Origin: Pandoraea capi
Lineage (GTDB): Bacteria > Pseudomonadota > Gammaproteobacteria > Burkholderiales > Burkholderiaceae
Reading direction: 5' to 3'
DNA length: 64,000 nucleotides
Assembly: GCF_902459735.1 (NCBI RefSeq)
Contig: NZ_CABPRV010000004.1
Span: forward strand, 186,001 to 250,000
This document shows positions 1-64,000 of the stretch, one piece after another (the stretch's first letter is position 1; each line of letters begins with the position of its first letter). The position numbers and the translations under genes were made by a program. A model generated the notes under the pieces. That model saw only the letters and a list, made by a program, of their open reading frames with translations, did no database searches and was not told the DNA's origin.

Positions 1-110
1 GCATGGCGGAAGCGTCGGCCTGGCTCGATTACTACGCCGACTTCTGGCAAACGCGTATGGATGCGCTCGAAACGCATCTGGTGAACAAGCGCAAGCGAGA
101 GGCCCCATGA
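1..110 (+). CDS. ArsR-family transcriptional regulator, C-terminal end (5' partial)
   Basis: The open frame enters from the left edge and ends in TGA at 108-110. The visible tail reads like the C-terminal helix of small ArsR/SmtB winged-helix repressors (WLDYYADFWQTRMDALETHL). Its stop overlaps the ATG of the next gene (ATGA), and ArsR regulators are very often co-transcribed with an AHSA1/SRPBCC gene in just this way. The DNA-binding part lies outside the window, so the family call rests on the tail and the neighbour. Confidence 0.6.
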   Translation, partial: MAEASAWLDYYADFWQTRMDALETHLVNKRKREAP

Positions 111-589
111 CCTTGCAGACCGTGCGCGTGAGCAAAGTGCTACCGGCCTCGCGCGATGAAGTGTTCGATGCATGGCTCGATCCCGACGGAATGTGCGCAT
201 GGATGCTTCCGGGTACCGTCAAGCATTGCGACGTGATGCTCGAACCGCGCGTGGGCGGACGCTTTCACATCTTCATGAAATCGGCGGGCGCCGATTATGT
301 TCACACCGGCGAGTATCTGGTGATGGACCGCCCGTCGAAACTCGCCTTCACGTGGCTATCCTCTCGTATGGATCAGCAGCGCACGCTCGTGACGATCGAG
401 CTTTTCGAGCGCGGCGAGCAGCAATGCGAACTCGTCTTGACGCACGAGCGCGTGCCGGCCGACCATTCCGCGCGCGGTCTGGGCGTTGGCTGGAACCAGA
501 TGCTGGAGAAACTGCGCGAGCATTTCAAGAGACCGCACAACGACGCGAGCGCGCGTGAAGACATCGCCACCGGCAACGCGCGCAAATAG
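107..589 (+). CDS. SRPBCC / AHSA1 domain protein
   Basis: A 160-residue START-like protein of the Aha1 C-terminal type, a single hydrophobic-cavity domain. The N-terminal strand (RVSKVLPASRDEVFDAWLDP), the central GGRFHI turn and the C-terminal helix beginning GWNQMLEKL are characteristic, and the length is normal. It overlaps the upstream ArsR tail by 4 bp and is probably translationally coupled to it. The ligand cannot be read from the sequence; members are usually annotated as SRPBCC or ATPase activator-like proteins. Confidence 0.85.
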   Translation: MTLQTVRVSKVLPASRDEVFDAWLDPDGMCAWMLPGTVKHCDVMLEPRVGGRFHIFMKSAGADYVHTGEYLVMDRPSKLAFTWLSSRMDQQRTLVTIELFERGEQQCELVLTHERVPADHSARGLGVGWNQMLEKLREHFKRPHNDASAREDIATGNARK

Positions 590-672
590 GCTAATATCGC
601 GGCACTGTCGCCTACCGAGCGGCTAATTGAACGGAACGCCGGCCCCCATCCGGGGCACGCGCGCAGTGTGGT

Positions 673-1167
673 ATGGAACTCGACGCCATTGATTTGAAGA
701 TTCTGCGGGAGCTGCAAGCCGACGCCCGCCTCACCAACGTTGAACTCGCCTCGCGGGTCAGCCTGTCGCCCTCGCCGTGTCTGGCGCGCGTCAAGGCGCT
801 CGAAGCGGCGGGTTACATTCGTCAGCGCGTGACGCTGCTCGATCCGTCGCGCCTCGGGTTGCACATCAACGTATTCATCCACGTCACGCTGGAAAACCAG
901 AATCGCGACGGCCTCGACGCCTTCGAAACCGCCGTGACCGCCCTGCCGAACGTCATGGAGTGTTACCTGATGTCCGGCGACGCCGACTATCTGCTGCGGG
1001 TCATGGTCAGCGACATGGCCGCGTACGAAACGCTCATCACTGATCGCATCTCGCGGATTCCGGGCATCCGCAATATCCGTTCGAGCTTCGCGCTCAAGCA
1101 GGTCATGTACACCACGGCCGTACCCGTGCCCGATCCGCACGACGCCTCCGCGGCAGGCGATGCCTGA
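673..1167 (+). CDS. Lrp/AsnC-family transcriptional regulator
   Basis: A 164-residue protein with the normal two-domain layout: an N-terminal winged helix-turn-helix (about residues 3-62, LDAIDLKILRELQADARLTN) and a C-terminal RAM/ACT ligand domain (about 70-150, with the typical VMECYLMSGDADYLL core). It overlaps the following EamA exporter gene by 8 bp, so the two are probably one unit in which the regulator senses an amino acid and controls its export. No clear ribosome-binding site precedes the ATG. The effector is not identifiable. Confidence 0.92.
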   Translation: MELDAIDLKILRELQADARLTNVELASRVSLSPSPCLARVKALEAAGYIRQRVTLLDPSRLGLHINVFIHVTLENQNRDGLDAFETAVTALPNVMECYLMSGDADYLLRVMVSDMAAYETLITDRISRIPGIRNIRSSFALKQVMYTTAVPVPDPHDASAAGDA

Positions 1168-2116
1168 AGCCCGCGCCGCAGACACTGCCGGTACCGCCGC
1201 GCCCCTGCCGACACAACGCGGCGGCCAAGGGGGCGCCAGCCAGCAGATCGCGCTGCATGTGGCTGCGATGCTGTTCGGGGCGTCGGCGCTGTTCGGCGAG
1301 CACATCGCCGCGAGCAGCACGATGATCGTGTTCGGGCGCGGCCTGTTTTCGTGGCTCGCGCTCACCGTCATCGCCCTCACCGGTCTGGCGGGTCTGCGCA
1401 GCGCGTCACGCTTGTCCGGCGGTGCGCCGTGGCGTGGCATCTCGACGGCGTCCGCCTTGCGGCTCATCGTCGCCGGTGTGCTGCTCGCCGTGCACTGGCT
1501 CGCGTTCTTTCTCGCAATCAAGGCGGGGGGCGTGGCCGTCGGCACACTCGGCTTCGCTTGTTTCCCTGCGTTCGTGATCCTGCTGGAATGGCCGTTGCGC
1601 CGTGAGCGTCCGTCGTTGGGCGACGTGGGGGTGATCGCCCTCGTTTGCGTCGGCCTCGCGCTCGTGACGCCCGCTTTCGACTGGCAGGCGGGTGCGACGA
1701 TCGGCCTCGCGTGGGGTGTGTTGTCGGGTGCGATTTACGCCGTCATTGCGCTATCGAACCGGGTGCTCGGCGCGCAGGCGTCGCCGTTACAGGCGAGTTG
1801 GTGGCAATGCCTCGGCATTCTCATCGTGCTCGGGCCGTTCGCGTGGCGCGAAGCCCTGACGTTGCCTGTCGTGCAATGGGGCTGGCTCGCATGTCTGGGC
1901 GTGGTGTGCACCGCCCTCGCCTACACCCTGTTCATTCACGCGCTGCGCACCGTCAAGGCCAGTCAGGCCGCCGTGGTGATCGCGCTCGAACCGGTCTATG
2001 CCATCGCCTTCGCGTGGGTGCTGTTCGGCACGTCGCCCACGCTCAAGATGGCGATCGGCGGCGTGTGCATCGTCGGCGCCGTGGCCTGGTCCGGTTCGAT
2101 GCGCTCACGCCGCTGA
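1160..2116 (+). CDS. EamA/DMT-superfamily exporter
   Basis: A 318-residue inner-membrane protein with two EamA repeats (about residues 30-170 and 175-312) and about ten hydrophobic segments. The start overlaps the upstream Lrp gene. DMT carriers of this type export amino acids or other small metabolites, and the Lrp partner supports amino acid efflux; the substrate is inference. The C-terminal repeat carries the usual ALAYTLFIHALRTVKASQA region. Confidence 0.88.
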   Translation: MPEARAADTAGTAAPLPTQRGGQGGASQQIALHVAAMLFGASALFGEHIAASSTMIVFGRGLFSWLALTVIALTGLAGLRSASRLSGGAPWRGISTASALRLIVAGVLLAVHWLAFFLAIKAGGVAVGTLGFACFPAFVILLEWPLRRERPSLGDVGVIALVCVGLALVTPAFDWQAGATIGLAWGVLSGAIYAVIALSNRVLGAQASPLQASWWQCLGILIVLGPFAWREALTLPVVQWGWLACLGVVCTALAYTLFIHALRTVKASQAAVVIALEPVYAIAFAWVLFGTSPTLKMAIGGVCIVGAVAWSGSMRSRR

Positions 2117-2132
2117 TCGTCGATGTCGGTAT

Positions 2133-2177
2133 CGATGAGGGTCTCGGTGGCTCATCGAGTCGCCGAGACCCTCATCG
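2133..2177. terminator. Bidirectional intrinsic terminator
   Basis: A perfect 15-bp inverted repeat (CGATGAGGGTCTCGG and its complement) with a 15-nt loop sits between the convergent EamA and SDR genes. Confidence 0.75.
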
Positions 2178-2192
2178 CTGACACATCGCGCG

Positions 2193-2951
2193 TCAGAGAA
2201 TCATGCCGCCCGACGCTTCGACACGCTGGCCGTTGATCCAGCCAGTCTCGTCGCTCAGCAGCGCCGCCACTACACCGCCGATATCTTCAGCTTCGCCGAC
2301 CCGGCCCAGCGCGATGTTGTTGGCGACCATCTTGTGCACCGCCTCGTTGTCACGCACCGTGCCGCCGTTGAAGTCCGTGGCAATCGCCCCCGGCGCGATG
2401 GTGTTGGCGCGAATGCCGCGCGCGCCCAGTTCCTTGGCCAGATAACGCGAGAATACTTCGATGCCGCCCTTCATCATGGCGTAGGCCGACGCGTTCGGCA
2501 GCGTGAAGCGGGCCAGACCGCTCGATACATTCAGAATGCGGCCGCCGTCGGCAATCATCGGCAGCAACGTCTGCGTGAGGAAGAACGGCCCCTTCAGGTG
2601 CAGACGCACCAGAAAATCGAACTCGTCTTCCGTCGTGTCGACGATCGCCTTGTGCAGACCGGTGCCGGCGTTGTTCACGAGGAAGTCGAACGTGTCGCGC
2701 TTCCAGACTTCCTTTAGCAGACGCTTGACCTCAGCGGCGAATGGCGCGAACTGAGACGAATCCGAGGCGTCGAGCGGCAGCGCCACGGCGTTTGCGCCCA
2801 GCTTGACGATCTCGGCGACTACAGCCTCAGCTTCTTCGCGCTGGCTGCGATAGGTGAGGATGACATCAGTGCCGCGATGGGCGAGAGCAAGCGCCGAAGC
2901 ACGGCCAAGGCCGCGGCTGCCACCGGTGATGAGAGCGATCTTACGGGTCAT
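2193..2951 (-). CDS. SDR-family oxidoreductase
   Basis: A 252-residue classical short-chain dehydrogenase/reductase. Visible motifs are the Rossmann TGGSRGLG (residues 9-16), NNAG (93-96) and the catalytic S144, Y157 and K161 (YAMMK). The start at 2951 is chosen because AAGGAGA lies just upstream and the protein then begins at the Rossmann strand; a longer open frame reaching 3602 is not coding. It is divergent from a LysR regulator with a palindromic operator between them, so it is probably that regulator's target. The substrate is unknown. Confidence 0.9.
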   Translation of the reverse strand: MTRKIALITGGSRGLGRASALALAHRGTDVILTYRSQREEAEAVVAEIVKLGANAVALPLDASDSSQFAPFAAEVKRLLKEVWKRDTFDFLVNNAGTGLHKAIVDTTEDEFDFLVRLHLKGPFFLTQTLLPMIADGGRILNVSSGLARFTLPNASAYAMMKGGIEVFSRYLAKELGARGIRANTIAPGAIATDFNGGTVRDNEAVHKMVANNIALGRVGEAEDIGGVVAALLSDETGWINGQRVEASGGMIL

Positions 2952-3014
2952 GGTGATTCTCCTTGGATGTATGTTCAACATCCTATTGCATTGAATTTCA
3001 CCAATAAATCCAGC

Positions 3015-3039
3015 GAATTTGATTACACTGATCAAATTC
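3015..3039. promoter_or_regulatory. LysR-type operator (GAATTTGAT-N7-ATCAAATTC)
   Basis: A perfect inverted repeat with 9-bp arms and a 7-bp centre lies in the 133-bp divergent SDR/LysR promoter region. It contains the T-N11-A core expected of LysR-type sites, and its AT-rich flanks contrast with the GC-rich genes. Confidence 0.65.
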
Positions 3040-3084
3040 CAATAACAATCGTTCGTCTGCCCCGACGAATGCCCCCTCGCCCCC

Positions 3085-3990
3085 ATGCACCAGCTCGACG
3101 CCATGCGCATCTTCGTGCGCGTTACCGAGACCGGCAGCTTCACGCAGGCTGCCGACAGTCTCGGCCTGCCGCGCGCCAGCGTGTCCAACGCCATCAAGCA
3201 ACTCGAAACGAAGCTGGGCACGCGCTTGCTGCATCGGACCACGCGTCGTGTGCAGCTCACGCAGGACGGACAGGCCTGCCTTGAACGCTGCAAGGACCTG
3301 CTCGCCGATATGGAGGAGTGGGAGACGATGTTCGCCGCGCAGAACGAAGCGCTCACCGGACGGCTGCGGGTCGATCTTCCCGCCACGCTGGCGCGCACGA
3401 CCGTGATCCCGCAACTGCCGTCGTTTCTGGCGCAGCATCCGGCGTTGCGCATCGAGCTGTCGAGCACCGACCGGCGCGTCGATCTCGTGCGCGAAGGCTT
3501 CGATTGCGTATTGCGCGTGGGCGCAGTCGCGGACTCCACGCTGATTGCGCGTCCGCTGGGCCATATGCGGCAAATCAACGTGGCGAGCACGGCGTATCTC
3601 AAACGTTACGGCGTACCGAAAACGCTGGAAGACCTTAGTCGCCACCGGCTGATCCATTACACGACGACATTGGGCACGCGCCCCGTAGGCTGGGAGTATT
3701 TCGATGGCGAGCGCTACGCACAATGGCCGATGGAGGGTGTGTTGACGGTGAATAACGCCGACGCCTATCAGGCCGCCTGCCTCGCCGGACTCGGGCTGAT
3801 TCAGGCCCCCGAATCCGGTGTGCGAGCTCACATCGCGGACGGCACGCTGCAAGAAGTGATGCCGGACTTTCAGGCCGAGCCGCTCGCGGTGTCGCTGCTC
3901 TATGCCAACCGTCGGCATCTGCCGCGCCGCGCGCAGGCGTTCATGAACTGGCTCACCGACCTGCTCACACCGCGCCTGACGAACGTCTGA
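3085..3990 (+). CDS. LysR-family transcriptional regulator
   Basis: A 301-residue LysR-type regulator: N-terminal helix-turn-helix (about residues 1-60, including AADSLGLPRASVSNAIKQLE) and a substrate-binding domain (about 90-295) with the CrgA/AaeR-like stretch LPSFLAQHPALRIELSSTDR. It is divergent from the SDR gene at 2193-2951 and shares an operator with it, so it probably regulates that gene and itself. The inducer is unknown. Confidence 0.93.
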   Translation: MHQLDAMRIFVRVTETGSFTQAADSLGLPRASVSNAIKQLETKLGTRLLHRTTRRVQLTQDGQACLERCKDLLADMEEWETMFAAQNEALTGRLRVDLPATLARTTVIPQLPSFLAQHPALRIELSSTDRRVDLVREGFDCVLRVGAVADSTLIARPLGHMRQINVASTAYLKRYGVPKTLEDLSRHRLIHYTTTLGTRPVGWEYFDGERYAQWPMEGVLTVNNADAYQAACLAGLGLIQAPESGVRAHIADGTLQEVMPDFQAEPLAVSLLYANRRHLPRRAQAFMNWLTDLLTPRLTNV

Positions 3991-4014
3991 CCCATCCCGT
4001 GCGCGCTATCGCGA

Positions 4015-4668
4015 CTACAGCCCCTGCTCGACCATCGCGACGAGCCGCTGCCCGAGCGCGTCGACCTGTTCGTCGGGCAAGTCACGCAGCGGGCCGTCGA
4101 TGACCAGCACCGACAGGCCGTGCACCGCCGCCCACGCGAGATACTCGGCGCCCGGCCGTTGTTCAGGGCGCACGATGCCGGCGGCCACCATACCGTCGAG
4201 CGCCGCCCCCAGCAATTCGAACGGATTCAATCCGCTCGCCCCCGCCTTCTCCGGCCCGCCGGCCGAACGTACATTCTCCGACGGCGCAAACGCAGTGCGG
4301 AACAGCCCCGGCTGCCTGCGCGCGAAGTGCAGATAGCCGATACCCACGCCACGCAACACCGCGCGCGAGCGCGCCGCGCCGTCAGGCAGCGACGCTGCGT
4401 CGAGCAACGCCTGCTCATGCTCGATGAACACCGCCAGCTCGGCCAATGCCGCCGAGCGCACCGCGTCAAGCAGATCCTGACGATTGGCGAAATGCCGGTA
4501 AGCCGCATTGGGAACCACCCCGGCGCGCCGCGTGGCCTCGCGTAGGATCACCGCATCCGGTCCCCCGTCGCGCGCGAGCGCGATCCCCGCTTCCAGCAAC
4601 GCCCGGCGCAGGTCGCCGTGGCGATAGGTCGCCCGCGCCGGCCCGGTCGTTGTTTCCTGTTCTGTCAT
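4015..4668 (-). CDS. TetR/AcrR-family regulator with WHG-type C-terminal domain
   Basis: A 217-residue repressor. The N-terminal helix-turn-helix covers about residues 18-62 (ATRRAGVVPNAAYRHFANRQ) and the C-terminal ligand domain carries the AVHGLSVLVIDGPL signature of the WHG (TetR_C_33) group. The start at 4668 is preceded by AAGGGGT; a longer in-frame upstream extension would cover the operator region and is rejected. It converges on the LysR gene and is divergent from the VOC-family gene, with two palindromes between them. Confidence 0.88.
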   Translation of the reverse strand: MTEQETTTGPARATYRHGDLRRALLEAGIALARDGGPDAVILREATRRAGVVPNAAYRHFANRQDLLDAVRSAALAELAVFIEHEQALLDAASLPDGAARSRAVLRGVGIGYLHFARRQPGLFRTAFAPSENVRSAGGPEKAGASGLNPFELLGAALDGMVAAGIVRPEQRPGAEYLAWAAVHGLSVLVIDGPLRDLPDEQVDALGQRLVAMVEQGL

Positions 4669-4680
4669 TGCTACCCCTTG

Positions 4681-4725
4681 TGGACAGTGTCCATTATGTC
4701 TGCTATTGTTTGTGTACACCGTCCA
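4681..4725. promoter_or_regulatory. Paired TetR operator-like palindromes
   Basis: TGGACAGTGTCCA at 4681-4693 is perfectly palindromic around its central base. At 4713-4725 the opposite strand reads TGGACGGTGTACA, the same site with two changes. Both lie directly upstream of the tetR start at 4668, which suggests autoregulation. Confidence 0.65.
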
Positions 4726-4886
4726 CAATGGCAAGTTGCAATGCATCATCGGTCGGTGGATGACGTCACATTCGCGCCTCGCCTGTGCAGGCACTATGGT
4801 TGTTGAAGTACCGATGACGTTCGACCGATGACACTTCCCCGGGCACCCGAATGCCCGTTTATCGCAGACATATTGAGGAGCGCTCC

Positions 4887-5315
4887 ATGCAAGTTCATTC
4901 CTATCTGTTTTTCGAAGGTCGTTGCGAAGAAGCCATGGATTTCTATGTGAAGACGCTGGGCGCGAAGCGCGGCATGGCCATGCGCTACGGCGACAGCCCG
5001 GAGCAGTGTCCCGAAGGCATGCTGCCGCCGGGCAGCGAGAACAAGATCATGCACGGTGAGTTCTTCATCGGCGAATCGATGGTGATGGCGTCCGACGGCA
5101 TGGTGAGCGGTCAGCCGAAGTTCGACGGTTTCTCGCTGTCGGTGGACTTCACCGAAGTGGGCGCGGCCGAGAAGGCGTTCCACGCGCTGGCCGAGGGCGG
5201 CTCGGTCAACATGCCGCTGGGCGAGACGTTCTTCGCGAAGACGTTCGGCATGGTCAAGGACCGTTTCGGCATGAACTGGATGGTGATCGTGCCCAAGGAA
5301 ATGCCGAAGGGCTAA
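4887..5315 (+). CDS. VOC-family protein (PhnB-like)
   Basis: A 142-residue glyoxalase-fold protein of the PhnB / 3-demethylubiquinone methyltransferase-like group: [20 protein letters not shown] at the N terminus and the [11 protein letters not shown] end are characteristic. The start at 4887 follows GAGGAG at a 6-bp spacing; an in-frame ATG at 4851 lacks a site and is rejected. It is divergent from the TetR regulator and may be its target. Members of this group often have no known reaction. Confidence 0.85.
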
Positions 5316-5482
5316 GGCACTGGCTGAAGGGTGGGCATAAGGGTGACCGAATGCCCCGGCGGGTGTCGGATGAGATGGCTGGGTGTGCAGGATTGCGCCT
5401 CTGTCGACGATTCCGTCACCCGCCTCTTTTTTCTGCCCGGCGTGTCCGACAAGTTCCTCGCGCCTGTGCTATCGTCGCCGCC

Positions 5483-6412
5483 ATGCCATCCGTTATCTCA
5501 ATCAAAAATCTGTCGAAGACGTACGCGACAGGGTTCCAGGCACTCAAGAACGTCAGCCTGGAAATCCAGCGCGGCGAGATCTTCGCCCTGCTCGGCCCGA
5601 ACGGCGCCGGCAAAACGACCCTCATCAGCACCATCTGCGGCATCGTGCGTCCGACCTCGGGCACGGTCACCGTCGACGGTCACGACATCGTCACGGATTA
5701 CCGTGCCGCGCGTGAAGCCATCGGCCTCGTGCCGCAGGAGCTGACCACGGATTCCTTCGAATCCGTGTGGGCCACCGTCTCCTTCTCGCGGGGTTTGTTC
5801 GGCAAACCGGCGAATCCGGCGCACATCGAAAAGGTGCTGCGCTCGCTCTCGCTGTGGGAGAAGAAGGACAGCCGCATCATGCAGCTCTCAGGAGGCATGA
5901 AGCGTCGCGTGCTGATCGCCAAGGCGCTCTCGCACGAGCCGCGCGTGCTGTTCCTCGACGAGCCGACCGCCGGGGTGGACGTCGAGTTGCGACGCGACAT
6001 GTGGCGTCTCGTGCAGTCGCTGCGCGAGACCGGCGTGACCGTGATCCTCACCACGCACTACATCGAAGAGGCCGAAGAAATGGCCGATCGCGTGGGCATC
6101 ATTACCGGCGGGCAGATCACGCTCGTGCAGGAGAAGACCGAACTGATGCGGCACATGGGCAGCAAGCAGCTCTCGCTGCAACTGACCGAGCCGATCGCAG
6201 CCGTGCCCGAAGCCCTCGCCGGTTACGGTCTGGTGCTCGGCAACAACGGCACCGAACTCGTCTTCAGCTACGACGCCAATATCGAGCAGACGTCCATCGC
6301 CTCGCTGCTGCGCGACATGGAGCGCGCCGGCATTTCGGTGAAGGATCTGCACACGACGCAAAGCTCGCTCGAAGACATCTTCGTCTCGCTCGTGCATAAA
6401 AAAGAAGGATGA
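5483..6412 (+). CDS. yadG: ABC transporter ATP-binding protein (YadG-like)
   Basis: A 309-residue ABC-2-type ATPase, the same length as E. coli YadG and similar throughout. Visible motifs are Walker A (GPNGAGKTT), the signature LSGGMKRR, Walker B ([12 protein letters not shown]) and the switch His in [12 protein letters not shown]. The chosen start gives the normal N terminus ([14 protein letters not shown]); the longer frame from 5351 is not supported. It overlaps the permease gene by 4 bp, so the two make one exporter. The substrate is unknown. Confidence 0.9.
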
Positions 6413-7182
6413 GCCGCGCCATGAATTTCTACGCCGTCAGGGCGATCTACAACTTCGAGATGGCCCGCACGCGTCGCACGCTGATGCAGAGCATCATCTC
6501 GCCGGTCATCTCGACCTCGCTGTACTTTGTGGTGTTCGGCGCGGCCATCGGCTCGCGCATTCCCGAAATCGAAGGCGTGCCGTACGGCGCGTTCATCGTG
6601 CCGGGCCTCATCATGCTCTCGCTGCTCACGCAGAGTGTGACGAACGCCTCGTTCGGCATCTACTTCCCACGTTTCACAGGCACGATCTACGAGGTGCTCT
6701 CCGCGCCCGTGTCCTACATGGAGATCGTGTGCGCCTACGTGGGGGCGGCGGCAACGAAGTCGATCATTCTCGGGGTCATCATGCTGGGCACGGCGGCGCT
6801 GTTCGTGCCGCTGCGCATCGAGCATCCGATCTGGATGATCTTCTTCCTCGTGCTCACCGCCGTAACGTTCAGCCTGCTCGGCTTCATCATCGGCATCTGG
6901 GCCGATGGCTTCGAGAAGCTGCAACTCGTGCCGTTGCTCATCATCACGCCGCTCACGTTCCTTGGCGGCAGCTTCTACTCGACGAGCATCCTGCCGCCGT
7001 TCTGGCGCGCCGTCACGCTTTTCAATCCGGTCGTGTATCTCATCAGCGGCTTCCGCTGGAGCTTCTACGGACTGGCGGATGTGAGCGTGGCGGTCAGTCT
7101 CGGCATGACGCTGCTGTTCCTCGCGATCTTCCTTGCGATCGTCGCGTGGATGTTCAAGACGGGCTATCGCCTCAAGAGCTGA
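6409..7182 (+). CDS. yadH: ABC-2 type transporter permease (YadH-like)
   Basis: A 257-residue inner-membrane protein with about six hydrophobic segments and the ABC-2 pattern ([20 protein letters not shown] near residue 70, [18 protein letters not shown] near 185). The length matches E. coli YadH. Its ATG overlaps the ATPase stop; a second ATG 12 bp downstream is possible. It forms an ABC exporter with the preceding ATPase. Confidence 0.9.
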
Positions 7183-7236
7183 TCCTCTCAACGTCCATCA
7201 GGCCCGCCCGGTATCCGGCGGGCTGCCCACATGATT

Positions 7237-7266
7237 CGCCGGACAGCACGATGTCCGGCGTCTTTC
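7237..7266 (+). terminator. Intrinsic terminator after the YadGH-like operon
   Basis: A 9-bp stem (CGCCGGACA / TGTCCGGCG) with a 6-nt loop is followed by TCTTTCT. It may also stop the convergent GST gene. Confidence 0.7.
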
Positions 7267-7295
7267 TGCTCTGCGTCCCCCCAACGCTCCCGACG

Positions 7296-7910
7296 TCAGA
7301 TCGGCGGCGTTTCGCGAAACGCGGGCAACGCTTCGGCTGCCGCCGAGAAGTTGGCAACCTCGGGAAACGCGCTGCCGAAATCGACTTCGGGCAGCATCAT
7401 CTGGTGGAAGCGCCACGCCACGGCAATCGCGACACCGTGCTCGCCAATGCGATCCGGTGTGGCCTCGACCGGCACCTGCGCCAGTTCCTTTTCCAGCCCC
7501 TGAAACGCCGCGTGAACCTGCGTGCGCACGCGGTCCGTCCACGGCGTGTGGCGCTTCTCGCTCGGACGCAGTTCGCGCTCGTAGACCAGTTGCACCGACT
7601 TCTCGCACGCCGCCAGCGCAAGTCCCGTCAGTCGTAACGAACGCAACCGTGCCGCCGGTTCGACCGGAACCAGCCGCTGCTCGGGATCGACCAGCGACTC
7701 GACGTACTGAAGAATCAGCGTGGAGTCCATGAGCACCGTGCCGTCGTCAGCGACGAGCGTGGGCGCTTTCACGACAGGGTTGATGGCGGAAAACTCGTCG
7801 AACGTCCGGAAGACGGACAGTGAACGGTGCTCGAAGGGGAGCCCGAGCAGCTTCAGGCAAATCGCCGTGCGACGCACGTATGGGGAATCCAGCATTCCAA
7901 TCAACTGCAT
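7296..7910 (-). CDS. Glutathione S-transferase family protein
   Basis: A 204-residue GST: N-terminal thioredoxin fold (about residues 1-78, beginning MQLIGMLDSPYVRRTAICLK, with APTLVADDGTVLMDSTLI for the glutathione gamma-glutamyl site) and a C-terminal helical domain. The start at 7910 is preceded by AAGGAG. It is divergent from the DJ-1/PfpI gene, with 95 bp between the starts. A role in stress or xenobiotic conjugation is inferred from the family only. Confidence 0.9.
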   Translation of the reverse strand: MQLIGMLDSPYVRRTAICLKLLGLPFEHRSLSVFRTFDEFSAINPVVKAPTLVADDGTVLMDSTLILQYVESLVDPEQRLVPVEPAARLRSLRLTGLALAACEKSVQLVYERELRPSEKRHTPWTDRVRTQVHAAFQGLEKELAQVPVEATPDRIGEHGVAIAVAWRFHQMMLPEVDFGSAFPEVANFSAAAEALPAFRETPPI

Positions 7911-8005
7911 GTCTCGCTCCTTGGCAAGGCGGTCACCGCCGGTTTCGTCGATCATACATGACGGGTAGAATGGGTCGCATGGCTGATTCGACAGGGAGAT
8001 GCTTC

Positions 8006-8695
8006 ATGAACATCCTGATGGTTCTGACCTCGCACGACCGCCTCGGCGACACGGGCAAGAAGACCGGCTTCTGGCTCGAAGAATTCGCCTCGCCGTATTA
8101 CGTGTTCATCGACGAAGGGCTCGCGGTAACGCTCGCGTCGCCTGCCGGCGGACAGCCGCCGCTCGATCCCAAGAGCGACGAGCCCGATGCGCAGACCGAT
8201 GCCACCCGACGCTTTCGCGACGACACCGATGCGCAACAAGCCCTCGCCAATACGCTGAAACTCGCCGACGTCAAAGCCGACGACTACGACGCCGTCTTCT
8301 ACCCCGGCGGCCACGGCCCGCTCTGGGATCTCGCGCAGGACCCGGATTCCATCCGCCTGATCGAAGCGTTCGAGCGGGCAGGCAAGCCGATCGGCTTCGT
8401 GTGCCACGCGCCGGGCGTGCTGCGTCAGGTGCGCGCGGCGAATGGCGAGCCACTGGTGCGCGGACGTCATGTGACCGGCTTCACCAACGACGAAGAGGCG
8501 GCCGTCGGACTCACCGACGTGGTGCCGTTCCTCGTCGAAGATGAATTGCGGCGTCTCGGCGGTCTCTACGAGAAGGCGGAGAACTGGGCATCGCACGTCG
8601 TCGGCGACGGGCGCCTCGTCACCGGGCAGAATCCGGCTTCGTCTGAAGAAGCCGCGCGCACGGTGCTCGCCATGATGGAGCCTCGCCTGCCATGA
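8006..8695 (+). CDS. DJ-1/PfpI-family protein (type 1 glutamine amidotransferase-like)
   Basis: A 229-residue DJ-1/PfpI superfamily protein. The nucleophile elbow is GFVCHAPGVL with the expected Cys-His pair, and YPGGHGPLWDL supplies the upstream glycine loop. The layout resembles Hsp31/YajL-like glyoxalase III or protein deglycase members. The start at 8006 follows GGGAGA; the in-frame extension to 7820 would run into the divergent GST promoter. It overlaps the next gene by 4 bp. Confidence 0.88.
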   Translation: MNILMVLTSHDRLGDTGKKTGFWLEEFASPYYVFIDEGLAVTLASPAGGQPPLDPKSDEPDAQTDATRRFRDDTDAQQALANTLKLADVKADDYDAVFYPGGHGPLWDLAQDPDSIRLIEAFERAGKPIGFVCHAPGVLRQVRAANGEPLVRGRHVTGFTNDEEAAVGLTDVVPFLVEDELRRLGGLYEKAENWASHVVGDGRLVTGQNPASSEEAARTVLAMMEPRLP

Positions 8696-9222
8696 GGACA
8701 CTGGATGCAGCCGTCGATGTACGGCGCCTGGTGCCGGCCGATGCGCTGGCGTTCCAGGCGCTGCGGCTTGCGGGTTTGCAGGCACACCCGGAGGCGTTCG
8801 GATCGAGCTATGCGGAAGAGAAGGACTGGCCGGTCGAGCGCGTGCGCGAATGGCTGACGGTACGCCCTGACGCAGGTGTCTTCGGCGCGTTCGAGAACGA
8901 GCGGTTGGTCGGCGTGGTCGGGCTGGGCCGACAGGCGCGTCCGAACTTCGCTCACGTGGGTTTTCTCTGGGGCATGTACGTCGAAGCACAGGCCATGGGA
9001 CGCGGTGTCGGACGCGCACTGATCGACGCGGCGCTCGCGCTGGCGCGCTCACAACCCGGACTGCGACACATCACGTTGCAGGTCAATGCCGACAATCGCG
9101 CGGCCATCGGGCTGTATCAGTCGTTCGGTTTCGTCGAGATCGGACGCGAGCCGGATGCCATGCGCGTGGGCAACGGCTATTGCGACGACATTCGCATGTA
9201 TCTGCCGATTGCCACGCACTGA
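8692..9222 (+). CDS. GNAT-family N-acetyltransferase
   Basis: A 176-residue GNAT-fold protein. The acetyl-CoA binding motif A is at about residues 92-115 (LWGMYVEAQAMGRGVGRALI), followed by LQVNADNRAAIGLYQSFGF, the usual N-A-Y region. It is translationally coupled (ATGA) to the DJ-1/PfpI gene. The acceptor is unknown. Confidence 0.92.
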   Translation: MRTLDAAVDVRRLVPADALAFQALRLAGLQAHPEAFGSSYAEEKDWPVERVREWLTVRPDAGVFGAFENERLVGVVGLGRQARPNFAHVGFLWGMYVEAQAMGRGVGRALIDAALALARSQPGLRHITLQVNADNRAAIGLYQSFGFVEIGREPDAMRVGNGYCDDIRMYLPIATH

Positions 9223-9256
9223 ACGCGTGCAATCGGCGCAACGACGCCAGACAATG

Positions 9257-9294
9257 AAAAGCGGGCGCGACAATGACGTCGCGCCCGCTTTTTT
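9257..9294. terminator. Strong bidirectional intrinsic terminator
   Basis: A perfect 15-bp stem (AAAAGCGGGCGCGAC and its complement) with a 6-nt loop runs into T residues on both strands, between the convergent GNAT and DUF1993 genes. Confidence 0.9.
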
Positions 9295-9339
9295 GCATGG
9301 GTGCCCTGCCGACGATCCGCGCGTCGGATCGTCGGATCG

Positions 9340-9861
9340 TCAGACCGGTTGCATCTCGAACGGTCCGAGGTAATCCATCTTGCCGACTTCCACGCCTTGC
9401 GCACGCAGAATGTCGTGCGTCGTGGTCACGTGGAAATAGAAGTTCGGCAGCGCGAACTTGAAGAGGTAATCGACCGCGTCCATCGTCGTTTGCTGCGTCT
9501 TGAACTTCAGCGTGATCTGGCGCGACTCCGCCCCTTCGAAACGATCTTCGAGAATGCCCGCGATGAACGCTTCGGTGTTGGCGATGCGCTCGATCAACTG
9601 ATCGAACGACGTTTCCGCGTCGTCGAACTTCGGTGACTCCACGCCCGTCAGACGCGCCACTGCGAACTTCGCCGTGTCGCTCACGCGCTGGATCTGCGCG
9701 ATGAAATCGAGCATGTCCGGGGCCAGCTTCGCCTTGAGGATCGTGTCCGGGTCGAGCGACTTGGCCGCGCAATGTTCGCGCGCCTTCTTGAGGTAATCAG
9801 CCATGACGCTCAGACCGCGGAGATAAACGGGGATGGTGGCGCGATAAAGGGTAATCGACAT
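9340..9861 (-). CDS. DUF1993 domain-containing protein
   Basis: A 173-residue all-helical protein of the DUF1993 family, related to the DinB four-helix fold: it begins MSITLYRATIPVYLRGLSVM and has the conserved FYFHVTTTHDILRAQGVEVG segment near the C terminus. The start at 9861 follows GGAG; the much longer in-frame extension towards 10770 is antisense to another gene and is rejected. The family has no established function. Confidence 0.88.
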   Translation of the reverse strand: MSITLYRATIPVYLRGLSVMADYLKKAREHCAAKSLDPDTILKAKLAPDMLDFIAQIQRVSDTAKFAVARLTGVESPKFDDAETSFDQLIERIANTEAFIAGILEDRFEGAESRQITLKFKTQQTTMDAVDYLFKFALPNFYFHVTTTHDILRAQGVEVGKMDYLGPFEMQPV

Positions 9862-10062
9862 CGGGAGACTCCTCAAAATTGGCACAGCGCGTTGCGCGGG
9901 GGGCGCGCAGGGATTGTGCGAAAAAGACATGCTATCAGTGCACAAACTTTCTTGCCGTGCACCGGGCGATTCCTGAAATGCAGAAGCGCGTCGTGCAGCG
10001 AAAATTCTGTCAAGCGCGATCGCGCACCGCTTCTCGCCATCTCGAAACAAGGATACGCCCTC

Positions 10063-10809
10063 ATGAGTTCGCTCCTGCCCATCGCACTGGAAGGTCATTT
10101 CACGCGCTCGCTGAGCAACGCCACCATTCAGCGCTGTGCCACCGCCGCCAGCAAGAAGGACCTCAAGAATGTCTGGAGCGAGGTCAAGGATTTCGTTCTC
10201 GGCACGCACAAATGCGCGGCGGAAGCCGCGCTCTACGATCTGTCTCACGCGAAAACGACGCGCGAACAATTCGACGCCTTCAACGCCCTGACCTATTACA
10301 TCGAGCCAGGCGACCGGCACAAGCTGGCATGGAAACTCGACGTCAGCGAATTCCAGGGCTTTCAGATCGGCGAGCACCGATTTCCGGTACCGGACGATAT
10401 CGGGGACTTCATGAAAGGCACCGTCCCCATGACGACCTCGGCAAGCTGCCGCCTGCTCAATACGCTCCACCTCAACGATCACCATGTCCTGTTGAGTTCG
10501 CAGCAATTTGGACTCGACCTGAGTCCGCTTTCCAATATCCCGACGGACAACGACCTGTACGGCGCCACGATGCGTCATGTCCTCATCAAGGATTTCCAGA
10601 CGCGGTTCAGCCATTTCCCCGCGCTGCTCGACACGCTTCAGGTCCTCGGTCTGGATCAGGACGACGCCAGCGGTCAGTTTGCGCTCGAAGTCATGCAGGA
10701 AACCGAGCACCAACTCGCACAGACCGGCCTCGGCTCGGTCGCGGCAACGATGGCGGAGAACGCCGCACATCTGGTGCGACTGGCCTCGGCCATGAAAGAC
10801 GATCGATAA
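10063..10809 (+). CDS. Unrecognised protein, paralogue 1 of 3
   Basis: A 248-residue protein of a family I do not recognise. It begins MSSLLP and is preceded by AAGGA. It shares with the next two genes an ATIQRCA motif (about residue 20), then W-x2-(V/I)KD-x3-GTH near residues 38-48, an alternating helical stretch ending in EP near 85, an F-x-IG-x4-F element, and S-C-R-L-L-x2-L-x-LND. No signal peptide or membrane segment is visible, so it is probably cytosolic or exported by a non-Sec route. It looks mostly helical. It is divergent from the DUF1993 gene. Confidence 0.75.
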   Translation: MSSLLPIALEGHFTRSLSNATIQRCATAASKKDLKNVWSEVKDFVLGTHKCAAEAALYDLSHAKTTREQFDAFNALTYYIEPGDRHKLAWKLDVSEFQGFQIGEHRFPVPDDIGDFMKGTVPMTTSASCRLLNTLHLNDHHVLLSSQQFGLDLSPLSNIPTDNDLYGATMRHVLIKDFQTRFSHFPALLDTLQVLGLDQDDASGQFALEVMQETEHQLAQTGLGSVAATMAENAAHLVRLASAMKDDR

Positions 10810-10977
10810 AGATCGTTAAGCCGCAGCGATCGCCATCGTGCCGATCGACTCGCCGACACTTGTCGATTCATGAAATACCGCAGCGCCGGTCTGCGAGAGG
10901 CTTCAAGAAGGCCCCGCACCGGCGCACGCGCATCACGTTCAAGGCCCCCCCCTTCGGGGCTGACTGACTATCCAGGC

Positions 10978-11703
10978 ATGACCATTTCGATGACTTCCCT
11001 TCTGCCGACCGGCACCTCCTCTCGCACCTTAAGCGCGGCAACCATTCAGCGATGCGCAAGTGTCCTTCACGCAGACGAACTCGACAGTTTCTGGGGCCGC
11101 GTGAAGGACTACTTTCTCGGCACGCACAACGAAGACGCCAAACGCGCCATCTTCCGGCTGGCCACCGCCGAAAATGCGAGGCAACAATGCAGCGCGTTCG
11201 CGCAACTGGCGGCCTGTATCGAGCCGGCGCAAAGCCATTTGCTGCGTTGGAATCTGTCGGCCGACGACGCACTCGACTTTCAGATCGGCGACCGCCGGTT
11301 CCCGATGAAAGGCGACGTGACCGAATTCATGCACCAGGCCGCACCCCTCAGTTTCGACGACAGTTGTCGTCTGTTGATCGCATTGAAGCTGAACGATCAC
11401 GACGTGCTCAGTGAATCGGAGCAATTCGGTCTGCCGCTGAACGTGCTGGCGCGACACCCCGACGATCCGGCTTACTCCAGCGTCTGCATCAGCGCGGCGA
11501 TGGCGGTTCCCGCCCTGCTCGACGCCCTGCACGTCCTCGGACTGGACAGCGCAGTCAACGACAGTCAACTGGCGCTGGACGTTGCCAGCACCGTGCAACG
11601 CATGGTCCTCGAGCGTCGACACGACACCTATCTCGCGAACCGATGCTACCTGCACGCTCATCAACTGATGAACATCGCGGCGGCGATCAGAGACCGGGAC
11701 TGA
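10978..11703 (+). CDS. Unrecognised protein, paralogue 2 of 3
   Basis: A 241-residue paralogue of the preceding protein, 168 bp downstream on the same strand. It has the same order of motifs: ATIQRCAS, FWGRVKDYFLGTHNEDAKRA, CIEP, FQIGDRRFP, DSCRLLIALKLNDHDVL. The start could be 10978 or 10990; the second gives MTSLLP, matching the MSSLLP start of paralogue 1, but neither has a good ribosome-binding site. No signal peptide or transmembrane segment is visible. Function unknown. Confidence 0.75.
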   Translation: MTISMTSLLPTGTSSRTLSAATIQRCASVLHADELDSFWGRVKDYFLGTHNEDAKRAIFRLATAENARQQCSAFAQLAACIEPAQSHLLRWNLSADDALDFQIGDRRFPMKGDVTEFMHQAAPLSFDDSCRLLIALKLNDHDVLSESEQFGLPLNVLARHPDDPAYSSVCISAAMAVPALLDALHVLGLDSAVNDSQLALDVASTVQRMVLERRHDTYLANRCYLHAHQLMNIAAAIRDRD

Positions 11704-11776
11704 ACGATTGAGACCTTACGCGCGCGACGCCACTTCGGCTCGCTGAGCGCGCGACAAATGGAGAGATGCAATCAAT

Positions 11777-12751
11777 ATGTCAGCTACGCCACTCAGCCTG
11801 ATTGGCCACGTCCCCCGCAGCCTCGATGCCGAAACCATCAAAGCCTGCGCGACGGCCGGCAGCGATTCGGAGATCACGACCCTCTGGGGGCGCATCAAGG
11901 ACTGGGTTTTCGGCACCCATAAAGTCGATGCCAAGCTCGCCATCTTTCAAATGGCGAACGCACAAACCGCCCATGAGCAGTTCAGCGCCTTCATCCGCTT
12001 GACGCGCTACGTCGAGCCGCAGCATTTCCATCAACTGCAATGGTGCGTCGACAAAGACAGTCACCTGTCCTTCAAGATCGGAGACCATGCGTTCGCGTCG
12101 AACGCACAATGGGCTTCCCAAACGCCGTTGATGCTGGATATGGAGGACATGTCGCGCCTCTTGCTGTCGCTGCGTTACGACGGGCACGACGTCGCCGACG
12201 CGTTCCGCGAAATCGGCGTGAAACGCCTGCATGAGGCGGCCGCATCTGCGACTGCCAGCGGATCAGGTCCAGCGGTCGACATCAACGCGGACAGTCTGCT
12301 CACCATGCAGCAGCAATATCTGTGCGAGGCCCCCGTGCTGCTCGCAGCGCTCGAAATCATCGGGCTGCATCGCAACGACGACGAGGGCGATATGGCCTAT
12401 CGCCTCAGACAGACCATGGAGGCATTGAAGGAATCGACGTCTATCGATCGCGACGATGACATGGCCGCGATCGTTGGCCGCAACGCGGAAAGTCTGATGT
12501 CCCTCGTGACCGCCCTGTTTCACGAACGCGAGCGTGACAAGCGCGCGTCTCAGGCGGTCACTTTGCCGCAGGCTTCAGCACAACGACTTCACGCAAATGG
12601 GCATAACACTCCCCATACGCTTCGCATCCCGGGCAACCCGGTGCGGGTGCCGGCGCACGACCATACGCCTGCGCACACATCTGCGCCAGAAAGCGTTTCC
12701 AGCGCAGGTTCTCCGTATTCTCAAGCACCAGCGACGGGAAGAAGTGAGTGA
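11777..12751 (+). CDS. Unrecognised protein, paralogue 3 of 3, with C-terminal extension
   Basis: A 324-residue paralogue with the family core in residues 1 to about 255 (ETIKACATA, LWGRIKDWVFGTHKVDAKLA, YVEP, FKIGDHAFA) and a further 65-70 residues rich in His, Pro, Ser and Ala that the other two copies lack. That tail is encoded antisense to the NifQ-like frame at 12558-12854, so it is probably read-through into foreign sequence and not a domain. GGAGAG lies upstream of the ATG. Function unknown. Confidence 0.72.
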   Translation: MSATPLSLIGHVPRSLDAETIKACATAGSDSEITTLWGRIKDWVFGTHKVDAKLAIFQMANAQTAHEQFSAFIRLTRYVEPQHFHQLQWCVDKDSHLSFKIGDHAFASNAQWASQTPLMLDMEDMSRLLLSLRYDGHDVADAFREIGVKRLHEAAASATASGSGPAVDINADSLLTMQQQYLCEAPVLLAALEIIGLHRNDDEGDMAYRLRQTMEALKESTSIDRDDDMAAIVGRNAESLMSLVTALFHERERDKRASQAVTLPQASAQRLHANGHNTPHTLRIPGNPVRVPAHDHTPAHTSAPESVSSAGSPYSQAPATGRSE

Positions 12752-12854
12752 GCAGCGCCGTGACGTCGTCGCGGCCGGTCAGGCCGAGGTCACGCCACAG
12801 ATGATCGGGGCGCAGGCAAGCCGTCGCGAGGTTCGAATTCGGGATATCAGCCAA
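12558..12854 (-). pseudogene. nifQ: NifQ-like remnant (C-terminal half)
   Basis: The 98-codon minus-strand frame reads like the C-terminal half of NifQ, the protein that donates molybdenum during FeMo-cofactor synthesis: HLWRDLGLTGRDDVTALLTHFFP, then NLRWKRFL and the cysteine motif GCPGCEAYGEC (C-x2-C-x5-C). The N-terminal half of a usual NifQ (about 100 residues) is missing, an in-frame TGA stands just upstream, and only a TTG is available as start. The first Cys of the family's four-Cys motif is replaced by Ala/Pro. It follows the Mop gene on the same strand. Its last 194 bp overlap paralogue 3. Confidence 0.6.
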
Positions 12855-12943
12855 TGCCGATTGACGTCAATTGACGCCGACTCACGTCCCGAACATCCGA
12901 ATCGATAAAATGCGGAGTAGAGACGAAATCGAGACGCCGTCGC

Positions 12944-13153
12944 TCACGCCACCGCGAGGATCACGCTCGACGCCTTGACCAGCGCAGCCGCCGCGCTGCC
13001 TTCCTTCAACCCCAGATTCACGGTGCTCTCGTGCGTGATGACCGCCACGACTTCCTGACCGGCGTCGGTGCGCAGCGTGACTTCGTCGTTCACGGCGCCA
13101 CGTTGCAACGAAATGACTTTACCGGTGAATTGATTGCGTGGGCTGGTTTTCAT
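12944..13153 (-). CDS. Small TOBE/Mop molybdate-binding protein
   Basis: A 69-residue single-domain Mop protein (MKTSPRNQFTGKVISLQRGA, then VNDEVTLRT and VITHESTVNLGLKEGSAA), the length and pattern of molbindins that bind and store molybdate or tungstate as oligomers in the cytosol. AGGAGA precedes the ATG. The neighbouring NifQ-like remnant on the same strand, 89 bp downstream, suggests an older molybdenum-handling unit. Confidence 0.9.
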   Translation of the reverse strand: MKTSPRNQFTGKVISLQRGAVNDEVTLRTDAGQEVVAVITHESTVNLGLKEGSAAAALVKASSVILAVA

Positions 13154-13390
13154 ACTAAGTCTCCTGTCGATGAGCGTGACAGCCTTCACGCAGTGTGATG
13201 CGGCGACCCGTCGTCGCGCAGCACATCGATGTGGTGACGGCAGGGTGGTGCAATAAGACGTTCGGACGGTAGATCGTCCCGTCGGCGTGTTGCAGTATAG
13301 CGGGTCCACGCGACGGGCGACGTCGCGAGCCGGTGATATGCTTCATCAGCCTGCGCACCGCCTCCGTCACATGCCGACACAGGAGTCTCC

Positions 13391-14125
13391 ATGGGTACCT
13401 CTCGCCATATCCCCTCGCCGACCGAAGCCGCCACCTTCGCCCGCACATGGGTCGGCCACTTCTCCAAACCCACCGCCATCGGCATGACACTCGCCTTCGT
13501 TGCCGGTTACATCGACGTGGTCGGCTTCATCGCGCTGTTCGGGCTGTTCACCGCGCACGTCACGGGCAACTTCGTGATGATCGGCGTGCAACTCGTGGCA
13601 AGCACCCACGTCGGCGTGCTTGCCAAGCTGCTGGCGCTGCCCGTGTTCGTCATCTTCGTCGCCATGGTCAAGCTCGTCGTGCAGGGCTTTGCGAATACCA
13701 ACCGACGGCCGTTACGCTTGCTGCTCATCGTGCAGACGTTGCTGCTGCTGGGCTTCATGATCATCGGCATGATCGCGCAGCCGATCATCTCGGCCGATGC
13801 CCCGCTCGCCATTCTCTCGGGCATGTTCGGTGTGGCTGCCCTCGCCATCCAGAACGCCATCGGACGTCTGGTGCTCTCCGATCTCGCACCGACCACCATC
13901 ATGACCGGCAACACCACACAGATCGTGATCGACATGGTTGAACTGGCCAGTGGCAACTGCGGCGACGGCACCGCTGCAAAGGCACGTCTTCGCAAGATGC
14001 TCCCCGCACTGGCGGCGTTCGCCGTGGGCGCCATTCTCGGCGGCTTTGCGTATCACGGCACCGGCTTCTGGAGCGTGCTGTTGCCGGTAGTGCTGCTCGC
14101 CGCGCTGGCGGCGGCCAACGAATAG
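13391..14125 (+). CDS. YoaK/DUF1275-family membrane protein
   Basis: A 244-residue inner-membrane protein with about six hydrophobic segments and the DUF1275 pattern: LAFVAGYIDVVGFIALFGLF near residue 36, FTAHVTGNFVMIG near 54, MTGNTTQIVID near 170. AGGAGT precedes the ATG. It is divergent from the Mop gene. No function is established for the family. Confidence 0.9.
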   Translation: MGTSRHIPSPTEAATFARTWVGHFSKPTAIGMTLAFVAGYIDVVGFIALFGLFTAHVTGNFVMIGVQLVASTHVGVLAKLLALPVFVIFVAMVKLVVQGFANTNRRPLRLLLIVQTLLLLGFMIIGMIAQPIISADAPLAILSGMFGVAALAIQNAIGRLVLSDLAPTTIMTGNTTQIVIDMVELASGNCGDGTAAKARLRKMLPALAAFAVGAILGGFAYHGTGFWSVLLPVVLLAALAAANE

Positions 14126-14218
14126 CGGGGCCATTCATGCGATGATTCGTGCCGTGAATAGCGCAATGAGCTGCGCAACAAAGCGCTACGAAGCGCAACA
14201 ACGTCAGGGAAGATCGTC

Positions 14219-14980
14219 ATGAAGCTGGATTCGCAGTGGGTACTCGTCACCGGCGGGGCACGTGGGCTGGGCGCCTCGATTACGCGGGCCGTTGCGCGTG
14301 AGGGCGCGGGTGTCGTCATCAACTATCTGCGCAGCGATGTGGCTGCACGCACGTTGGCCGAGTCGCTTGGTGAGCGCGCCATCGCGTTGCAGGCGGATGT
14401 CACCGACGAAAAAGCCGTCGCCCGTCTTTTCGCCGAAGCCCATGAGCGCATCGGCAGCCCGATCGTCTCGGTCGTGAACAACGCGCTGGCCGACTTCCGT
14501 TTCGATGGCGACGCGCGCCCCAAGCTCGCGGACATCTCGTGGTCGCGCTTCTCGCAGCAACTCGAAGGCGCCGTCAAGGGTGCGCTCAACACCATGCAGG
14601 CCGCATTGCCCGGCATGCGCGAAGCGGGCTTCGGCCGCATCGTGAACGTGGGCACTAACTTGTTCCAGAACCCCGTCGTGCCGTATCACGATTACACGAC
14701 CGCCAAAGCCGCCCTGCTCGCGCTTACGCGCACCGCCTCCAACGATCTTGGCCCCGACGGCATCACCGTCAACATGGTCTCGGGCGGCCTGTTGCGCGTG
14801 ACCGACGCCAGCTCGGCCACGCCGGAAGCGGTGTTCGACCTGATCGCGGGACTCACGCCGCTGCGCCGCGTCACCACGCCGGAGGAGTTCGCCGACGCCG
14901 TGCTGTATTTCCTCTCGCCGTGGGCTCGCGCCGTGACGGGGCAGAACCTGATCGTCGACGGCGGGCTGGTGAAGGGCTGA
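14219..14980 (+). CDS. SDR-family oxidoreductase (FabG-like)
   Basis: A 253-residue short-chain dehydrogenase, usually annotated as a 3-oxoacyl-ACP reductase-like SDR. TGGARGLG is at residues 11-18 and the catalytic YTTAK is present. Two departures from the classical pattern are visible: NNAG is NNAL, and the residue 13 positions before the catalytic Tyr is Thr, not Ser (NVGTNLFQ). The fold and C-terminal GQNLIVDGGL are intact, so it may be active with an altered substrate. It stands alone. Confidence 0.88.
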   Translation: MKLDSQWVLVTGGARGLGASITRAVAREGAGVVINYLRSDVAARTLAESLGERAIALQADVTDEKAVARLFAEAHERIGSPIVSVVNNALADFRFDGDARPKLADISWSRFSQQLEGAVKGALNTMQAALPGMREAGFGRIVNVGTNLFQNPVVPYHDYTTAKAALLALTRTASNDLGPDGITVNMVSGGLLRVTDASSATPEAVFDLIAGLTPLRRVTTPEEFADAVLYFLSPWARAVTGQNLIVDGGLVKG

Positions 14981-15001
14981 GCCCGGGAAGTCGTCTTGAG
15001 G

Positions 15002-15028
15002 TCGGCATCCTGCGCGTCAGGATGCCGA
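15002..15028 (+). terminator. Terminator-like hairpin after the SDR gene
   Basis: An 11-bp inverted repeat (TCGGCATCCTG / CAGGATGCCGA) with a 5-nt loop lies 22 bp after the stop; only a weak T-rich tail follows. Confidence 0.55.
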
Positions 15029-15165
15029 TGTCTCTACGCAATGCGCTGAACGCGACCGCACATCCGCCGGACACGGTAAAATCGCGATCTTGGTAAGCGC
15101 ACGCTTCGGTATTCGTCGAGGCCTGCCGCCCGCACCTTCTCATCCGCCCATCCCGAACGCCGACA

Positions 15166-15684
15166 GTGACCGCAACTTCCTCCCCCACCGACCTCCCCAC
15201 GACTGACGACACCGCCAATAGCACCGATGCCATCCACGAAGATCGCCTCTGGCGCGATGACGGATGGACGGCGAAGGTCGTCAAGAACGAGGAAGACGAC
15301 GGCTGGGCCGTGGCCATGTTCAAGGACGGCGAGTCGGAGCCCGCGCTAGTAGGCCCCTGGACGATGGGACGCGACAAGAAGAATCCGAAACCGCTCGACG
15401 TCGGCGCCTTCCATACGCTGGTGAAAACGGCTGCCGAAGTGTTGCGACGTCACGAGCAGCAATTGCACGCGCAGTTGCACAAGCGAGTGAGCGTCGACGG
15501 GCCGGACGGCGATATCGACGTCACCCTGGACATCGTGCCCGACGACTACGATCCGTACGCCATGCTCAGCGCCATCGACCGGTTCGGCGAAACCATTGCG
15601 TCGGTGAAAGTGCCGCCGTCGTTCAAGCTCTCGCGTAACAGCGCCCGCGCGTGGGTGGAGAACGATTTTCAGCGGCCCCAGTGA
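15166..15684 (+). CDS. Conserved hypothetical protein
   Basis: A 172-residue acidic, soluble protein starting with GTG; no signal peptide or membrane segment. The centre (DRLWRDDGWTAKVVKNEEDD, then GPWTMGRDKKNPKPLDVGAF) and the C-terminal DDYDPYAMLSAIDRFGE look like a compact conserved domain, but I do not recognise the family. It is flanked by unrelated single genes, so context gives no function. Confidence 0.7.
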   Translation: MTATSSPTDLPTTDDTANSTDAIHEDRLWRDDGWTAKVVKNEEDDGWAVAMFKDGESEPALVGPWTMGRDKKNPKPLDVGAFHTLVKTAAEVLRRHEQQLHAQLHKRVSVDGPDGDIDVTLDIVPDDYDPYAMLSAIDRFGETIASVKVPPSFKLSRNSARAWVENDFQRPQ

Positions 15685-15822
15685 GCGCTCGCTGACTCGA
15701 CTTATCCCATCACTGCGGATACCGGGATAACCGACCGTCTGGCTGGCCTTTCTGACGATCTCTATGATGGTTTTCGCCCCTTCGCAGGCGACACCCCATC
15801 ACATCCAACGTCAGGAGACCCC

Positions 15823-16140
15823 ATGAAACGCTTCCACATCGCGCTCGCCGTGCGAGACCTCGATGCGTCCATCGCCGATTATTCCGTCCGTCTCGGGCAA
15901 GCGCCGTCGGCCGTCGTGCCGGGCGCGTACGCCATGTGGCGCACCGATCTGCTGAATTTTTCGATCAATCTGTCGCCGTCGCGCGCCGGCGAGTTGCGGC
16001 ACGTTGGCTTTGAGGACGACGATGCCCCCGAATATTCGAGCAGCACCGACTGTAATGGTCTGCTGTGGGAAGCCTTCTCCGCGGCGGAACAGGATCGCCG
16101 CATAGTGAGCACTTACGGGGTCGCGGTGCGCGACGTCTGA
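15823..16140 (+). CDS. VOC-family protein (ArsI/CadI-like, short)
   Basis: A 105-residue single vicinal-oxygen-chelate domain. It begins MKRFHIALAVRDLDASIADY, the classic VOC first strand and helix, with the putative metal His at residue 5. The pattern resembles the ArsI/CadI lyase-like group, but it is shorter than those and lacks an obvious cysteine pair. AGGAGA precedes the ATG. Reaction unknown. Confidence 0.75.
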   Translation: MKRFHIALAVRDLDASIADYSVRLGQAPSAVVPGAYAMWRTDLLNFSINLSPSRAGELRHVGFEDDDAPEYSSSTDCNGLLWEAFSAAEQDRRIVSTYGVAVRDV

Positions 16141-16266
16141 GGTCCGCCCGCCCTGCCCTGATGGGCCCCAGTGTGCGCAGGCGCCCCCCGGCAACCTGCG
16201 CACACCACATACAACGCGGGGCTCGAAGCCGGCTTGCGCCGGCGTCGAATCCGGCGCAGGTCAGGA

Positions 16267-17187
16267 TCAGGCAGGTACTTCGTCCGACTCGTCCGGCACA
16301 CCGCCGAAACCTGGCAGCGGGCGCTGCCACCGCTGCGCGATGAACACGCCGACGAGCGCCACACCCCCGCCGATCACGTGGAACATGTGCAGTTGCTCGC
16401 CCAGCAGCACCACGGCAATCGCGGCCGTCATCACCGGCAGCACATTGATGAACATGCTGCACCGGTTCGGCCCCAGATGCCGGATGCCCTGAATCCACAG
16501 GATCGGCAGCACGATCGACGCCCCCAACCCGGCATACAGCACCAGCGGCACCGTCGCGGCGTTCAGTTGCGCCTGTCCGGCGGGCACCATCGCCAGCATC
16601 GGAATCATCGTGATGAGCGCCGCCCAGGCCTGCACGTACGTCGACTGAGCCGGGGGCACCGCGACATGCCAGCGACGCAGCAGCACGCTGTACAACCCAT
16701 ACGACGCCGACGCAATCAGCATCAGGATGTCGCCCAGATGCATGCCACCATCGAGCAACCGCGACGGATGCCCTTGACCGATCAGGTAGACGAGACCCGC
16801 GAGCGAGAGCAACCCGCCGACGAGCATGCCGAGCGTGGGCGGCTCACGCAGCAGCACGGTGCTCCACAGCAGCGTGAGCAGCGGCGCGAGCGCCGTCACG
16901 ATCGCCATGTTGGTCGCGGTCGTGCTGTGCGCAGCGAGATAAGACAGGCTCTGATAGAACGACATGCTCAGAAAGCCGAGGAAACCGAGCTTGGCGAGTT
17001 GCGGGCGCACGTGATGCCAGTTGCGCGCGAGCGGACGAATCACGAACGGCGTCATGACGGCTAGCGCCAGCACCAGCCGGTAGAACGTAATGGCCGACGG
17101 CGCAATGGTCGTGGCAGAAAGCTTGGAGACGATGACATTGCCGGCCCATAACAACATGGCGCCCAGCGGATACAGGAAGTACCCCAT
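16267..17187 (-). CDS. EamA/DMT-superfamily transporter
   Basis: A 306-residue inner-membrane protein with two EamA repeats and about ten hydrophobic segments, beginning MGYFLYPLGAMLLWAGNVIV. The start at 17187 is chosen because the protein then begins at the first helix; 17223 is a possible alternative, and neither has a strong ribosome-binding site. It is divergent from the AraC-type regulator at 17291, which probably controls it. Substrate unknown. Confidence 0.87.
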   Translation of the reverse strand: MGYFLYPLGAMLLWAGNVIVSKLSATTIAPSAITFYRLVLALAVMTPFVIRPLARNWHHVRPQLAKLGFLGFLSMSFYQSLSYLAAHSTTATNMAIVTALAPLLTLLWSTVLLREPPTLGMLVGGLLSLAGLVYLIGQGHPSRLLDGGMHLGDILMLIASASYGLYSVLLRRWHVAVPPAQSTYVQAWAALITMIPMLAMVPAGQAQLNAATVPLVLYAGLGASIVLPILWIQGIRHLGPNRCSMFINVLPVMTAAIAVVLLGEQLHMFHVIGGGVALVGVFIAQRWQRPLPGFGGVPDESDEVPA

Positions 17188-17290
17188 GACGAATTCCCAC
17201 AGGTTTGATAAAGGAAGCGCCATCGTCAGGCATACCGCCACGGACCGTCTCACGCTAAAATCACGAAACCTGTCTTGAAAAGGACACCTC

Positions 17291-18079
17291 GTGTCGACCA
17301 TCCGCCGGATTACCGATCCTCGCGTCACGCGTCATCTGCACTTCGAAAGCACGCCCATGCCGATGGCGGCCATGGCGATCGATTACGCGCACAACGAGTT
17401 CATTGCCTCGCATTCGCACCGGCGCGGGCAATTGTTATATGCCATCGAAGGGGTGATGATCATCGCGTCGGCCTCGGGCCGCTGGGTGGTGCCGCCGACG
17501 CGCGGCGTGTGGCTCGCCGCCGGGCTGGAACATACGGTGCAGATGAGCGGCACCGTGAAGATCCGCACGGTATTCGTCGAACCCGGCAGCGAACCGTTGC
17601 CCGACACGAGTTGCGTCGTGGAGATCACGCCGCTCATGCGCGAGCTGATTCTGGCCGCCATCGCCGTGCCGCCCGACTATGCGCCGGATTCACGCGACGC
17701 CCGCCTCATGCGCCTGTTGCTCGACGAACTGATTGCGCTGCCGGTGCTGCCGCTGTACCTGCCGTGGCCGACGGACAAACGCTTGCTACGCGTGTGCGAC
17801 CACTTGAGGCAGTCGCCCTGCGAAGATGCGACCATCGACGACTGGGCCGGGAAAGCCGGTCTGTCGGCGAAGACGTTTCAACGTCGCTTTTCTGCGGAAA
17901 CAGGACTCACGTTCGGACGCTGGCGTCAGCAGGCGCGCCTGCTGCAAGCATTGGAAGCGTTAGCGCGTGGGGAGAAAATCGTGAACGTGGCGCTCGACCA
18001 TGGCTACGCCAGCCAGAGCGCATTCGCCGCCATGTTCAAACGCCATTTCGGCGTGCCACCCTCGGCTTTTTATCGATGA
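17291..18079 (+). CDS. AraC-family transcriptional regulator with cupin sensor
   Basis: A 262-residue regulator starting with GTG behind AAAAGGA. The N-terminal cupin (about residues 35-120, HSHRRGQLLYAIEGVM) is followed by a C-terminal double helix-turn-helix (about 165-260, ending FKRHFGVPPSAFYR). The layout is like NimR, a regulator of a divergent efflux gene, and this gene too is divergent from a transporter, 103 bp apart. Confidence 0.9.
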   Translation: MSTIRRITDPRVTRHLHFESTPMPMAAMAIDYAHNEFIASHSHRRGQLLYAIEGVMIIASASGRWVVPPTRGVWLAAGLEHTVQMSGTVKIRTVFVEPGSEPLPDTSCVVEITPLMRELILAAIAVPPDYAPDSRDARLMRLLLDELIALPVLPLYLPWPTDKRLLRVCDHLRQSPCEDATIDDWAGKAGLSAKTFQRRFSAETGLTFGRWRQQARLLQALEALARGEKIVNVALDHGYASQSAFAAMFKRHFGVPPSAFYR

Positions 18080-18119
18080 CGGCGACACGCCGACATGTCA
18101 TCGGACAGGAGATATCGAC

Positions 18120-18416
18120 ATGCATTACCTGCTGACTTACGACCTCGTCGACGATTACCTCGAGCGTCGCGGCGAATACCGCGACGCCCATCTGGCGCTC
18201 GCCTGGGCTGCCACTGAACGCGGCGAACTGCTACTCGCCGGTGCGCTGGAATCGCCAGTGGACGCGGCGGCACTGCTCTTCGAAGGAGAATCGCCAGCAG
18301 CGGCCGAAGCGTTTGCGAAGGCCGATCCGTACGTGGTGAATGGACTTGTGAAATCGTGGCGCGTGCGACCGTGGAGAACGGTCGTTGGGAAGACGGCCAG
18401 CACACCGGTGCGGTGA
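18120..18416 (+). CDS. YciI-family protein
   Basis: A 98-residue single-domain YciI-like protein (MHYLLTYDLVDDYLERRGEY; conserved Asp in FAKADPYVVNGLVKSWRVRPW). AGGAG stands 8 bp before the ATG. The family has a ferredoxin-like fold related to muconolactone isomerase with a proposed His-Asp active pair, but no defined reaction. It follows the AraC gene by 40 bp. Confidence 0.88.
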   Translation: MHYLLTYDLVDDYLERRGEYRDAHLALAWAATERGELLLAGALESPVDAAALLFEGESPAAAEAFAKADPYVVNGLVKSWRVRPWRTVVGKTASTPVR

Positions 18417-18445
18417 ATCTGCGCAGAGAATGTCGGCGCACAAAA

Positions 18446-18481
18446 AACAAAACGCGCTTGGTGGTTAAACCAAGCGCGTTT
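18446..18481 (-). terminator. Intrinsic terminator of the tRNA unit
   Basis: A 13-bp stem (AAACGCGCTTGGT / ACCAAGCGCGTTT) with a 6-nt loop; on the minus strand it is followed by a T-rich run, downstream of the tRNA-Glu gene. Confidence 0.85.
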
Positions 18482-18540
18482 CTCGACAACCGATCGTACG
18501 TCGTGCTTCCGGAGCTTTCCGCGAATCACGCCGCTAAATC

Positions 18541-18616
18541 TGGCGTCCCCTAGGGGATTCGAACCCCTGTACTCACCGTGAAAGGGTGATGTCCTAGGCC
18601 TCTAGACGAAGGGGAC
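18541..18616 (-). tRNA. tRNA-Glu (anticodon TTC)
   Basis: A 76-nt cloverleaf including an encoded CCA. The acceptor stem begins GTCCCCT, the anticodon loop CTTTCAC gives TTC, and the T arm has GGTTCGAAT. It lies downstream of tRNA-Ala in one minus-strand unit. Confidence 0.97.
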
Positions 18617-18632
18617 CTAAAGTCTTTCGTTT

Positions 18633-18708
<76 letters not shown>

Positions 18709-18726
18709 GTACGGCGAAGAAGTGAG

Positions 18727-18755
18727 ACTATAGCGTGCTTTTCCGAACTTGGGAA
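18727..18755 (-). promoter_or_regulatory. tRNA promoter
   Basis: On the minus strand TTCCCA (-35) is followed after 17 bp by TATAGT (-10), just upstream of tRNA-Ala. Confidence 0.6.
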
Positions 18756-18843
18756 GCCCCTCACCGAAATATTTTGGCGCAGCGAGATGTCACGGTCATG
18801 ACCCCATGCCCATCTCGCCAGTGCCAGCCGGTTCGCCGGGAGC

Positions 18844-20028
18844 TTACTGACTCAGACCACGCGACTCGATGGGCCACAGCCCTTCAACCCTCCCATGCCG
18901 CACAGCCACATACCGGTCGTACAGGTTGACGGTCGGATCGCAATGCCCCGGCACCAGCAGAATCGGCTCACCGAGCCACGGTGCGCTGTCTTCGTCCGGC
19001 GACGCCAGTTCAAGCACGCCATGCTCGTCCGACGCCGTCCGGTAATGCGGCTTGCCCGCCTGCTGCGACGACCAGAAACGCGGCAGCCCCGAATCGGTCG
19101 CCACACTCTTGAGCCCCGCGTCGCACACGATGATGCCGGCGCGCGCCGTGCTCATCACCGTCGAAGCCAGAAACAGCCCGTGACGGAAACGCCAGTCGTC
19201 GCGCCATTCGAGCGAGCCGTAATGCCCGTCGAGAAACACATACGATCCCGGCTGAATCTCGGTGTAGACGCCGCTCTCGATATCGAACTCGGCCGTGCCC
19301 GTGCCACCGCCCGTCACGACCGGGCAGGCAATGCCGCGCGCTTCGAGAAAGCGCACGTAAGCCGAAGCCCGATCCGCGGCGAGTCGCGCCGTATCACGAC
19401 GCTTGTCCCAATTGTCGATGTGCTGCGCACTACCGTGATACGCCTGCAATCCGCCGAAGCGCAAACCTTCGTAATGATCGATGGCGTCGACCAGTTGCGC
19501 CACGGCATCCGTCGAATCGACACCGCAGCGCCCCTGCCCGACATCCACCTCGGGCAACACGCTAATCCGTACACCGGCGCGTTGCGCTGCTTTGCCGAGC
19601 GGGGCGACCTGGCGCACGTCGTCAACACACACGGAGAGCGAGACACGCGCGGCCATCGCCACGGCCAGCGCCACACGCGCTTCGCCGACGAACTCGTTGC
19701 TGATGTGAATGTTGTCGACGCCCGCGTTGGCGAACGGGATCGCCTCGGTGACCTTCTGGCAGCAGATACCGACGGCGCCTGCCGCCAGTTGTTTCCGCGC
19801 GATGGTCACGGACTTGTGCGCCTTCGCATGCGGGCGCACCGCCACACCCCGCGCGGCCGCGGCACTCGCCATGCGCGCGACGTTCGCATCGAACGCGTCG
19901 AGATCGAGCAACAGCGAAGGCGTGGCGACCTGCGCAAGCGCATCGCCCACGCGCGCCACGGGCGGCACGGCAATCCCACCGGCCGCAGCGCTTGCAGACG
20001 TCGAAACCGTATTGACTGAATCTGGCAT
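18844..20028 (-). CDS. D-threonine aldolase / 3-hydroxy-D-aspartate aldolase-type PLP enzyme
   Basis: A 394-residue fold-type III PLP enzyme: alanine-racemase-like N-terminal barrel with the PLP lysine in RPHAKAHKS (about residue 70), HISNEF and GGGTGTAEFD, and a C-terminal D-serine-dehydratase-like domain holding a metal-site HCDPTVNLYD. Family members cleave D-threonine or 3-hydroxyaspartate to glycine plus an aldehyde or glyoxylate, including BhcC of the beta-hydroxyaspartate cycle. AAAGGAT precedes the ATG at 20028. Downstream of a glyoxylate aminotransferase and a 2-hydroxyacid dehydrogenase, a glycine/glyoxylate role fits best. Confidence 0.85.
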   Translation of the reverse strand: MPDSVNTVSTSASAAAGGIAVPPVARVGDALAQVATPSLLLDLDAFDANVARMASAAAARGVAVRPHAKAHKSVTIARKQLAAGAVGICCQKVTEAIPFANAGVDNIHISNEFVGEARVALAVAMAARVSLSVCVDDVRQVAPLGKAAQRAGVRISVLPEVDVGQGRCGVDSTDAVAQLVDAIDHYEGLRFGGLQAYHGSAQHIDNWDKRRDTARLAADRASAYVRFLEARGIACPVVTGGGTGTAEFDIESGVYTEIQPGSYVFLDGHYGSLEWRDDWRFRHGLFLASTVMSTARAGIIVCDAGLKSVATDSGLPRFWSSQQAGKPHYRTASDEHGVLELASPDEDSAPWLGEPILLVPGHCDPTVNLYDRYVAVRHGRVEGLWPIESRGLSQ

Positions 20029-20077
20029 CACAATCCTTTGAAGGGCGTTCGCAGAAATTCGCACAAAACGTCGGCCA

Positions 20078-23000
20078 TCAGACGGACGAGGCAACCGGCG
20101 AAGCGGGCAACGCACGCGCCAGCACACGCGCGACGTGCAACGCCTGCGCCTGCGCACCGTCGTGAATCTGATGTCGGCAACTCGTGCCGTCTGCCACCAC
20201 GATGGCGTTGTCGCTACGCTGACGTATCGCCGGCAACAGCGTCAATTCCGACATGGCGCGCGACGTGTCGTAATGCTCCGCCTCGTAACCGAAGCTGCCC
20301 GCCATGCCGCAGCACGACGATTCGATCAATGATACCTTCAGCCCGGGCACCCATCCAAGCACCGCCGTGACAGGTGAGTAGGCATCGAACGCCTTCTGAT
20401 GGCAGTGACCGTGCACCAGCGCTTCGCCCACGCCATCGGGCAGCGACTGCCAGGCGACGTCGAGCCGCCCCGCCGCCTTCTCGCGAACCAGAAATTCCTC
20501 AAACAGGAACGCGTTATCGGCCAACTTGCGGGCCGCATCGCCGAAGCCATACCCCAGCACCTCGTCGCGCAGCGACAGCAGGCACGACGGCTCCAGCCCC
20601 ACGATCGGCACACCACGCTCGACGAACGGCATCACGGCATCGAGCAGGCGCCGGGCTTCGGCTTTCGCTTCGTCCACCAGCCCCGCCGCGAGGAAGGTGC
20701 GTCCGCAGCACAGCGGCCGCTCACCCGCACGACGATTGACATGGACGGTGTACCCCGCCGCTTCGAGCACCTGTTTTGCGGCGAGCGCGTTCTCGGGCTC
20801 CATGTAGTTGTTGAACGTATCGACGAACAGCAAGACCTGCCGCTCACCGTGCGCCGCCGCGGCCTCGCCCAGCGCGCGCTGCCGATCGAGGAACGACGCC
20901 TTCAGCGCGGGCACCGAACGCTCCAGCGCCAGCCCCAGCCAGCGCTTGGCCGCGTTGCTGCCCGGCAAACGCTGCGCCGCATCCAGCAGCCCGCCCACAC
21001 GACTGGCCCACGGCGCGTAGCGCGGCAGATACGCGATCAGTTTGTCGCGCAACGACACGCCGTGTCGCCTGGCGCGCGCATGACGCGCCTCGATCTTGAA
21101 ACGCGCCATGTCGATGCCCGTCGGGCAGTCGCGCTTGCAGCCCTTGCATGACACGCACAGGTCGAGCGCGGCCTTCACGTCGTCGCTCGCGAGCCCCTCG
21201 TCGCCCAACTGACCGGAGACCGCCAGACGCAGCGTATTCGCGCGGCCGCGCGTGACATGCTGTTCGTCGCGTGTGACCCGATAGCTCGGGCACATCGTGC
21301 CCGCGTCGAACTTGCGGCAATGCCCGTTGTTGTTGCACATCTCCACGGCGGACGCCAGGCCGTGCGTCGCATCGCTGCCGGTATCCGGCGCGCTCTGCTC
21401 GCCGGTCAGGGCATCACGCTTGACGTTCCACGCCGTCCAGTCGAGCGCCGGTGTGAGGGGCTTTGCCGCGTAGCCCGGCGCGAAGCGGAACAGTTCGCGC
21501 GTGTCCATCTTCGGCGGACGCACCATCTTGTCGGGGTTGAAGCGGTTCTCCGGGTCGAACAGTTGCTTGATCTCTCCGAACGCCGCATTGATGCGCGGCC
21601 CGTACTGCCATGCCACCCATTCGCCGCGGCACAGTCCGTCGCCGTGTTCGCCCGAATACGCGCCCTTGTATTCGCGCACGAGCGCCGCCGCTTCCTCGGC
21701 GATCTCGCGCATCTTCACGGCGCCGTCGCGACGCATGTCCAGAATCGGCCGCACGTGCAGCGTGCCGACACTCGCGTGGGCGTACCAGGTGCCCTCCGTA
21801 CCGTTGCGATGGAACACCTCGGTCAACCGGCGCGTGTACTCCGCCAGATGCTCCAGCGGCACCGCACAGTCTTCAATGAAGGACACAGGCTTGCCGTCGC
21901 CCTTCATGCTCATCATGATGTTCAGCCCTGCCTTGCGCACTTCCCACAGCGCCTTTTGCGGCCCGGCATCCGGCATCTTCACCACGCTGTCGGGCAGCCC
22001 GAGATCGGCCATCAGGGTGGCAAGGTCGTCGAGTTTCGCGCGCAACACTGCAGGATCGTCGCCCGCAAACTCCACCAGCAGAATCGCTTGCGGATCCCCC
22101 GTGAGCGCCTTTTCGATCACAGGCCGGAACGCTGCGTTGTCCATCGCCAGATCGATCATCGTGCGGTCGACCAGTTCCACCGCCACCGGTCCGAGCTTCA
22201 CGATGTGCTGCGTGAGATCCATTGCCTGATAGAACGTCGGGAAGTTCACGACTCCGAGCGTCTTGTGTTGCGGCAGCGGCGCGAGCCTGAGCGTGATCTG
22301 ACGGCTGTACGCGAGCGTGCCTTCCGAGCCGACCAGCAGATGCGAGAGATTGGCCACGCCGTCGTCGGTGTACGCGCGCGGGTTGAGGCAATCGAACAGA
22401 TCGAGGTTGTAACCCGCCACACGACGCAACACGCGCGGCACACGCTCGCGCAATTCCGCCTGCTCACGCACGGCGATCTCGTGAACGCTGGCGAGCAACG
22501 CCTTCGTGCGGGCATCCGTCGGGGGCGTGTGCAACGAGCCGAAGTGCAGTTGCGCACCGTCCGCGAGCACGGCATCGATGGACAGCACGTTGTGCACCAT
22601 GTTGCCGTATTCGATGGAGCGCGAACCGCACGAGTTGTTGCCCGTCATGCCGCCGATGGTGCATTGGGCCGCCGTCGACACGTCGACCGGAAACCACAGC
22701 CCGTGCGGCTTGAGCCAGGCGTTCAGATGATCGAGCACGATGCCCGGCTCGACCGTCACGGTACGCGCCTCGGCATCGAACGCCACCACACGGTTCAGCC
22801 ACTTGCTGTTGTCGATGACGAGCGCTTCGCCGATGGTCTGGCCGCACTGGCTCGTGCCCGCGCCGCGCGCGAGCACCGGCACGTGCTGGTCGCGTGCGAT
22901 GTCGAGGGCGCGGATCAAGTCCTCCTGATCGCGCGGCACCACGACCCCGATGGGGAAAATCTGATAGATCGATGCATCCGTCGCATAGCGGCCACGGCTC

Positions 23001-23173
23001 GCGCGATCAAAGAGTACGTCGCCGCGCATTTCACGGCGCAGACGTTCCTGCAACGGCGTGAGGGCAACGCCGCCGCGTTGCATCGGCATCAGATGCACAG
23101 GCTGGCTGACGAGGTTCGGACCCATGGCGGGATGGGGAGAGTGCGGCTCGCGGGCGTTCGATTGGGGATTCAT
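20078..23173 (-). CDS. FAD-linked and 4Fe-4S dehydrogenase (D-2-hydroxyacid type)
   Basis: A 1031-residue fusion. Residues about 45-500 form a PCMH FAD domain and FAD-linked oxidase C-terminal domain (VPVLARGAGTSQCGQ for FAD binding). Residues about 620-720 carry ferredoxin-like clusters (NNNGHCRKFDAGTMCP; CVSCKGCKRDCPTG), and the C terminus has two CCG domains (LCCGRTF, SSCCGMAG). This is the layout of YdiJ-like D-2-hydroxyacid dehydrogenases and corresponds to GlcD plus GlcF in one chain. A substrate such as glycolate or another D-2-hydroxyacid is inferred from the glyoxylate enzymes beside it. No clear ribosome-binding site is seen; a later ATG is possible. Confidence 0.87.
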   Translation of the reverse strand: MNPQSNAREPHSPHPAMGPNLVSQPVHLMPMQRGGVALTPLQERLRREMRGDVLFDRASRGRYATDASIYQIFPIGVVVPRDQEDLIRALDIARDQHVPVLARGAGTSQCGQTIGEALVIDNSKWLNRVVAFDAEARTVTVEPGIVLDHLNAWLKPHGLWFPVDVSTAAQCTIGGMTGNNSCGSRSIEYGNMVHNVLSIDAVLADGAQLHFGSLHTPPTDARTKALLASVHEIAVREQAELRERVPRVLRRVAGYNLDLFDCLNPRAYTDDGVANLSHLLVGSEGTLAYSRQITLRLAPLPQHKTLGVVNFPTFYQAMDLTQHIVKLGPVAVELVDRTMIDLAMDNAAFRPVIEKALTGDPQAILLVEFAGDDPAVLRAKLDDLATLMADLGLPDSVVKMPDAGPQKALWEVRKAGLNIMMSMKGDGKPVSFIEDCAVPLEHLAEYTRRLTEVFHRNGTEGTWYAHASVGTLHVRPILDMRRDGAVKMREIAEEAAALVREYKGAYSGEHGDGLCRGEWVAWQYGPRINAAFGEIKQLFDPENRFNPDKMVRPPKMDTRELFRFAPGYAAKPLTPALDWTAWNVKRDALTGEQSAPDTGSDATHGLASAVEMCNNNGHCRKFDAGTMCPSYRVTRDEQHVTRGRANTLRLAVSGQLGDEGLASDDVKAALDLCVSCKGCKRDCPTGIDMARFKIEARHARARRHGVSLRDKLIAYLPRYAPWASRVGGLLDAAQRLPGSNAAKRWLGLALERSVPALKASFLDRQRALGEAAAAHGERQVLLFVDTFNNYMEPENALAAKQVLEAAGYTVHVNRRAGERPLCCGRTFLAAGLVDEAKAEARRLLDAVMPFVERGVPIVGLEPSCLLSLRDEVLGYGFGDAARKLADNAFLFEEFLVREKAAGRLDVAWQSLPDGVGEALVHGHCHQKAFDAYSPVTAVLGWVPGLKVSLIESSCCGMAGSFGYEAEHYDTSRAMSELTLLPAIRQRSDNAIVVADGTSCRHQIHDGAQAQALHVARVLARALPASPVASSV

Positions 23174-23349
23174 GGCGTGGCTGGCGTAACAGGTCGGCCG
23201 GATACCCGGCTGCCCGGCAGGGGCTTTGCGGGGAGATGTCGCGGCTGTCGGACCTCCGACAGCCGCGACGATCAGGGGGACATCGTGCGCTTCATTTTGA
23301 CTTCGAATGGCGCTTCATTCGTGCAGCTGTTGGTGCACCTGTCTGTCAA

Positions 23350-24627
23350 TCAGGCAGGCTGGCGCGCATTGCTGGTCTGCGCGGCGTCGCCGGCCACCGA
23401 GAACTTGCTCTCGGGCTGCATGCGGAAGGCCAGCACCACACCGACGGCCATCAGAATCATGCTCCCCACGAACGGCAGTTCCCAGTTGCCCGTACGGTCG
23501 ATCAGATACCCCGAGAGCACCGGCGAGATGATCGCCGCCAGCGCCGAACCGGTGTTCATCATGCCGCTGGCCGTGCCCGAGTATTCCGGCGCGACGTCCA
23601 TCGGGATCGCCCACATCGGGCCGATCGTCATTTCCGCGAAGAAGAAGCCGAACGCCAGACAGGCCATCGACACGTACAGATGGTGCGTGAACATCATCGG
23701 CACGAGCGAGATCAGCGTGAGCGCCATGCACACCGAGACCATCCAGCTACGGGCGCGCTTCAGATTGCCCGTGCGCTCGTAGAGCTTGTCGGTGACGATC
23801 CCGCCGAGCGTGTCGCCGATCACGCCGGCAAAGAACACGCTGGAGGCGAACAGCGCCGACTTCTTCAGATCGAGGTCATAGCTGTGCAGGAAGTATTGCG
23901 GAATCCACGACAGGAACAGCCACAGCGTCCATCCATAGCAGAAGTACACGATGGTGACCGGCATCATGCGCTTGAACAGCGGGCCCCAGGGCACCGAACT
24001 GCTCTTGGCCTTGAGCGCCGGCAGCACCGCGAGTTCTTCCGTCGTGATGCGCGGGTGATCCTGCGGACGCTCGGTGAACGTCAGCGCCCACACCGCTACC
24101 CAGACCAGACTCACGATACCGCACAGGTAGAACGATTCGCGCCAGCCGTGCGTGGCCATGATGAACACCACGACAGCCGGTGCCACGGCGTTACCGATAC
24201 GCGAAGCCGCGTGCGTAATGCCCTGCGCAAAGCCCCGCTTCTCTTTCGGAATCCAGCGCGACATGGCCGACGTGGCCGCCGGAAACGTCGCCCCTTCGCC
24301 AAAACCGAGCAACAGACGCGCCAGCAACAGCGTGACGAGGCCGCCCGCCATACCGGTCAGGATCGTCGCCACCGCCCACAACGCGCCGCACACGAGCAAC
24401 GTGCGCTTCGCACCGAAGCGGTCGCTGACCCAGCCGCCGATGATTTGAAAGACCAGATAGGGGTAGGCAAATGCCGAGAAGACAAGACCGATTTCCGTCT
24501 TGCTGAGATTGAACTCTTTACCGAAGCCGGCCGCAGCCGTACTGACGTTGACACGATCGAGGTAGGTGATGAAATACATGACGCATAGCATCACCAGCAC
24601 GACCCTTGTCGCTCTGAAAAGCTTCAT
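23350..24627 (-). CDS. MFS transporter (anion:cation symporter family)
   Basis: A 425-residue carrier with 12 predicted hydrophobic segments, beginning MKLFRATRVVLVMLCVMYFI and carrying TYLDRVNVSTA after helix 1, typical of the ACS family (glucarate, hexuronate, phthalate and similar organic acids). AGGAGA precedes the ATG at 24627. It sits between the aminotransferase and the dehydrogenase genes on the same strand and is likely to import their substrate, an organic or amino acid. Confidence 0.88.
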   Translation of the reverse strand: MKLFRATRVVLVMLCVMYFITYLDRVNVSTAAAGFGKEFNLSKTEIGLVFSAFAYPYLVFQIIGGWVSDRFGAKRTLLVCGALWAVATILTGMAGGLVTLLLARLLLGFGEGATFPAATSAMSRWIPKEKRGFAQGITHAASRIGNAVAPAVVVFIMATHGWRESFYLCGIVSLVWVAVWALTFTERPQDHPRITTEELAVLPALKAKSSSVPWGPLFKRMMPVTIVYFCYGWTLWLFLSWIPQYFLHSYDLDLKKSALFASSVFFAGVIGDTLGGIVTDKLYERTGNLKRARSWMVSVCMALTLISLVPMMFTHHLYVSMACLAFGFFFAEMTIGPMWAIPMDVAPEYSGTASGMMNTGSALAAIISPVLSGYLIDRTGNWELPFVGSMILMAVGVVLAFRMQPESKFSVAGDAAQTSNARQPA

Positions 24628-24830
24628 TGCATGTCTCCTGAAACATCCTGTGAAGCGCCGCCCGCAGCATGCCGGCAACGCAAAGGTGTTGCTGCGTCAC
24701 GGGCTCTTCTGTCATGAAGCCCTGTGACACATGAATGACAATTAAAGCGTTTACTTCAGAGGCGCTGCTTACCCGGCATTACCGCGACATCAGCGCCCCT
24801 CGTCTCCTGATAAGGACTACTAACGGCAAG

Positions 24831-26051
24831 TCAGGCAGCGACCTTGAGCGACGGCATGTCTTTTGCCTGAGCGAGGTAGTCCATGGCGGCCACGACACCC
24901 GAACCGGCAAGCTTCACGCCGGAGATTTGCAGGCCCATCTCGCAGCCGGAAAGCGTGGCCATGAGCGTGAGGTCGTTGCAGTCGCCGAGATGACCGATAC
25001 GGAACATCGTGCCGCGAATCTTGCCGAGCGCCTGACCGAGCGACATGTCGAAGCGTTCGTAGATACGCTTGCGCACTTCGTCGGCGTCCACGCCCTGCGG
25101 CATCACCACACCGGTGAGCACGGGGCTGTACACGGCCGGGTCCTGACACTGAATCTCGAGACCCCAGGCGTTCACGGCACGACGCGTGGCCTCGGCCAGA
25201 CGCTGGTGACGCGCAAAGACGTTGTCCAGCCCTTCTTCGAGAATCATGTCGAGCGCTTCGGACAGCCCGTAGAGCAGGTTCGTGTTCGGCGTGTACGGCC
25301 AGTAGCCGTTCTTGTTCGCCTCGATGATTTCCTGCCAGCCCCAGAAAGCGCGCGGCAACTTCGCCTGCTTGCCGGCTTCGAGAGCCTTCGGCGAGACCGC
25401 ATTGAAGCTGATGCCCGGCGGCAGCATCAGGCCCTTTTGCGAGCCCGAAACGGTAACGTCCACGCCCCATTCGTCGTGACGATAGTCCGCCGAGCCGAGG
25501 CCCGAAATCGTATCGACGAGCAGCAATGCCGGATGACCTGCGGCGTCGATGGCGCGACGCACCGCCGCGATGTCCGACGTCACGCCCGTGGAGGTTTCGT
25601 TATGCACCACACACACCGCCTTGATGACGTGCGCGGTATCGGCGCGCAGACGCGCTTCGATCATGTCCGGCTGCACGCCACGGCGCCAGCCTTCGGTACC
25701 CGGCAGGCCGATGAACTCCGGCTTGAGGCCGAGGTTTTCGGCCATCTTCTTCCAGAGCGTCGAGAAATGCCCGGTCTCGAACATGAGAACGGTGTCGCCC
25801 GGCGAGAGCGTGTTCGACAACGCGGCTTCCCAAGCGCCGGTGCCCGAGGCCGGATAGATCACCACCGGCTGTTCCGTCTTGAAAATCTTCTTGATGTCGG
25901 CGAGTACCTTGCGACCGAGGGCGCCGAATTCGGGACCACGATGATCGATCGTCGGATAGCTCATGGCGCGCAGAATACGATCCGGCACCGGGCTCGGACC
26001 AGGGATCTGCAGGAAATGGCGACCCGAGGGATGGAAATCGAGCTTCAACAT
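24831..26051 (-). CDS. Class V aminotransferase (glyoxylate aminotransferase type)
   Basis: A 406-residue class V PLP aminotransferase. The PLP lysine is in VSGSQKGLMLPPG (about residue 200), with the phosphate-site YPASGTGAWEAAL near 65. It resembles serine/alanine-glyoxylate aminotransferases and BhcA, the aspartate-glyoxylate aminotransferase of the beta-hydroxyaspartate cycle, which makes glycine from glyoxylate. GAGGAG precedes the ATG. It is first in a minus-strand cluster, 187 bp from the divergent GntR gene; the GntR palindrome lies 36 bp from its start. Confidence 0.88.
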   Translation of the reverse strand: MLKLDFHPSGRHFLQIPGPSPVPDRILRAMSYPTIDHRGPEFGALGRKVLADIKKIFKTEQPVVIYPASGTGAWEAALSNTLSPGDTVLMFETGHFSTLWKKMAENLGLKPEFIGLPGTEGWRRGVQPDMIEARLRADTAHVIKAVCVVHNETSTGVTSDIAAVRRAIDAAGHPALLLVDTISGLGSADYRHDEWGVDVTVSGSQKGLMLPPGISFNAVSPKALEAGKQAKLPRAFWGWQEIIEANKNGYWPYTPNTNLLYGLSEALDMILEEGLDNVFARHQRLAEATRRAVNAWGLEIQCQDPAVYSPVLTGVVMPQGVDADEVRKRIYERFDMSLGQALGKIRGTMFRIGHLGDCNDLTLMATLSGCEMGLQISGVKLAGSGVVAAMDYLAQAKDMPSLKVAA

Positions 26052-26086
26052 GAACGTCTATCTCCTCTTCAAAAATTCGCTTTTGA

Positions 26087-26102
26087 ATTTTGCATGCAAA
26101 AT
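26087..26102. promoter_or_regulatory. GntR operator 1 (ATTTTGCATGCAAAAT)
   Basis: A perfect 16-bp palindrome of the kind bound by FadR/FCD-type GntR regulators lies 36 bp upstream of the aminotransferase start. Confidence 0.75.
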
Positions 26103-26231
26103 ACTTTAGCAGAGCGCAAGACTTTCGCAAGGGGTGAGAAGCGCTTTTAATACAGTCGTTTACCCTAGAGATACGGTTGCCTGATACCGTGCGTTACAAT
26201 CCCGCCCATACGGCTTGACGATGGCAGGATG

Positions 26232-26247
26232 ATTTTGAATGCAAAAC
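26232..26247. promoter_or_regulatory. GntR operator 2, overlapping the gntR start codon
   Basis: ATTTTGAATGCAAAAC matches operator 1 at 14 of 16 positions and includes the regulator's own ATG (26239-26241), which points to autorepression. Confidence 0.65.
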
Positions 26248-26955
26248 ATGGATAACACGTCGACGATTTCCGCCCCAGAGATTCCGCGTGTCGAGCGTCT
26301 TCGCTTGCACGACACCGTCGTCGAGCACCTGCGCCGCCTCATCATCGAGGGGGTGCTCTCCCCCGGCGTCAAACTCAACGAGCGCGAGTTGTGCGAGACG
26401 CTCGGCATCTCCCGCACGCCATTGCGCGAAGCCTTCAAGGTGCTCGCGGCGGAGGGGCTCATCGAGATTGCGCCGAATCGCGGGGCGAGCGTCGCACGCA
26501 TGACGGAGAAGGAAATTCGCGAGATGTTCGAGCTCATGAGTGCGCTCGAAGCCTTCTCGGGCGAACTGGCCGCCGAGCGGATGACGCCAGTCGAGCTCGC
26601 CGAGATCAAGGCGCTTCACTACGCCATGCTCGCATGCCGTGCACAACAGGATCTGCCGGGTTATTACGCGCGCAATCAGGCGATTCACGATCGCATCAAC
26701 GAAGCCGCGCGCAACGGGGCCCTGCGTCAGACCTATGTGTCGATCAACCGGCGCCTGATGGCCCTGCGCTTTCGCTCGAACTTCCGTACGGACAAATGGG
26801 ATCGCGCCATCGACGAGCACGAGCAGATGATCGATGCGCTCGAAAAGCGCGATGGCAAACGTCTGGGCGAGATTCTGCGCAAGCACCTGCTGGCCAAGCG
26901 CGACGCCGTCCTGCAAATCCACGCCGAACCGGCAGAGAGCGCCCCGAGCAACTGA
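26239..26955 (+). CDS. GntR-family regulator (FadR/FCD subfamily)
   Basis: A 238-residue regulator: N-terminal winged helix (about residues 15-80, NERELCETLGISRTPLREAF) and a C-terminal FCD helical domain (about 90-220) with the metal-site pattern D-x3-H...H (HDRINEA, DEHEQM). The start is placed at 26239 behind AGGAT; a second ATG at 26248 is possible. It is divergent from the aminotransferase cluster and shares two near-identical operators with it, so it should control that cluster and itself, with an organic-acid effector. Confidence 0.92.
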   Translation: MQNMDNTSTISAPEIPRVERLRLHDTVVEHLRRLIIEGVLSPGVKLNERELCETLGISRTPLREAFKVLAAEGLIEIAPNRGASVARMTEKEIREMFELMSALEAFSGELAAERMTPVELAEIKALHYAMLACRAQQDLPGYYARNQAIHDRINEAARNGALRQTYVSINRRLMALRFRSNFRTDKWDRAIDEHEQMIDALEKRDGKRLGEILRKHLLAKRDAVLQIHAEPAESAPSN

Positions 26956-26993
26956 CGTCACCCCGGGTTTCCGTACCGGGGATCATCTTCCGC

Positions 26994-27041
26994 AAAGACA
27001 AACGGCACGCGAGTGAGATCACTCGACGTGCCGTTTGTCTT
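26994..27041. terminator. Bidirectional terminator between gntR and the flavodoxin gene
   Basis: A long inverted repeat, AAGACAAACGGCACG and its complement, encloses a second small hairpin (CGAGTGA / TCACTCG). It lies between convergent genes. Confidence 0.75.
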
Positions 27042-27108
27042 CACTGGCCTGGCTACCCCGACTCACACCCTGCGTGCGGCCGACGCGGCTGGCTTTCCTT
27101 CCTTCGCT

Positions 27109-27765
27109 TTACAGACGACGCTCCGCTGCCTCCAGCGCACGACGTGCGAGCACCGCCGGCGATTCCAGCACTTCGCCGGCCAGACGTGCCACCAGCGCTG
27201 CGACATTGCGGCCGTATTGCTTGCCGGCAATGACATCGGCCGGGTCGAGCGCGTAAGCCGCGTCAACCTCCACGCCCGGTGCCGTGACCGCCGGAAAATC
27301 TCCGGCGAAGCGCGTGATTGGCGAACGCGCCGCGCCGCGCATCTCGAAGTCGGTGTCATCGGCTTCGGCGTCGGCCCACACCATGCCGTGCTGTGCAGCG
27401 AGCGCGGCAAAGTAGTCGAGCGTATTGCGCTTGTCTTCGCCCGAACGGCAACTGAACGAGAAGCCGCCGGCGACCTTGTTGCGCCAGCTACGGGCGCGCC
27501 ACATGCCGGTGGTCGCGTCGGCAAACGCTTTGAATGCCGTAGCGATACCGCCCTGGAAGGCCGGTGCGCCGAAGATGATGGCATCGGCTGCGGCTAGACG
27601 CGACAGCATGGCTTCGTCGTGCCATTGCCCATCGACGAGCTGGTGCGGCTCGATGCTGAAAAGTTGTGCGTGTGCGCCGGCGTCGTTCACGCCTTGCGCG
27701 ACGGAATGAGCAATCATGGCGGTCGCGCCGCCTTGCGAGTAATAAACGATTGCGATATTGGACAT
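27109..27765 (-). CDS. Flavodoxin-family protein (NAD(P)H-dependent oxidoreductase-like)
   Basis: A 218-residue FMN-binding flavodoxin-like protein. It begins MSNIAIVYYSQGGATAMIAH, the FMN phosphate loop, and has IIFGAPAFQGGIATAFKAFADAT and GFSFSCRSGEDKRNTLD, as in WrbA/flavodoxin-like reductases. The start at 27765 is chosen because the protein begins at the first strand. It converges on gntR. The electron donor and acceptor are not readable. Confidence 0.85.
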   Translation of the reverse strand: MSNIAIVYYSQGGATAMIAHSVAQGVNDAGAHAQLFSIEPHQLVDGQWHDEAMLSRLAAADAIIFGAPAFQGGIATAFKAFADATTGMWRARSWRNKVAGGFSFSCRSGEDKRNTLDYFAALAAQHGMVWADAEADDTDFEMRGAARSPITRFAGDFPAVTAPGVEVDAAYALDPADVIAGKQYGRNVAALVARLAGEVLESPAVLARRALEAAERRL

Positions 27766-28325
27766 GGCGTAGTGCTTCCCTATTGGATGTCCGCCCCATG
27801 GCACCGCCGGGATCGCGCTTCCCTACGCTTCCTCTGGCTTGTCTGGACATCAGTCAAGGCCAGATAATGCCAGTGATAACCCCTAGGGAATAGCCCGCAT
27901 TCGTGGACATGACTGTTCCGCTAAAGATAACAATCGAATGACTGCGGGACGCTGTCGGCTCACGAGCGTGAAACTGACAGGTAGATGACGGCACGCTGAC
28001 AGCGAGGCCGGGCGGTGAAAACACGCCGCAGAGCGAGGGATAGTGCGGTGCGCGATGCACACGGACGCGCTGGCCGCGACCGAAGGGCGTGAATGCTCAA
28101 TTCACGTGCGATTCGCCTTCAATTCCCCTGTAAATCGCGGGGCAATTATAGGGAGATTCGCGGCGTCAGGCGCAGCAGGTTGCGTGCGTTTGCGAAACAG
28201 TTCCCCGAATACGACGTGAGATCCATTCAATGACACACGAACGTCACGTCCGACACATGACTGCGCTTTCCCCCCATCCGCATGAGGGTTTTCGTGACGT
28301 TTCGTGAGAATGCCGCCACACAATC
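27766..28325. other. Non-coding gap (560 bp) upstream of the flavodoxin gene
   Basis: I see no convincing gene here; short open frames on both strands have no ribosome-binding site or family features. The gap holds the flavodoxin promoter region and a small inverted repeat GTGAAT-N5-ATTCAC at 28089-28105. Nothing else is recognised. Confidence 0.6.
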
Positions 28326-29162
28326 TCAATGCCGCGACGGCGCGCCGAGACGCACCGACAACTGATCGGCCAGCTCGCGCATCTGACGCCCGATCCGCTG
28401 CCCGGTCTGCGCGTCGATTTCGTTGGTCAGGAAACTGACCGCCAGTCCCGCGACGGCACGCTCGCCGCTCGCATCGAACACCGGCGCGCCGAAACAAATC
28501 ATGCCCTCGCGCATCTGCCCGTTATCGATCGAGTAACCGTCGCGTCGCACCTGCGCCATCTCCTCCGCCAAAGCCGGGTACGTGCCTACACTGGCGCGCG
28601 TGAGCGGCGCCGGCCAGGCGCCCGCGAGCAGGTCGGCCGCCTCGCCCGGCGGTAGCGTCGAGAGCATGGCCTTGCCGGTGGCGGTGTACGGCGCGGGCAA
28701 GCGCATGCCAATGCGGAACGTCACGCCCAGCGGGCGATTGCCGTTGTGGCAAGCCAGATAGATGACCTCCGCGCCATCGAGCACGGACAGCGTCACCGTC
28801 TCCTGCGCAAACGCACGCGAGGCTTCCCAGACCGCCCGGAACTCCTCGGTGATATTCGTCTGCGACAGAAACGCGTTCGCCCATCCCATTACGTACGACC
28901 CCATCGTCATGCCGCCATTGGCGTGACGCTTGACCAGCCGCAGCTTGACCAGCGTATCGCACAGCCCATGCAGCGTGCTCTTGGGCACGCCGGTCTCCCG
29001 CGCCAGATCGGCCAGCGCCACCGGTTCGGACGAGGCCGCAATCACATCGAGGATGTGCACCGCGCGCACCACGGCAGGCGCGGTGGTCTTGAGCGGCTCG
29101 TCGGAATGGGGGGCAGCAGCGAGAGAGGCGTTGGCAGGCAGATCGAGTTTGCGCTTTGGCAT
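28326..29162 (-). CDS. IclR-family transcriptional regulator
   Basis: A 278-residue regulator: N-terminal winged helix (about residues 28-95, VALADLARETGVPKSTLHGL) and a C-terminal IclR effector domain (about 105-270, with the conserved PLGVTFRIGMRLPAPYTATG and GMICFGAPVFD). It is divergent from the gabD-liv-adh operon, 288 bp apart, with three phased repeats between, so it should control that operon. The effector is unknown. Confidence 0.92.
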   Translation of the reverse strand: MPKRKLDLPANASLAAAPHSDEPLKTTAPAVVRAVHILDVIAASSEPVALADLARETGVPKSTLHGLCDTLVKLRLVKRHANGGMTMGSYVMGWANAFLSQTNITEEFRAVWEASRAFAQETVTLSVLDGAEVIYLACHNGNRPLGVTFRIGMRLPAPYTATGKAMLSTLPPGEAADLLAGAWPAPLTRASVGTYPALAEEMAQVRRDGYSIDNGQMREGMICFGAPVFDASGERAVAGLAVSFLTNEIDAQTGQRIGRQMRELADQLSVRLGAPSRH

Positions 29163-29314
29163 GAATCGGAAGTCTCAGGGATCTCTGGAAAAGTTGTCGA
29201 CATCGTGCTGCGGCGCGGGTCACGTCTTCATGCCAGGCGCGCACGCCGCCAGCATGGTACGGGCAAGTCATTCTCATTGACGCCCTAGGAAAACCCCTTA
29301 GTTGCACCCGAAAC

Positions 29315-29368
29315 GTTCAATACGTAGAATCACATTCAATACATAGAATACTGTTCAATAGATCGAAC
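29315..29368. promoter_or_regulatory. Three phased IclR operator repeats
   Basis: Three 16-bp elements occur at exactly 19-bp spacing: GTTCAATACGTAGAAT (29315), ATTCAATACATAGAAT (29334) and GTTCAATAGATCGAAC (29353). Each is an imperfect palindrome with (G/A)TTC and GAA(T/C) ends. They sit 83 bp before gabD and face the divergent iclR. Confidence 0.75.
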
Positions 29369-29450
29369 GGCAAGCGACAAACTGAGACACTGCCGCGGGC
29401 CGCTCCTCGTTCCTTCCAGAAGGAAACGCCGGCATCGCCGGCCAACTGCC

Positions 29451-30899
29451 ATGCAACTCAAAGACACCCAACTCTTCAAGACGCTCGCCTGGGTCGACGG
29501 TCAATGGATCGCGGCTGACAGCGGCAAGACTTTCGACGTGCTCGACCCCGCCACCGGCGAAGTGCTGGCGAAGGTGCCGGAACTCGGCGCGGAAGAAACC
29601 ACGCGTGCCGTGGCCGCAGCGGAAGCAGCACAAAAGCCGTGGGCCGCACGCACCGGCAAGGAGCGCGCCAATGTGCTGCGCCGCTGGTTCGACCTGATGA
29701 TCGCGAACACGGAAGATCTCGCGTACCTCATGACCCGCGAGCAGGGTAAGCCGCTGTCCGAGGCACGCGGCGAAATCGCTTACGCCGCCAGCTTCATCGA
29801 GTGGTTCGCCGAAGAAGCCAAGCGGGTCGATGGCGACGTGCTCGCCACGCCCGCTGCCGACAAGCGCATCGTCACGCTCAAGCAGCCGGTCGGCGTGTGC
29901 GCGGCCATCACGCCGTGGAACTTCCCCGCAGCGATGATTACGCGCAAGGTCGCGCCGGCCCTGGCCGCCGGTTGCGCCATCGTCGTCAAGCCGTCGGAAC
30001 TCACGCCGCTGTCCGCCTTCGCGCTGGCCGAACTCGCGCACCGCGCCGGTATTCCGGCCGGGGTGTTCCAGGTCGTCACCGGTGACGCCCGCGCCGTGGG
30101 TGGCGTGCTGACGTCTCACCCGAGCGTGCGCAAGCTGTCGTTCACCGGGTCGACCGGCGTGGGCCGCCTGCTCATGGCGCAGTGCGCCCCCACGATCAAG
30201 CGCCTGTCGCTGGAACTCGGCGGCAACGCACCGTTCATCGTGTTCGACGATGCCGACATCGATGCCGCCGTCGAGGGCGCGCTCGCGGCGAAATACCGCA
30301 ATGGCGGTCAGACGTGCGTCTGCGCGAACCGCTTCTATATTCAGGACGGCATCTACGACGCCTTCGCCGAGAAGTTCGCCGCACGTGTGGCCGAGATGAA
30401 GGTCGGCAACGGGCTGGAAGACGGCGTGGTGATCGGCCCGCTGATCGAAGGCAAGGCCGTGGACAAGGTCGTAACGCTCGTGGAAGACGCCAAGTCGCGC
30501 GGCGCACGCGTGCTCGTGGGCGGCGCCGCGCATGCGCTGGGCGGCACTTATTACGCCCCGACCGTGCTCGCCGACGCCACCGCGCAAATGCGCATGGCCC
30601 GCGAAGAAATCTTCGGCCCCGTCGCCCCGCTCTTCCGCTTCACCCGCGACGAAGACGCCATCGCGCTGGCGAACGACACCGAATTCGGCCTCGCCGCCTA
30701 TCTGTATACGCGCGACATCGCACGCGCGTGGCGCACGTCCGAAGCACTCGAGTACGGCATGGTCGGCCTGAACACCGGCCTCATCTCCAATGAAGTCGCT
30801 CCGTTCGGCGGCATCAAGCAATCCGGGGTGGGCCGCGAAGGCTCACGCTACGGCATCGAGGAATACCTCGAAATGAAGTACCTGTGCCTGCAAGTGTGA
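29451..30899 (+). CDS. gabD: NAD(P)-dependent succinate-semialdehyde dehydrogenase
   Basis: A 482-residue aldehyde dehydrogenase, exactly the length of E. coli GabD and closely similar through most of its sequence. Visible are ITPWNFPAAMITRK, the cofactor loop FTGSTGVGRLLM, the catalytic Glu in LELGGNAPF and the catalytic Cys in NGGQTCVCANRF. It oxidises succinate semialdehyde to succinate. It is first in an operon with a Liv-type importer and an iron alcohol dehydrogenase. The nearest good ribosome-binding sequence (AAGGAAA) is unusually far from the ATG. Confidence 0.9.
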   Translation: MQLKDTQLFKTLAWVDGQWIAADSGKTFDVLDPATGEVLAKVPELGAEETTRAVAAAEAAQKPWAARTGKERANVLRRWFDLMIANTEDLAYLMTREQGKPLSEARGEIAYAASFIEWFAEEAKRVDGDVLATPAADKRIVTLKQPVGVCAAITPWNFPAAMITRKVAPALAAGCAIVVKPSELTPLSAFALAELAHRAGIPAGVFQVVTGDARAVGGVLTSHPSVRKLSFTGSTGVGRLLMAQCAPTIKRLSLELGGNAPFIVFDDADIDAAVEGALAAKYRNGGQTCVCANRFYIQDGIYDAFAEKFAARVAEMKVGNGLEDGVVIGPLIEGKAVDKVVTLVEDAKSRGARVLVGGAAHALGGTYYAPTVLADATAQMRMAREEIFGPVAPLFRFTRDEDAIALANDTEFGLAAYLYTRDIARAWRTSEALEYGMVGLNTGLISNEVAPFGGIKQSGVGREGSRYGIEEYLEMKYLCLQV

Positions 30900-31021
30900 G
30901 GTAAGGGGCCGGCCGGATGACGTCAAGACATCCGGCCGACCCGGGCACCGCACCGGGGCATCAGACTCCGCACGTCCCAAAGTCGACCGGCAAGGTCGCA
31001 ACACCACCAAAGGAAACCAGT

Positions 31022-32314
31022 ATGAAGCGCGTCATTCAGCGCGGCATGAAGCCGCTCGCTCTCGCACTTGCGGCCGGCGCCGCCATCGCCTCGGTTGCCA
31101 CCACGGCACACGCCGATGCGAAGCCGATCAAGATCGGCATCGTCACCTTCATGTCGGGCGCTGCGGCCGGCCCGTTCGGTGTGCCGGCGAAGAACGCCGC
31201 CGAAGTCACTGCCGCCGAACTCAACGCCGGCAAGGTGCCTGCGCCGTATGCCACGAAGGGCTTCGGTGGCGCGCCGATCGAACTCGTCTACATCGACGAA
31301 GCGGGCAGCACGAGCAAGCAGGTCAGCGAGTACCGCAACCTGCTCAATCAGGGCGTGGACTATGTGGTCGGCTACACGTCGTCGGGCAACTGCCTGGCCA
31401 TCGCCCCGGTCGCCGAAGAAATGAAGAAGGTCACGCTGTTCTTCGATTGCGGCACGCCGCGCGTGTTCGAAGACGCCAGCTTCAAGTACGTGTTCCGTCC
31501 GGTCGCCACGGCCACGATGGACAACGTCGGCGCCGCGCGTTACGTCGCCGAGCGCAAGCCCGATCTGCAAACGTACGCCGGTATCAACCAGAACTACGCC
31601 TGGGGTCAGGACGCCTGGGCCGACTTCGAAGGCACGCTCAAGGTCCTCAAGCCGAACGCGAAATCCGTGAGCTCGCAAATGCCGCAACTGGGCGCGGGTC
31701 AGTACAACGCCGGTATTTCGAGCCTGCTCGCCGCACACCCGGACGTGCTGCATTCGAGCTTCTGGGGCGGCGATCTGGAAGGTCTCGTGGTGCAGGCCGG
31801 ACCGCGCGATCTGTTCAAGAAGTCGCTGACGGTGCTGACCGCCGGCGAGACCGCCACGCACGGCAAGACCCGTCTGCCGGACGGCGTGATCATCGGCGCG
31901 CGCGGCATGTACGGCATGTTTGCGCCGGACAACGCGCTGAACCGCTGGCTGCGCACGGCCTACAGCGCCAAGTTCAACGACACCCCGAGCTACCCGTCGT
32001 ACAAGATGAACCAGAGCATTCTGGCGCTCAAGGCCGCCTATGAGAAGGCGCAGGCCGCCAACGGCGGCAAGCAGCCGACGCCCGAGCAGGTCATCGCGTC
32101 GTTCGAACATCTCGCCTTCGACGCACCGGCCGGCAAGATCGGTCTGACGCTGGGCAAGGGCCATCAGGCCGCACAAGGCACGGCGTTCGGCATCGTGAAG
32201 AACGTGAACGGCAAGGTCACCGTGACCGACGTGAAGCAGTACTCGATCGCGGAAGTCACGCCGCCCGAAGGCGTGAAGTCGGCCGATTGGATCAAGGGCG
32301 GCCTGAAGCACTAA
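31022..32314 (+). CDS. ABC transporter substrate-binding protein (Liv type)
   Basis: A 430-residue periplasmic-binding protein of the branched-chain amino acid/amide family, with a clear Sec signal peptide (MKRVIQRGMKPLALALAAGA, cleavage after ATTAHA) and the mature start DAKPIKIGIV. The start at 31022 follows AAGGAAA. It is longer than classical LivK (about 370), as in many members that bind aromatic or other carboxylates. It is the specificity subunit of the LivHMGF-like importer that follows. Confidence 0.9.
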   Translation: MKRVIQRGMKPLALALAAGAAIASVATTAHADAKPIKIGIVTFMSGAAAGPFGVPAKNAAEVTAAELNAGKVPAPYATKGFGGAPIELVYIDEAGSTSKQVSEYRNLLNQGVDYVVGYTSSGNCLAIAPVAEEMKKVTLFFDCGTPRVFEDASFKYVFRPVATATMDNVGAARYVAERKPDLQTYAGINQNYAWGQDAWADFEGTLKVLKPNAKSVSSQMPQLGAGQYNAGISSLLAAHPDVLHSSFWGGDLEGLVVQAGPRDLFKKSLTVLTAGETATHGKTRLPDGVIIGARGMYGMFAPDNALNRWLRTAYSAKFNDTPSYPSYKMNQSILALKAAYEKAQAANGGKQPTPEQVIASFEHLAFDAPAGKIGLTLGKGHQAAQGTAFGIVKNVNGKVTVTDVKQYSIAEVTPPEGVKSADWIKGGLKH

Positions 32315-32362
32315 GCCCAAGCCCTACGCCCGCATCACCGGGGCATCAAGACGTAATTGAGG

Positions 32363-32425
32363 ACGTCCTTCAGGACGTTTTACAAGGCACCAAACCGGGA
32401 CGGGCGAGTCCGCTCGCCCTCCCGG
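32363..32425 (+). other. Two hairpins between the binding-protein and permease genes
   Basis: ACGTCCT-TC-AGGACGT (32363-32378), followed by TTT, and a stronger stem CCGGGA-C-GGGCGAG / CTCGCCC-TCCCGG (32395-32425) lie in the 187-bp gap. Such structures often stabilise or attenuate mRNA so that the binding protein is made in excess over the membrane parts. Confidence 0.55.
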
Positions 32426-32501
32426 AAATGAAGCAGTACCCGCAAAGCCGGACCGACGCGCCTAAGTCGTTCCCCGCTTTGCGTTCCAAGGAGAATGCGA
32501 G

Positions 32502-33398
32502 ATGTCGCAGATCTACGCCGTCCTGGTGGACGGGGTGATGTACGCCGCGTGGCTGTTCCTGGTTGCTCTGGGACTGACCCTCGTCTACGGCGTGCTCAAA
32601 ATCTTGAACATGGCACACGGCAGCCTCTACGCGTTGGGCGCGTACGCCGGCGTGACGCTGATCGGCCCGTGGGTCGCCCAGGGCGGCAACCTCTACGTGA
32701 GCTATCTGTTGCTCGTGCTGGCGGCCATCGTCGCCGGCGGCGCGATCGGCTTCATCATGGAGCGCGGCATTCTGAAGCGCTTCTACGGGCAGGATCCGGT
32801 CGTGCTGCTGCTCGTGACATACGCGCTCTTCCTGATCATGGAAGACGCGATCAAGCTCGTCTGGGGTGTCGACCCGTACTCGGTGTCCGAGCCGTACAGC
32901 TTCCTCGGCAACTTCGATCTCGGCGACCTTTCCTATCCGAACTACAACTTCCTGATCGTGGGCGTGGCGCTCGTCGCCGGCATCGGCCTCACGGCGTTCC
33001 TGAAGTACACCCGTAGCGGCCGTTTGCTGCGCGCGGTGATTCACGACCGCGAAGTCAGTCAGGCGATGGGCATTCGCGTGAGCCGCTATTTCGTGGTGAC
33101 GTTCATGGCAGGCGCCGTGCTCGCGGCCATCGGCGGTGCGCTTACCGCCCCCACGGTGTCGGTCGCGCCCGGCATGGGCGTCGAAATCGTGGTGCTCACG
33201 TTCGCGGTGGTCGTCATCGGCGGGCTGGGCTCGCTGCCCGGTGCGGCGTTCGGTGCGTTGCTCGTGGGTCTGGTGCGCGCCAGCGCCGTGCACTACTGGC
33301 CGCAAGGCGAGCTGTTCTCCATCTATATCGTCATGGCGCTGGTGCTGGCTGTGCGTCCGAAAGGCATCTTCGCTCCGCTGGAGGCTCGCAAGATATGA
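32502..33398 (+). CDS. Branched-chain-type ABC permease (LivH-like)
   Basis: A 298-residue inner-membrane permease with about eight hydrophobic segments and the LivH pattern (LGLTLVYGVLKILNMAHGSL near residue 22; GFIMERGILKRFY near 84; VIGGLGSLPGAAFGALLVGL near 240). AAGGAGAATGCG lies upstream of the ATG. It overlaps the LivM-like gene by 4 bp. Confidence 0.93.
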   Translation: MSQIYAVLVDGVMYAAWLFLVALGLTLVYGVLKILNMAHGSLYALGAYAGVTLIGPWVAQGGNLYVSYLLLVLAAIVAGGAIGFIMERGILKRFYGQDPVVLLLVTYALFLIMEDAIKLVWGVDPYSVSEPYSFLGNFDLGDLSYPNYNFLIVGVALVAGIGLTAFLKYTRSGRLLRAVIHDREVSQAMGIRVSRYFVVTFMAGAVLAAIGGALTAPTVSVAPGMGVEIVVLTFAVVVIGGLGSLPGAAFGALLVGLVRASAVHYWPQGELFSIYIVMALVLAVRPKGIFAPLEARKI

Positions 33399-34402
33399 GT
33401 TCCGCAATCTGTTCCCAACTGCGCGCGCCCGGCACGTGGCTCGCCGTGGCCGGCTTCGTGGCGATCGGCGCCGCGGGCCTCGCACTGCCGCAGTGGCAAT
33501 TTCTGGTGTCGGTGGCGTTGTCCAAGGGCATCGTCGCATTGGGTCTCGCGCTGCTGTTGCGCACAGGACTCGCGTCGTTCGGTCAGGCGTTGTTCTTCGC
33601 AGTCGGCGCGTATTGCGTCGGCCTTGGTATGAACTATTACGGCCTGACGGAGCTGTTCGCGCTGCTTGCCCTCTCGATGGTCGTCTCGGCAGTGCTCGCG
33701 TTCGTGCTCGGCTTCCTGCTCGCGCGCTATCGCGACATCTTCTTCGCGATGCTCACGCTCGCGTTGTCGATGATCTGCTATGGCCTGCTGCTCAATAACG
33801 TCGAACTCGGCGGCAGCGATGGCTTTAACGTGAACGCGCCGACGCTCGGCAGCAGTGCCGAGCCGTGGCAACTCACGGGCACGAACCTGTTCGCCGTGGG
33901 CTTCATTGCGGCCATCGTGTGCGTGATGGTCGTGGCGCTGTACATGCGCTCCACGCCGGGACGTCTGGGCCCCGCCATCAAGGACAACGAGATCCGCGTG
34001 GAGTATCTGGGCACGTCGGCCCGCGCGAACATTCATCTGACGTACGTGATCGCCGGTGCGCTCGCCGGACTGGGCGGCGCGTTGCAGGCGTTCAACATCG
34101 GGCACATCGATCCGGACATGGCGTTCTGGACGACCTCGGGCGAATTCGTCTTCATCGCCGTGCTCTCGGGCACGCGCTTCGCCTTCTCACCGTTCATCGG
34201 CGCACTGCTGCTGGAAGTCGCACGCGCCATGGCCTATCGCTATGCCCCGAACACGTGGCAGATCGTGATGGGCGCGATCATGCTCGCCATCATCGCGTTC
34301 CTGCCGGGCGGGCTGACGAGTCTGGGCCTGGGCCGTCGCAAGTCCACGGCGGCGCATCCGGTCACGCAGACGTCGACCGCTACCGCCTCGGGCGATGCCT
34401 GA
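33395..34402 (+). CDS. Branched-chain-type ABC permease (LivM-like)
   Basis: A 335-residue inner-membrane permease with about ten hydrophobic segments and the LivM core (AIKDNEIRVEYLGTSARANI near residue 193, then YVIAGALAGLGGAL). It overlaps its LivH-like partner at the 5' end (ATGA) and is followed closely by the ATPase gene. Confidence 0.93.
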   Translation: MSSAICSQLRAPGTWLAVAGFVAIGAAGLALPQWQFLVSVALSKGIVALGLALLLRTGLASFGQALFFAVGAYCVGLGMNYYGLTELFALLALSMVVSAVLAFVLGFLLARYRDIFFAMLTLALSMICYGLLLNNVELGGSDGFNVNAPTLGSSAEPWQLTGTNLFAVGFIAAIVCVMVVALYMRSTPGRLGPAIKDNEIRVEYLGTSARANIHLTYVIAGALAGLGGALQAFNIGHIDPDMAFWTTSGEFVFIAVLSGTRFAFSPFIGALLLEVARAMAYRYAPNTWQIVMGAIMLAIIAFLPGGLTSLGLGRRKSTAAHPVTQTSTATASGDA

Positions 34403-34418
34403 TACGAAGGGGCCCCCT

Positions 34419-35201
34419 ATGACATCGAAACACATCATTGAAGCCACGGGTCTGCACAAGACCTTCGGCAGCGTCACCCCCGCGAAGGACATCACCGTCA
34501 ACATCGACGCGCAGAGCGTGGTCGGGCTGATCGGCACGAACGGCGCGGGCAAGACCACCTTCGTCAACATGCTCACCGGCTACATCAAGCCGGATCGTGG
34601 CGAAATCGTCTTCCGTGGCAAGCGCATTACGGGTCTTGCGCCGCGCAAGATTACGGGCCTCGGCATTGCCCGTTCGTTCCAGATTCCGCAGCTCTTCGGC
34701 TCGCAGACCGCACGCGAGAACATCGAGATCGCGCTGGCGATCTCCGGCCTGCCCGCCGAGCTGGCTGACGAGAGTCTGGCGCGTCTCGGCGTGCTGGAGT
34801 TTGCCGACATGATTTCGGGCACGCTGCCCGAAGGCGTTCGCAAGCTGCTGGACATCGCACTCGCCATGGTCTGCAAGCCGGAAGTCCTGTTGCTCGACGA
34901 GCCGACCTCGGGCGTGGCGGCCGAAGAGAAGTTCGACGTGATGAACCGCGTGCTCGACGCTGCGCGCGCGCTCGGCATCACGGTGCTCTTCGTCGAACAC
35001 GATATGGAAATCGTGCGCCGTTACAGCCACCGCGTGCTGGCGTTCTGCGACGGCCGCATTCTGGCCGACGGCACCCCCGACGTGGTGCTGGCCGACGCAC
35101 AGGTGCGCGAATTGATCATTGGCGAGACGGTGGCGGCGACGCCCGCTGCCGGCCATGCAGCCCATGCAGGGCATACGACAGCCGGAGTGCACCATGCTTG
35201 A
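34419..35201 (+). CDS. ABC ATP-binding protein (LivG-like)
   Basis: A 260-residue ATPase with Walker A GTNGAGKTT, a degenerate signature (LPEGVRKLLDIA where LSYGQQR is usual), Walker B VLLLDEPTSGV and switch His in FVEHDMEIV. The start at 34419 follows GAAGGGG at a 6-bp spacing; the frame is open to 34395, overlapping the LivM stop. The C terminus ends in a His/Ala-rich tail. Its last 8 bp overlap the LivF-like gene. Confidence 0.92.
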   Translation: MTSKHIIEATGLHKTFGSVTPAKDITVNIDAQSVVGLIGTNGAGKTTFVNMLTGYIKPDRGEIVFRGKRITGLAPRKITGLGIARSFQIPQLFGSQTARENIEIALAISGLPAELADESLARLGVLEFADMISGTLPEGVRKLLDIALAMVCKPEVLLLDEPTSGVAAEEKFDVMNRVLDAARALGITVLFVEHDMEIVRRYSHRVLAFCDGRILADGTPDVVLADAQVRELIIGETVAATPAAGHAAHAGHTTAGVHHA

Positions 35202-35835
35202 AGTCGACAACCTGAACGTGCGCTTCGGCGCGACCGACATTCTTCGCGGGGTGCGCTTCTCAGTGCCGAAAGGCGCCATCGTCGGCCTCATCGGCCGTAA
35301 CGGCGCGGGCAAGACCACCACGCTGCGCGCGATCATGGGACTCGTGAAGTCCAACGGCGGCTCGCTGTCGTTCGACGGTGTGGATCTGGTCAAGGCGCCC
35401 TCGCACGAACGCACGTCGCTGGGCATCGGCTACGCGCCGGAAGATCGCCGTCTGATTCCGGACATGACCGTCGAGGAGAACCTCTGCGTGCCCGCCTGGG
35501 CGTTGAAGGCGAAAGACGTGCAGGCGCGTCTGGACAAGGTGTATCGCATCATTCCGGAAGCCCGCGAATGGGCGCCGCGTCGCGCCTTGCAATTGTCGGG
35601 AGGTCAGCAGAAACTGGTGGCCGTCGGACGCGCCCTGATGACAAGTTCGCGCCTGCTGATGCTCGACGAACCGTTCGAAGGCGTGGCCCCTGCACTGTCC
35701 AAACGCATTGCCGAAGTGATCGGACAGATGCGTGGCGAAGGCCTTGCCGTGATTCTCTCCGGCGCCGACTTGCAGCACGCCGGCGCCGTGCTTGACGACG
35801 TCTACCGGATCGATCGCGGCCAGATGGTCGCATAG
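35194..35835 (+). CDS. ABC ATP-binding protein (LivF-like)
   Basis: A 213-residue ATPase with Walker A GRNGAGKTT, the LivF-typical GYAPEDRRLIPDMTVEENL, signature LSGGQQK and Walker B LLMLDEPFEGVAP. It is somewhat shorter than usual LivF (about 235). The start at 35194 follows GGAG and overlaps the LivG-like stop; the longer frame from 35119 lies inside livG and is rejected. Confidence 0.92.
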   Translation: MLEVDNLNVRFGATDILRGVRFSVPKGAIVGLIGRNGAGKTTTLRAIMGLVKSNGGSLSFDGVDLVKAPSHERTSLGIGYAPEDRRLIPDMTVEENLCVPAWALKAKDVQARLDKVYRIIPEAREWAPRRALQLSGGQQKLVAVGRALMTSSRLLMLDEPFEGVAPALSKRIAEVIGQMRGEGLAVILSGADLQHAGAVLDDVYRIDRGQMVA

Positions 35836-35905
35836 CGCTGCGCAACGTCGGTCGTCGCCCCGGCCGTATCGCTCATTACCCACAAGCTCCACAAGGAAAA
35901 CGATC

Positions 35906-37066
35906 ATGAATGCGTTTCGTTTCCAGACGGTCCCCACCGTCGTCGTCGAATTCGGCGCAGCGCGCCGTCTCGGCGCCCTGCTGCGCGAGCAGTTTCCCGC
36001 AGGCAAGCGTCTGTGTGTCGTCACCGACGGATTCCTGCACAAAAGCGGTTTGCTCGCCCCGGCGCTGGCGGATCTGGCCAAACACGACTGGCAGGTCGCG
36101 GTGATCGACGACGTGATCGCCGATCCGCCCGAGCACGTGGTGCTCGAAGCCGCCGAGCGCGCGCGTGCCGCCGATGCCGAGATCGTGCTGGGTCTGGGCG
36201 GCGGTTCGTCGATGGACGTTGCCAAGCTGCTCGCCGTGCTGCTGCCGGGCACGCAGTCGATCAAGGAGATGTACGGTGTCAAGAAGGTGACGGGTTCGCG
36301 CCTGCCGCTCGTCCAGATGCCGACGACAGCCGGCACCGGCTCTGAAGTCACCGCCGTTTCGATCGTCACGACCGGCGAGACGACGAAGATGGGCGTGGTC
36401 GCACCGCAACTCTTCGCGGATCTTGCGATTCTCGACGCCGAACTCACGCTCGGCCTGCCGCGCGCAGCCACCGCCGCCACGGGTATCGATGCGATGGTGC
36501 ACGCCATCGAAGCCTATACGTCTGCGCATCTGAAGAATCCGATCTCGGACATGCTCGCCGTCAAGGCGCTGGAACTGCTCTCACGCAACCTGCTGCCTGC
36601 CTGCAACGACGGCAACGATCGCAAGGCACGGGAAGCCATGCTCGTGGGCGCCATGTTCGCCGGACAGTCGTTCGCGAACTCGCCGGTGGCCGCCGTTCAT
36701 GCGCTGGCCTATCCGATCGGCGGCATCTTCCACGTCGCGCACGGCCTTTCGAACGCCCTGGTGCTTTCTCACGTCATGCGTTTCAACGCAAGCGCCGCGA
36801 GCCCGCTGTACGCCGAACTGGCCGACGTGATTCTGCCCGGCGGCGCCACGGGCAGCGATGAAGCGAAGACCGATGCGCTCATCCGGCACATCGAGTCGAC
36901 GATCGTCGACACCGCCATTCCACGCACGCTGCGCGAAGTCGGCGTCAAGCAGGATGACATCGCGCGCATGGCCAGCGATGCCATGCTCCAGACCCGCCTG
37001 CTCGTGAACAACCCCCGCGAGGTAACGGAGGCCGACGCTTTCGCGATTTATAGCGCGGCGTTCTGA
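35906..37066 (+). CDS. Iron-containing (group III) alcohol dehydrogenase
   Basis: A 386-residue group III alcohol dehydrogenase. The NAD loop GLGGGSSMDVAKL (about residue 95), PTTAGTGSEVTAVSIVT (about 140) and metal ligands in GIDAMVHAIEAYTS and the paired His of AAVHALAYPIGGIFHVAHG are present. AAGGAAA precedes the ATG at 35906. As the last gene after gabD and a Liv importer, it may be a 4-hydroxybutyrate dehydrogenase making succinate semialdehyde for GabD; that assignment is inference. Confidence 0.88.
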   Translation: MNAFRFQTVPTVVVEFGAARRLGALLREQFPAGKRLCVVTDGFLHKSGLLAPALADLAKHDWQVAVIDDVIADPPEHVVLEAAERARAADAEIVLGLGGGSSMDVAKLLAVLLPGTQSIKEMYGVKKVTGSRLPLVQMPTTAGTGSEVTAVSIVTTGETTKMGVVAPQLFADLAILDAELTLGLPRAATAATGIDAMVHAIEAYTSAHLKNPISDMLAVKALELLSRNLLPACNDGNDRKAREAMLVGAMFAGQSFANSPVAAVHALAYPIGGIFHVAHGLSNALVLSHVMRFNASAASPLYAELADVILPGGATGSDEAKTDALIRHIESTIVDTAIPRTLREVGVKQDDIARMASDAMLQTRLLVNNPREVTEADAFAIYSAAF

Positions 37067-37759
37067 ACGGCCTCACGGTGGCTCGGGCGGCGCTGCTGCC
37101 CAAGCCCCGTGAGTCCACATGCGTCATCGCATATGGCGTGCAAATCCCATCCAAAGATTCACAATCGACGAGCCGATTGCGCAACCGATCGCCCACCAAC
37201 GAGAAACAAGACCAAATACAACGATCAAAATTAATTAAATAGACAATTAACTACATCTTGCCAATTCAAGAGAAAACCATTAACATTACCGAAAACCATT
37301 CTCACTAAAACATCGGGTCAAAAAATACAAGTAAAAAAACCCCATAACTGAGTGTGATTTCAGACAAATTTTTCGATTCTACGTCGAAAAAAACAACGAA
37401 ATAATATCTTGAAATTCGAGAAGTCTCGTTTTTCGATATTTTCGATACATACATTGAAATCGTATAAACCGGTTGATATTCTTCAGCGCATCGGTGTACG
37501 GATTTCAGTCGATACATGCGGTCAGAGCCGCCCGGCACCGATACGTAGCTTTCGATTTATTGCATTGCCACGGCGTGCGAAACGATTGCGAACGTCAGCA
37601 CACCATCGTTTTTGTATTCAATTTAAAACTCCGACGCTTCAAACGACTCAGGGGCCGACACGGCAAAACTCGCCGTGATGGCGTCGTGCGCGCGTAAGGA
37701 ACCGGTGTCTCTGACTAACAATTGGACGCACAAGCATAGCTTTATCCCCTGGAGGCATC
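37067..37759. other. Low-GC gap (693 bp) upstream of luxR
   Basis: From about 37190 to 37500 the sequence is strikingly AT-rich with many A and T tracts, unlike everything around it. It holds an inverted repeat TTTTTCGA-N7-TCGAAAAA at 37369-37391, possibly the end of the adh operon, and presumably the luxR promoter. A 77-codon minus-strand frame (37305-37538) lacks any ribosome-binding site and is not called. Xenogeneic silencing by an H-NS-like protein would fit but is inference. Confidence 0.65.
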
Positions 37760-38473
37760 ATGTCAGCCTTGATGCATTTGCTCGAAACGATTCACGACGA
37801 TTGCAGCGGGATTACCGATTCACAAAATTTGTTTCAGCGGATAGATTCGTTTTCCAAACGCATTGGATTCGAATATTGCTGCTACGGCTTTCGTCATCAC
37901 CGTAGCGCGACACAAACAGAAGTCCGAGTCTTCGACAGCTATCCGACCGGATGGATGGCGCACTATGGCGCGAGCGGATATCTGGACATTGATCCAACGG
38001 TCGCCGTTGGTGCGCATACGGATCAGCTTTTGTCCTGGCGCGATCCCGCCTTGCCTGCGGCGCCCGAGTTATGGCGCGACGCTAACGACTTCGGTCTCAA
38101 CCACGGCGTTGCGCGATCGAGTTGGGGCCCTCACGGCGAGTTCGGGTTGCTGAGTTTCGGTCGTTCGACCGAAATCCTCACTTCCGTTGAGCTGAACTCA
38201 TTGCAGATCGGCATGGGTGTCCTGGCAAACTACACACACGAGTCGATGAGCCGATTGCTGCGCCCGCAACGGCCGCCATTCGACATCATGTCGTTGTCGG
38301 CCCGGGAACGTGAGGTGCTGCTCTGGACCGCAGAAGGGAAAACCGCCGATGAAATCGGCGACATTCTGGGTATCTCGACACGCACGGTCAACTTTCATAT
38401 TCGCAACTGCCTCGACAAGACAGGTTGCAGGAATAAGGTACAGAGCGCTATCCGGCTCGTGATGTGGCGTTAA
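37760..38473 (+). CDS. LuxR-type acyl-homoserine-lactone receptor
   Basis: A 237-residue LuxR protein: N-terminal autoinducer domain (about residues 20-160) with the conserved W and Y in GWMAHYGASGY, D and P in DIDPTV, the later W in LLSWRDP and the G in WGPHGEFGL; C-terminal helix-turn-helix (about 172-235) with LSAREREVLLWTAEGKTADE. All residues expected for AHL binding and DNA contact appear present. GGAGG precedes the ATG. It converges on luxI with 80 bp between, the arrangement known for Pandoraea PpnR/PpnI. I see no copy of the lux box upstream of it. Confidence 0.93.
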   Translation: MSALMHLLETIHDDCSGITDSQNLFQRIDSFSKRIGFEYCCYGFRHHRSATQTEVRVFDSYPTGWMAHYGASGYLDIDPTVAVGAHTDQLLSWRDPALPAAPELWRDANDFGLNHGVARSSWGPHGEFGLLSFGRSTEILTSVELNSLQIGMGVLANYTHESMSRLLRPQRPPFDIMSLSAREREVLLWTAEGKTADEIGDILGISTRTVNFHIRNCLDKTGCRNKVQSAIRLVMWR

Positions 38474-38553
38474 TACGGCGATAGCTTAGGGTTGCCGTCA
38501 AGACATCGAGGACACGGGGAGCGCCGACGCAGCGATGCGCCGGCTCTATTACG

Positions 38554-39237
38554 TCAGTTCGTCATGCTGCGGCAGGACAAGCCCAGGGCAGTGCATGTCG
38601 TCGCGTCGATGTCGATCCGGTACGCCGCCACCAGACGGCCATCGATGCGGTAAGCCGCACCGAGCTTGTGTGTCGGCACGCCAAGGCGCACGAACAAACG
38701 CGCCAGACTAACGAATGTGACACCGATCAGCCGTCGCGCACCCAACGAACTGGCGGTGAATACCGCAGCACGCAACAATTCCCGAGCCCCCTGCATGGAC
38801 TGCTGCCCCGGGGCGCAGTCGGACTCAAAACCCTCGGCATGCGGCGGCTCCCAAGCGAAACGTGAAAGCTCCCATACGGGCGTATGCGATGCGCTATGCG
38901 CGTAAGCGCCTTCCCCCATGTCGAAACCGTCTCCCATGTGAATGGCCGCCGGAAGATCGTCTACGAGATGGGGGAAATGATCGCCGAGCAGATAGCGATG
39001 CGTGGCCGGCAACAGGCGGGCACATCCGACGATAGCGTCCTCATGCCGAAGCGTGACATAAATAGTGTCGTCCCGATCATATTCATCGGACTCCTCACCA
39101 TCCTTCGACATTCCGAACTGAGATGAAGACTTCATCTCCCATCCAAGTTTCTGCACGAAGACCCGATGGCGAAAGCGCGCGAGTTCGCCTCTTGCAGATG
39201 GGATCAACTGAGCACCGCGCATGACATCGACTCGCAT
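38554..39237 (-). CDS. LuxI-type acyl-homoserine-lactone synthase
   Basis: A 227-residue autoinducer synthase. Conserved positions are visible: R and F in RHRVFVQKLGW, the Asp pair in EYDRDDTIYV, R in GCARLLPA, and E and R in WELSRFA. It makes an acyl-homoserine lactone from acyl-ACP and S-adenosylmethionine. GGAGG stands upstream of the ATG. A perfect palindrome (39297-39312) lies 60 bp before the start, the usual place of a lux box, so the gene is probably autoinduced through the adjacent LuxR. Confidence 0.93.
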   Translation of the reverse strand: MRVDVMRGAQLIPSARGELARFRHRVFVQKLGWEMKSSSQFGMSKDGEESDEYDRDDTIYVTLRHEDAIVGCARLLPATHRYLLGDHFPHLVDDLPAAIHMGDGFDMGEGAYAHSASHTPVWELSRFAWEPPHAEGFESDCAPGQQSMQGARELLRAAVFTASSLGARRLIGVTFVSLARLFVRLGVPTHKLGAAYRIDGRLVAAYRIDIDATTCTALGLSCRSMTN

Positions 39238-39296
39238 TCCAAACCTCCATCGTTAGTAGATGAAGGCAGATTAGCGAGGGCGAAATGCAGCGAAAA

Positions 39297-39312
39297 CTGT
39301 CAACGTTGACAG
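39297..39312. promoter_or_regulatory. lux box 1 (CTGTCAACGTTGACAG), luxI promoter
   Basis: A perfect 16-bp palindrome of the CT-N12-AG type bound by LuxR proteins, 60 bp upstream of the luxI start. The identical 16-mer recurs at 40032, 44731 and 53889. Confidence 0.85.
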
Positions 39313-39533
39313 GTATGAAAATCATCAAGCAGACCGCAGGAATTAACCTTCAAAGATCGCTCATTTTTTGAGATAGCCAAGTGAATTCCGGAGTGTTTCG
39401 GTTAAGCACTCCGGGATCCGAACGAATCTGCAAGGCAATGATGCCAACAGCCTTTGCAACCCACACGGCCCGCAGGGTCGATAAGTCCGGGGGGCGATCT
39501 CTCGAATAATGAGGAAGGATGAAAAGATGCAAG

Positions 39534-39566
39534 AGCGGGCATGGCGATAAAATCGCCATGCCCGCT
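39534..39566. terminator. Strong terminator-like hairpin
   Basis: A perfect 15-bp stem (AGCGGGCATGGCGAT and complement) with a 3-nt AAA loop. It lies downstream of the decayed minus-strand gene; the T tails are short on both sides. Confidence 0.7.
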
Positions 39567-39668
39567 TTGGTGAGAGAGAAGATTAGACGGCTATCGCGTC
39601 ATTGCACGCACTGAACATCAATGCTGAACATCCGGCCGACAGTGAAAGTGAAATCGACTGGCCTGCTA

Positions 39669-40031
39669 TCAGGGTCTAGGAACCAGGCACCATGCACTAT
39701 ACGCCGCGCCGTAGCCGTTATAGTTCGCGACACACGTCAGGCCAGCAGTCCCTCTGATATAGAGAAGACCAAATCCTTGCTCACATTGACCCTGCACATC
39801 ACTCCAGAGATAGTCCTTGGAGCTGGCAGGAAATGGCGTCGTGTACACCTTTTTCATGATGTCCATTTCAGTAGTGCCAATTCTCCGCGCGGTCGATACG
39901 GAGTTGATCCAGTTCGCAGCGTACGCGCGTTCGTAAGCATGACGAGGCGGGAAAAAACGGCACACGTGGCGATCATCGGGCGCCGCGCGTGCCAATGTCC
40001 TCATCTCACTACTGAGATCGATGCCCGACAA
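39669..40031 (-). pseudogene. Remnant of a second large Ig-like/lectin-domain protein gene
   Basis: The last 85-90 codons match the C-terminal lectin-like domain of the 1463-aa protein gene next door: AANWINSVSTARRIGTTEMD against AIAWANSLGGRGIAHTEIEL, the same spacing of aromatic residues, and both end CLVPR-x plus 0-1 residues. The first 30 or so codons run through sequence homologous to that gene's promoter, and the nominal ATG abuts lux box 2. Promoter and C-terminal domain are therefore fused with leader, start and all repeats deleted. Expression as a protein is doubtful. Confidence 0.7.
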
Positions 40032-40047
40032 CTGTCAACGTTGACAG
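39937..40047. repeat. Duplicated promoter block, copy A
   Basis: About 111 bp aligns with 44637-44746: both contain GGGAAAAA(A)CGGCACAC, CTCATCTCACT, and then GATGCCCGACAA running directly into the lux box. Copy A serves the decayed gene, copy B the 1463-aa protein gene. Confidence 0.8.
40032..40047. promoter_or_regulatory. lux box 2, in front of the decayed gene
   Basis: The same CTGTCAACGTTGACAG 16-mer as upstream of luxI, within the duplicated promoter block. Confidence 0.8.
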
Positions 40048-40081
40048 GCGACGTGGGAATTTCATGAGGTGATCAATGGCA

Positions 40082-40114
40082 TAAAAAATGCCACGGCGTG
40101 AAATACCGTGGCAT
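40082..40114 (-). terminator. Intrinsic terminator after the 1463-aa protein gene
   Basis: A 9-bp stem (ATGCCACGG / CCGTGGCAT) followed on the minus strand by six T residues. Confidence 0.8.
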
Positions 40115-40207
40115 GAGGTGATGCTCCGTTTATCGGAGATTGAGGATTGATGAAAAGGCGGACTTAGAAAAATGATTGGTCTGCGCTATTCGCTTTTCCG
40201 ATCGGTG

Positions 40208-43200
40208 TCATCCATTCCTTGGGACCAAGCAAGTGGCTTTCGCGTTCGTCGAACCACCGCTTCCCGGAGTCGAACAATATATCCGGAGATACCAGATGTC
40301 GATCATCATCGAGCTATTCGCTCCACAAGTGGAGTTAGTGCATGACCAGTAAAAGTAAGACGCCCCATCTGGGTAATATCCTTGTACATAGAGAGATTTG
40401 AGCAGCTCGATCTCGGTGTGCGCTATTCCTCGTCCGCCTAAGCTGTTCGCCCACGCGATCGCTTGAGAATACGACATGCCGTAGTTGTGATTGAAAGCAA
40501 AGCGATATACGTTGCTGACGACAACCGGATAGGAAACGGTCGCCCCCCCGCTGTCCCGGATGGTAATCGTGGCGCTGCCGTTCCCCATGCCCGACACCTT
40601 GCCCGCACCGTTGACTGTCGCCACCGATGGGCGGCTTGAACTGTACGTGTACGGCGGTACACCGCCGGTGCCGACACGCGTGCCCGTATTGCCCGGCGCA
40701 TCCCGCCCTGTTGATGGCCACCCATCCTGCCTGACCGCAAGCCCGTTAAGCACCATCTGACTCGGCTCAACCCCCAGATCCGGCACTACCTCGATCTTCA
40801 ACCGCAGTTCGGGGAACAGACTGGCTTGCGCTTCATCGCTGCCGCCATCGAACGTCACCTTCATTTCTACACGAAGGTCCGAGGCGTCCTTCAACGCCTC
40901 TAGACGCGCACGCGGAATCGCCTTCGACAGCCCGGCCGTGACCTCCCCTGCCGTCACCCCCGACGCCTGCCACAGCGCAATCGTGTCGCTCTGACCGTTC
41001 GCCAGCGTGCCATGCACCCGCAGCCACACTTTCTGTCCCACTGCGATGGCGTGCCACGGCTCAACCGTCACACGAGGATCGCCGTCGAAGTCCGCCAGAC
41101 GCAGCACGCCCCCGTCTGCCTGCGGAATCTCCGGGGTCGGCAGATCGTCCGGCTCGAACTCATTGACGGTCAGATCCCGCACGCCGGAGGCGTAGTACCC
41201 CGACTCCCGAATCACCATGTAATGCACCGTCACCGTCTTGCCGATGTACGCCAGCACCTTGTCCGCATCCACTTCGATTTCCACGATGCCTGCCGCAGTC
41301 CCCGGCACCTGACCGAAGTCCGAACCGCCGTCCCACACCAGTTCGATGAGATCGGTCGGCTCCATGTCGTCGTACTGAACACGTACCGTTACGCCGTCGA
41401 GCGCGTCGATCGCATCCAGCTCGCCGTCGGGCGCGTCAACGACCAGCGGTTCCGGCAATGGCAGCGTGTGCGCAATGCGCAACGTGCGCACTCGGAACGG
41501 CACCGCGTCATCCTCGTTGTCACTACCGTCGAACGTCACTTTCACTTCGATACGAAGCTCGGATCCATCTTTCAGTTTCTCCAGATCGGCACGTTTGAGC
41601 ACGCTATTGAAGGGTTTGCCGCCTTCCGCTTCGGTCACGACATGACCGTTCTCCAGCGTGATCGTTGTCGGCCGATCCGTATCCAACGTGCCAAGGACGC
41701 GCACCCAGATGCGCTGTCCCGCCGCCATCAACGGCCAATTCGGCTGCCGCACCGTCGCATCACCCGTGAAGCTCGGCAGCGACACCACGCCATCCTCCTG
41801 CTCAACCACATTGGCTAACGGCAAATTGGTCGGCACGAAATTGTTCACGGTCAGGTTCAACGTATCGGAGTCAATCTCCTTTTCCCCTCGCTTGAACGTG
41901 TACATCACCGGCACCGTGCGACCGAGGCTCATCGCCACCTTGCCCGGCGGCACCACGATCTCCAACGTGCCGCTCGGATCGCCTGAAGCTTCAGCGAAGC
42001 TTGTATCGCCATCCCAGCTCAGTTGGATCTTGTCGGTGACCTGCATATCTTCGTATGTGATGACCACCGTCGCCCCGTCGCGCGCATCGGTCGGCTTGAG
42101 TACGCCTTGCTCCGCTTCTGCAACGTCCGGTGCGCCCAACGTCGGCAGGAACAGGCCCACCCGCAGGTTCAGCACATCGGACTTCATCACCCGGTTACCG
42201 CGTGTGATGGTGTAGTACACCGGCACTTCCTGCATCAGGAATCGCTCCACCACGGCCTTGGGAACGGTAAATTCGTAATCCATAGGCCCGATGATGTCGA
42301 CACCATCGCGATACTCGTCAGCGCCTTCTCCCCAATAGATGTCGAGCTTGTCACCGACTTTCATGCCATCGTGCCATGGCACGACAGTCGTCGCGCCCCG
42401 ACCGAACGCCTCTTCCGGCAAGTAGTCGCCATCGGCTTCCCGTACGGAAGGCGCAGGCCACTGGATCGCCCGGCTGACCTCCAGCATCACGTCTTCGGAC
42501 GGTGTCACAACGTCACCGACTTTCACGGTGTAATTCACGGTCACGATCAGGCCGTCGACAGCCGCCACCTTGTCGTGCGGCACATACATCACGAGGTCCT
42601 GTCCTACTGTGTTGTCGCTCACGATGAACGTCTGTGTGAACTCGCCGACCGTCCCCTGGCCGAACCATGCTGTCACCACGTCGTTACGCGCCATACCGGG
42701 ATAGGCCTTGATCGTCACGGGGGCGTCGTCGGGCACGTCATCCGGGTCGAGCACACCGTCGATCGCATCGTCCACGACAGGGGCTGGCAGCCGCTCTGGC
42801 GGCAGCGGCAACACCTTGAACTGATACGACTCAGATTCCTGTTCCGCGCCGCTCGCGCGCTTGACCCGATAGAGCACTGTCACCGTGTCGCCGCCGTTGG
42901 CATTGGCTTCTACGACGCCACGGGAAACCTTCACCTCCATATGCCCCACGGAGGAGACCGGCACGGTCTTGCTCTCCTGCCCGCCCTCCGACGTCCCCAG
43001 CCAGTACCACGTCACCGAATCGCCTACCGCCATGCTGGGCCACTGAGGGATCACCATCAAGGCGTCGTTCGGACCCGGCCCCGGATCGTATTCCCCATCG
43101 GCTTCGGATACCACATAGGGCGGCACGAGTTTGACGGTCGAGAGCACCGATAACGTGATCGACTCGGACTGGCGCAAGCTCGTACCCGACAGCACCGTGT

Positions 43201-44599
43201 AATACACATCGACCGTGCCGCCCGCCAATGCGTCGACCTTGCTCTTGGGCACCACGAATGTCACCGTCTCGCCGATATGCGTGTCGTCAAGCGTTACCGA
43301 CTCCTGATGGGTGACCGGCGTGCCGTCGACGGCGGTCCCGATCCAATGCACGGTGACGATGTTCTCTTCTGCCATGCCCTCCCACTCGGCAATGTCCACA
43401 TGCGCACCGTCCGGCGCCAGCGTGGGATCGAGCTCGTCGCCCAACGCCTCGCGCACCACCGGGGCAGGCAAGGTTCGTTCACTGCCGATGATGTCGTAGT
43501 TGGAGCGCAGCGACACCCCTTTGCTTTGCCCCGCGCTATCGAATACGCGATATCTGATCGACCCTTCGCCCGGTACAACCGGTGCCAGCGAGGCATTCGG
43601 CAACATGAACTGAAGAATCGGCTCGCCCGTGATGTCCAGCGTCACATCGAAGGTCACCGGCATCCCATCGTAGGAACGCCCGGTAAACGTCAGCACCGCC
43701 TGATCGCCCGCGACCATATCGCCGTTGAGCATCGTGATGGCAGTGGCATCCGCGCCATTCAACGCGTCGAAGTCGAGCACACCGCCGGGGGCATTCATCA
43801 ACGCCGGAGCGGTGTAAATCGCGTCGCCGACACTGACCTCGATGAATGCCGGGGGCGCGCGAAGCGAATAGTTCGTCACCACGTCGTAGACATCGTAAGT
43901 GACCGCCATGTCCTCGCCGTCGCCAGCCTCCCTGATAGTCTCCTCATCGACCATCACGACAATGTCCGTATCAACCTCATCGAGCGATATCGTTTTCACC
44001 GGGAGCGACTGCGATCCCCAATACACTGTCAACCGGTCGCCTTGCGCCATGTTCAGCCATCGCGGAATCGTGAGCGCGATCCCTTCCGAAGGAATCGGCG
44101 GCTCGATCGGGCCGGCGGGCAGCACCGCCAGCGCCAGCCGCTCGTTGATCGGCGGCGTCGATTGGTCCGGGTCAAGTCCGCCCGGAATCGTGCGCTTGAC
44201 ACGAATCAATGCCGGCGGCGACGGTTTCACTTCGCCGCTGATGTTCGACACCAACTCGAACCACACCTCCACTTCGCCGTCGTCCTGATTCAACACGTGC
44301 TGCACCGGAACTTCCATCTGATACGACGTGTCGTCTGCATTCGTGATGATGATCGCATCCGCAACGATGTCGTCTCGCCCCCAATACAGCCGCAGCGTAT
44401 CGTTTCGCTCGAACTCGTTTGCCCACGGCACCAACACCGTGATCGGCTGTCCGATGTTGTGCAGACTCCGGTAGCCGATACCGCCCCACGTTTCCGCATC
44501 GAGCACGCGCGGCGCCTGAAGGACTCGGGTATCGGCCCGCTCTTCGTCGGCGCTCAGCCGCGATAGCTCGGGAAACAGGGATGCATCTCTGATATTCAT
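40208..44599 (-). CDS. Large Ig-like repeat protein with C-terminal lectin-like domain
   Basis: 1463 residues. I count about eleven repeats of 105-120 residues, each with a P-x-V-x-E-A-x-G-x-L-D-P-type opening, then V-x-W-x-x-M-x-x-G-D, a VYWxG strand and a VPxxxV strand, an all-beta Ig-like pattern. Near residues 1280-1370 is a Big_2-type domain (PSVATVNGAGKVSGMGNGSA), and the last 95 residues resemble a C-type-lectin-like module (YSQAIAWANSLGGRGI, YFYWSCTN) with four Cys. No Sec signal peptide or anchor is visible, so the export route is unclear. GGAGG precedes the ATG. It shares lux box 3 with the divergent 789-aa gene. Confidence 0.82.
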   Translation of the reverse strand: MNIRDASLFPELSRLSADEERADTRVLQAPRVLDAETWGGIGYRSLHNIGQPITVLVPWANEFERNDTLRLYWGRDDIVADAIIITNADDTSYQMEVPVQHVLNQDDGEVEVWFELVSNISGEVKPSPPALIRVKRTIPGGLDPDQSTPPINERLALAVLPAGPIEPPIPSEGIALTIPRWLNMAQGDRLTVYWGSQSLPVKTISLDEVDTDIVVMVDEETIREAGDGEDMAVTYDVYDVVTNYSLRAPPAFIEVSVGDAIYTAPALMNAPGGVLDFDALNGADATAITMLNGDMVAGDQAVLTFTGRSYDGMPVTFDVTLDITGEPILQFMLPNASLAPVVPGEGSIRYRVFDSAGQSKGVSLRSNYDIIGSERTLPAPVVREALGDELDPTLAPDGAHVDIAEWEGMAEENIVTVHWIGTAVDGTPVTHQESVTLDDTHIGETVTFVVPKSKVDALAGGTVDVYYTVLSGTSLRQSESITLSVLSTVKLVPPYVVSEADGEYDPGPGPNDALMVIPQWPSMAVGDSVTWYWLGTSEGGQESKTVPVSSVGHMEVKVSRGVVEANANGGDTVTVLYRVKRASGAEQESESYQFKVLPLPPERLPAPVVDDAIDGVLDPDDVPDDAPVTIKAYPGMARNDVVTAWFGQGTVGEFTQTFIVSDNTVGQDLVMYVPHDKVAAVDGLIVTVNYTVKVGDVVTPSEDVMLEVSRAIQWPAPSVREADGDYLPEEAFGRGATTVVPWHDGMKVGDKLDIYWGEGADEYRDGVDIIGPMDYEFTVPKAVVERFLMQEVPVYYTITRGNRVMKSDVLNLRVGLFLPTLGAPDVAEAEQGVLKPTDARDGATVVITYEDMQVTDKIQLSWDGDTSFAEASGDPSGTLEIVVPPGKVAMSLGRTVPVMYTFKRGEKEIDSDTLNLTVNNFVPTNLPLANVVEQEDGVVSLPSFTGDATVRQPNWPLMAAGQRIWVRVLGTLDTDRPTTITLENGHVVTEAEGGKPFNSVLKRADLEKLKDGSELRIEVKVTFDGSDNEDDAVPFRVRTLRIAHTLPLPEPLVVDAPDGELDAIDALDGVTVRVQYDDMEPTDLIELVWDGGSDFGQVPGTAAGIVEIEVDADKVLAYIGKTVTVHYMVIRESGYYASGVRDLTVNEFEPDDLPTPEIPQADGGVLRLADFDGDPRVTVEPWHAIAVGQKVWLRVHGTLANGQSDTIALWQASGVTAGEVTAGLSKAIPRARLEALKDASDLRVEMKVTFDGGSDEAQASLFPELRLKIEVVPDLGVEPSQMVLNGLAVRQDGWPSTGRDAPGNTGTRVGTGGVPPYTYSSSRPSVATVNGAGKVSGMGNGSATITIRDSGGATVSYPVVVSNVYRFAFNHNYGMSYSQAIAWANSLGGRGIAHTEIELLKSLYVQGYYPDGASYFYWSCTNSTCGANSSMMIDIWYLRIYCSTPGSGGSTNAKATCLVPRNG

Positions 44600-44636
44600 G
44601 ACGGACCTCCAGACGAGCATGGCCTTGGGGGCACAT

Positions 44637-44746
44637 GCGTGACAGACGGGGAAAAACGGCACACGCCGCGCGCATTCGGCGCGGCGTGTGCCGTCCCCCT
44701 CATCTCACTGCCTCGGTCGATGCCCGACAACTGTCAACGTTGACAG
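44637..44746. repeat. Duplicated promoter block, copy B
   Basis: The partner of 39937-40047, upstream of the intact 1463-aa gene; see copy A for the shared elements. Confidence 0.8.
44731..44746. promoter_or_regulatory. lux box 3, bidirectional
   Basis: The 16-mer extended to the perfect 20-bp palindrome AACTGTCAACGTTGACAGTT (44729-44748). It lies 131 bp before the minus-strand 1463-aa gene and 64 bp before the plus-strand 789-aa gene. Confidence 0.85.
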
Positions 44747-44810
44747 TTACCCGGCGAAACTTGCAGGGCGACACTTGGCGAACCCTTCCCTCTCCGAATG
44801 GAGGTTTGTC

Positions 44811-47180
44811 ATGACAGTCAAGCGCAAGGCCCTTTTACGCACGGACAACAAGGCGGCGAGCCTCAATGTGCCTGCGACCCAGCCATCTGGGGAGGAAGAT
44901 CCATCCTTCCAGCCTACCCCCCCGATTATCGACCCGAACGCGCTGGCCGATCGGGAGAACATCCCCGACAACGTCTACCCGTTCAACATCGTGAAGGCGA
45001 CATTTGAGGGACAGCCCATCAACTTCACTGCGCCCATCGAGGCTCACTACACGCTGGGCTATCGAACCCGGTATTACGTGGACGGTGTGTCTGATGGCGT
45101 GGAGGGCTCGATCGGGCAACCGGATTTGGACGCAGGCTTCTTCACCATCGGGGTCCAGCCGACGTTGCTGACGCACGGGATGCACACGCTTACATACGGC
45201 GTGAAACCGGAGTTCGACCCCGATTGGGGCGAGAACTCAGTGGAGACGTACTTCACACTGGACTTCGAGGAACCGGAGAATCTCGGCGAGGGCGAAGTGC
45301 CGGTAGAAGCAGAGAACGGACTGACCGACCAGATTCTCACGAATCTGGGTAACGTTTTGGAGGTCACCCTCCCCAGTTGGGGCAACCAGTTCTACCTGGA
45401 TAAGATCGTCGGCATCATCCGGCAGGTCGGTGGCGCGGATCATACAATCCCGGAAGTCAAGATCCCCTACCCTTACGACTTTTCGGACCCCGTGGTACTG
45501 GAATTCCCCCGCGCGCTTCTCGAACAGGTCGGCGACGGGATTCTCGAAATCACCTACAAGATCACCGACCTCGCTGGCAACGAGTCGGACGAAGCGTTCG
45601 TCAAACTCATCGACGTGTTCATTCAGGGCGGGATCGACGATCTGGAACCGCCCGAGGTTCCGCTGCACGAAGACGATGATCTCATTGTGGAAGAGGATGC
45701 CCGCACGCCAGTGGTCGTACGGATCCCTGGGCATGCGAGCGTCGAACCCGGCTTTACCATCGTGGTGCTATGGGGCAGTCGCGCGCTGGACGGCGTCGTT
45801 TTCAATGGTGATAACACGCAACCGTTCATGCTCGATGTCGAAGTGCCCTATGGCGTGGTCGCCGCCGAATGGAATGAGAACAAGGACGCCGAGGAGTACG
45901 CCGATATCGACGTGAACTATGTCGTCTATGGCGCCGGTGGCCGGGAAGTCGGGCGCCCCGACACCGCGACCCCGGTTCGCGTGAATCTGAGTCAGGCGGG
46001 CGGCGAAGATCCCGATGAGGAAACCCCGGAAAACGAAGCACTCGGCGCACCCATCGTGCGGCATTCGGCATGGCAGGCCGGGGAGCGCGAGAACTATATT
46101 CCCGATGCCTCTGTCCAGGTCGACCATACGATCGTCATTCCCTGGTTCGTTAGAGCAGCAGATGGCACGATCACGGATCAGCATGCCTTCTTGCCCGGCG
46201 ACAAGATCATCTTCATGTATGACGGCGTTGCCGCAGGTGAATACACGATAGCCAATCAGGACGTGGTGAACGAGATCGATCTCGAGCGTGCGCTGCTGTG
46301 GCAGACGGTGGAAGCTGCGGGCAGCGGCGAAAAAGATGTCCAGTACATCGTGGAACGCACGCTGATTCCCGACGGACAAGTCAACACCAGTCTCTCTCCC
46401 CCCACTGCCGTGGAAGTCGAAGACACCGGCGATCTGCCCGGCGGGGGCGAGCCCCTCGATGACGCATATTTCAACGACGCCGTCATTACCTGGCGAATCG
46501 TCGTCGAACATGGCGGTTTCGCGCCGATGACGGTGCCCCTCTATGCAAATCAGGAGATCGGCGATCGCGTTCGGGTACACGTGCTGTGTAACGCATGGGC
46601 CAGCGGTCAACCCGACGGCGCGCCTCTGCCCGATGCGGAGTGGGGAGGTCCCGACGAAGTGAACGAGGTCCCCGGGTTCGATTTCGAAACCATCATCACC
46701 GACAGGAATGCCGGCGCGGATCTGACATTTGCGTGGCCGCAGGCAGTGCTGGTCAATGCCTATCCCCTGGCCCGGGCACGTATCCAATACTCAGTGTCGC
46801 GAAATGACGGTTCCGGCACCGTGACTTCGAACGAGGGCGGCAGACACATCGTCGAGCTCGGCAACATGCCGAACCCACCACAACCGGCGGGTACGCAATC
46901 GGTCGGTAGCCGAACGGTACGCCGTCACCGTCCGACACTCGCAGAAGCCCTTGCCGGCGTGGGCAGATCGCCGGAGGCACGGCAGGCCGCACTCAATGCC
47001 TACGTGCGCGCCTGGCGAACCACTTCGTCGCAGCGACGTGCCTTCCGGGAATACAAGCAGGAGCGCGAGGCACAACTGCTGAAGCTCAGCAAAACCGAGC
47101 ACCGGATCGACGATCCGCTGCAACGAAAGCTCGCCGAGATCGCGGCTCGCCCAACGCCAGATCCATTTAAGAAGGAGTAA
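44811..47180 (+). CDS. Large Ig-like protein, divergent partner
   Basis: 789 residues, start behind GGAGG (6-bp spacing); the leader TGGAGGTTTGTCATGA is similar to that of the divergent 1463-aa gene. The N-terminal 90 residues are Pro-rich and look disordered, followed by about four or five Ig-like beta domains (for example EVTLPSWGNQFYLDKIV, and VVVRIPGHASVEPGFTIVVL with LWGS). The last 85 residues form a basic, helical tail rich in Arg (TLAEALAGVGRSPEARQAAL onward). No signal peptide, membrane segment or RTX motif is seen. Function unknown; likely induced with luxI. Confidence 0.78.
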   Translation: MTVKRKALLRTDNKAASLNVPATQPSGEEDPSFQPTPPIIDPNALADRENIPDNVYPFNIVKATFEGQPINFTAPIEAHYTLGYRTRYYVDGVSDGVEGSIGQPDLDAGFFTIGVQPTLLTHGMHTLTYGVKPEFDPDWGENSVETYFTLDFEEPENLGEGEVPVEAENGLTDQILTNLGNVLEVTLPSWGNQFYLDKIVGIIRQVGGADHTIPEVKIPYPYDFSDPVVLEFPRALLEQVGDGILEITYKITDLAGNESDEAFVKLIDVFIQGGIDDLEPPEVPLHEDDDLIVEEDARTPVVVRIPGHASVEPGFTIVVLWGSRALDGVVFNGDNTQPFMLDVEVPYGVVAAEWNENKDAEEYADIDVNYVVYGAGGREVGRPDTATPVRVNLSQAGGEDPDEETPENEALGAPIVRHSAWQAGERENYIPDASVQVDHTIVIPWFVRAADGTITDQHAFLPGDKIIFMYDGVAAGEYTIANQDVVNEIDLERALLWQTVEAAGSGEKDVQYIVERTLIPDGQVNTSLSPPTAVEVEDTGDLPGGGEPLDDAYFNDAVITWRIVVEHGGFAPMTVPLYANQEIGDRVRVHVLCNAWASGQPDGAPLPDAEWGGPDEVNEVPGFDFETIITDRNAGADLTFAWPQAVLVNAYPLARARIQYSVSRNDGSGTVTSNEGGRHIVELGNMPNPPQPAGTQSVGSRTVRRHRPTLAEALAGVGRSPEARQAALNAYVRAWRTTSSQRRAFREYKQEREAQLLKLSKTEHRIDDPLQRKLAEIAARPTPDPFKKE

Positions 47181-47286
47181 CATTTGGCGACGACGGCGTG
47201 ACGCTGTCTCAAAACGAAAGCGTCACGACCTCGTCGCACTTCCAAACTCTCTACCGCCAGGGTGTTCCACACCTTGGCGATTTGCT

Positions 47287-48315
47287 ATGGTCAAGTTCCT
47301 CATCGGCGACATTGCAGGCTTCGATACGGACACCTTCACGCTAGTCTCGCAGCATGACGCGAGTCTAAGCGTACCGCTCGGCGCCGCCGCCGGGCGTTGC
47401 CTTCAGGTGCTGCTAGAGGCCGAGGGCGAGATCGTGACCAAGCGTAATTTGCTCACGCAAGGCTGGGAACAGTACGGCGCAGTCGTCTCCGACAACAATC
47501 TAAGTCAGTCCATCGTACGCATCAGACGCGGCTTGCAGCAACTCGGTGTCGATCCCACCGTGCTGGCGACGTTGCCACGAATCGGATACCGCCTGACTAA
47601 CGCGAAACGAATCAGTCCGTTCGTCGATGCGCTCACGAGCGCTCCGCTCAGCCCTGAAAATGGACCGGCCATTGCCGCCTCACCTTGGGATAACGCTCAA
47701 ATTGTCGGCATTTCTAAAGCAACGTCCAATGACGGAAGCAACTCCGCTCAAACACCGGTTTCCCCGAACGCATCCAGCTTGACAACGCGCCCGGCCTCGG
47801 CGCCCTCCGTGGCCATATCACTTCGCAACGTCGAGCCCCACGATGCTTCGCCGAACGCCGATCGAAAGCCGGTCGGCGAAACCGCGCCGGCATCGCCCAA
47901 CGCCGTTGCGACACCCGCCGCGCATCCCCAATGGCGGCCCGGATGGTCCACCGCGAGCGTCTGGTCAGGGGTGGCTATCGTAAGTGCCATATTGGCCGGC
48001 TGGGGCCTTCCCTCGTTACGCGGCGACCTGCGAACCAATGCGAGCATCGCTCAATGGACGCCACTCGAAGACGCCCCCGACAATCGCGTCTTCATCGCTC
48101 CCGATTTCAAACAGGATACGGACTTCGTCAAACAACGTCTCGCGCGGCTCGCAAGTACTCCACCGCTGAGCATCGACGACGCGCACGAACGATACGTCTA
48201 CATCAACGGTTCGGGCGGTCTCGACGTCTTCAGTTACTTCCTGTGTCGCGAACCGATCGGACGCGCCAATTCCGATTGCCTGTCTTACTTGCTGATCGAC
48301 CACACAAACTCATGA
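47287..48315 (+). CDS. ToxR/CadC-type membrane-bound transcriptional regulator
   Basis: 342 residues: an N-terminal OmpR-type winged helix (about residues 5-108, with NNLSQSIVRIRRGLQQLGV and TLPRIGYRLT), a long Ser/Pro/Ala-rich linker, one transmembrane helix (about 219-237, VWSGVAIVSAILAGWGL) and a short periplasmic domain with two Cys (FLCREP, DCLSYLL). This is the ToxR/CadC/MarT layout of a regulator that acts from the inner membrane. It overlaps the next gene by ATGA and follows the 789-aa gene by 106 bp. No strong ribosome-binding site is visible. Confidence 0.85.
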   Translation: MVKFLIGDIAGFDTDTFTLVSQHDASLSVPLGAAAGRCLQVLLEAEGEIVTKRNLLTQGWEQYGAVVSDNNLSQSIVRIRRGLQQLGVDPTVLATLPRIGYRLTNAKRISPFVDALTSAPLSPENGPAIAASPWDNAQIVGISKATSNDGSNSAQTPVSPNASSLTTRPASAPSVAISLRNVEPHDASPNADRKPVGETAPASPNAVATPAAHPQWRPGWSTASVWSGVAIVSAILAGWGLPSLRGDLRTNASIAQWTPLEDAPDNRVFIAPDFKQDTDFVKQRLARLASTPPLSIDDAHERYVYINGSGGLDVFSYFLCREPIGRANSDCLSYLLIDHTNS

Positions 48316-48854
48316 CGTCCCCTGCCCCCAGCACTTCGCACGAATCCACCCGACTTCGTCGTCGCACCGTTTGGCTGGGCGTGATCGTAGCTGCCATCGT
48401 GCCCTGGGGCGCAGCATGGTGGCTGATACCGGATGACCGTGCCGATTGGCGATGTCTGGCAAATATCGAATTCGACACTCATATTTCCGATGGCACCCGC
48501 GTTCAGGTTTTCGGCACGATGGAGTCGAACTATCACCGGGATGGCACAGGCACAGCCCGTTTCACGGGGCGCGTGCGGCAAGGCAAAACGTCGAGCGTCG
48601 TCCATCGGGCAAGCGAGTTCGAGTACGTTGCGCTACGAAGCTGGCTGCGTGTGCATACCGTACGTACGAGCCGCCTGAATAACGACGATACGCCGGACGA
48701 TCTGGTCTACCGTTTCGTGTATCGCGGCTTTCAGGCGGACTACACCGATTATTTCCAGGCGATGCGCGTGGGCGATGGCGCCAGCGTCGGCTATAACGAT
48801 CAGCCTCGCGTGTATTGCGCGCCTGAAGCGCCAAAATCGCGCCCGCCTGCCTGA
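48312..48854 (+). CDS. FidL-like membrane protein, partner of the ToxR-type regulator
   Basis: 180 residues: a short cytosolic N terminus, one transmembrane helix (about residues 19-40, VWLGVIVAAIVPWGAAWWLI), then a periplasmic beta domain starting at WRCLANIEFDT with an RDGTGTARFTGR turn. The pattern resembles FidL, the partner of MarT in Salmonella, and more loosely ToxS/PsaF-type stabilisers. Translational coupling to the ToxR-type gene supports the pairing. The family match is from memory of the pattern and is moderate. Confidence 0.7.
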   Translation: MTSPAPSTSHESTRLRRRTVWLGVIVAAIVPWGAAWWLIPDDRADWRCLANIEFDTHISDGTRVQVFGTMESNYHRDGTGTARFTGRVRQGKTSSVVHRASEFEYVALRSWLRVHTVRTSRLNNDDTPDDLVYRFVYRGFQADYTDYFQAMRVGDGASVGYNDQPRVYCAPEAPKSRPPA

Positions 48855-48883
48855 AACACCGTCCGACTTCAAGGCCACGCCAA

Positions 48884-48909
48884 GAAAAAAGCCCGACACC
48901 CTTGCGGGC
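48884..48909 (-). terminator. Intrinsic terminator after autotransporter 1
   Basis: A GCCCG...CGGGC stem with an 8-9-nt loop is followed on the minus strand by TTTTTTCTT, 80 bp beyond the autotransporter stop. Confidence 0.7.
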
Positions 48910-48987
48910 AGTCAGGCCAAATGGAGAACATGGAACAACAACACTTCTCGGGCGACGCGCGCACGTCACCCTTGAACCGCAGACACC

Positions 48988-51240
48988 TCAGAATCGATAG
49001 CGCACGCCGACGTTGACACCCCACGGCTTATCGAGACGTTTGCCGATCGAGTAACTGCCTTCGGCATACGCCTGCAAATTCTTCGCCATCTGCGCAGCGA
49101 GGCCCGCACCGACTTCGAAGCGAGTGCCCGAGATGTCCTGCTGCAGATCGATACCGTTCACACGTACCGAGTTGCTGCGCACGAATTCGTGCGTCACTGC
49201 AAGCTTGCCGTACGGCTGGAAAGTGCCCTTGGCCGTCTCGAATGTTTTACCAAAGTGCATACCGACCGTGCCGAGCAGCGACTTCGTGCTGCTGGTCGTT
49301 GCATGCATACCGTTATCGAGCGTGAAATCCGATCCATTTGCCCACATGCCGGCCACCTGCCCGAACGGCTCGATAAACCAGCGATTGCCGAATTCGATCT
49401 TGCGCCCGACTTCTGCCGACAGACCCACGCCATGATTGACGAAATCGCCCTTGCTGCGCATACCGTCGCTCATCCGGACATCCAGCTCGGAGCCGAATCG
49501 GTTGTACTTGAGCACACCGTCGAAATAGAAACCGTTATTCGCCAGCCAGGTCGCGTATGCGCCGACGGTATGGCTCTCGATCGTGCCGCGCGAACCATTA
49601 TTGAACTTCAGGCGGCTGGTGCTGGTGCCGAACATGCCACCGACCAGCCAGCGCCCCGCGTCGTTTTGCATCACGATGGCGTCGCCACCGGCGATGACAC
49701 CCCACTGGTCCTGACTGTATCCCGTACCCGCCTCAGGGCGTGCGTTGTACCGGCTACCGAACGTACGCGCCCAAACACCGCCCGTATCGCCCTCGCCCAG
49801 ACGCACTTCGCCCAGTCGCGAACGCAACACGGTGTGCTCACCTAGCCACGCGGTCGGCAATGCGCTGTGAATGTTCACGACCGCGTCGGTCCCTGGCGTA
49901 AGCTCTTCGGTGCGCTCCAGATACCACGATTGCTCGCCACCGGATTCACCGGTCGATTTCAGCACGTACGAATACACGCCAGCATCGACCTTGTCGCCCA
50001 CGAGGGAGAACATGCCGTCACCACCGCCCTGTTCGACCAGAAGCTGCGTTTCGACACCGCCTTCCGTACCCGTGTTCTTCACGTGCAACTGGTGCGCACC
50101 GGTGGCGTTTTCGACGTCAAGCAAATCGGCGCCGCCCACTTGCAGGTCAGCCTGCATCTGGAACGTGCCGTTGCCGGATAGATCGGTGACATCGAGCTTG
50201 TGGAACGTGCCGTCGGCCGCCGTGCCATGGATATCGACGAAGCCGCCGTCCATCGTCATCAGGGCCATGCTGCTGTCGCCAGTCAGTGCCCATTTACCGT
50301 TTGAATTCACAGCCAGCGAGTCAACGTTGATCAGTGCCCCGGTCAACGAGCCGTGATTCTGCAACGTCAGATCCAGCCTTGCGCTGCCGTCGCTCACAAT
50401 GTCGCCGGTCAGTTGGGCGTTGTCGACGGTGACGGTCGAATCAAGCCCCTCCCTGAGTTCGATCAACTTGCCGTCGGCCCCTGAAATCGTCGTGCCATTC
50501 GCAATCGTCAGCGATACGGTCTTGCCATCGACATGGTCCTTGTCGGCCTGGATCAGAATGCCAGCGCCCTCGATGCCTTCGATATGCGTTCCGTTGAGCA
50601 CGGCCACGGATTCGTTGCCGTTCGGGCCGCTGGACAGCCAGATTCCGTTCATCATCCCGGTCACGGATCCGCCATTGATCAATACCCGGGAGTCCCGTGA
50701 GTACAGACCAGCGTTGTGCGTGCCGATCACGCCTTCCAGGCTGCTGACATGCGTGTCGTTCAGCTCGATCGTGGCCCCTGCCCCCATATGCACACCGAAC
50801 CCATAACCTTTCACGGTGCTGTTGATGAGCGTCGCAACCGAACCTTCCGTATTTCCCCCGGCGGCACCGAGCCACAAACCGGCGCCTCGTGCACTCGAAA
50901 TGTTGGAGTTCGCAATCGTCGCGGTCGTATTCTCCAGCGAGATCCCCGCGTTTACTCCCCCAGTGGAGTGGATTTCCGCGCCGTCGACATGCAACGTGCC
51001 ACCGTTAGCGACCCGAATCCAATTGGTTGCGGCCCCCGGATGGATTGTCAGCGTGCTGCCGTTGAGCACTTGCCACATCTCCACGGCATCGCCAGGTCCA
51101 TAAAGATCGTGCTGGCCGCCATCGATCAGGTTAGCCGCGTTCGCGGTAGTGCTCAGGCAGGCAAGAAGAATTGCGACACCTTGGGCGATCCGGTGTCGAT
51201 GGGGTGACGCAGCTAAGCGCTGCGGCGTTGTCGTACGCAT
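48988..51240 (-). CDS. Autotransporter 1 (type Va secretion)
   Basis: 750 residues. A long signal peptide (cleavage probably after TTANA, residue 35) is followed by a pertactin-like passenger of short repeated strands (GGTLHVDGAEI, GGSVTGMMNGIWL) to about residue 480, then an outer-membrane beta-barrel of about 265 residues starting near VWARTFGSRYNA and ending VGVRYRF with the required terminal Phe. GGGAAA stands before the ATG. It is a paralogue of autotransporter 2 just upstream, from which it is separated by 171 AT-rich bp, so it may have its own promoter. I see no lux box in that gap. Confidence 0.92.
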   Translation of the reverse strand: MRTTTPQRLAASPHRHRIAQGVAILLACLSTTANAANLIDGGQHDLYGPGDAVEMWQVLNGSTLTIHPGAATNWIRVANGGTLHVDGAEIHSTGGVNAGISLENTTATIANSNISSARGAGLWLGAAGGNTEGSVATLINSTVKGYGFGVHMGAGATIELNDTHVSSLEGVIGTHNAGLYSRDSRVLINGGSVTGMMNGIWLSSGPNGNESVAVLNGTHIEGIEGAGILIQADKDHVDGKTVSLTIANGTTISGADGKLIELREGLDSTVTVDNAQLTGDIVSDGSARLDLTLQNHGSLTGALINVDSLAVNSNGKWALTGDSSMALMTMDGGFVDIHGTAADGTFHKLDVTDLSGNGTFQMQADLQVGGADLLDVENATGAHQLHVKNTGTEGGVETQLLVEQGGGDGMFSLVGDKVDAGVYSYVLKSTGESGGEQSWYLERTEELTPGTDAVVNIHSALPTAWLGEHTVLRSRLGEVRLGEGDTGGVWARTFGSRYNARPEAGTGYSQDQWGVIAGGDAIVMQNDAGRWLVGGMFGTSTSRLKFNNGSRGTIESHTVGAYATWLANNGFYFDGVLKYNRFGSELDVRMSDGMRSKGDFVNHGVGLSAEVGRKIEFGNRWFIEPFGQVAGMWANGSDFTLDNGMHATTSSTKSLLGTVGMHFGKTFETAKGTFQPYGKLAVTHEFVRSNSVRVNGIDLQQDISGTRFEVGAGLAAQMAKNLQAYAEGSYSIGKRLDKPWGVNVGVRYRF

Positions 51241-51411
51241 GATGGTCGTTTCCCAAAAAAGTCAGAACGACGCGAAGCGTACGGACAAACCCTAAAAAAA
51301 CACGATTAATACGATAAAATACACCAATATTCACTGAAATTCATTGATATTTCACCTGACTCGCGAATCACAGCCCTATTTTTTCACTTGCAATACCCGG
51401 CATCGAACCAA

Positions 51412-53661
51412 TCAGAAAGTGTAACGAACCCCCAATTGCACACCCCAAGGCTGGTTGATGTGACGTCCCACGCTGGATTCGATTTCTGAGTAAATCTGAA
51501 GATTGCGACGCACTTGCCCTGTCACCCCGGCACCGAATTCGAAGCGAGTACCCGAAAGATCGCTGTTGAAACCAATGCCGTTGACCATAACCTGATTGCT
51601 TTTGATGAACTCCTGGACCAGCGCAAGCTTGAGGTAGGGTTGAATGACGCCACCGCCCGACAGCGACAATGTTTTGCCAAATGCGGCCCCCACACGCAGT
51701 TGCACCGAGCCGGTGCGCGACGTATTGGATTGCATGCCGTTGGTCAGCGTAAAGTCGTCGCCACCGACACGCAACAGCGCGAGGTGGGCGTACGGCTCAA
51801 GGAACCAGTCACCATTGAATTTCATGTGACGACCGAATTCGAAGGTCGCCCCGAAGCTGTTTTCGCCAAAGCTGCCGTGCGCGCCTTCACCATCGCTCAT
51901 GATGACGTTGGCGTCGTTCTGGAAGTGGTTGTAACGCACCACCGTCTCGAAGTAGTAGCCTGTGGCGCCGAGCCACGTCCCGTACAGACCCGCCGTGTAG
52001 CTGTTCACACCGCCGGTAGAACCACCATCGAACGAAAGCTTGCTGTGGCTCGTACCGAGCAACCCGCCGACAAGCCAGGTCCCGCCCCAGGCCTTGCCGA
52101 CGACGGCATCCGCCCCTCCCATGACACCGTACTGCGTCTGACGGTAGTCGACACCCGACGTGGGTGTCGCGTGAAACTGCTTGCCGAACGTGCGCACCCA
52201 CGCGCCGCTGTTGCCCTGGTCCTGAAGACGCACGTCGCCGAGTCGGGATCTCAAGATAGCCTGCTCGCCGTACCAGACTGTCGGCGCCACGCCCGAAATG
52301 CCGATGACAGTCTGTGCGCCCGGCGTGAGATCTGGTCCACCCGGTTCCCCGGGCTGCGCGTCAGTATTGAGCACCCAATTGTTACCGTCCTGCCGCAAGT
52401 CGTAACTATAGACACCCGCATCGACCTTGCCGCCGACGAGTGAGAATGCGGCCCCACCGCCGCCGGTCGTCACGACCGTCAACGGCGCAATCACACTCGG
52501 CTCGGCCCCGGAATTCGTGATGTGAAGCTGATACGTGCCCGTCGCGTTGCCCGTGATCGCCAGCAGATCGCCCGAATGGGTGGCGATGTTGGTGTTCATG
52601 TTGAAAGCGCCGTTACCCGAAAGTGTGCCGAGCGTGAGCGTGTGGAACGTGCCGGTGCCTGCAGCGGTGCCGGAAATATCGATCGTGCCGCTATTCATCG
52701 TCACAGTCGGCACCGTGTTGTTGCCTGTCAGCACCCACTTCCCGCCGGAATTCACAGCAAGTGAGTTCAGATTGACAAGCGAGCCGGTGAGCGACGCGTT
52801 GTTCTGAAGGGTGAGATCCACGACCGCCGTTCCATCGCCTGTCACGTTGCCCGTCAGTTGCGAATTGTCCACGACGACCGTCGAGGTGATTGCACCGACC
52901 GCTTTGATGACGTTGCCATCGCTTCCTGTGATCTTGGTGCCGTTTTCGATATTGACGCTTGCGGTTCTCGCGCCGGTGACGCCGGGTTGCGGCTGTATCA
53001 GAATGCCCGGGCCCGTATTACCCGTCACTGTCGTGCCGCTAAGCGTCGTGGTAGACGCGGTGCCATTCGTCGCCGTCGCGACCCACACCCCGTTCAACCC
53101 GCTCACGCTGCCACCAGTGACGGAAAGCGTCGAATCGAAGTTCGCCAGGCCAGCGTGAAATGGCCCCGTTCCGCTGCTGGTCAAGGTGCTGTTGGTAATC
53201 GTAAGGGTACCCTTCGTGCCAACCGTCGCACCGAATGTTGCCCCTGAGATCGTGCTGTTGGAAATCGTGACTACGGGGGCTATCGTTGACCCGCCGAAAG
53301 AGCCCATCGAAACACCGGCGCCACTGTTGCTGCTCACGGTCGAGTTCGAGATCGTGCCTGTCGTATTGAGAAACTGGATGCCGTCGTTCGCACCAATCGT
53401 GGCCGATACCGTCGCCCCATCGACGCTCGTCGAACTTCCCGATTCGACCGTAATGAAGTTAGTAGCGGCTCCCGGCGAGACCGTGAGCGTTCCGCCGTTG
53501 ATGACCTGCCACGATTCGGTCGGATCTCCTGGCGCCGCCACCGTTTGGGAAACTCCATCCACGATCGCGCCATGAGCTTGGGCGGCCATACAGGCGACAC
53601 ATACGGCAACGGCCTGGGCTATCGGGCGACGCGTGAGCGCCTTGGGCTTTAGCGTTTTCAT
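51412..53661 (-). CDS. Autotransporter 2 (type Va secretion)
   Basis: 749 residues with the same plan as autotransporter 1: signal peptide (MKTLKPKALTRRPIAQAVAV, cleavage near residue 31), a Ser/Thr/Gly-rich passenger opening with GGTLTVSPGAATNFITVESG where autotransporter 1 has STLTIHPGAATNWIRVANGG, and a C-terminal barrel ending LGVRYTF. The start at 53661 follows GGGAGA; an upstream in-frame ATG at 53706 is less likely. Lux box 4 lies 225 bp upstream. Adhesion or aggregation is a family expectation only. Confidence 0.92.
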   Translation of the reverse strand: MKTLKPKALTRRPIAQAVAVCVACMAAQAHGAIVDGVSQTVAAPGDPTESWQVINGGTLTVSPGAATNFITVESGSSTSVDGATVSATIGANDGIQFLNTTGTISNSTVSSNSGAGVSMGSFGGSTIAPVVTISNSTISGATFGATVGTKGTLTITNSTLTSSGTGPFHAGLANFDSTLSVTGGSVSGLNGVWVATATNGTASTTTLSGTTVTGNTGPGILIQPQPGVTGARTASVNIENGTKITGSDGNVIKAVGAITSTVVVDNSQLTGNVTGDGTAVVDLTLQNNASLTGSLVNLNSLAVNSGGKWVLTGNNTVPTVTMNSGTIDISGTAAGTGTFHTLTLGTLSGNGAFNMNTNIATHSGDLLAITGNATGTYQLHITNSGAEPSVIAPLTVVTTGGGGAAFSLVGGKVDAGVYSYDLRQDGNNWVLNTDAQPGEPGGPDLTPGAQTVIGISGVAPTVWYGEQAILRSRLGDVRLQDQGNSGAWVRTFGKQFHATPTSGVDYRQTQYGVMGGADAVVGKAWGGTWLVGGLLGTSHSKLSFDGGSTGGVNSYTAGLYGTWLGATGYYFETVVRYNHFQNDANVIMSDGEGAHGSFGENSFGATFEFGRHMKFNGDWFLEPYAHLALLRVGGDDFTLTNGMQSNTSRTGSVQLRVGAAFGKTLSLSGGGVIQPYLKLALVQEFIKSNQVMVNGIGFNSDLSGTRFEFGAGVTGQVRRNLQIYSEIESSVGRHINQPWGVQLGVRYTF

Positions 53662-54048
53662 ACGGTTCTCCCACACATAGGCATGACAAACCGATCGATA
53701 CGACAAAATCGGCGGACGCTCCCACCAAGCGAACCGCCGAGAACCGAGCCCCTAGCCTGTCCACGCCATCGCCCCCGAGGTCACGGACTGTCGCGCCGCC
53801 CTCTCCGCGCAAGGGAAAACCCTATGCAATCATGAGGTTGCAGCATCTTTGTTGATTGAACGTTAGGTTCCGGCGCACGAAACCGCACCTGTCAACGTTG
53901 ACAGGTGTCTCCACGGTGCTTTCGTGTAATGCTCGGAACGCGGCCGTCTCGGCGCGTGACACGCCTAGGGGCGGCGCAACAGGGGAAAAGCTGCCTCAGT
54001 TGCAGCGGCGGGAGGGTAAGACGAGGGCCCGTCGGACAGGGATATGGA
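53662..54048. other. Gap (387 bp) upstream of autotransporter 2
   Basis: It contains the leader and presumably the promoter of autotransporter 2 and lux box 4. Plus-strand frames across it (53856-54173, 53905-54330) have no ribosome-binding site or family features and run into the convergent GT9 gene, so I do not call them. Confidence 0.6.
53886..53907. promoter_or_regulatory. lux box 4, upstream of autotransporter 2
   Basis: The common 16-mer (53889-53904) is flanked by matching CAC and GTG, giving a perfect 22-bp palindrome, the longest of the four. Confidence 0.82.
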
Positions 54049-55227
54049 TTAATTCGACAGGCGCGACGACGTGGCTGCGAGCGTTGCAACGATCGTCTGC
54101 GCCAGTTCGACCGGATCGACGGCGCTCACATCGCTCTGGGTTTGCAAAGGTGTGGACTGGCAACGCGGCGTGAGGCGCAGATACGGCGGCTCGGCCGCAG
54201 CGAACAGCGTGACGCTTGGCGCGCGTGTCGTATGCGCCACGTGCATCAGGCCTCCGTCCGCGCCGACGAACAGCGACGCATTCGCGATGACACGCTTCGC
54301 GTCACGCAACGTCAGCTCGCCAACGAATGAGACCAGCTCGAGGTGCGGGAACTTCGTCTGCATGAGTTCACGGGCGGCATCTGCACCGTTGCCCGAACCC
54401 AACAGCACGATGCCCGTCGGCATGCCCGGTGCCAACGCCACTTCGTAAGCGTCGATACATTCGCGCCAATGGGTATAGGTGCGGCGCGGTTCGACCCCGC
54501 CCATCGCCAACACAATGAACGGTCCGGACGGCAAACGATTGACGATCGCTTGCGGCAAATCCATCTCTTCGCGCAGATACGGTTTTGCTCGGGCGAAGAG
54601 TTCGTCGGGGGCGAGTTGCAGATCGAAGACGTCGTTGACGGCAGCCAGACTGAACTGTGTCTGATTGCGATCCGGCCCATGGAAGAAGCGGAACAGGCAG
54701 GCGAACGGCAGCGCCGCGAAAAAGCGGCGTTTGATGCGCAGCGTCGGGTAGTTGAATTCCTGCAAGACCACGACATCGTAGTTCGCCGGATCGACGGCCG
54801 CCGGATCATCGTAGATGTTCCGGAAAATATCGTCGCCGTCGAACACGGCCTTCAGGCCCGATCCGATGAGCAGGTCGACCGGGCCTTCGCGATCACGCAG
54901 CAACGCGCGGCCGGACATGTCCATCACGGCATCGCCAACGGAAGCCTTGCCGCCATAGATCCACAACACACGTGCCTGCGGCGCGACGTGCCGCACCTCG
55001 CGTCCCGCCTGACCGCTGAGCGCGAGACGCAGGCGGCGATGGAGGTACTTCTTGGCGACGGAGAACTTCGAGGTGCGTTGCAGGAAGACGTCCGGCTCGT
55101 GGTACACCCACTCGTAAGGAATACGGGTGCACGGATCGATGAGGCTGGCGAAGCGGCGCTGCGGCTGTGACATGGATGGATCGGTCGGATCGAAAGCGGG
55201 TCGGCCGCTGCGCAGGCTCCGCATCAC
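54049..55227 (-). CDS. Glycosyltransferase family 9 (heptosyltransferase-like)
   Basis: 392 residues with the GT9/heptosyltransferase pattern: an N-terminal Rossmann-like half (VLWIYGGKASVGDAVMDMSG) and a C-terminal half with PTGIVLLGSGNGADAARELM and ASLFVGADGGLMHVAHTTRA, the nucleotide-sugar site. Such enzymes extend the LPS core or a related glycan at the inner face of the inner membrane. The start is uncertain: GTG at 55227, ATG at 55224 and ATG at 55173 are all possible, none with a clear ribosome-binding site. Confidence 0.82.
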   Translation of the reverse strand: MMRSLRSGRPAFDPTDPSMSQPQRRFASLIDPCTRIPYEWVYHEPDVFLQRTSKFSVAKKYLHRRLRLALSGQAGREVRHVAPQARVLWIYGGKASVGDAVMDMSGRALLRDREGPVDLLIGSGLKAVFDGDDIFRNIYDDPAAVDPANYDVVVLQEFNYPTLRIKRRFFAALPFACLFRFFHGPDRNQTQFSLAAVNDVFDLQLAPDELFARAKPYLREEMDLPQAIVNRLPSGPFIVLAMGGVEPRRTYTHWRECIDAYEVALAPGMPTGIVLLGSGNGADAARELMQTKFPHLELVSFVGELTLRDAKRVIANASLFVGADGGLMHVAHTTRAPSVTLFAAAEPPYLRLTPRCQSTPLQTQSDVSAVDPVELAQTIVATLAATSSRLSN

Positions 55228-55361
55228 ATGGCGCGCTCATGGAGAACCCATTGAGCACTTACGGGGGCGCGCGAAGCGGCTCTTGAAGTTCGGGAGTATG
55301 CCACGAGCGCGCTCCCGCGACGGGTGGCTCCCCTCACACGCCCCCGCCCATGAGTGCGTCC

Positions 55362-57020
55362 TTACACGACCTGAAAGTGATGCGTGCCGTCGCGATGCAA
55401 CTGATCGACGAGACCGAATTCCCAGTCGAGGTAGGCCTGCATGGCCTCGGCGGCATTGTCGGTGCCTTCGTACGGACGACGGTAGCGGTCGTCGCGCGCG
55501 CTGGCCAGATGCGTCTCGCCGGATTCGAGCGGCAACCCCGCATTGATCCACGCCTGCGTGCCGCCATCGAGCACCACGATCTCGGCATCGGTCAGACGCC
55601 GCAGATCGGCTGCCGCGAAGCGTGCCAGCAGGCTGGAGCCGCAGGTCAGCACGTAGCGCTGCACAGGGCCGATCTCACGCAGCGCCTGCGCCAGACGTGC
55701 CCGAATCACGAACCATGCGCCCGGGATATGACGCTTGACGTAGTTGACGCCCGACGTGAAGTCGAGCACCGCGATCTGACCGGGCGTCGCATCGTCGAGC
55801 CAGCGCGCGAGCAACGCGGGCGTGACCGTGTCCACATCGGGCGCGCTCGGCGTGTGCAACGGCCAGCCGCCCTGCGCGTCGCGCGCCTCGTCGCCGTGCG
55901 GCTCGACCACATACACCGTCCAGCCCATCTGGGCGAGCCAAGAGCCGGTCATGTCGGCACGCACGCCGTCGTTGTCCGCAAGCACGATCCATGCGCCGCG
56001 CACCGGCGCCTGATGATCCGTCTCCTGCACCAGTTGGCCGCCCGGGGCGTTCGCAAAATCGGGAAGATGCCCCGCCGCGTACTCCTCCGGCGTGCGCACG
56101 TCGAACCGGTAGACAGTGCGCCCCGGGGCATTCAGGGACGGCAGCTCCGCCAACGCAATCCGACGCACCCCGGCACGATCCGCTACGTCACGTGCGCCTT
56201 CGCGGGCGACGGCCAGCGTGGCTTCACGCACGGTCGACGGGTGACGACGGTCGGCGCCGCGTTCCAGCGTCTGACCGGCAAGCGTCCAGCCGATGGTGCC
56301 GTTGCGCAGGGCCGCGACGGGATTCGGCAGACCGGCGTTGACAAGCGATTGCGTGCCGATGATGCTGCGCGTGCGTCCCGCGCAATTGACGATCACCCGC
56401 GTGGCCGGATCGGGCGCGAGTTCGCGCACGCGCAGCACCAGCTCCGCGCCGGGCACACTCGTCGAGCCGGGAATGTTCATCGTCTGGTATTCGTCGAAAC
56501 GGCGGGCGTCAACGACGACCACGTCCGCGTCGGCATCGAGCAACGCCTGCACTTCCTGCGCCGAGAGCGACGGCGTATGCCGCAGCCCTTCCACCCACTC
56601 GCCGAACGCTTTGCTAGGCACATTCACGTCGCGGAAGACTTCGCCACCGGCCGCGATCCAGCCGTCGAGGCCGCCCGCGAGCAGATTGACGTCGGTGTAG
56701 CCGAGCTTGCAAAGCACGGCGGCGGCACGCGGCGCGAGATCCTCACCGTCATGCACGCCATAGACGACGATGCGCGTGTCACGGCGCGGAATGCGCGCCC
56801 ACGCGTCGATCTCCACACGCGAGAGCGGCAGGTTGGCGGCCCATAGCGGGTGTGTCTGCGCGAACGGATCTTCCTCGCGCACGTCGAGCAAGGCGATTTC
56901 GTTACGCGCGAGCAACGCAGCGCGCACCTCGGCATAGGTCAGTTCGGGGAACGCGGCGTCTGCGGTCTGCGACGATACGTCGTTGGATGTGGGGGATGCG
57001 GTGGTCGATTGCACGGACAC
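55362..57020 (-). CDS. Four-domain rhodanese-like sulfurtransferase
   Basis: 552 residues made of four rhodanese modules (about 25-130, 145-260, 300-410, 430-545). Only modules 2 and 4 keep an active-site Cys (VIVNCAGRTRSI; YVLTCGSSLLARF); module 1 has Gly (VVYGVHDGED) and module 3 Asp (IVLADNDGVR) at that place. It begins with GTG at 57020 behind AAGGAA. It lies 73 bp downstream of a cysteine dioxygenase-type gene on the same strand, so a role in sulfane or sulfite metabolism is likely. Confidence 0.88.
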   Translation of the reverse strand: MSVQSTTASPTSNDVSSQTADAAFPELTYAEVRAALLARNEIALLDVREEDPFAQTHPLWAANLPLSRVEIDAWARIPRRDTRIVVYGVHDGEDLAPRAAAVLCKLGYTDVNLLAGGLDGWIAAGGEVFRDVNVPSKAFGEWVEGLRHTPSLSAQEVQALLDADADVVVVDARRFDEYQTMNIPGSTSVPGAELVLRVRELAPDPATRVIVNCAGRTRSIIGTQSLVNAGLPNPVAALRNGTIGWTLAGQTLERGADRRHPSTVREATLAVAREGARDVADRAGVRRIALAELPSLNAPGRTVYRFDVRTPEEYAAGHLPDFANAPGGQLVQETDHQAPVRGAWIVLADNDGVRADMTGSWLAQMGWTVYVVEPHGDEARDAQGGWPLHTPSAPDVDTVTPALLARWLDDATPGQIAVLDFTSGVNYVKRHIPGAWFVIRARLAQALREIGPVQRYVLTCGSSLLARFAAADLRRLTDAEIVVLDGGTQAWINAGLPLESGETHLASARDDRYRRPYEGTDNAAEAMQAYLDWEFGLVDQLHRDGTHHFQVV

Positions 57021-57093
57021 GGTGATTCCTTGAATTCGTCGAATGCCGACGCCTGCGGGTTCGTCAGGCCCATCAGGCGCGTCGGGCGTTTGT

Positions 57094-57759
57094 CTATTGT
57101 TTGTCGGCGGGCGGCGCGGCCTTGCCCCACGGGTTCGGCAGTTGCGCGTTGGCATAGCCGGAGACGAAGCCCTTGCGCTCGCCCGACTCGGTGAAGACGC
57201 TGCGGTGCACCGCCCCGATGTTCGCGCCGTAGACGTGGATGCTCACCGACACGCGGTCGTCGTAAGCGTTGCTCACGCGGTGGATGTCGCCCAGTCGCGG
57301 CGACAGCACTTCGACGTCGCCCGGCGTGAGCCGTACCGGATCACCCGCGATGACGGGCACGCCTTGCGCGTCCAGCACGTACGGCTGCGAGTCTTCCGCC
57401 CCGCGCAACATGCCGATCAGTCCCCACACGGTGTGATCGTGAATCGGCGTGCGCTGGCCCGGCCCCCACACGAAACTCACGATGGAGAATCGTTGCGCGG
57501 AATCGCAGTGCAACAGGAATTGCCGGTAATGCTCGGGATGCGGCGTAGCGAACGCCTCGGGCAGCCAGTCGTCGCGGGCGACGAGTTGCGCCAGCAGTCC
57601 GGCGCCCTCTTCGAGCAGCGTGGTCTCGTGCGGACGCCGCTCCAGCAGTCGCGAAAACGCAGCCACGAAGGTGCGCAGCGGGTCGAGCGCGTCGTAATCG
57701 TGTGCCGGCAAATCGCGCGACAAGGCGATGCCATCGAGCACTTCGGTCGTACCTGTCAT
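57094..57759 (-). CDS. Cysteine dioxygenase-family thiol dioxygenase
   Basis: 221 residues, a cupin of the cysteine dioxygenase group. The iron ligands are in TPIHDHTVWGLIG (H-x-H) with a later His in LGDIHRVSNAYDD, and the conserved Tyr is in SIHVYGANIG. The family oxidises cysteine or 3-mercaptopropionate to the sulfinate. The start at 57759 follows GGGAA and overlaps the stop of the SfnB-like gene (ATGA), so the two are co-translated. Confidence 0.85.
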   Translation of the reverse strand: MTGTTEVLDGIALSRDLPAHDYDALDPLRTFVAAFSRLLERRPHETTLLEEGAGLLAQLVARDDWLPEAFATPHPEHYRQFLLHCDSAQRFSIVSFVWGPGQRTPIHDHTVWGLIGMLRGAEDSQPYVLDAQGVPVIAGDPVRLTPGDVEVLSPRLGDIHRVSNAYDDRVSVSIHVYGANIGAVHRSVFTESGERKGFVSGYANAQLPNPWGKAAPPADKQ

Positions 57760-59027
57760 GCAGATTCCCGGAAAGCGGCGAGCGCCTGCCTGCCGGCAGC
57801 GCCCAGAATGGTGTCGTTTTGCGGCGTGTGGATGCGGCTGCACAGCACGTCGCGATGATAGCGCTCAAGCGGGTTGTTGCGCGAAAGCCCATGGTTGCCC
57901 GACAGTTGCAGGGCCAGTTCCAGCGCGCGGATCGCGTTGCCCGTCACCGTGAACTTTAGCGCACCGCTGGCAATGTCGTCATCGGGTTCTCCCGCATCGG
58001 CTGCGTGCGCCGCAGCATCGAGCAGACGCTGATTGACGTGCAGCAGCGTTGCGATCTCCCCCACGGTCTCCTGAACACGCGGCAGGGTCGCAAGCGGCGC
58101 GCCGAGATTGCCCGGCACGCGTGTATTCAGGAACGTCACGAGCCAGTCGACGCCCGCGCGGGCGACGGCGTCATAAAGCGTGCCGAGCAATACGCTCATC
58201 CACGCCTGCTGCTCGATATGGGCATCGTTGTCGCGCTGCCCGATGCCCGCCGGCGCCCACTCGGACGGCGCACGAATGTCCACCGCATTGCCGAACGGCA
58301 GATCGATGTCCTCCAGAATGACCTCATGACTGGCAGACGCCCGCAGGCCGAGGTGATCCCAGTTCTGCACCACGCGAATGCCCGGCCGATCGGGCGACGC
58401 CTCGGCACCCGCCGGACGCGGCACGAGAAACACGCCGACACGCGGCTCCGCTTCGTCCGTGCGCGCCCACACCGAAAGCCAGCGCAGCGCCGGAATGCCG
58501 GTGCAATACAGCTTGCGCCCGGACAGCCGCCAGCCGGTTTCGGTACGTCGTGCAATGGTCGACGGCAAGCCGCCCCGCGCCGGCGTGCCGAGATCGGGCT
58601 CGACGCGCAGCGCATTGATGAGCGAGCCGTCACGCACCGCGCTCTCGAACACCGCGCGACGCTGCGCTTCGGCCCAGCGCGTGCTGGTTCTCACGAGCGA
58701 GCGATGCTGGAGATAGGTCATCGTCAGTACGAGCGCCGTGGCCGATTCGCCGGCGGCGACAGCCCCGACGATGCGGCGCGCCGTCGCCAATCCGCCGCCA
58801 CCGCCGCCCTCGGCACGCGGCACGATTTCGGCGATCAGGCCATGACGATGCAGCAGCGCAAAGTTCTCGAACGGAAAACGGGCATCGCGATCGAGCGACG
58901 CCGCGCCCTCGGCCAACGCGCGCGTGATGGGCGGCAGCAGCGCGTCCAGTTGAGCCAGGCGTGCGGGGCCGTCGGCACGCGGCAGGGGCAGTACCGCCCC
59001 GGAAGGTGCGAGACCGGAAGAAGACAT
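57756..59027 (-). CDS. SfnB/DszC-like acyl-CoA dehydrogenase-fold flavoprotein
   Basis: 423 residues with the acyl-CoA dehydrogenase fold: an N-terminal helical domain, a middle beta domain (WRLSGRKLYCTGIPALRWLS) and a C-terminal helical domain ending near GNHGLSRNNPLERYHRDVL. This pattern is that of the SfnB/DszC group, flavin-dependent enzymes linked to use of organosulfur compounds. It is divergent from the LLM monooxygenase gene with 261 bp between, in which a clear inverted repeat lies. Confidence 0.85.
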   Translation of the reverse strand: MSSSGLAPSGAVLPLPRADGPARLAQLDALLPPITRALAEGAASLDRDARFPFENFALLHRHGLIAEIVPRAEGGGGGGLATARRIVGAVAAGESATALVLTMTYLQHRSLVRTSTRWAEAQRRAVFESAVRDGSLINALRVEPDLGTPARGGLPSTIARRTETGWRLSGRKLYCTGIPALRWLSVWARTDEAEPRVGVFLVPRPAGAEASPDRPGIRVVQNWDHLGLRASASHEVILEDIDLPFGNAVDIRAPSEWAPAGIGQRDNDAHIEQQAWMSVLLGTLYDAVARAGVDWLVTFLNTRVPGNLGAPLATLPRVQETVGEIATLLHVNQRLLDAAAHAADAGEPDDDIASGALKFTVTGNAIRALELALQLSGNHGLSRNNPLERYHRDVLCSRIHTPQNDTILGAAGRQALAAFRESA

Positions 59028-59139
59028 GATTTTGGAATAAGCAAATTCGCGTTCGGCACCCTGTGCGCCTCACTGCGTGTCGGTATGACCGTGCCCATAG
59101 CGTAAGGCCCGGCATGGCGCGGCCCAACCATCCATATCG

Positions 59140-59164
59140 AATAATCTTTGCGGAAATGATTATT
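59140..59164. promoter_or_regulatory. Inverted repeat in the sulfur-gene divergent promoter
   Basis: AATAATC and GATTATT are separated by 11 bp in an AT-rich patch between the divergent SfnB-like and LLM genes. The size fits a LysR-type site such as that of CysB or Cbl; the binding protein is inference. Confidence 0.55.
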
Positions 59165-59288
59165 TAACGGCCGGAGATTGTTTGCGTAGGCTCACTCCCA
59201 TTCACCGTCTGTTCCGATCGATGGGCGTGTAGCGCAAACCGACCCACGTCGCCGTGCACGCGTCCCCTGTCAAAAAATGGAGAGCGTC

Positions 59289-60386
59289 ATGAGCGTCGAA
59301 ATCATCGGCATGATTCAAAGCAGTAAGCAATCCGAAATTCATCCCAAGAGCGGTCCGGTCGTCGACCGCGACTACGTGCGCAACTTCGCGCGAGCTCACG
59401 AGCAATCGGGCTTCGACCGCATTCTCGTGCCGCATCACTCGACCAGTCCGTCGGCCACGCTCACAATCGCCTACGCGTCGGCCGTGACCGAGAACATCCA
59501 CTTCATGCTCGCGCATCGTCCGGGGTTCGTCGCCCCGACGCTGGCCGCACGCCAGATCGCCACGCTCGACCAGTTCAGCGGCGGACGTCTGGGCGTTCAC
59601 TTCATCTCCGGCGGCTCCGACGAAGAACAGCAGCGTGACGGCGACTTCCTGCTGCACGACGAACGCTATGCGCGCACGGACGAGTACCTGAGCATTCTGC
59701 GTCGCATCTGGACGGAAGACACGCCGTTCGATCACGACGGCAAGTACTACCGCTTCAAGCAAGGCTTCTCCGAAGTCAAACCCGTGCAGCAACCGCACGT
59801 GCCGATCTTCTTTGGCGGCGCCTCCGAGGCTGCGCTGGAAGTCGCGGCCAGGCATGCGGACATCTATGCGCTGTGGGGCGAGTCGCTCGATCAGGTACGC
59901 GACATCACCACGCGCGTACGCGCCGCAGCGGCGGTATATGGCCGCGTGCCGCGCTTCTCGGTGTCGTTTCGTCCGATTCTGGCCGAGACGGAAACCAAGG
60001 CCTGGGAGCGCGCCGACAAGATTCTTGCGCAGGCGAAGGCCATTCGCGAAGCCGCGGGGCTGCCGCAGGGCTCGGCACTGCAAAGCGAGGGCGCTCGCCG
60101 CCTGCTCGCCGCCGCCGACAAGGGCGCGCGTCTGGACAAGGTGCTGTGGACCGAGATCGCCAAGCTCATCGGTGGACGTTCGAACTCCACCGCACTCGTG
60201 GGCACGCCGGAACAGGTCGCCGACGCCCTGCTCGATTACTACGACCTCGGGGTCACGACGTTCCTCATTCGCGGCTTCGATCCGCTGGGCGACGCCATCG
60301 ACTACGGACGCGAGCTGATTCCGCGCCTGCGCACGCTGGTCGCCGAGCGCGACCGTCAGCACGACGCCACGCGCCGCGCCGCCTGA
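59289..60386 (+). CDS. LLM-class flavin-dependent alkanesulfonate monooxygenase (SsuD-like)
   Basis: 365 residues, a luciferase-like TIM barrel of the SsuD group: GFDRILVPHHSTSPSATLTI near residue 35, MLAHRPGFVAPTLAARQIAT near 75, ISGGSDEEQQRDGDFLLHDE near 108 and FGGASEAALEVAA near 178. With FMNH2 from a reductase such enzymes cleave alkanesulfonates to an aldehyde and sulfite. GGAG precedes the ATG at 59289. It heads a plus-strand operon with an aldolase-fold gene and an Ssu-type importer. Confidence 0.87.
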   Translation: MSVEIIGMIQSSKQSEIHPKSGPVVDRDYVRNFARAHEQSGFDRILVPHHSTSPSATLTIAYASAVTENIHFMLAHRPGFVAPTLAARQIATLDQFSGGRLGVHFISGGSDEEQQRDGDFLLHDERYARTDEYLSILRRIWTEDTPFDHDGKYYRFKQGFSEVKPVQQPHVPIFFGGASEAALEVAARHADIYALWGESLDQVRDITTRVRAAAAVYGRVPRFSVSFRPILAETETKAWERADKILAQAKAIREAAGLPQGSALQSEGARRLLAAADKGARLDKVLWTEIAKLIGGRSNSTALVGTPEQVADALLDYYDLGVTTFLIRGFDPLGDAIDYGRELIPRLRTLVAERDRQHDATRRAA

Positions 60387-60435
60387 CGGACCAGTCGCCC
60401 CGTCACTTCCCCACTCGACGCCAAGGAGAAACTCA

Positions 60436-61335
60436 ATGGCTGCCGTTCTGCCCGTCGACACCCACAGCTTCGGACGTACCTCGCCCACCTCGCCGGCGCC
60501 CATCACCCCGGCCACCGTCACCACGCCGACCGGCCTTGTGCTCAACGCCGCCCCGGCGCAGCGCTTCTGGTTCGACGCGCCGCCCGTGCGCAGCGACATC
60601 GTCGCCGAGCGTCGCCATCGTCAGACACGTCTTGCCGCCGCGTTCCGCATCTTCGCGCGTCACGGCTTCGACCTCGGGCTGGCCGGCCACATCACCGCGC
60701 GCGATCCCGAGCTGACCGACCACTTCTGGGTCAATCCGCTCGGCGTGCACTTCTCGCGCATCAAGGTCTCCGACCTGCTGCTCGTGAACGCAAAGGGTGA
60801 GACCGTCGTGGGCGATCGGCCCCTCAACAAGGCGGCGTTCGCCATTCATGCGGCGATTCACGAAGCGCATCCGCATCTGGTCGCCGCTGCGCACACCCAT
60901 TCGACCTACGGCAAGGCATGGTCGACGCTGGGCCGCGCACTCGATCCGCTCACGCAGGACTCGTGCGGCTTCTTCGAAGACCACGCGCTCTTCGACGACT
61001 TCACCGGCATGGTGGTCGACGACAGCGAAGGCAACCGCATCGCGCACGCACTGAACAAGCCCGATGGCAGCGGCACGGTCAAGGGCGTGATCCTCAAGAA
61101 CCACGGCATTCTCACCGCGGGCCCGACGGTCGAGGCCGCTGCGTGGTGGTACATCGCGCTCGAGAACGTTGCGCACACGCAGTTGCTCGCCGAGGCCGCC
61201 GGCACGCCGCAACGCATTGATGAGGCGACGGCGCGTCACACGCACAGTCAGGTCGGTGGCCCGGAAGGCGCGCTGTACTCGTTCGAAAGCCTTTACGAGG
61301 GCCTCGTCGAAGCCGAGCCGGATCTGCTCGACTGA
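60436..61335 (+). CDS. Class II aldolase/adducin-family protein
   Basis: 299 residues: a 45-residue Pro/Thr-rich N-terminal extension, then the class II aldolase/adducin domain with metal His in AAAHTHSTYGKAW and LKNHGILTAGPTVEAAAW. AAGGAGA precedes the ATG, 49 bp after the LLM gene. In an organosulfur operon it might act on the aldehyde or hydroxy acid left after desulfonation; the substrate is not known. Confidence 0.85.
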   Translation: MAAVLPVDTHSFGRTSPTSPAPITPATVTTPTGLVLNAAPAQRFWFDAPPVRSDIVAERRHRQTRLAAAFRIFARHGFDLGLAGHITARDPELTDHFWVNPLGVHFSRIKVSDLLLVNAKGETVVGDRPLNKAAFAIHAAIHEAHPHLVAAAHTHSTYGKAWSTLGRALDPLTQDSCGFFEDHALFDDFTGMVVDDSEGNRIAHALNKPDGSGTVKGVILKNHGILTAGPTVEAAAWWYIALENVAHTQLLAEAAGTPQRIDEATARHTHSQVGGPEGALYSFESLYEGLVEAEPDLLD

Positions 61336-61416
61336 CTTTGCGCTGCTGACTTTGCACGACTGAGGTACACGCAAACCCGTGTACAAACATCACAAATCAA
61401 CAGGGGAGTCGTATCC

Positions 61417-62460
61417 ATGAAGTTCCGCCACACCGACAAGACCATCGATGTCGCCACACCCGCCACCGTGCACGCCGGTCGCCGCAAGGTGCTGCGCGCG
61501 GGCACAGCCGTGGCGCTCGCCGCGCCCGCGTTGCTGCTCGGGCGTCAGGCATGGTCGCAACCGAAGAAGCTCACGTTCGCGTGGAACCAGAACTCGTTCT
61601 GCCTGACGCCCATCGTTGCGGCGCAGGAGCGCGGCTTCTTCGAAAAGAACGGCTTGCAGGTCGACCTCATCAACTACAGCGGCTCGACCGATCAGTTGCT
61701 CGAATCCATCGCCACAGGCAAGGCAGACGCCGCCGTGGGCATGATTCACCGCTGGCTCAAGCCCCTGGAATCGGGCTTCGACGTGAAGATCATCGGCAGC
61801 TCGCACGGCGGCTGCGTGCGTTTGCTCGGCTCGAAGGCGGCAGGGATCACGTCGCTCGCCGCGCTCAAGGGCAAGACCGTCGGCGTGTCGGATCTGGCCG
61901 CACCGGGCAAGCACTTCTTCCAGATTCTGCTCGCGAAGAACGGCATCGACGCCGAGCGCGACATCACCTGGCGTCAGTATCCAGCCGACCTGCTCGGCGT
62001 GGCTGTGGACAAAGGCGAGATTCAGGCAATTGCCGACGGCGACCCGAACCTCTATCTGCTGGAAAAGCGCACCAACGGCGCGTACGTCGAACTGGCGACG
62101 AACCTCAGCGGCGAATACGCCCGCAAGGTGTGCTGCGTGATCGGCGCACGCGGCGAACTCGTGCGCAACGACCGGGCCGCCGCGAGCGCGCTGGCACGCT
62201 CGATCGTGCAGGCCACGGAATTCGTCAACGAGAATCCGAACGAGGCCGCGAAGATCTTCGCCAAGTACTCGCCGAAGATCAGCCCCGAAGATCTGCGCAA
62301 GCTGTACGCCACGCTCACCTATACCCATCACCCGACCGGTGTCGATCTGCGCGACGAGATCGCGTATTTCGCCGACGACTTCCGTCGTATCGGCGTGCTC
62401 AAGAAGACGACCGATCCGCAGAAACTCGCGCAGCACGTCTACGCCAATGTGCTGGGCTGA
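61417..62460 (+). CDS. ABC transporter substrate-binding protein (SsuA/NMT1 type)
   Basis: 347 residues with a probable Tat signal (GRRKVLRAGTAVALAAPALL, cleavage near QAWSQ at residue 48) and the SsuA/TauA fold (TPIVAAQERGFFEKNGLQVD; ESIATGKADAAVGMIHRWL). It binds an aliphatic sulfonate or related compound in the periplasm for the permease and ATPase downstream. GGGGAG precedes the ATG. Confidence 0.88.
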   Translation: MKFRHTDKTIDVATPATVHAGRRKVLRAGTAVALAAPALLLGRQAWSQPKKLTFAWNQNSFCLTPIVAAQERGFFEKNGLQVDLINYSGSTDQLLESIATGKADAAVGMIHRWLKPLESGFDVKIIGSSHGGCVRLLGSKAAGITSLAALKGKTVGVSDLAAPGKHFFQILLAKNGIDAERDITWRQYPADLLGVAVDKGEIQAIADGDPNLYLLEKRTNGAYVELATNLSGEYARKVCCVIGARGELVRNDRAAASALARSIVQATEFVNENPNEAAKIFAKYSPKISPEDLRKLYATLTYTHHPTGVDLRDEIAYFADDFRRIGVLKKTTDPQKLAQHVYANVLG

Positions 62461-62485
62461 CGCTGCAATTTTTGGATAAGCCACC

Positions 62486-63634
62486 ATGAGTGCAATCCTC
62501 GACAATGCCGCACTGCGCGGCGCCTCGCCCGCCGGTGCACTGGAATTGACGGAACACACGGAAGGCTCGGCGCTGCGCGCGACGGCGTCGGCGGTGTCGA
62601 CGACGTCCTCGCATCTGCCAGTATTCGACGACACCGACATCGATCAACTGTTTGCCGCACCACGCGCCCCGGCGCTGTGGGGCGCGGGCTTCGCGGCCGC
62701 ACTCGCCTGGGCGGCCTTCGGCTCGCTCACGCTGCGCTGGCCCAACAAGATCGTGGGGTTCGCCGACTGGGCGTTCACCGATGAGTTGGGCGTGTTCGCA
62801 CTGGTCGTCGCCGCGTTGCTCGCGGTGCTGTCCGTCGCGGGGCGCGCCACACCGCCGCTGCTGCGACTGCGCGAAGCGCTGACCGGCGCGGGCCCCTGGC
62901 TCGTCGCCATTCCGGTGGCGCTGTCTGCGTGGGAAATCCTCACCGCCAAGACGGGTGCACTGCCCACACCTTTCTTCGCCCCGCCGCAAGCGCTCATCGA
63001 GGTCTACACCGAAGACTGGCGACGGCTTGGCGACAGCGCGGTGAACACGCTCAAGCTGCTCGGTCTCGGCTTCGGCTTCGGTGCGGTTGCCGGCTTTCTG
63101 ATCGGCGTGTCGATCGGCTGGTCGCGCGCCATCGGCTATTGGGTGCATCCGGTGCTGCGCGTGCTCGGCCCGGTGCCCGCCACCGCGCTGCTGCCGCTGA
63201 CCTTCTACTTCTTCCCGTCGAGCTATTCCGCCGCCGCGTTCCTCATCGCATTGTCGACAGCCTTCCCCGTGGCGGTGCTTACGTGGTCGGGCGTTGCAGG
63301 CGTGAACAAGAGCTACTACGACGTGGCGCGCACACTTGGCGCATCGGAAGCGTTTCTGGTGCTGCGTGTGGCGATTCCCGCCGCCTTGCCGAACGTTTTC
63401 GTCGGCCTGTTCATGGGCCTCGGCGCGTCGTTCTCGGTACTCGTGACGGCCGAGATGATGGGCGTGAAGTCCGGCCTCGGCTGGTATCTCACGTGGGCGC
63501 AGGGCTGGGCGTCGTACGTGAACATGTACGCCGCATTGATCGTCATGGCATTGCTCTTCTCGGGCGTCATCACGTTGCTCTTTACCGTGCGCGACCGCGC
63601 GCTCGCCTGGCAGAAAGGAACCGTCAAATGGTAA
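62486..63634 (+). CDS. ABC transporter permease (SsuC type)
   Basis: 382 residues: about 70 hydrophilic N-terminal residues, then seven to eight membrane segments with the SsuC/TauC loop [20 protein letters not shown] and [20 protein letters not shown] (EAA motif). It is longer than classical SsuC (about 260), with an extra pair of helices at the front. Its stop overlaps the ATPase start by 7 bp. Confidence 0.88.
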
Positions 63635-64000
63635 GCGCCGCCACCACTTCACCCACATTTGCCGGCGCGGACGCCGAGACGCCGCAATCCTCGGCATCGC
63701 AAACGTCGACTGAGTCGGTTCAGTCGCCCGATACGGGCCATCGCCCGAATGCCTCGGCCAACGACACCGGCGCGCAAATCGACATCCAGGGCGTGAGTCA
63801 CTGGTTCGGCTCGCGGCAAGCCCCGTTGCAGGTGCTCGACGGTGTCGACCTGCACGTCGCGCCCGGCGAGTTCGTCGCCTTGCTCGGCCCCAGCGGCTGC
63901 GGCAAGTCCACGCTGCTGCGCCTCGTTGCCGGACTGGAGACGGCCACGCGTGGCGCGATCCAGCAGGACGGCGCCGACATCACACGCCCCGATCCGTCAC
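63628..64000 (+). CDS. ABC transporter ATP-binding protein (SsuB type), 3' partial
   Basis: 124 codons before the window ends. After a 50-residue Ser/Thr-rich N-terminal extension, the nucleotide-binding domain begins ([12 protein letters not shown]) and Walker A is visible as [13 protein letters not shown]. The overlap with the permease gene and the operon context give the SsuB assignment. Confidence 0.88.

What the first reader, a model, noticed from the sequence alone, without database searches (positions are those of the whole stretch)
39297..53907. Four copies of one perfect lux-box palindrome define a local quorum-sensing regulon
CTGTCAACGTTGACAG occurs exactly at 39297, 40032, 44731 and 53889. 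The first is 60 bp upstream of luxI. The others stand before a decayed gene, between two divergent large Ig-like genes and upstream of an autotransporter. Four exact 16-mers within 15 kb cannot be chance, and I noticed none elsewhere in the window. LuxR sites commonly have CT-N12-AG form. The inference is that the adjacent LuxR, with the LuxI product, switches on a set of large surface or repeat proteins; I know of no described regulon of this content.
Basis: partly seen in the sequence, partly recalled or inferred. Interest (0 to 1): 0.92.

Follow-up and report, generated by a model that had tools for sequence, protein, structure and literature searches.

The report
Quorum-sensing regulon of giant repeat proteins
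In about half of the Pandoraea species examined, one nearly invariant 16-base switch, the same one that sits before the gene for the cell-density signal, also sits before genes for very large repeat, adhesin-like and toxin-like proteins, so these bacteria probably make them mainly when crowded.

Summary
In detail: CTGTCAACGTTGACAG is exact at 39297, 40032, 44731 and 53889 and nowhere else in the window, even at 3 mismatches. "Local" is too narrow: a fifth exact copy lies 128 kb away, plus two one-mismatch copies. In the genus, 17 of 32 species hold 131 copies (at most 1 mismatch); the reversed control finds none. Exactly those 17 have luxI. The 16 with LuxR1 have 3-13 copies (in G002 luxR is interrupted); G026, without LuxR1, has one, before luxI. 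In 5 of 7 fetched genomes of other genera the lone copy lies 60-61 bp before a luxI about 43% identical. 128 of 131 sites are intergenic. On gene-facing flanks a -10-like hexamer starts 24 bp beyond the 16-mer, centring the box near -43.5, close to the classical lux-box position. Targets include luxI, Ig-like giants, autotransporters, RHS, VRP1/Big_1, eCIS-core, M66-protease and lectin proteins. A well-supported, untested LuxR regulon: new member of a known kind, unusual content. The luxI box was already reported (PMC6691176).

The parts
37760..38473 (+). luxR (LuxR1): autoinducer-binding and GerE DNA-binding domains, 237 aa
   Evidence: Pfam PF03472 1e-30 and PF00196 3.3e-18; copy at least 64% identical in 16 of 32 genus genomes, one of them (G002) with a stop inside
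38554..39237 (-). luxI, AHL synthase, 227 aa, convergent with luxR
   Evidence: Pfam PF00765 1.4e-10; homologue in 17 of 32 genus genomes
39297..39312 (.). box 1 (exact 16-mer) of the luxI promoter
   Evidence: kept at 0-2 mismatches 54-63 bp before luxI in 16 of 17 Pandoraea, and 60-61 bp before luxI in 5 genomes of two other genera
39268..39273 (-). -10-like hexamer TAATCT facing luxI
   Evidence: offset 23 after the box
39669..40031 (-). remnant gene: lectin-like C-terminal tail of an Ig giant behind a copy of the giant's upstream region; the rest of the gene is missing
40032..40047 (.). box 2 (exact), in the duplicated upstream region
   Evidence: 111 bp at 80% identity to the region of box 3
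40208..44599 (-). Ig-like giant, 1463 aa, intimin-like C-terminal Ig domain and variable lectin-like tail
   Evidence: NCBIfam intimin E 0.00089, far below its cut-off; PDB intimin E 0.037; tail alignment
44702..44707 (-). -10-like hexamer TGAGAT facing the Ig giant
44731..44746 (.). box 3 (exact), shared by two divergent genes
44770..44775 (+). -10-like hexamer GACACT facing the partner gene (weak at its first base)
44811..47180 (+). partner giant, 789 aa, no Pfam match; family in 14 of 17 lux+ and 2 of 15 lux- genomes
48988..51240 (-). second pertactin-type autotransporter, downstream of the first; co-regulation possible, not tested
51412..53661 (-). pertactin-type autotransporter; homologue behind a box in 15 genomes
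53860..53865 (-). -10-like hexamer TAACGT facing the autotransporter
53889..53904 (.). box 4 (exact)

Best explanation
CTGTCAACGTTGACAG is the binding site of the adjacent LuxR (LuxR1). The LuxI product accumulates with cell density and binds LuxR1. LuxR1 then binds as a dimer to this perfect dyad, centred near -43.5, takes the place of a -35 element and recruits RNA polymerase to a -10 element that starts 24 bp beyond the box. This raises luxI itself (positive feedback) together with the Ig giant and its divergent partner, the autotransporter and, elsewhere in the chromosome, an eCIS-core protein, a DUF3472/ricin-lectin protein and others. In related species the same box stands before RHS, VRP1/Big_1 (Tc-like), M66-protease, beta-propeller and uncharacterised families. 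Shown here: the sites, their positions, their co-occurrence with luxI and luxR1, and the spacing. Inferred: binding, the AHL requirement, the direction of control (activation) and what the proteins do.
For: Box-bearing species (at most 1 mismatch) and luxI species are the same 17 of 32. The 16 with a LuxR1 gene have 3-13 sites; G026 has luxI but no LuxR1 and keeps only the luxI site, with no other even at 2 mismatches. The luxI box is kept in 16 of 17 Pandoraea, and in 5 of 7 fetched foreign genomes the single exact copy is 60-61 bp before a luxI 42-45% identical. 128 of 131 sites are intergenic, and 125 of 131 have a gene start facing them within 700 bp. A TAnnnT hexamer at offset 23 occurs on 26 of 124 gene-facing flanks after removal of near-duplicates, at most 4 at any other offset from 10 to 49, and on 4 of 86 other flanks; the offset of a 17-bp sigma-70 spacer shows 0. 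Taking one flank per family, luxI left out, offset 23 is the best in 400 of 400 draws and beats shuffled flanks in 400 of 400. The C4 family occurs in 9 of 32 genomes, all lux+, each with the box 59-61 bp upstream.
Against: There is no expression or binding data. In G002 luxR1 has an in-frame stop while 10 boxes remain, so either the stop is recent or an assembly error, or the boxes do not need LuxR1. G004 (luxI lacks its 5' part) and G014 (in-frame stop) keep 12 and 8 boxes, so control by a self-made AHL cannot hold in every species as assembled. Two lux- species (G013, G021) carry the partner and autotransporter families, and Ig-type genes, without a box within 3 mismatches in the stretches fetched. 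Non-facing flanks also show some excess of T at offset 28 (38 of 103). At up to 3 mismatches the own-genome count is near that of the reversed control (24 against 22). 13 of the 16 lux+ species on a groEL tree form one clade, 4 changes in all, so the species are not independent.
Confidence: 0.86

Rival explanations
1. LuxR1 binds the boxes as an AHL-free repressor (EsaR-like, recalled): it keeps the genes off at low density and the AHL releases it.
For: luxI and luxR are convergent, as in EsaR-type systems (recalled); two species keep luxR and boxes with a damaged luxI (G004, G014).
Against: The boxes sit near -43.5 with a fixed distance to the -10-like element, about where the lux box is reported for activation (PMC7585371, passage). 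A repressor would not need such exact spacing across 27 families.
Confidence: 0.07
2. The palindrome is the site of another regulator (for example a LuxR solo or the winged-helix gene at 47287-48315) that merely travels with the luxI locus.
For: LuxR homologues exist in 31 of 32 genomes; the winged-helix gene has homologues in the locus of three more species; G002 keeps 10 boxes with an interrupted luxR1.
Against: The solos found at 33-36% identity occur in box-free species too. The single box in other genera marks luxI with a LuxR homologue beside it. Loss of LuxR1 in G026 goes with absence of every site but luxI's.
Confidence: 0.06
3. The copies are a mobile or duplicated repeat, or ordinary -35 elements (the 16-mer holds TTGACA), without quorum control.
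For: Box 2 did arise by duplication together with its flank; TTGACA is present.
Against: Column conservation on the flanks fades within a few bases of the box. No -10 signal at a 17-bp spacing but a strong one at 24 bp. No site at most 1 mismatch away in the 15 luxI-free species.
Confidence: 0.01

Closest known systems
Pandoraea luxI/luxR1 and its lux box (PMC6691176; section 18 read, other passages by word search)
   Same: Same genes, convergent order, a 20-bp lux box upstream of luxI reported for Pandoraea species.
   Different: The parts read name no other box-bearing promoter and no regulon. Here: 131 sites in 17 species, the target families and the promoter geometry.
CepIR regulon and cep box of Burkholderia cenocepacia (PMC1766932; passages)
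   Same: A LuxR-type box overlapping the -35 region before the synthase gene (72 bp to the cepI ORF in its Table 2), with 55 predicted boxes in promoter regions.
   Different: The cepI box printed there is a degenerate dyad; the Pandoraea box is a perfect 16-mer, exact in 91 of 131 sites.
CepR-activated BapA large surface protein and BclACB lectins, B. cenocepacia H111 (PMC3426421; passages)
   Same: AHL control of a giant surface protein and of lectins.
   Different: BapA goes with a type I secretion operon. The Pandoraea Ig group mostly lacks a Sec-like N-terminus by a crude test (4 of 44) and no shared secretion operon was looked for.
Yersinia entomophaga Tc toxin cocktail (PMC10847048; passages)
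   Same: A set including Tc and RHS proteins and StcE; removing AHL synthesis cut producing cells by two thirds; release by lysis.
   Different: [quoted passage not shown] here most candidate genes have a box of their own.

Membership tests
LuxI/LuxR quorum-sensing pair | AHL synthase domain in LuxI, autoinducer-binding plus GerE domains in LuxR, neighbouring genes | tested here: met
   Pfam matches above cut-off; convergent at 37760-39237
LuxI/LuxR quorum-sensing pair | synthesis of and response to an AHL | not testable with these tools
   needs mass spectrometry and reporters
lux-box promoter activated by LuxR | 16-20 bp dyad of CT-N12-AG form upstream of luxI | tested here: met
   also in two other genera
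lux-box promoter activated by LuxR | box centred near -42.5, in place of the -35 element | tested here: met
   -10-like hexamer at a fixed offset puts the centre near -43.5; start sites not mapped
lux-box promoter activated by LuxR | binding by the cognate LuxR with AHL | not testable with these tools
   needs gel shift or ChIP
LuxR regulon | box-bearing promoters only where the LuxR gene is present and whole | tested here: inconclusive
   16 of 16 genomes with a LuxR1 gene have at least 3 sites; of 16 without, 15 have none and G026 has one, before luxI. But LuxR1 of G002 (10 sites) has a stop inside
LuxR regulon | expression changes in luxI or luxR mutants | not testable with these tools
   no transcript data

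The most novel reading that the evidence does not exclude
In Pandoraea one LuxR with a fixed DNA site drives, in each species, a different and fast-changing set of giant modular proteins: Ig shafts with interchangeable lectin-like or RCC1 tails, VRP1/Big_1 and RHS proteins, eCIS-core and protease proteins, many without a Sec-like signal. The signal synthase drifts (39-92% identity over the matched parts) and in some species is damaged while receptor and arsenal remain, so those species answer to neighbours' signals.
Probability: 0.3. Interest if true: 0.78.

Novelty: new member of a known kind. Interest (0 to 1): 0.62.

Why it matters
Pandoraea lives in soil and in cystic fibrosis lungs. Its quorum-sensing genes are catalogued (PMC6691176), but the paper listings seen here showed no regulon for them. 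A perfect 16-mer with a fixed -10 spacing gives a ready list of candidate targets per species, many of them uncharacterised giants whose function and export are open questions. The natural variants (a species with luxI but no luxR and a single box; species with a damaged luxI or luxR that keep many boxes) make the link between receptor, signal and regulon directly testable.

Tried and rejected
Chance: excluded by shuffles, by the reversed control, which gives 0 in 32 genomes, and by intergenic placement. Ordinary -35 element: rejected, no -10 signal at the 17-bp spacing.

A leader terminator common to the regulon: a strong hairpin with a U-run lies in the leader of the Ig giant in the window and in G006, but by the stricter score over all flanks it is no commoner on gene-facing sides (6 of 150) than on others (4 of 87). 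An alternative palindrome in the lux- species G013 and G021: none convincing. A first gene caller missed luxR and luxI and was retuned; starts remain approximate, luxI being called short in several genomes. Solved-structure searches for family C3 and for the partner gave nothing useful. The housekeeping-type neighbour group (T at offset 28 in 1 of 18, against 90 of 128 for the others) was defined after seeing the families, so it illustrates and does not test. Near-duplicate flanks were dropped before the count (159 to 124 gene-facing, 103 to 86 other). Of 13 foreign genomes with an exact copy 7 were fetched; the listing gave no places for the other six. I first took luxI of G011 for split; translation shows one open frame with about 20 extra residues, so it is not counted as damaged.
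Full report
Setting. The window is C4:186001-250000 of a 5.85 Mb Pandoraea genome. Convergent luxR (37760-38473 +) and luxI (38554-39237 -) carry the expected Pfam domains. Convergent luxI/luxR1 and a 20-bp lux box before luxI are known in Pandoraea (PMC6691176, section 18 and passages).

The observation. The 16-mer is exact at the four stated places and at no other place with up to 3 mismatches; 0 of 100 shuffles reach four. The whole genome holds five exact copies and two with one mismatch, against none for the reversed control. With up to 3 mismatches the genome gives about as many as the control (24 against 22). Even so, 3 of the 4 two-mismatch places stand before homologues of regulon families (L144, L145, L146), two of them with a good -10-like hexamer; the fourth (L147) looks like chance.

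The genus. With at most 1 mismatch, 17 of 32 Pandoraea genomes hold 131 sites, 1-13 each (91 exact, 40 with one mismatch), and 15 hold none; the reversed control is 0 in all 32. luxI occurs in exactly those 17. A LuxR1 gene at 64% identity or more occurs in 16 of them and in none of the other 15, whose best matches by E-value are 26-36% identical, or none in G017. G026 (89% complete) has luxI with its box, but no LuxR1, Ig giant, partner or autotransporter match in the 11.4 kb around it, no partner match in the whole genome, and no further box at 2 mismatches. On the other side, luxI of G004 lacks its 5' part and that of G014 has an in-frame stop, while both keep a full-length luxR and 12 and 8 boxes. 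And luxR of G002 has an in-frame stop although 10 boxes remain. G026, G004 and G014 suggest that boxes follow the receptor rather than the synthase; G002 speaks against a strict rule unless its stop is recent or an assembly error. On a groEL tree of 30 of the 32 genomes lux presence needs four changes, and 13 of the 16 lux+ species in it form one clade, so the species are not 32 independent tests.

Other genera. The exact 16-mer occurs in 28 of 398 family genomes: 15 of 32 Pandoraea with 3-12 copies, and 13 of 366 others with one copy each. I fetched 7 of those 13. In five (four of one genus, one of another) the copy ends 60-61 bp before a luxI homologue 42-45% identical to the window's, with a luxR homologue beside it; two show no luxI within the 8.5 kb fetched. 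Within Pandoraea 16 of 17 luxI promoters keep the box at 0-2 mismatches, 54-63 bp before the start; G004 lacks that region. The box is therefore likely an old luxI element, and its multiplication the Pandoraea feature.

Promoter geometry. I called genes around all 131 sites with a codon-usage script (coding density 0.885). 128 of 131 sites are intergenic; 125 of 131 have a start codon facing them within 700 bp. On gene-facing flanks TAnnnT starts at offset 23 in 26 of 124 non-redundant flanks, at most 4 at any other offset from 10 to 49, and 4 of 86 on the other flanks; the 17-bp-spacer position shows none. With one random flank per family (27 families, luxI left out), offset 23 is the maximum in 400 of 400 draws and exceeds shuffled flanks in 400 of 400. 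A -10 hexamer there centres the 16-mer near -43.5; the lux box is reported at 42.5 nucleotides upstream of the start (PMC7585371, passage). In the window the four box-gene pairs tested (luxI, Ig giant, partner, autotransporter) have T at the last -10 position, and the sequence shows the same for box 2 (read by eye).

The targets. The 151 facing genes form 28 families by single linkage: an Ig-giant/partner group (44 proteins, 16 genomes), the pertactin-type autotransporter (15 genomes), luxI (13 in this listing, because of caller misses), an unnamed cysteine-containing family C3 (13 proteins, 8 genomes), an unnamed family C4 (9 genomes, box always 59-61 bp upstream), DUF5122 propellers, RHS proteins, VRP1 plus Big_1 proteins, and single cases such as an M66/StcE-type protease; in the window's genome also an eCIS-core protein (L005) and a DUF3472/ricin-lectin protein (L007). 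Some facing genes are metabolic or transport neighbours, probably bystanders. C4 occurs in 9 of 32 genomes, all lux+. C3 homologues occur in 14 lux+ genomes and in 2 lux- ones, G013 and G021, the same two lux- genomes that carry the partner family and have no box at most 3 mismatches away in the stretches fetched. The 119 facing genes left after setting aside luxI and nine metabolic-type families (chosen by me) have a median of 556 aa, against 306 for 833 other called genes of the loci. A crude test finds Sec-like N-termini in autotransporters (14 of 15) and C3 (7 of 13), but in 4 of 44 of the Ig group, 0 of 9 of C4, 0 of 5 RHS and 0 of 3 VRP1/Big_1 proteins.

Tails and the remnant. The 1017-aa giants of G006 and G031 are 94-100% identical over the first 900 columns, 67% over the next 100 and 47% over the last 17; the two tandem giants of G019 likewise fall to 66% and 49% at the end. 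The tails align as a cysteine-containing, lectin-like domain mostly ending in CLVPKNG ('lectin-like' is my reading); others end in RCC1 repeats. G019 has two full tandem giants, each with a box, so a deleted tandem copy is the simplest reading; a store of spare tails is possible but untested.

Literature. The 16-mer is in the text of no held paper. The Pandoraea quorum-sensing listings seen (25 of 27 papers; the top 12 of 960 and 15 of 990) showed no regulon study for the genus, and a search combining quorum sensing with RHS, Tc, autotransporter and Ig-like (7 papers) none with this content. Subscription journals are mostly not held. CepR in B. cenocepacia controls a giant surface protein and lectins (PMC3426421, passages), so quorum control of such proteins is not new in itself.

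Verdict. Observation confirmed, interpretation supported and widened. The mechanism is the ordinary LuxR activator type. The content, its turnover between species and the natural variants of luxI and luxR are the interesting part.

Noticed in passing
L069 (G004) near 2340-2873; L039/L096 (G014): luxI lacks its 5' part (autotransporter sequence runs up to it) in G004 and has an in-frame stop in G014, while luxR is full length and boxes remain: possible receiver-only species, or assembly errors.
   Followed up: partly
L062 (G002) 12146-12856: luxR1 has an in-frame stop although luxI is open and the genome has 10 boxes.
   Followed up: partly
L091 (G011) 1888-2631: luxI is one open frame with about 20 extra, low-complexity residues in the middle; its box has two mismatches.
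   Followed up: partly
L128 (G026) 5303-6875: luxI with its box but no luxR1; an unrelated 126-aa gene is in its place and the giants and autotransporters are not there.
   Followed up: yes
window 40211-40720 (-), L078 and L141: The C-terminal 100 aa or so of Ig giants differ sharply between otherwise near-identical proteins; tails are lectin-like or RCC1-like.
   Followed up: partly
L155 (G021) 17934-18950; L157 (G013) near 6548-7204: In two lux- species a LuxR solo (about 25% identity) lies about 1 kb from a C3-family homologue; in G021 it is also about 5 kb from an autotransporter beside an Ig-type and a partner gene.
   Followed up: partly
window 47287-48315: Regulator with a Trans_reg_C winged helix and, by eye, a membrane segment (ToxR-like); homologues follow the partner gene in three other species.
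   Followed up: no
window 44655-44693: GC-rich hairpin followed by a T run just after the predicted start of the Ig-giant transcript; similar in G006 and, by eye, at box 2; not general in the regulon.
   Followed up: partly
L006 4937 (C3:210936): One-mismatch box before a thiolase gene with a -10-like TAAGCT: an unexpected metabolic candidate target.
   Followed up: no
L148-L151 (another genus): A second, 3-mismatch box (CTGTCATAGTTGCCAG) lies 33-34 bp upstream of the point homologous to the first residue of the luxR homologue: possible autoregulation there.
   Followed up: no
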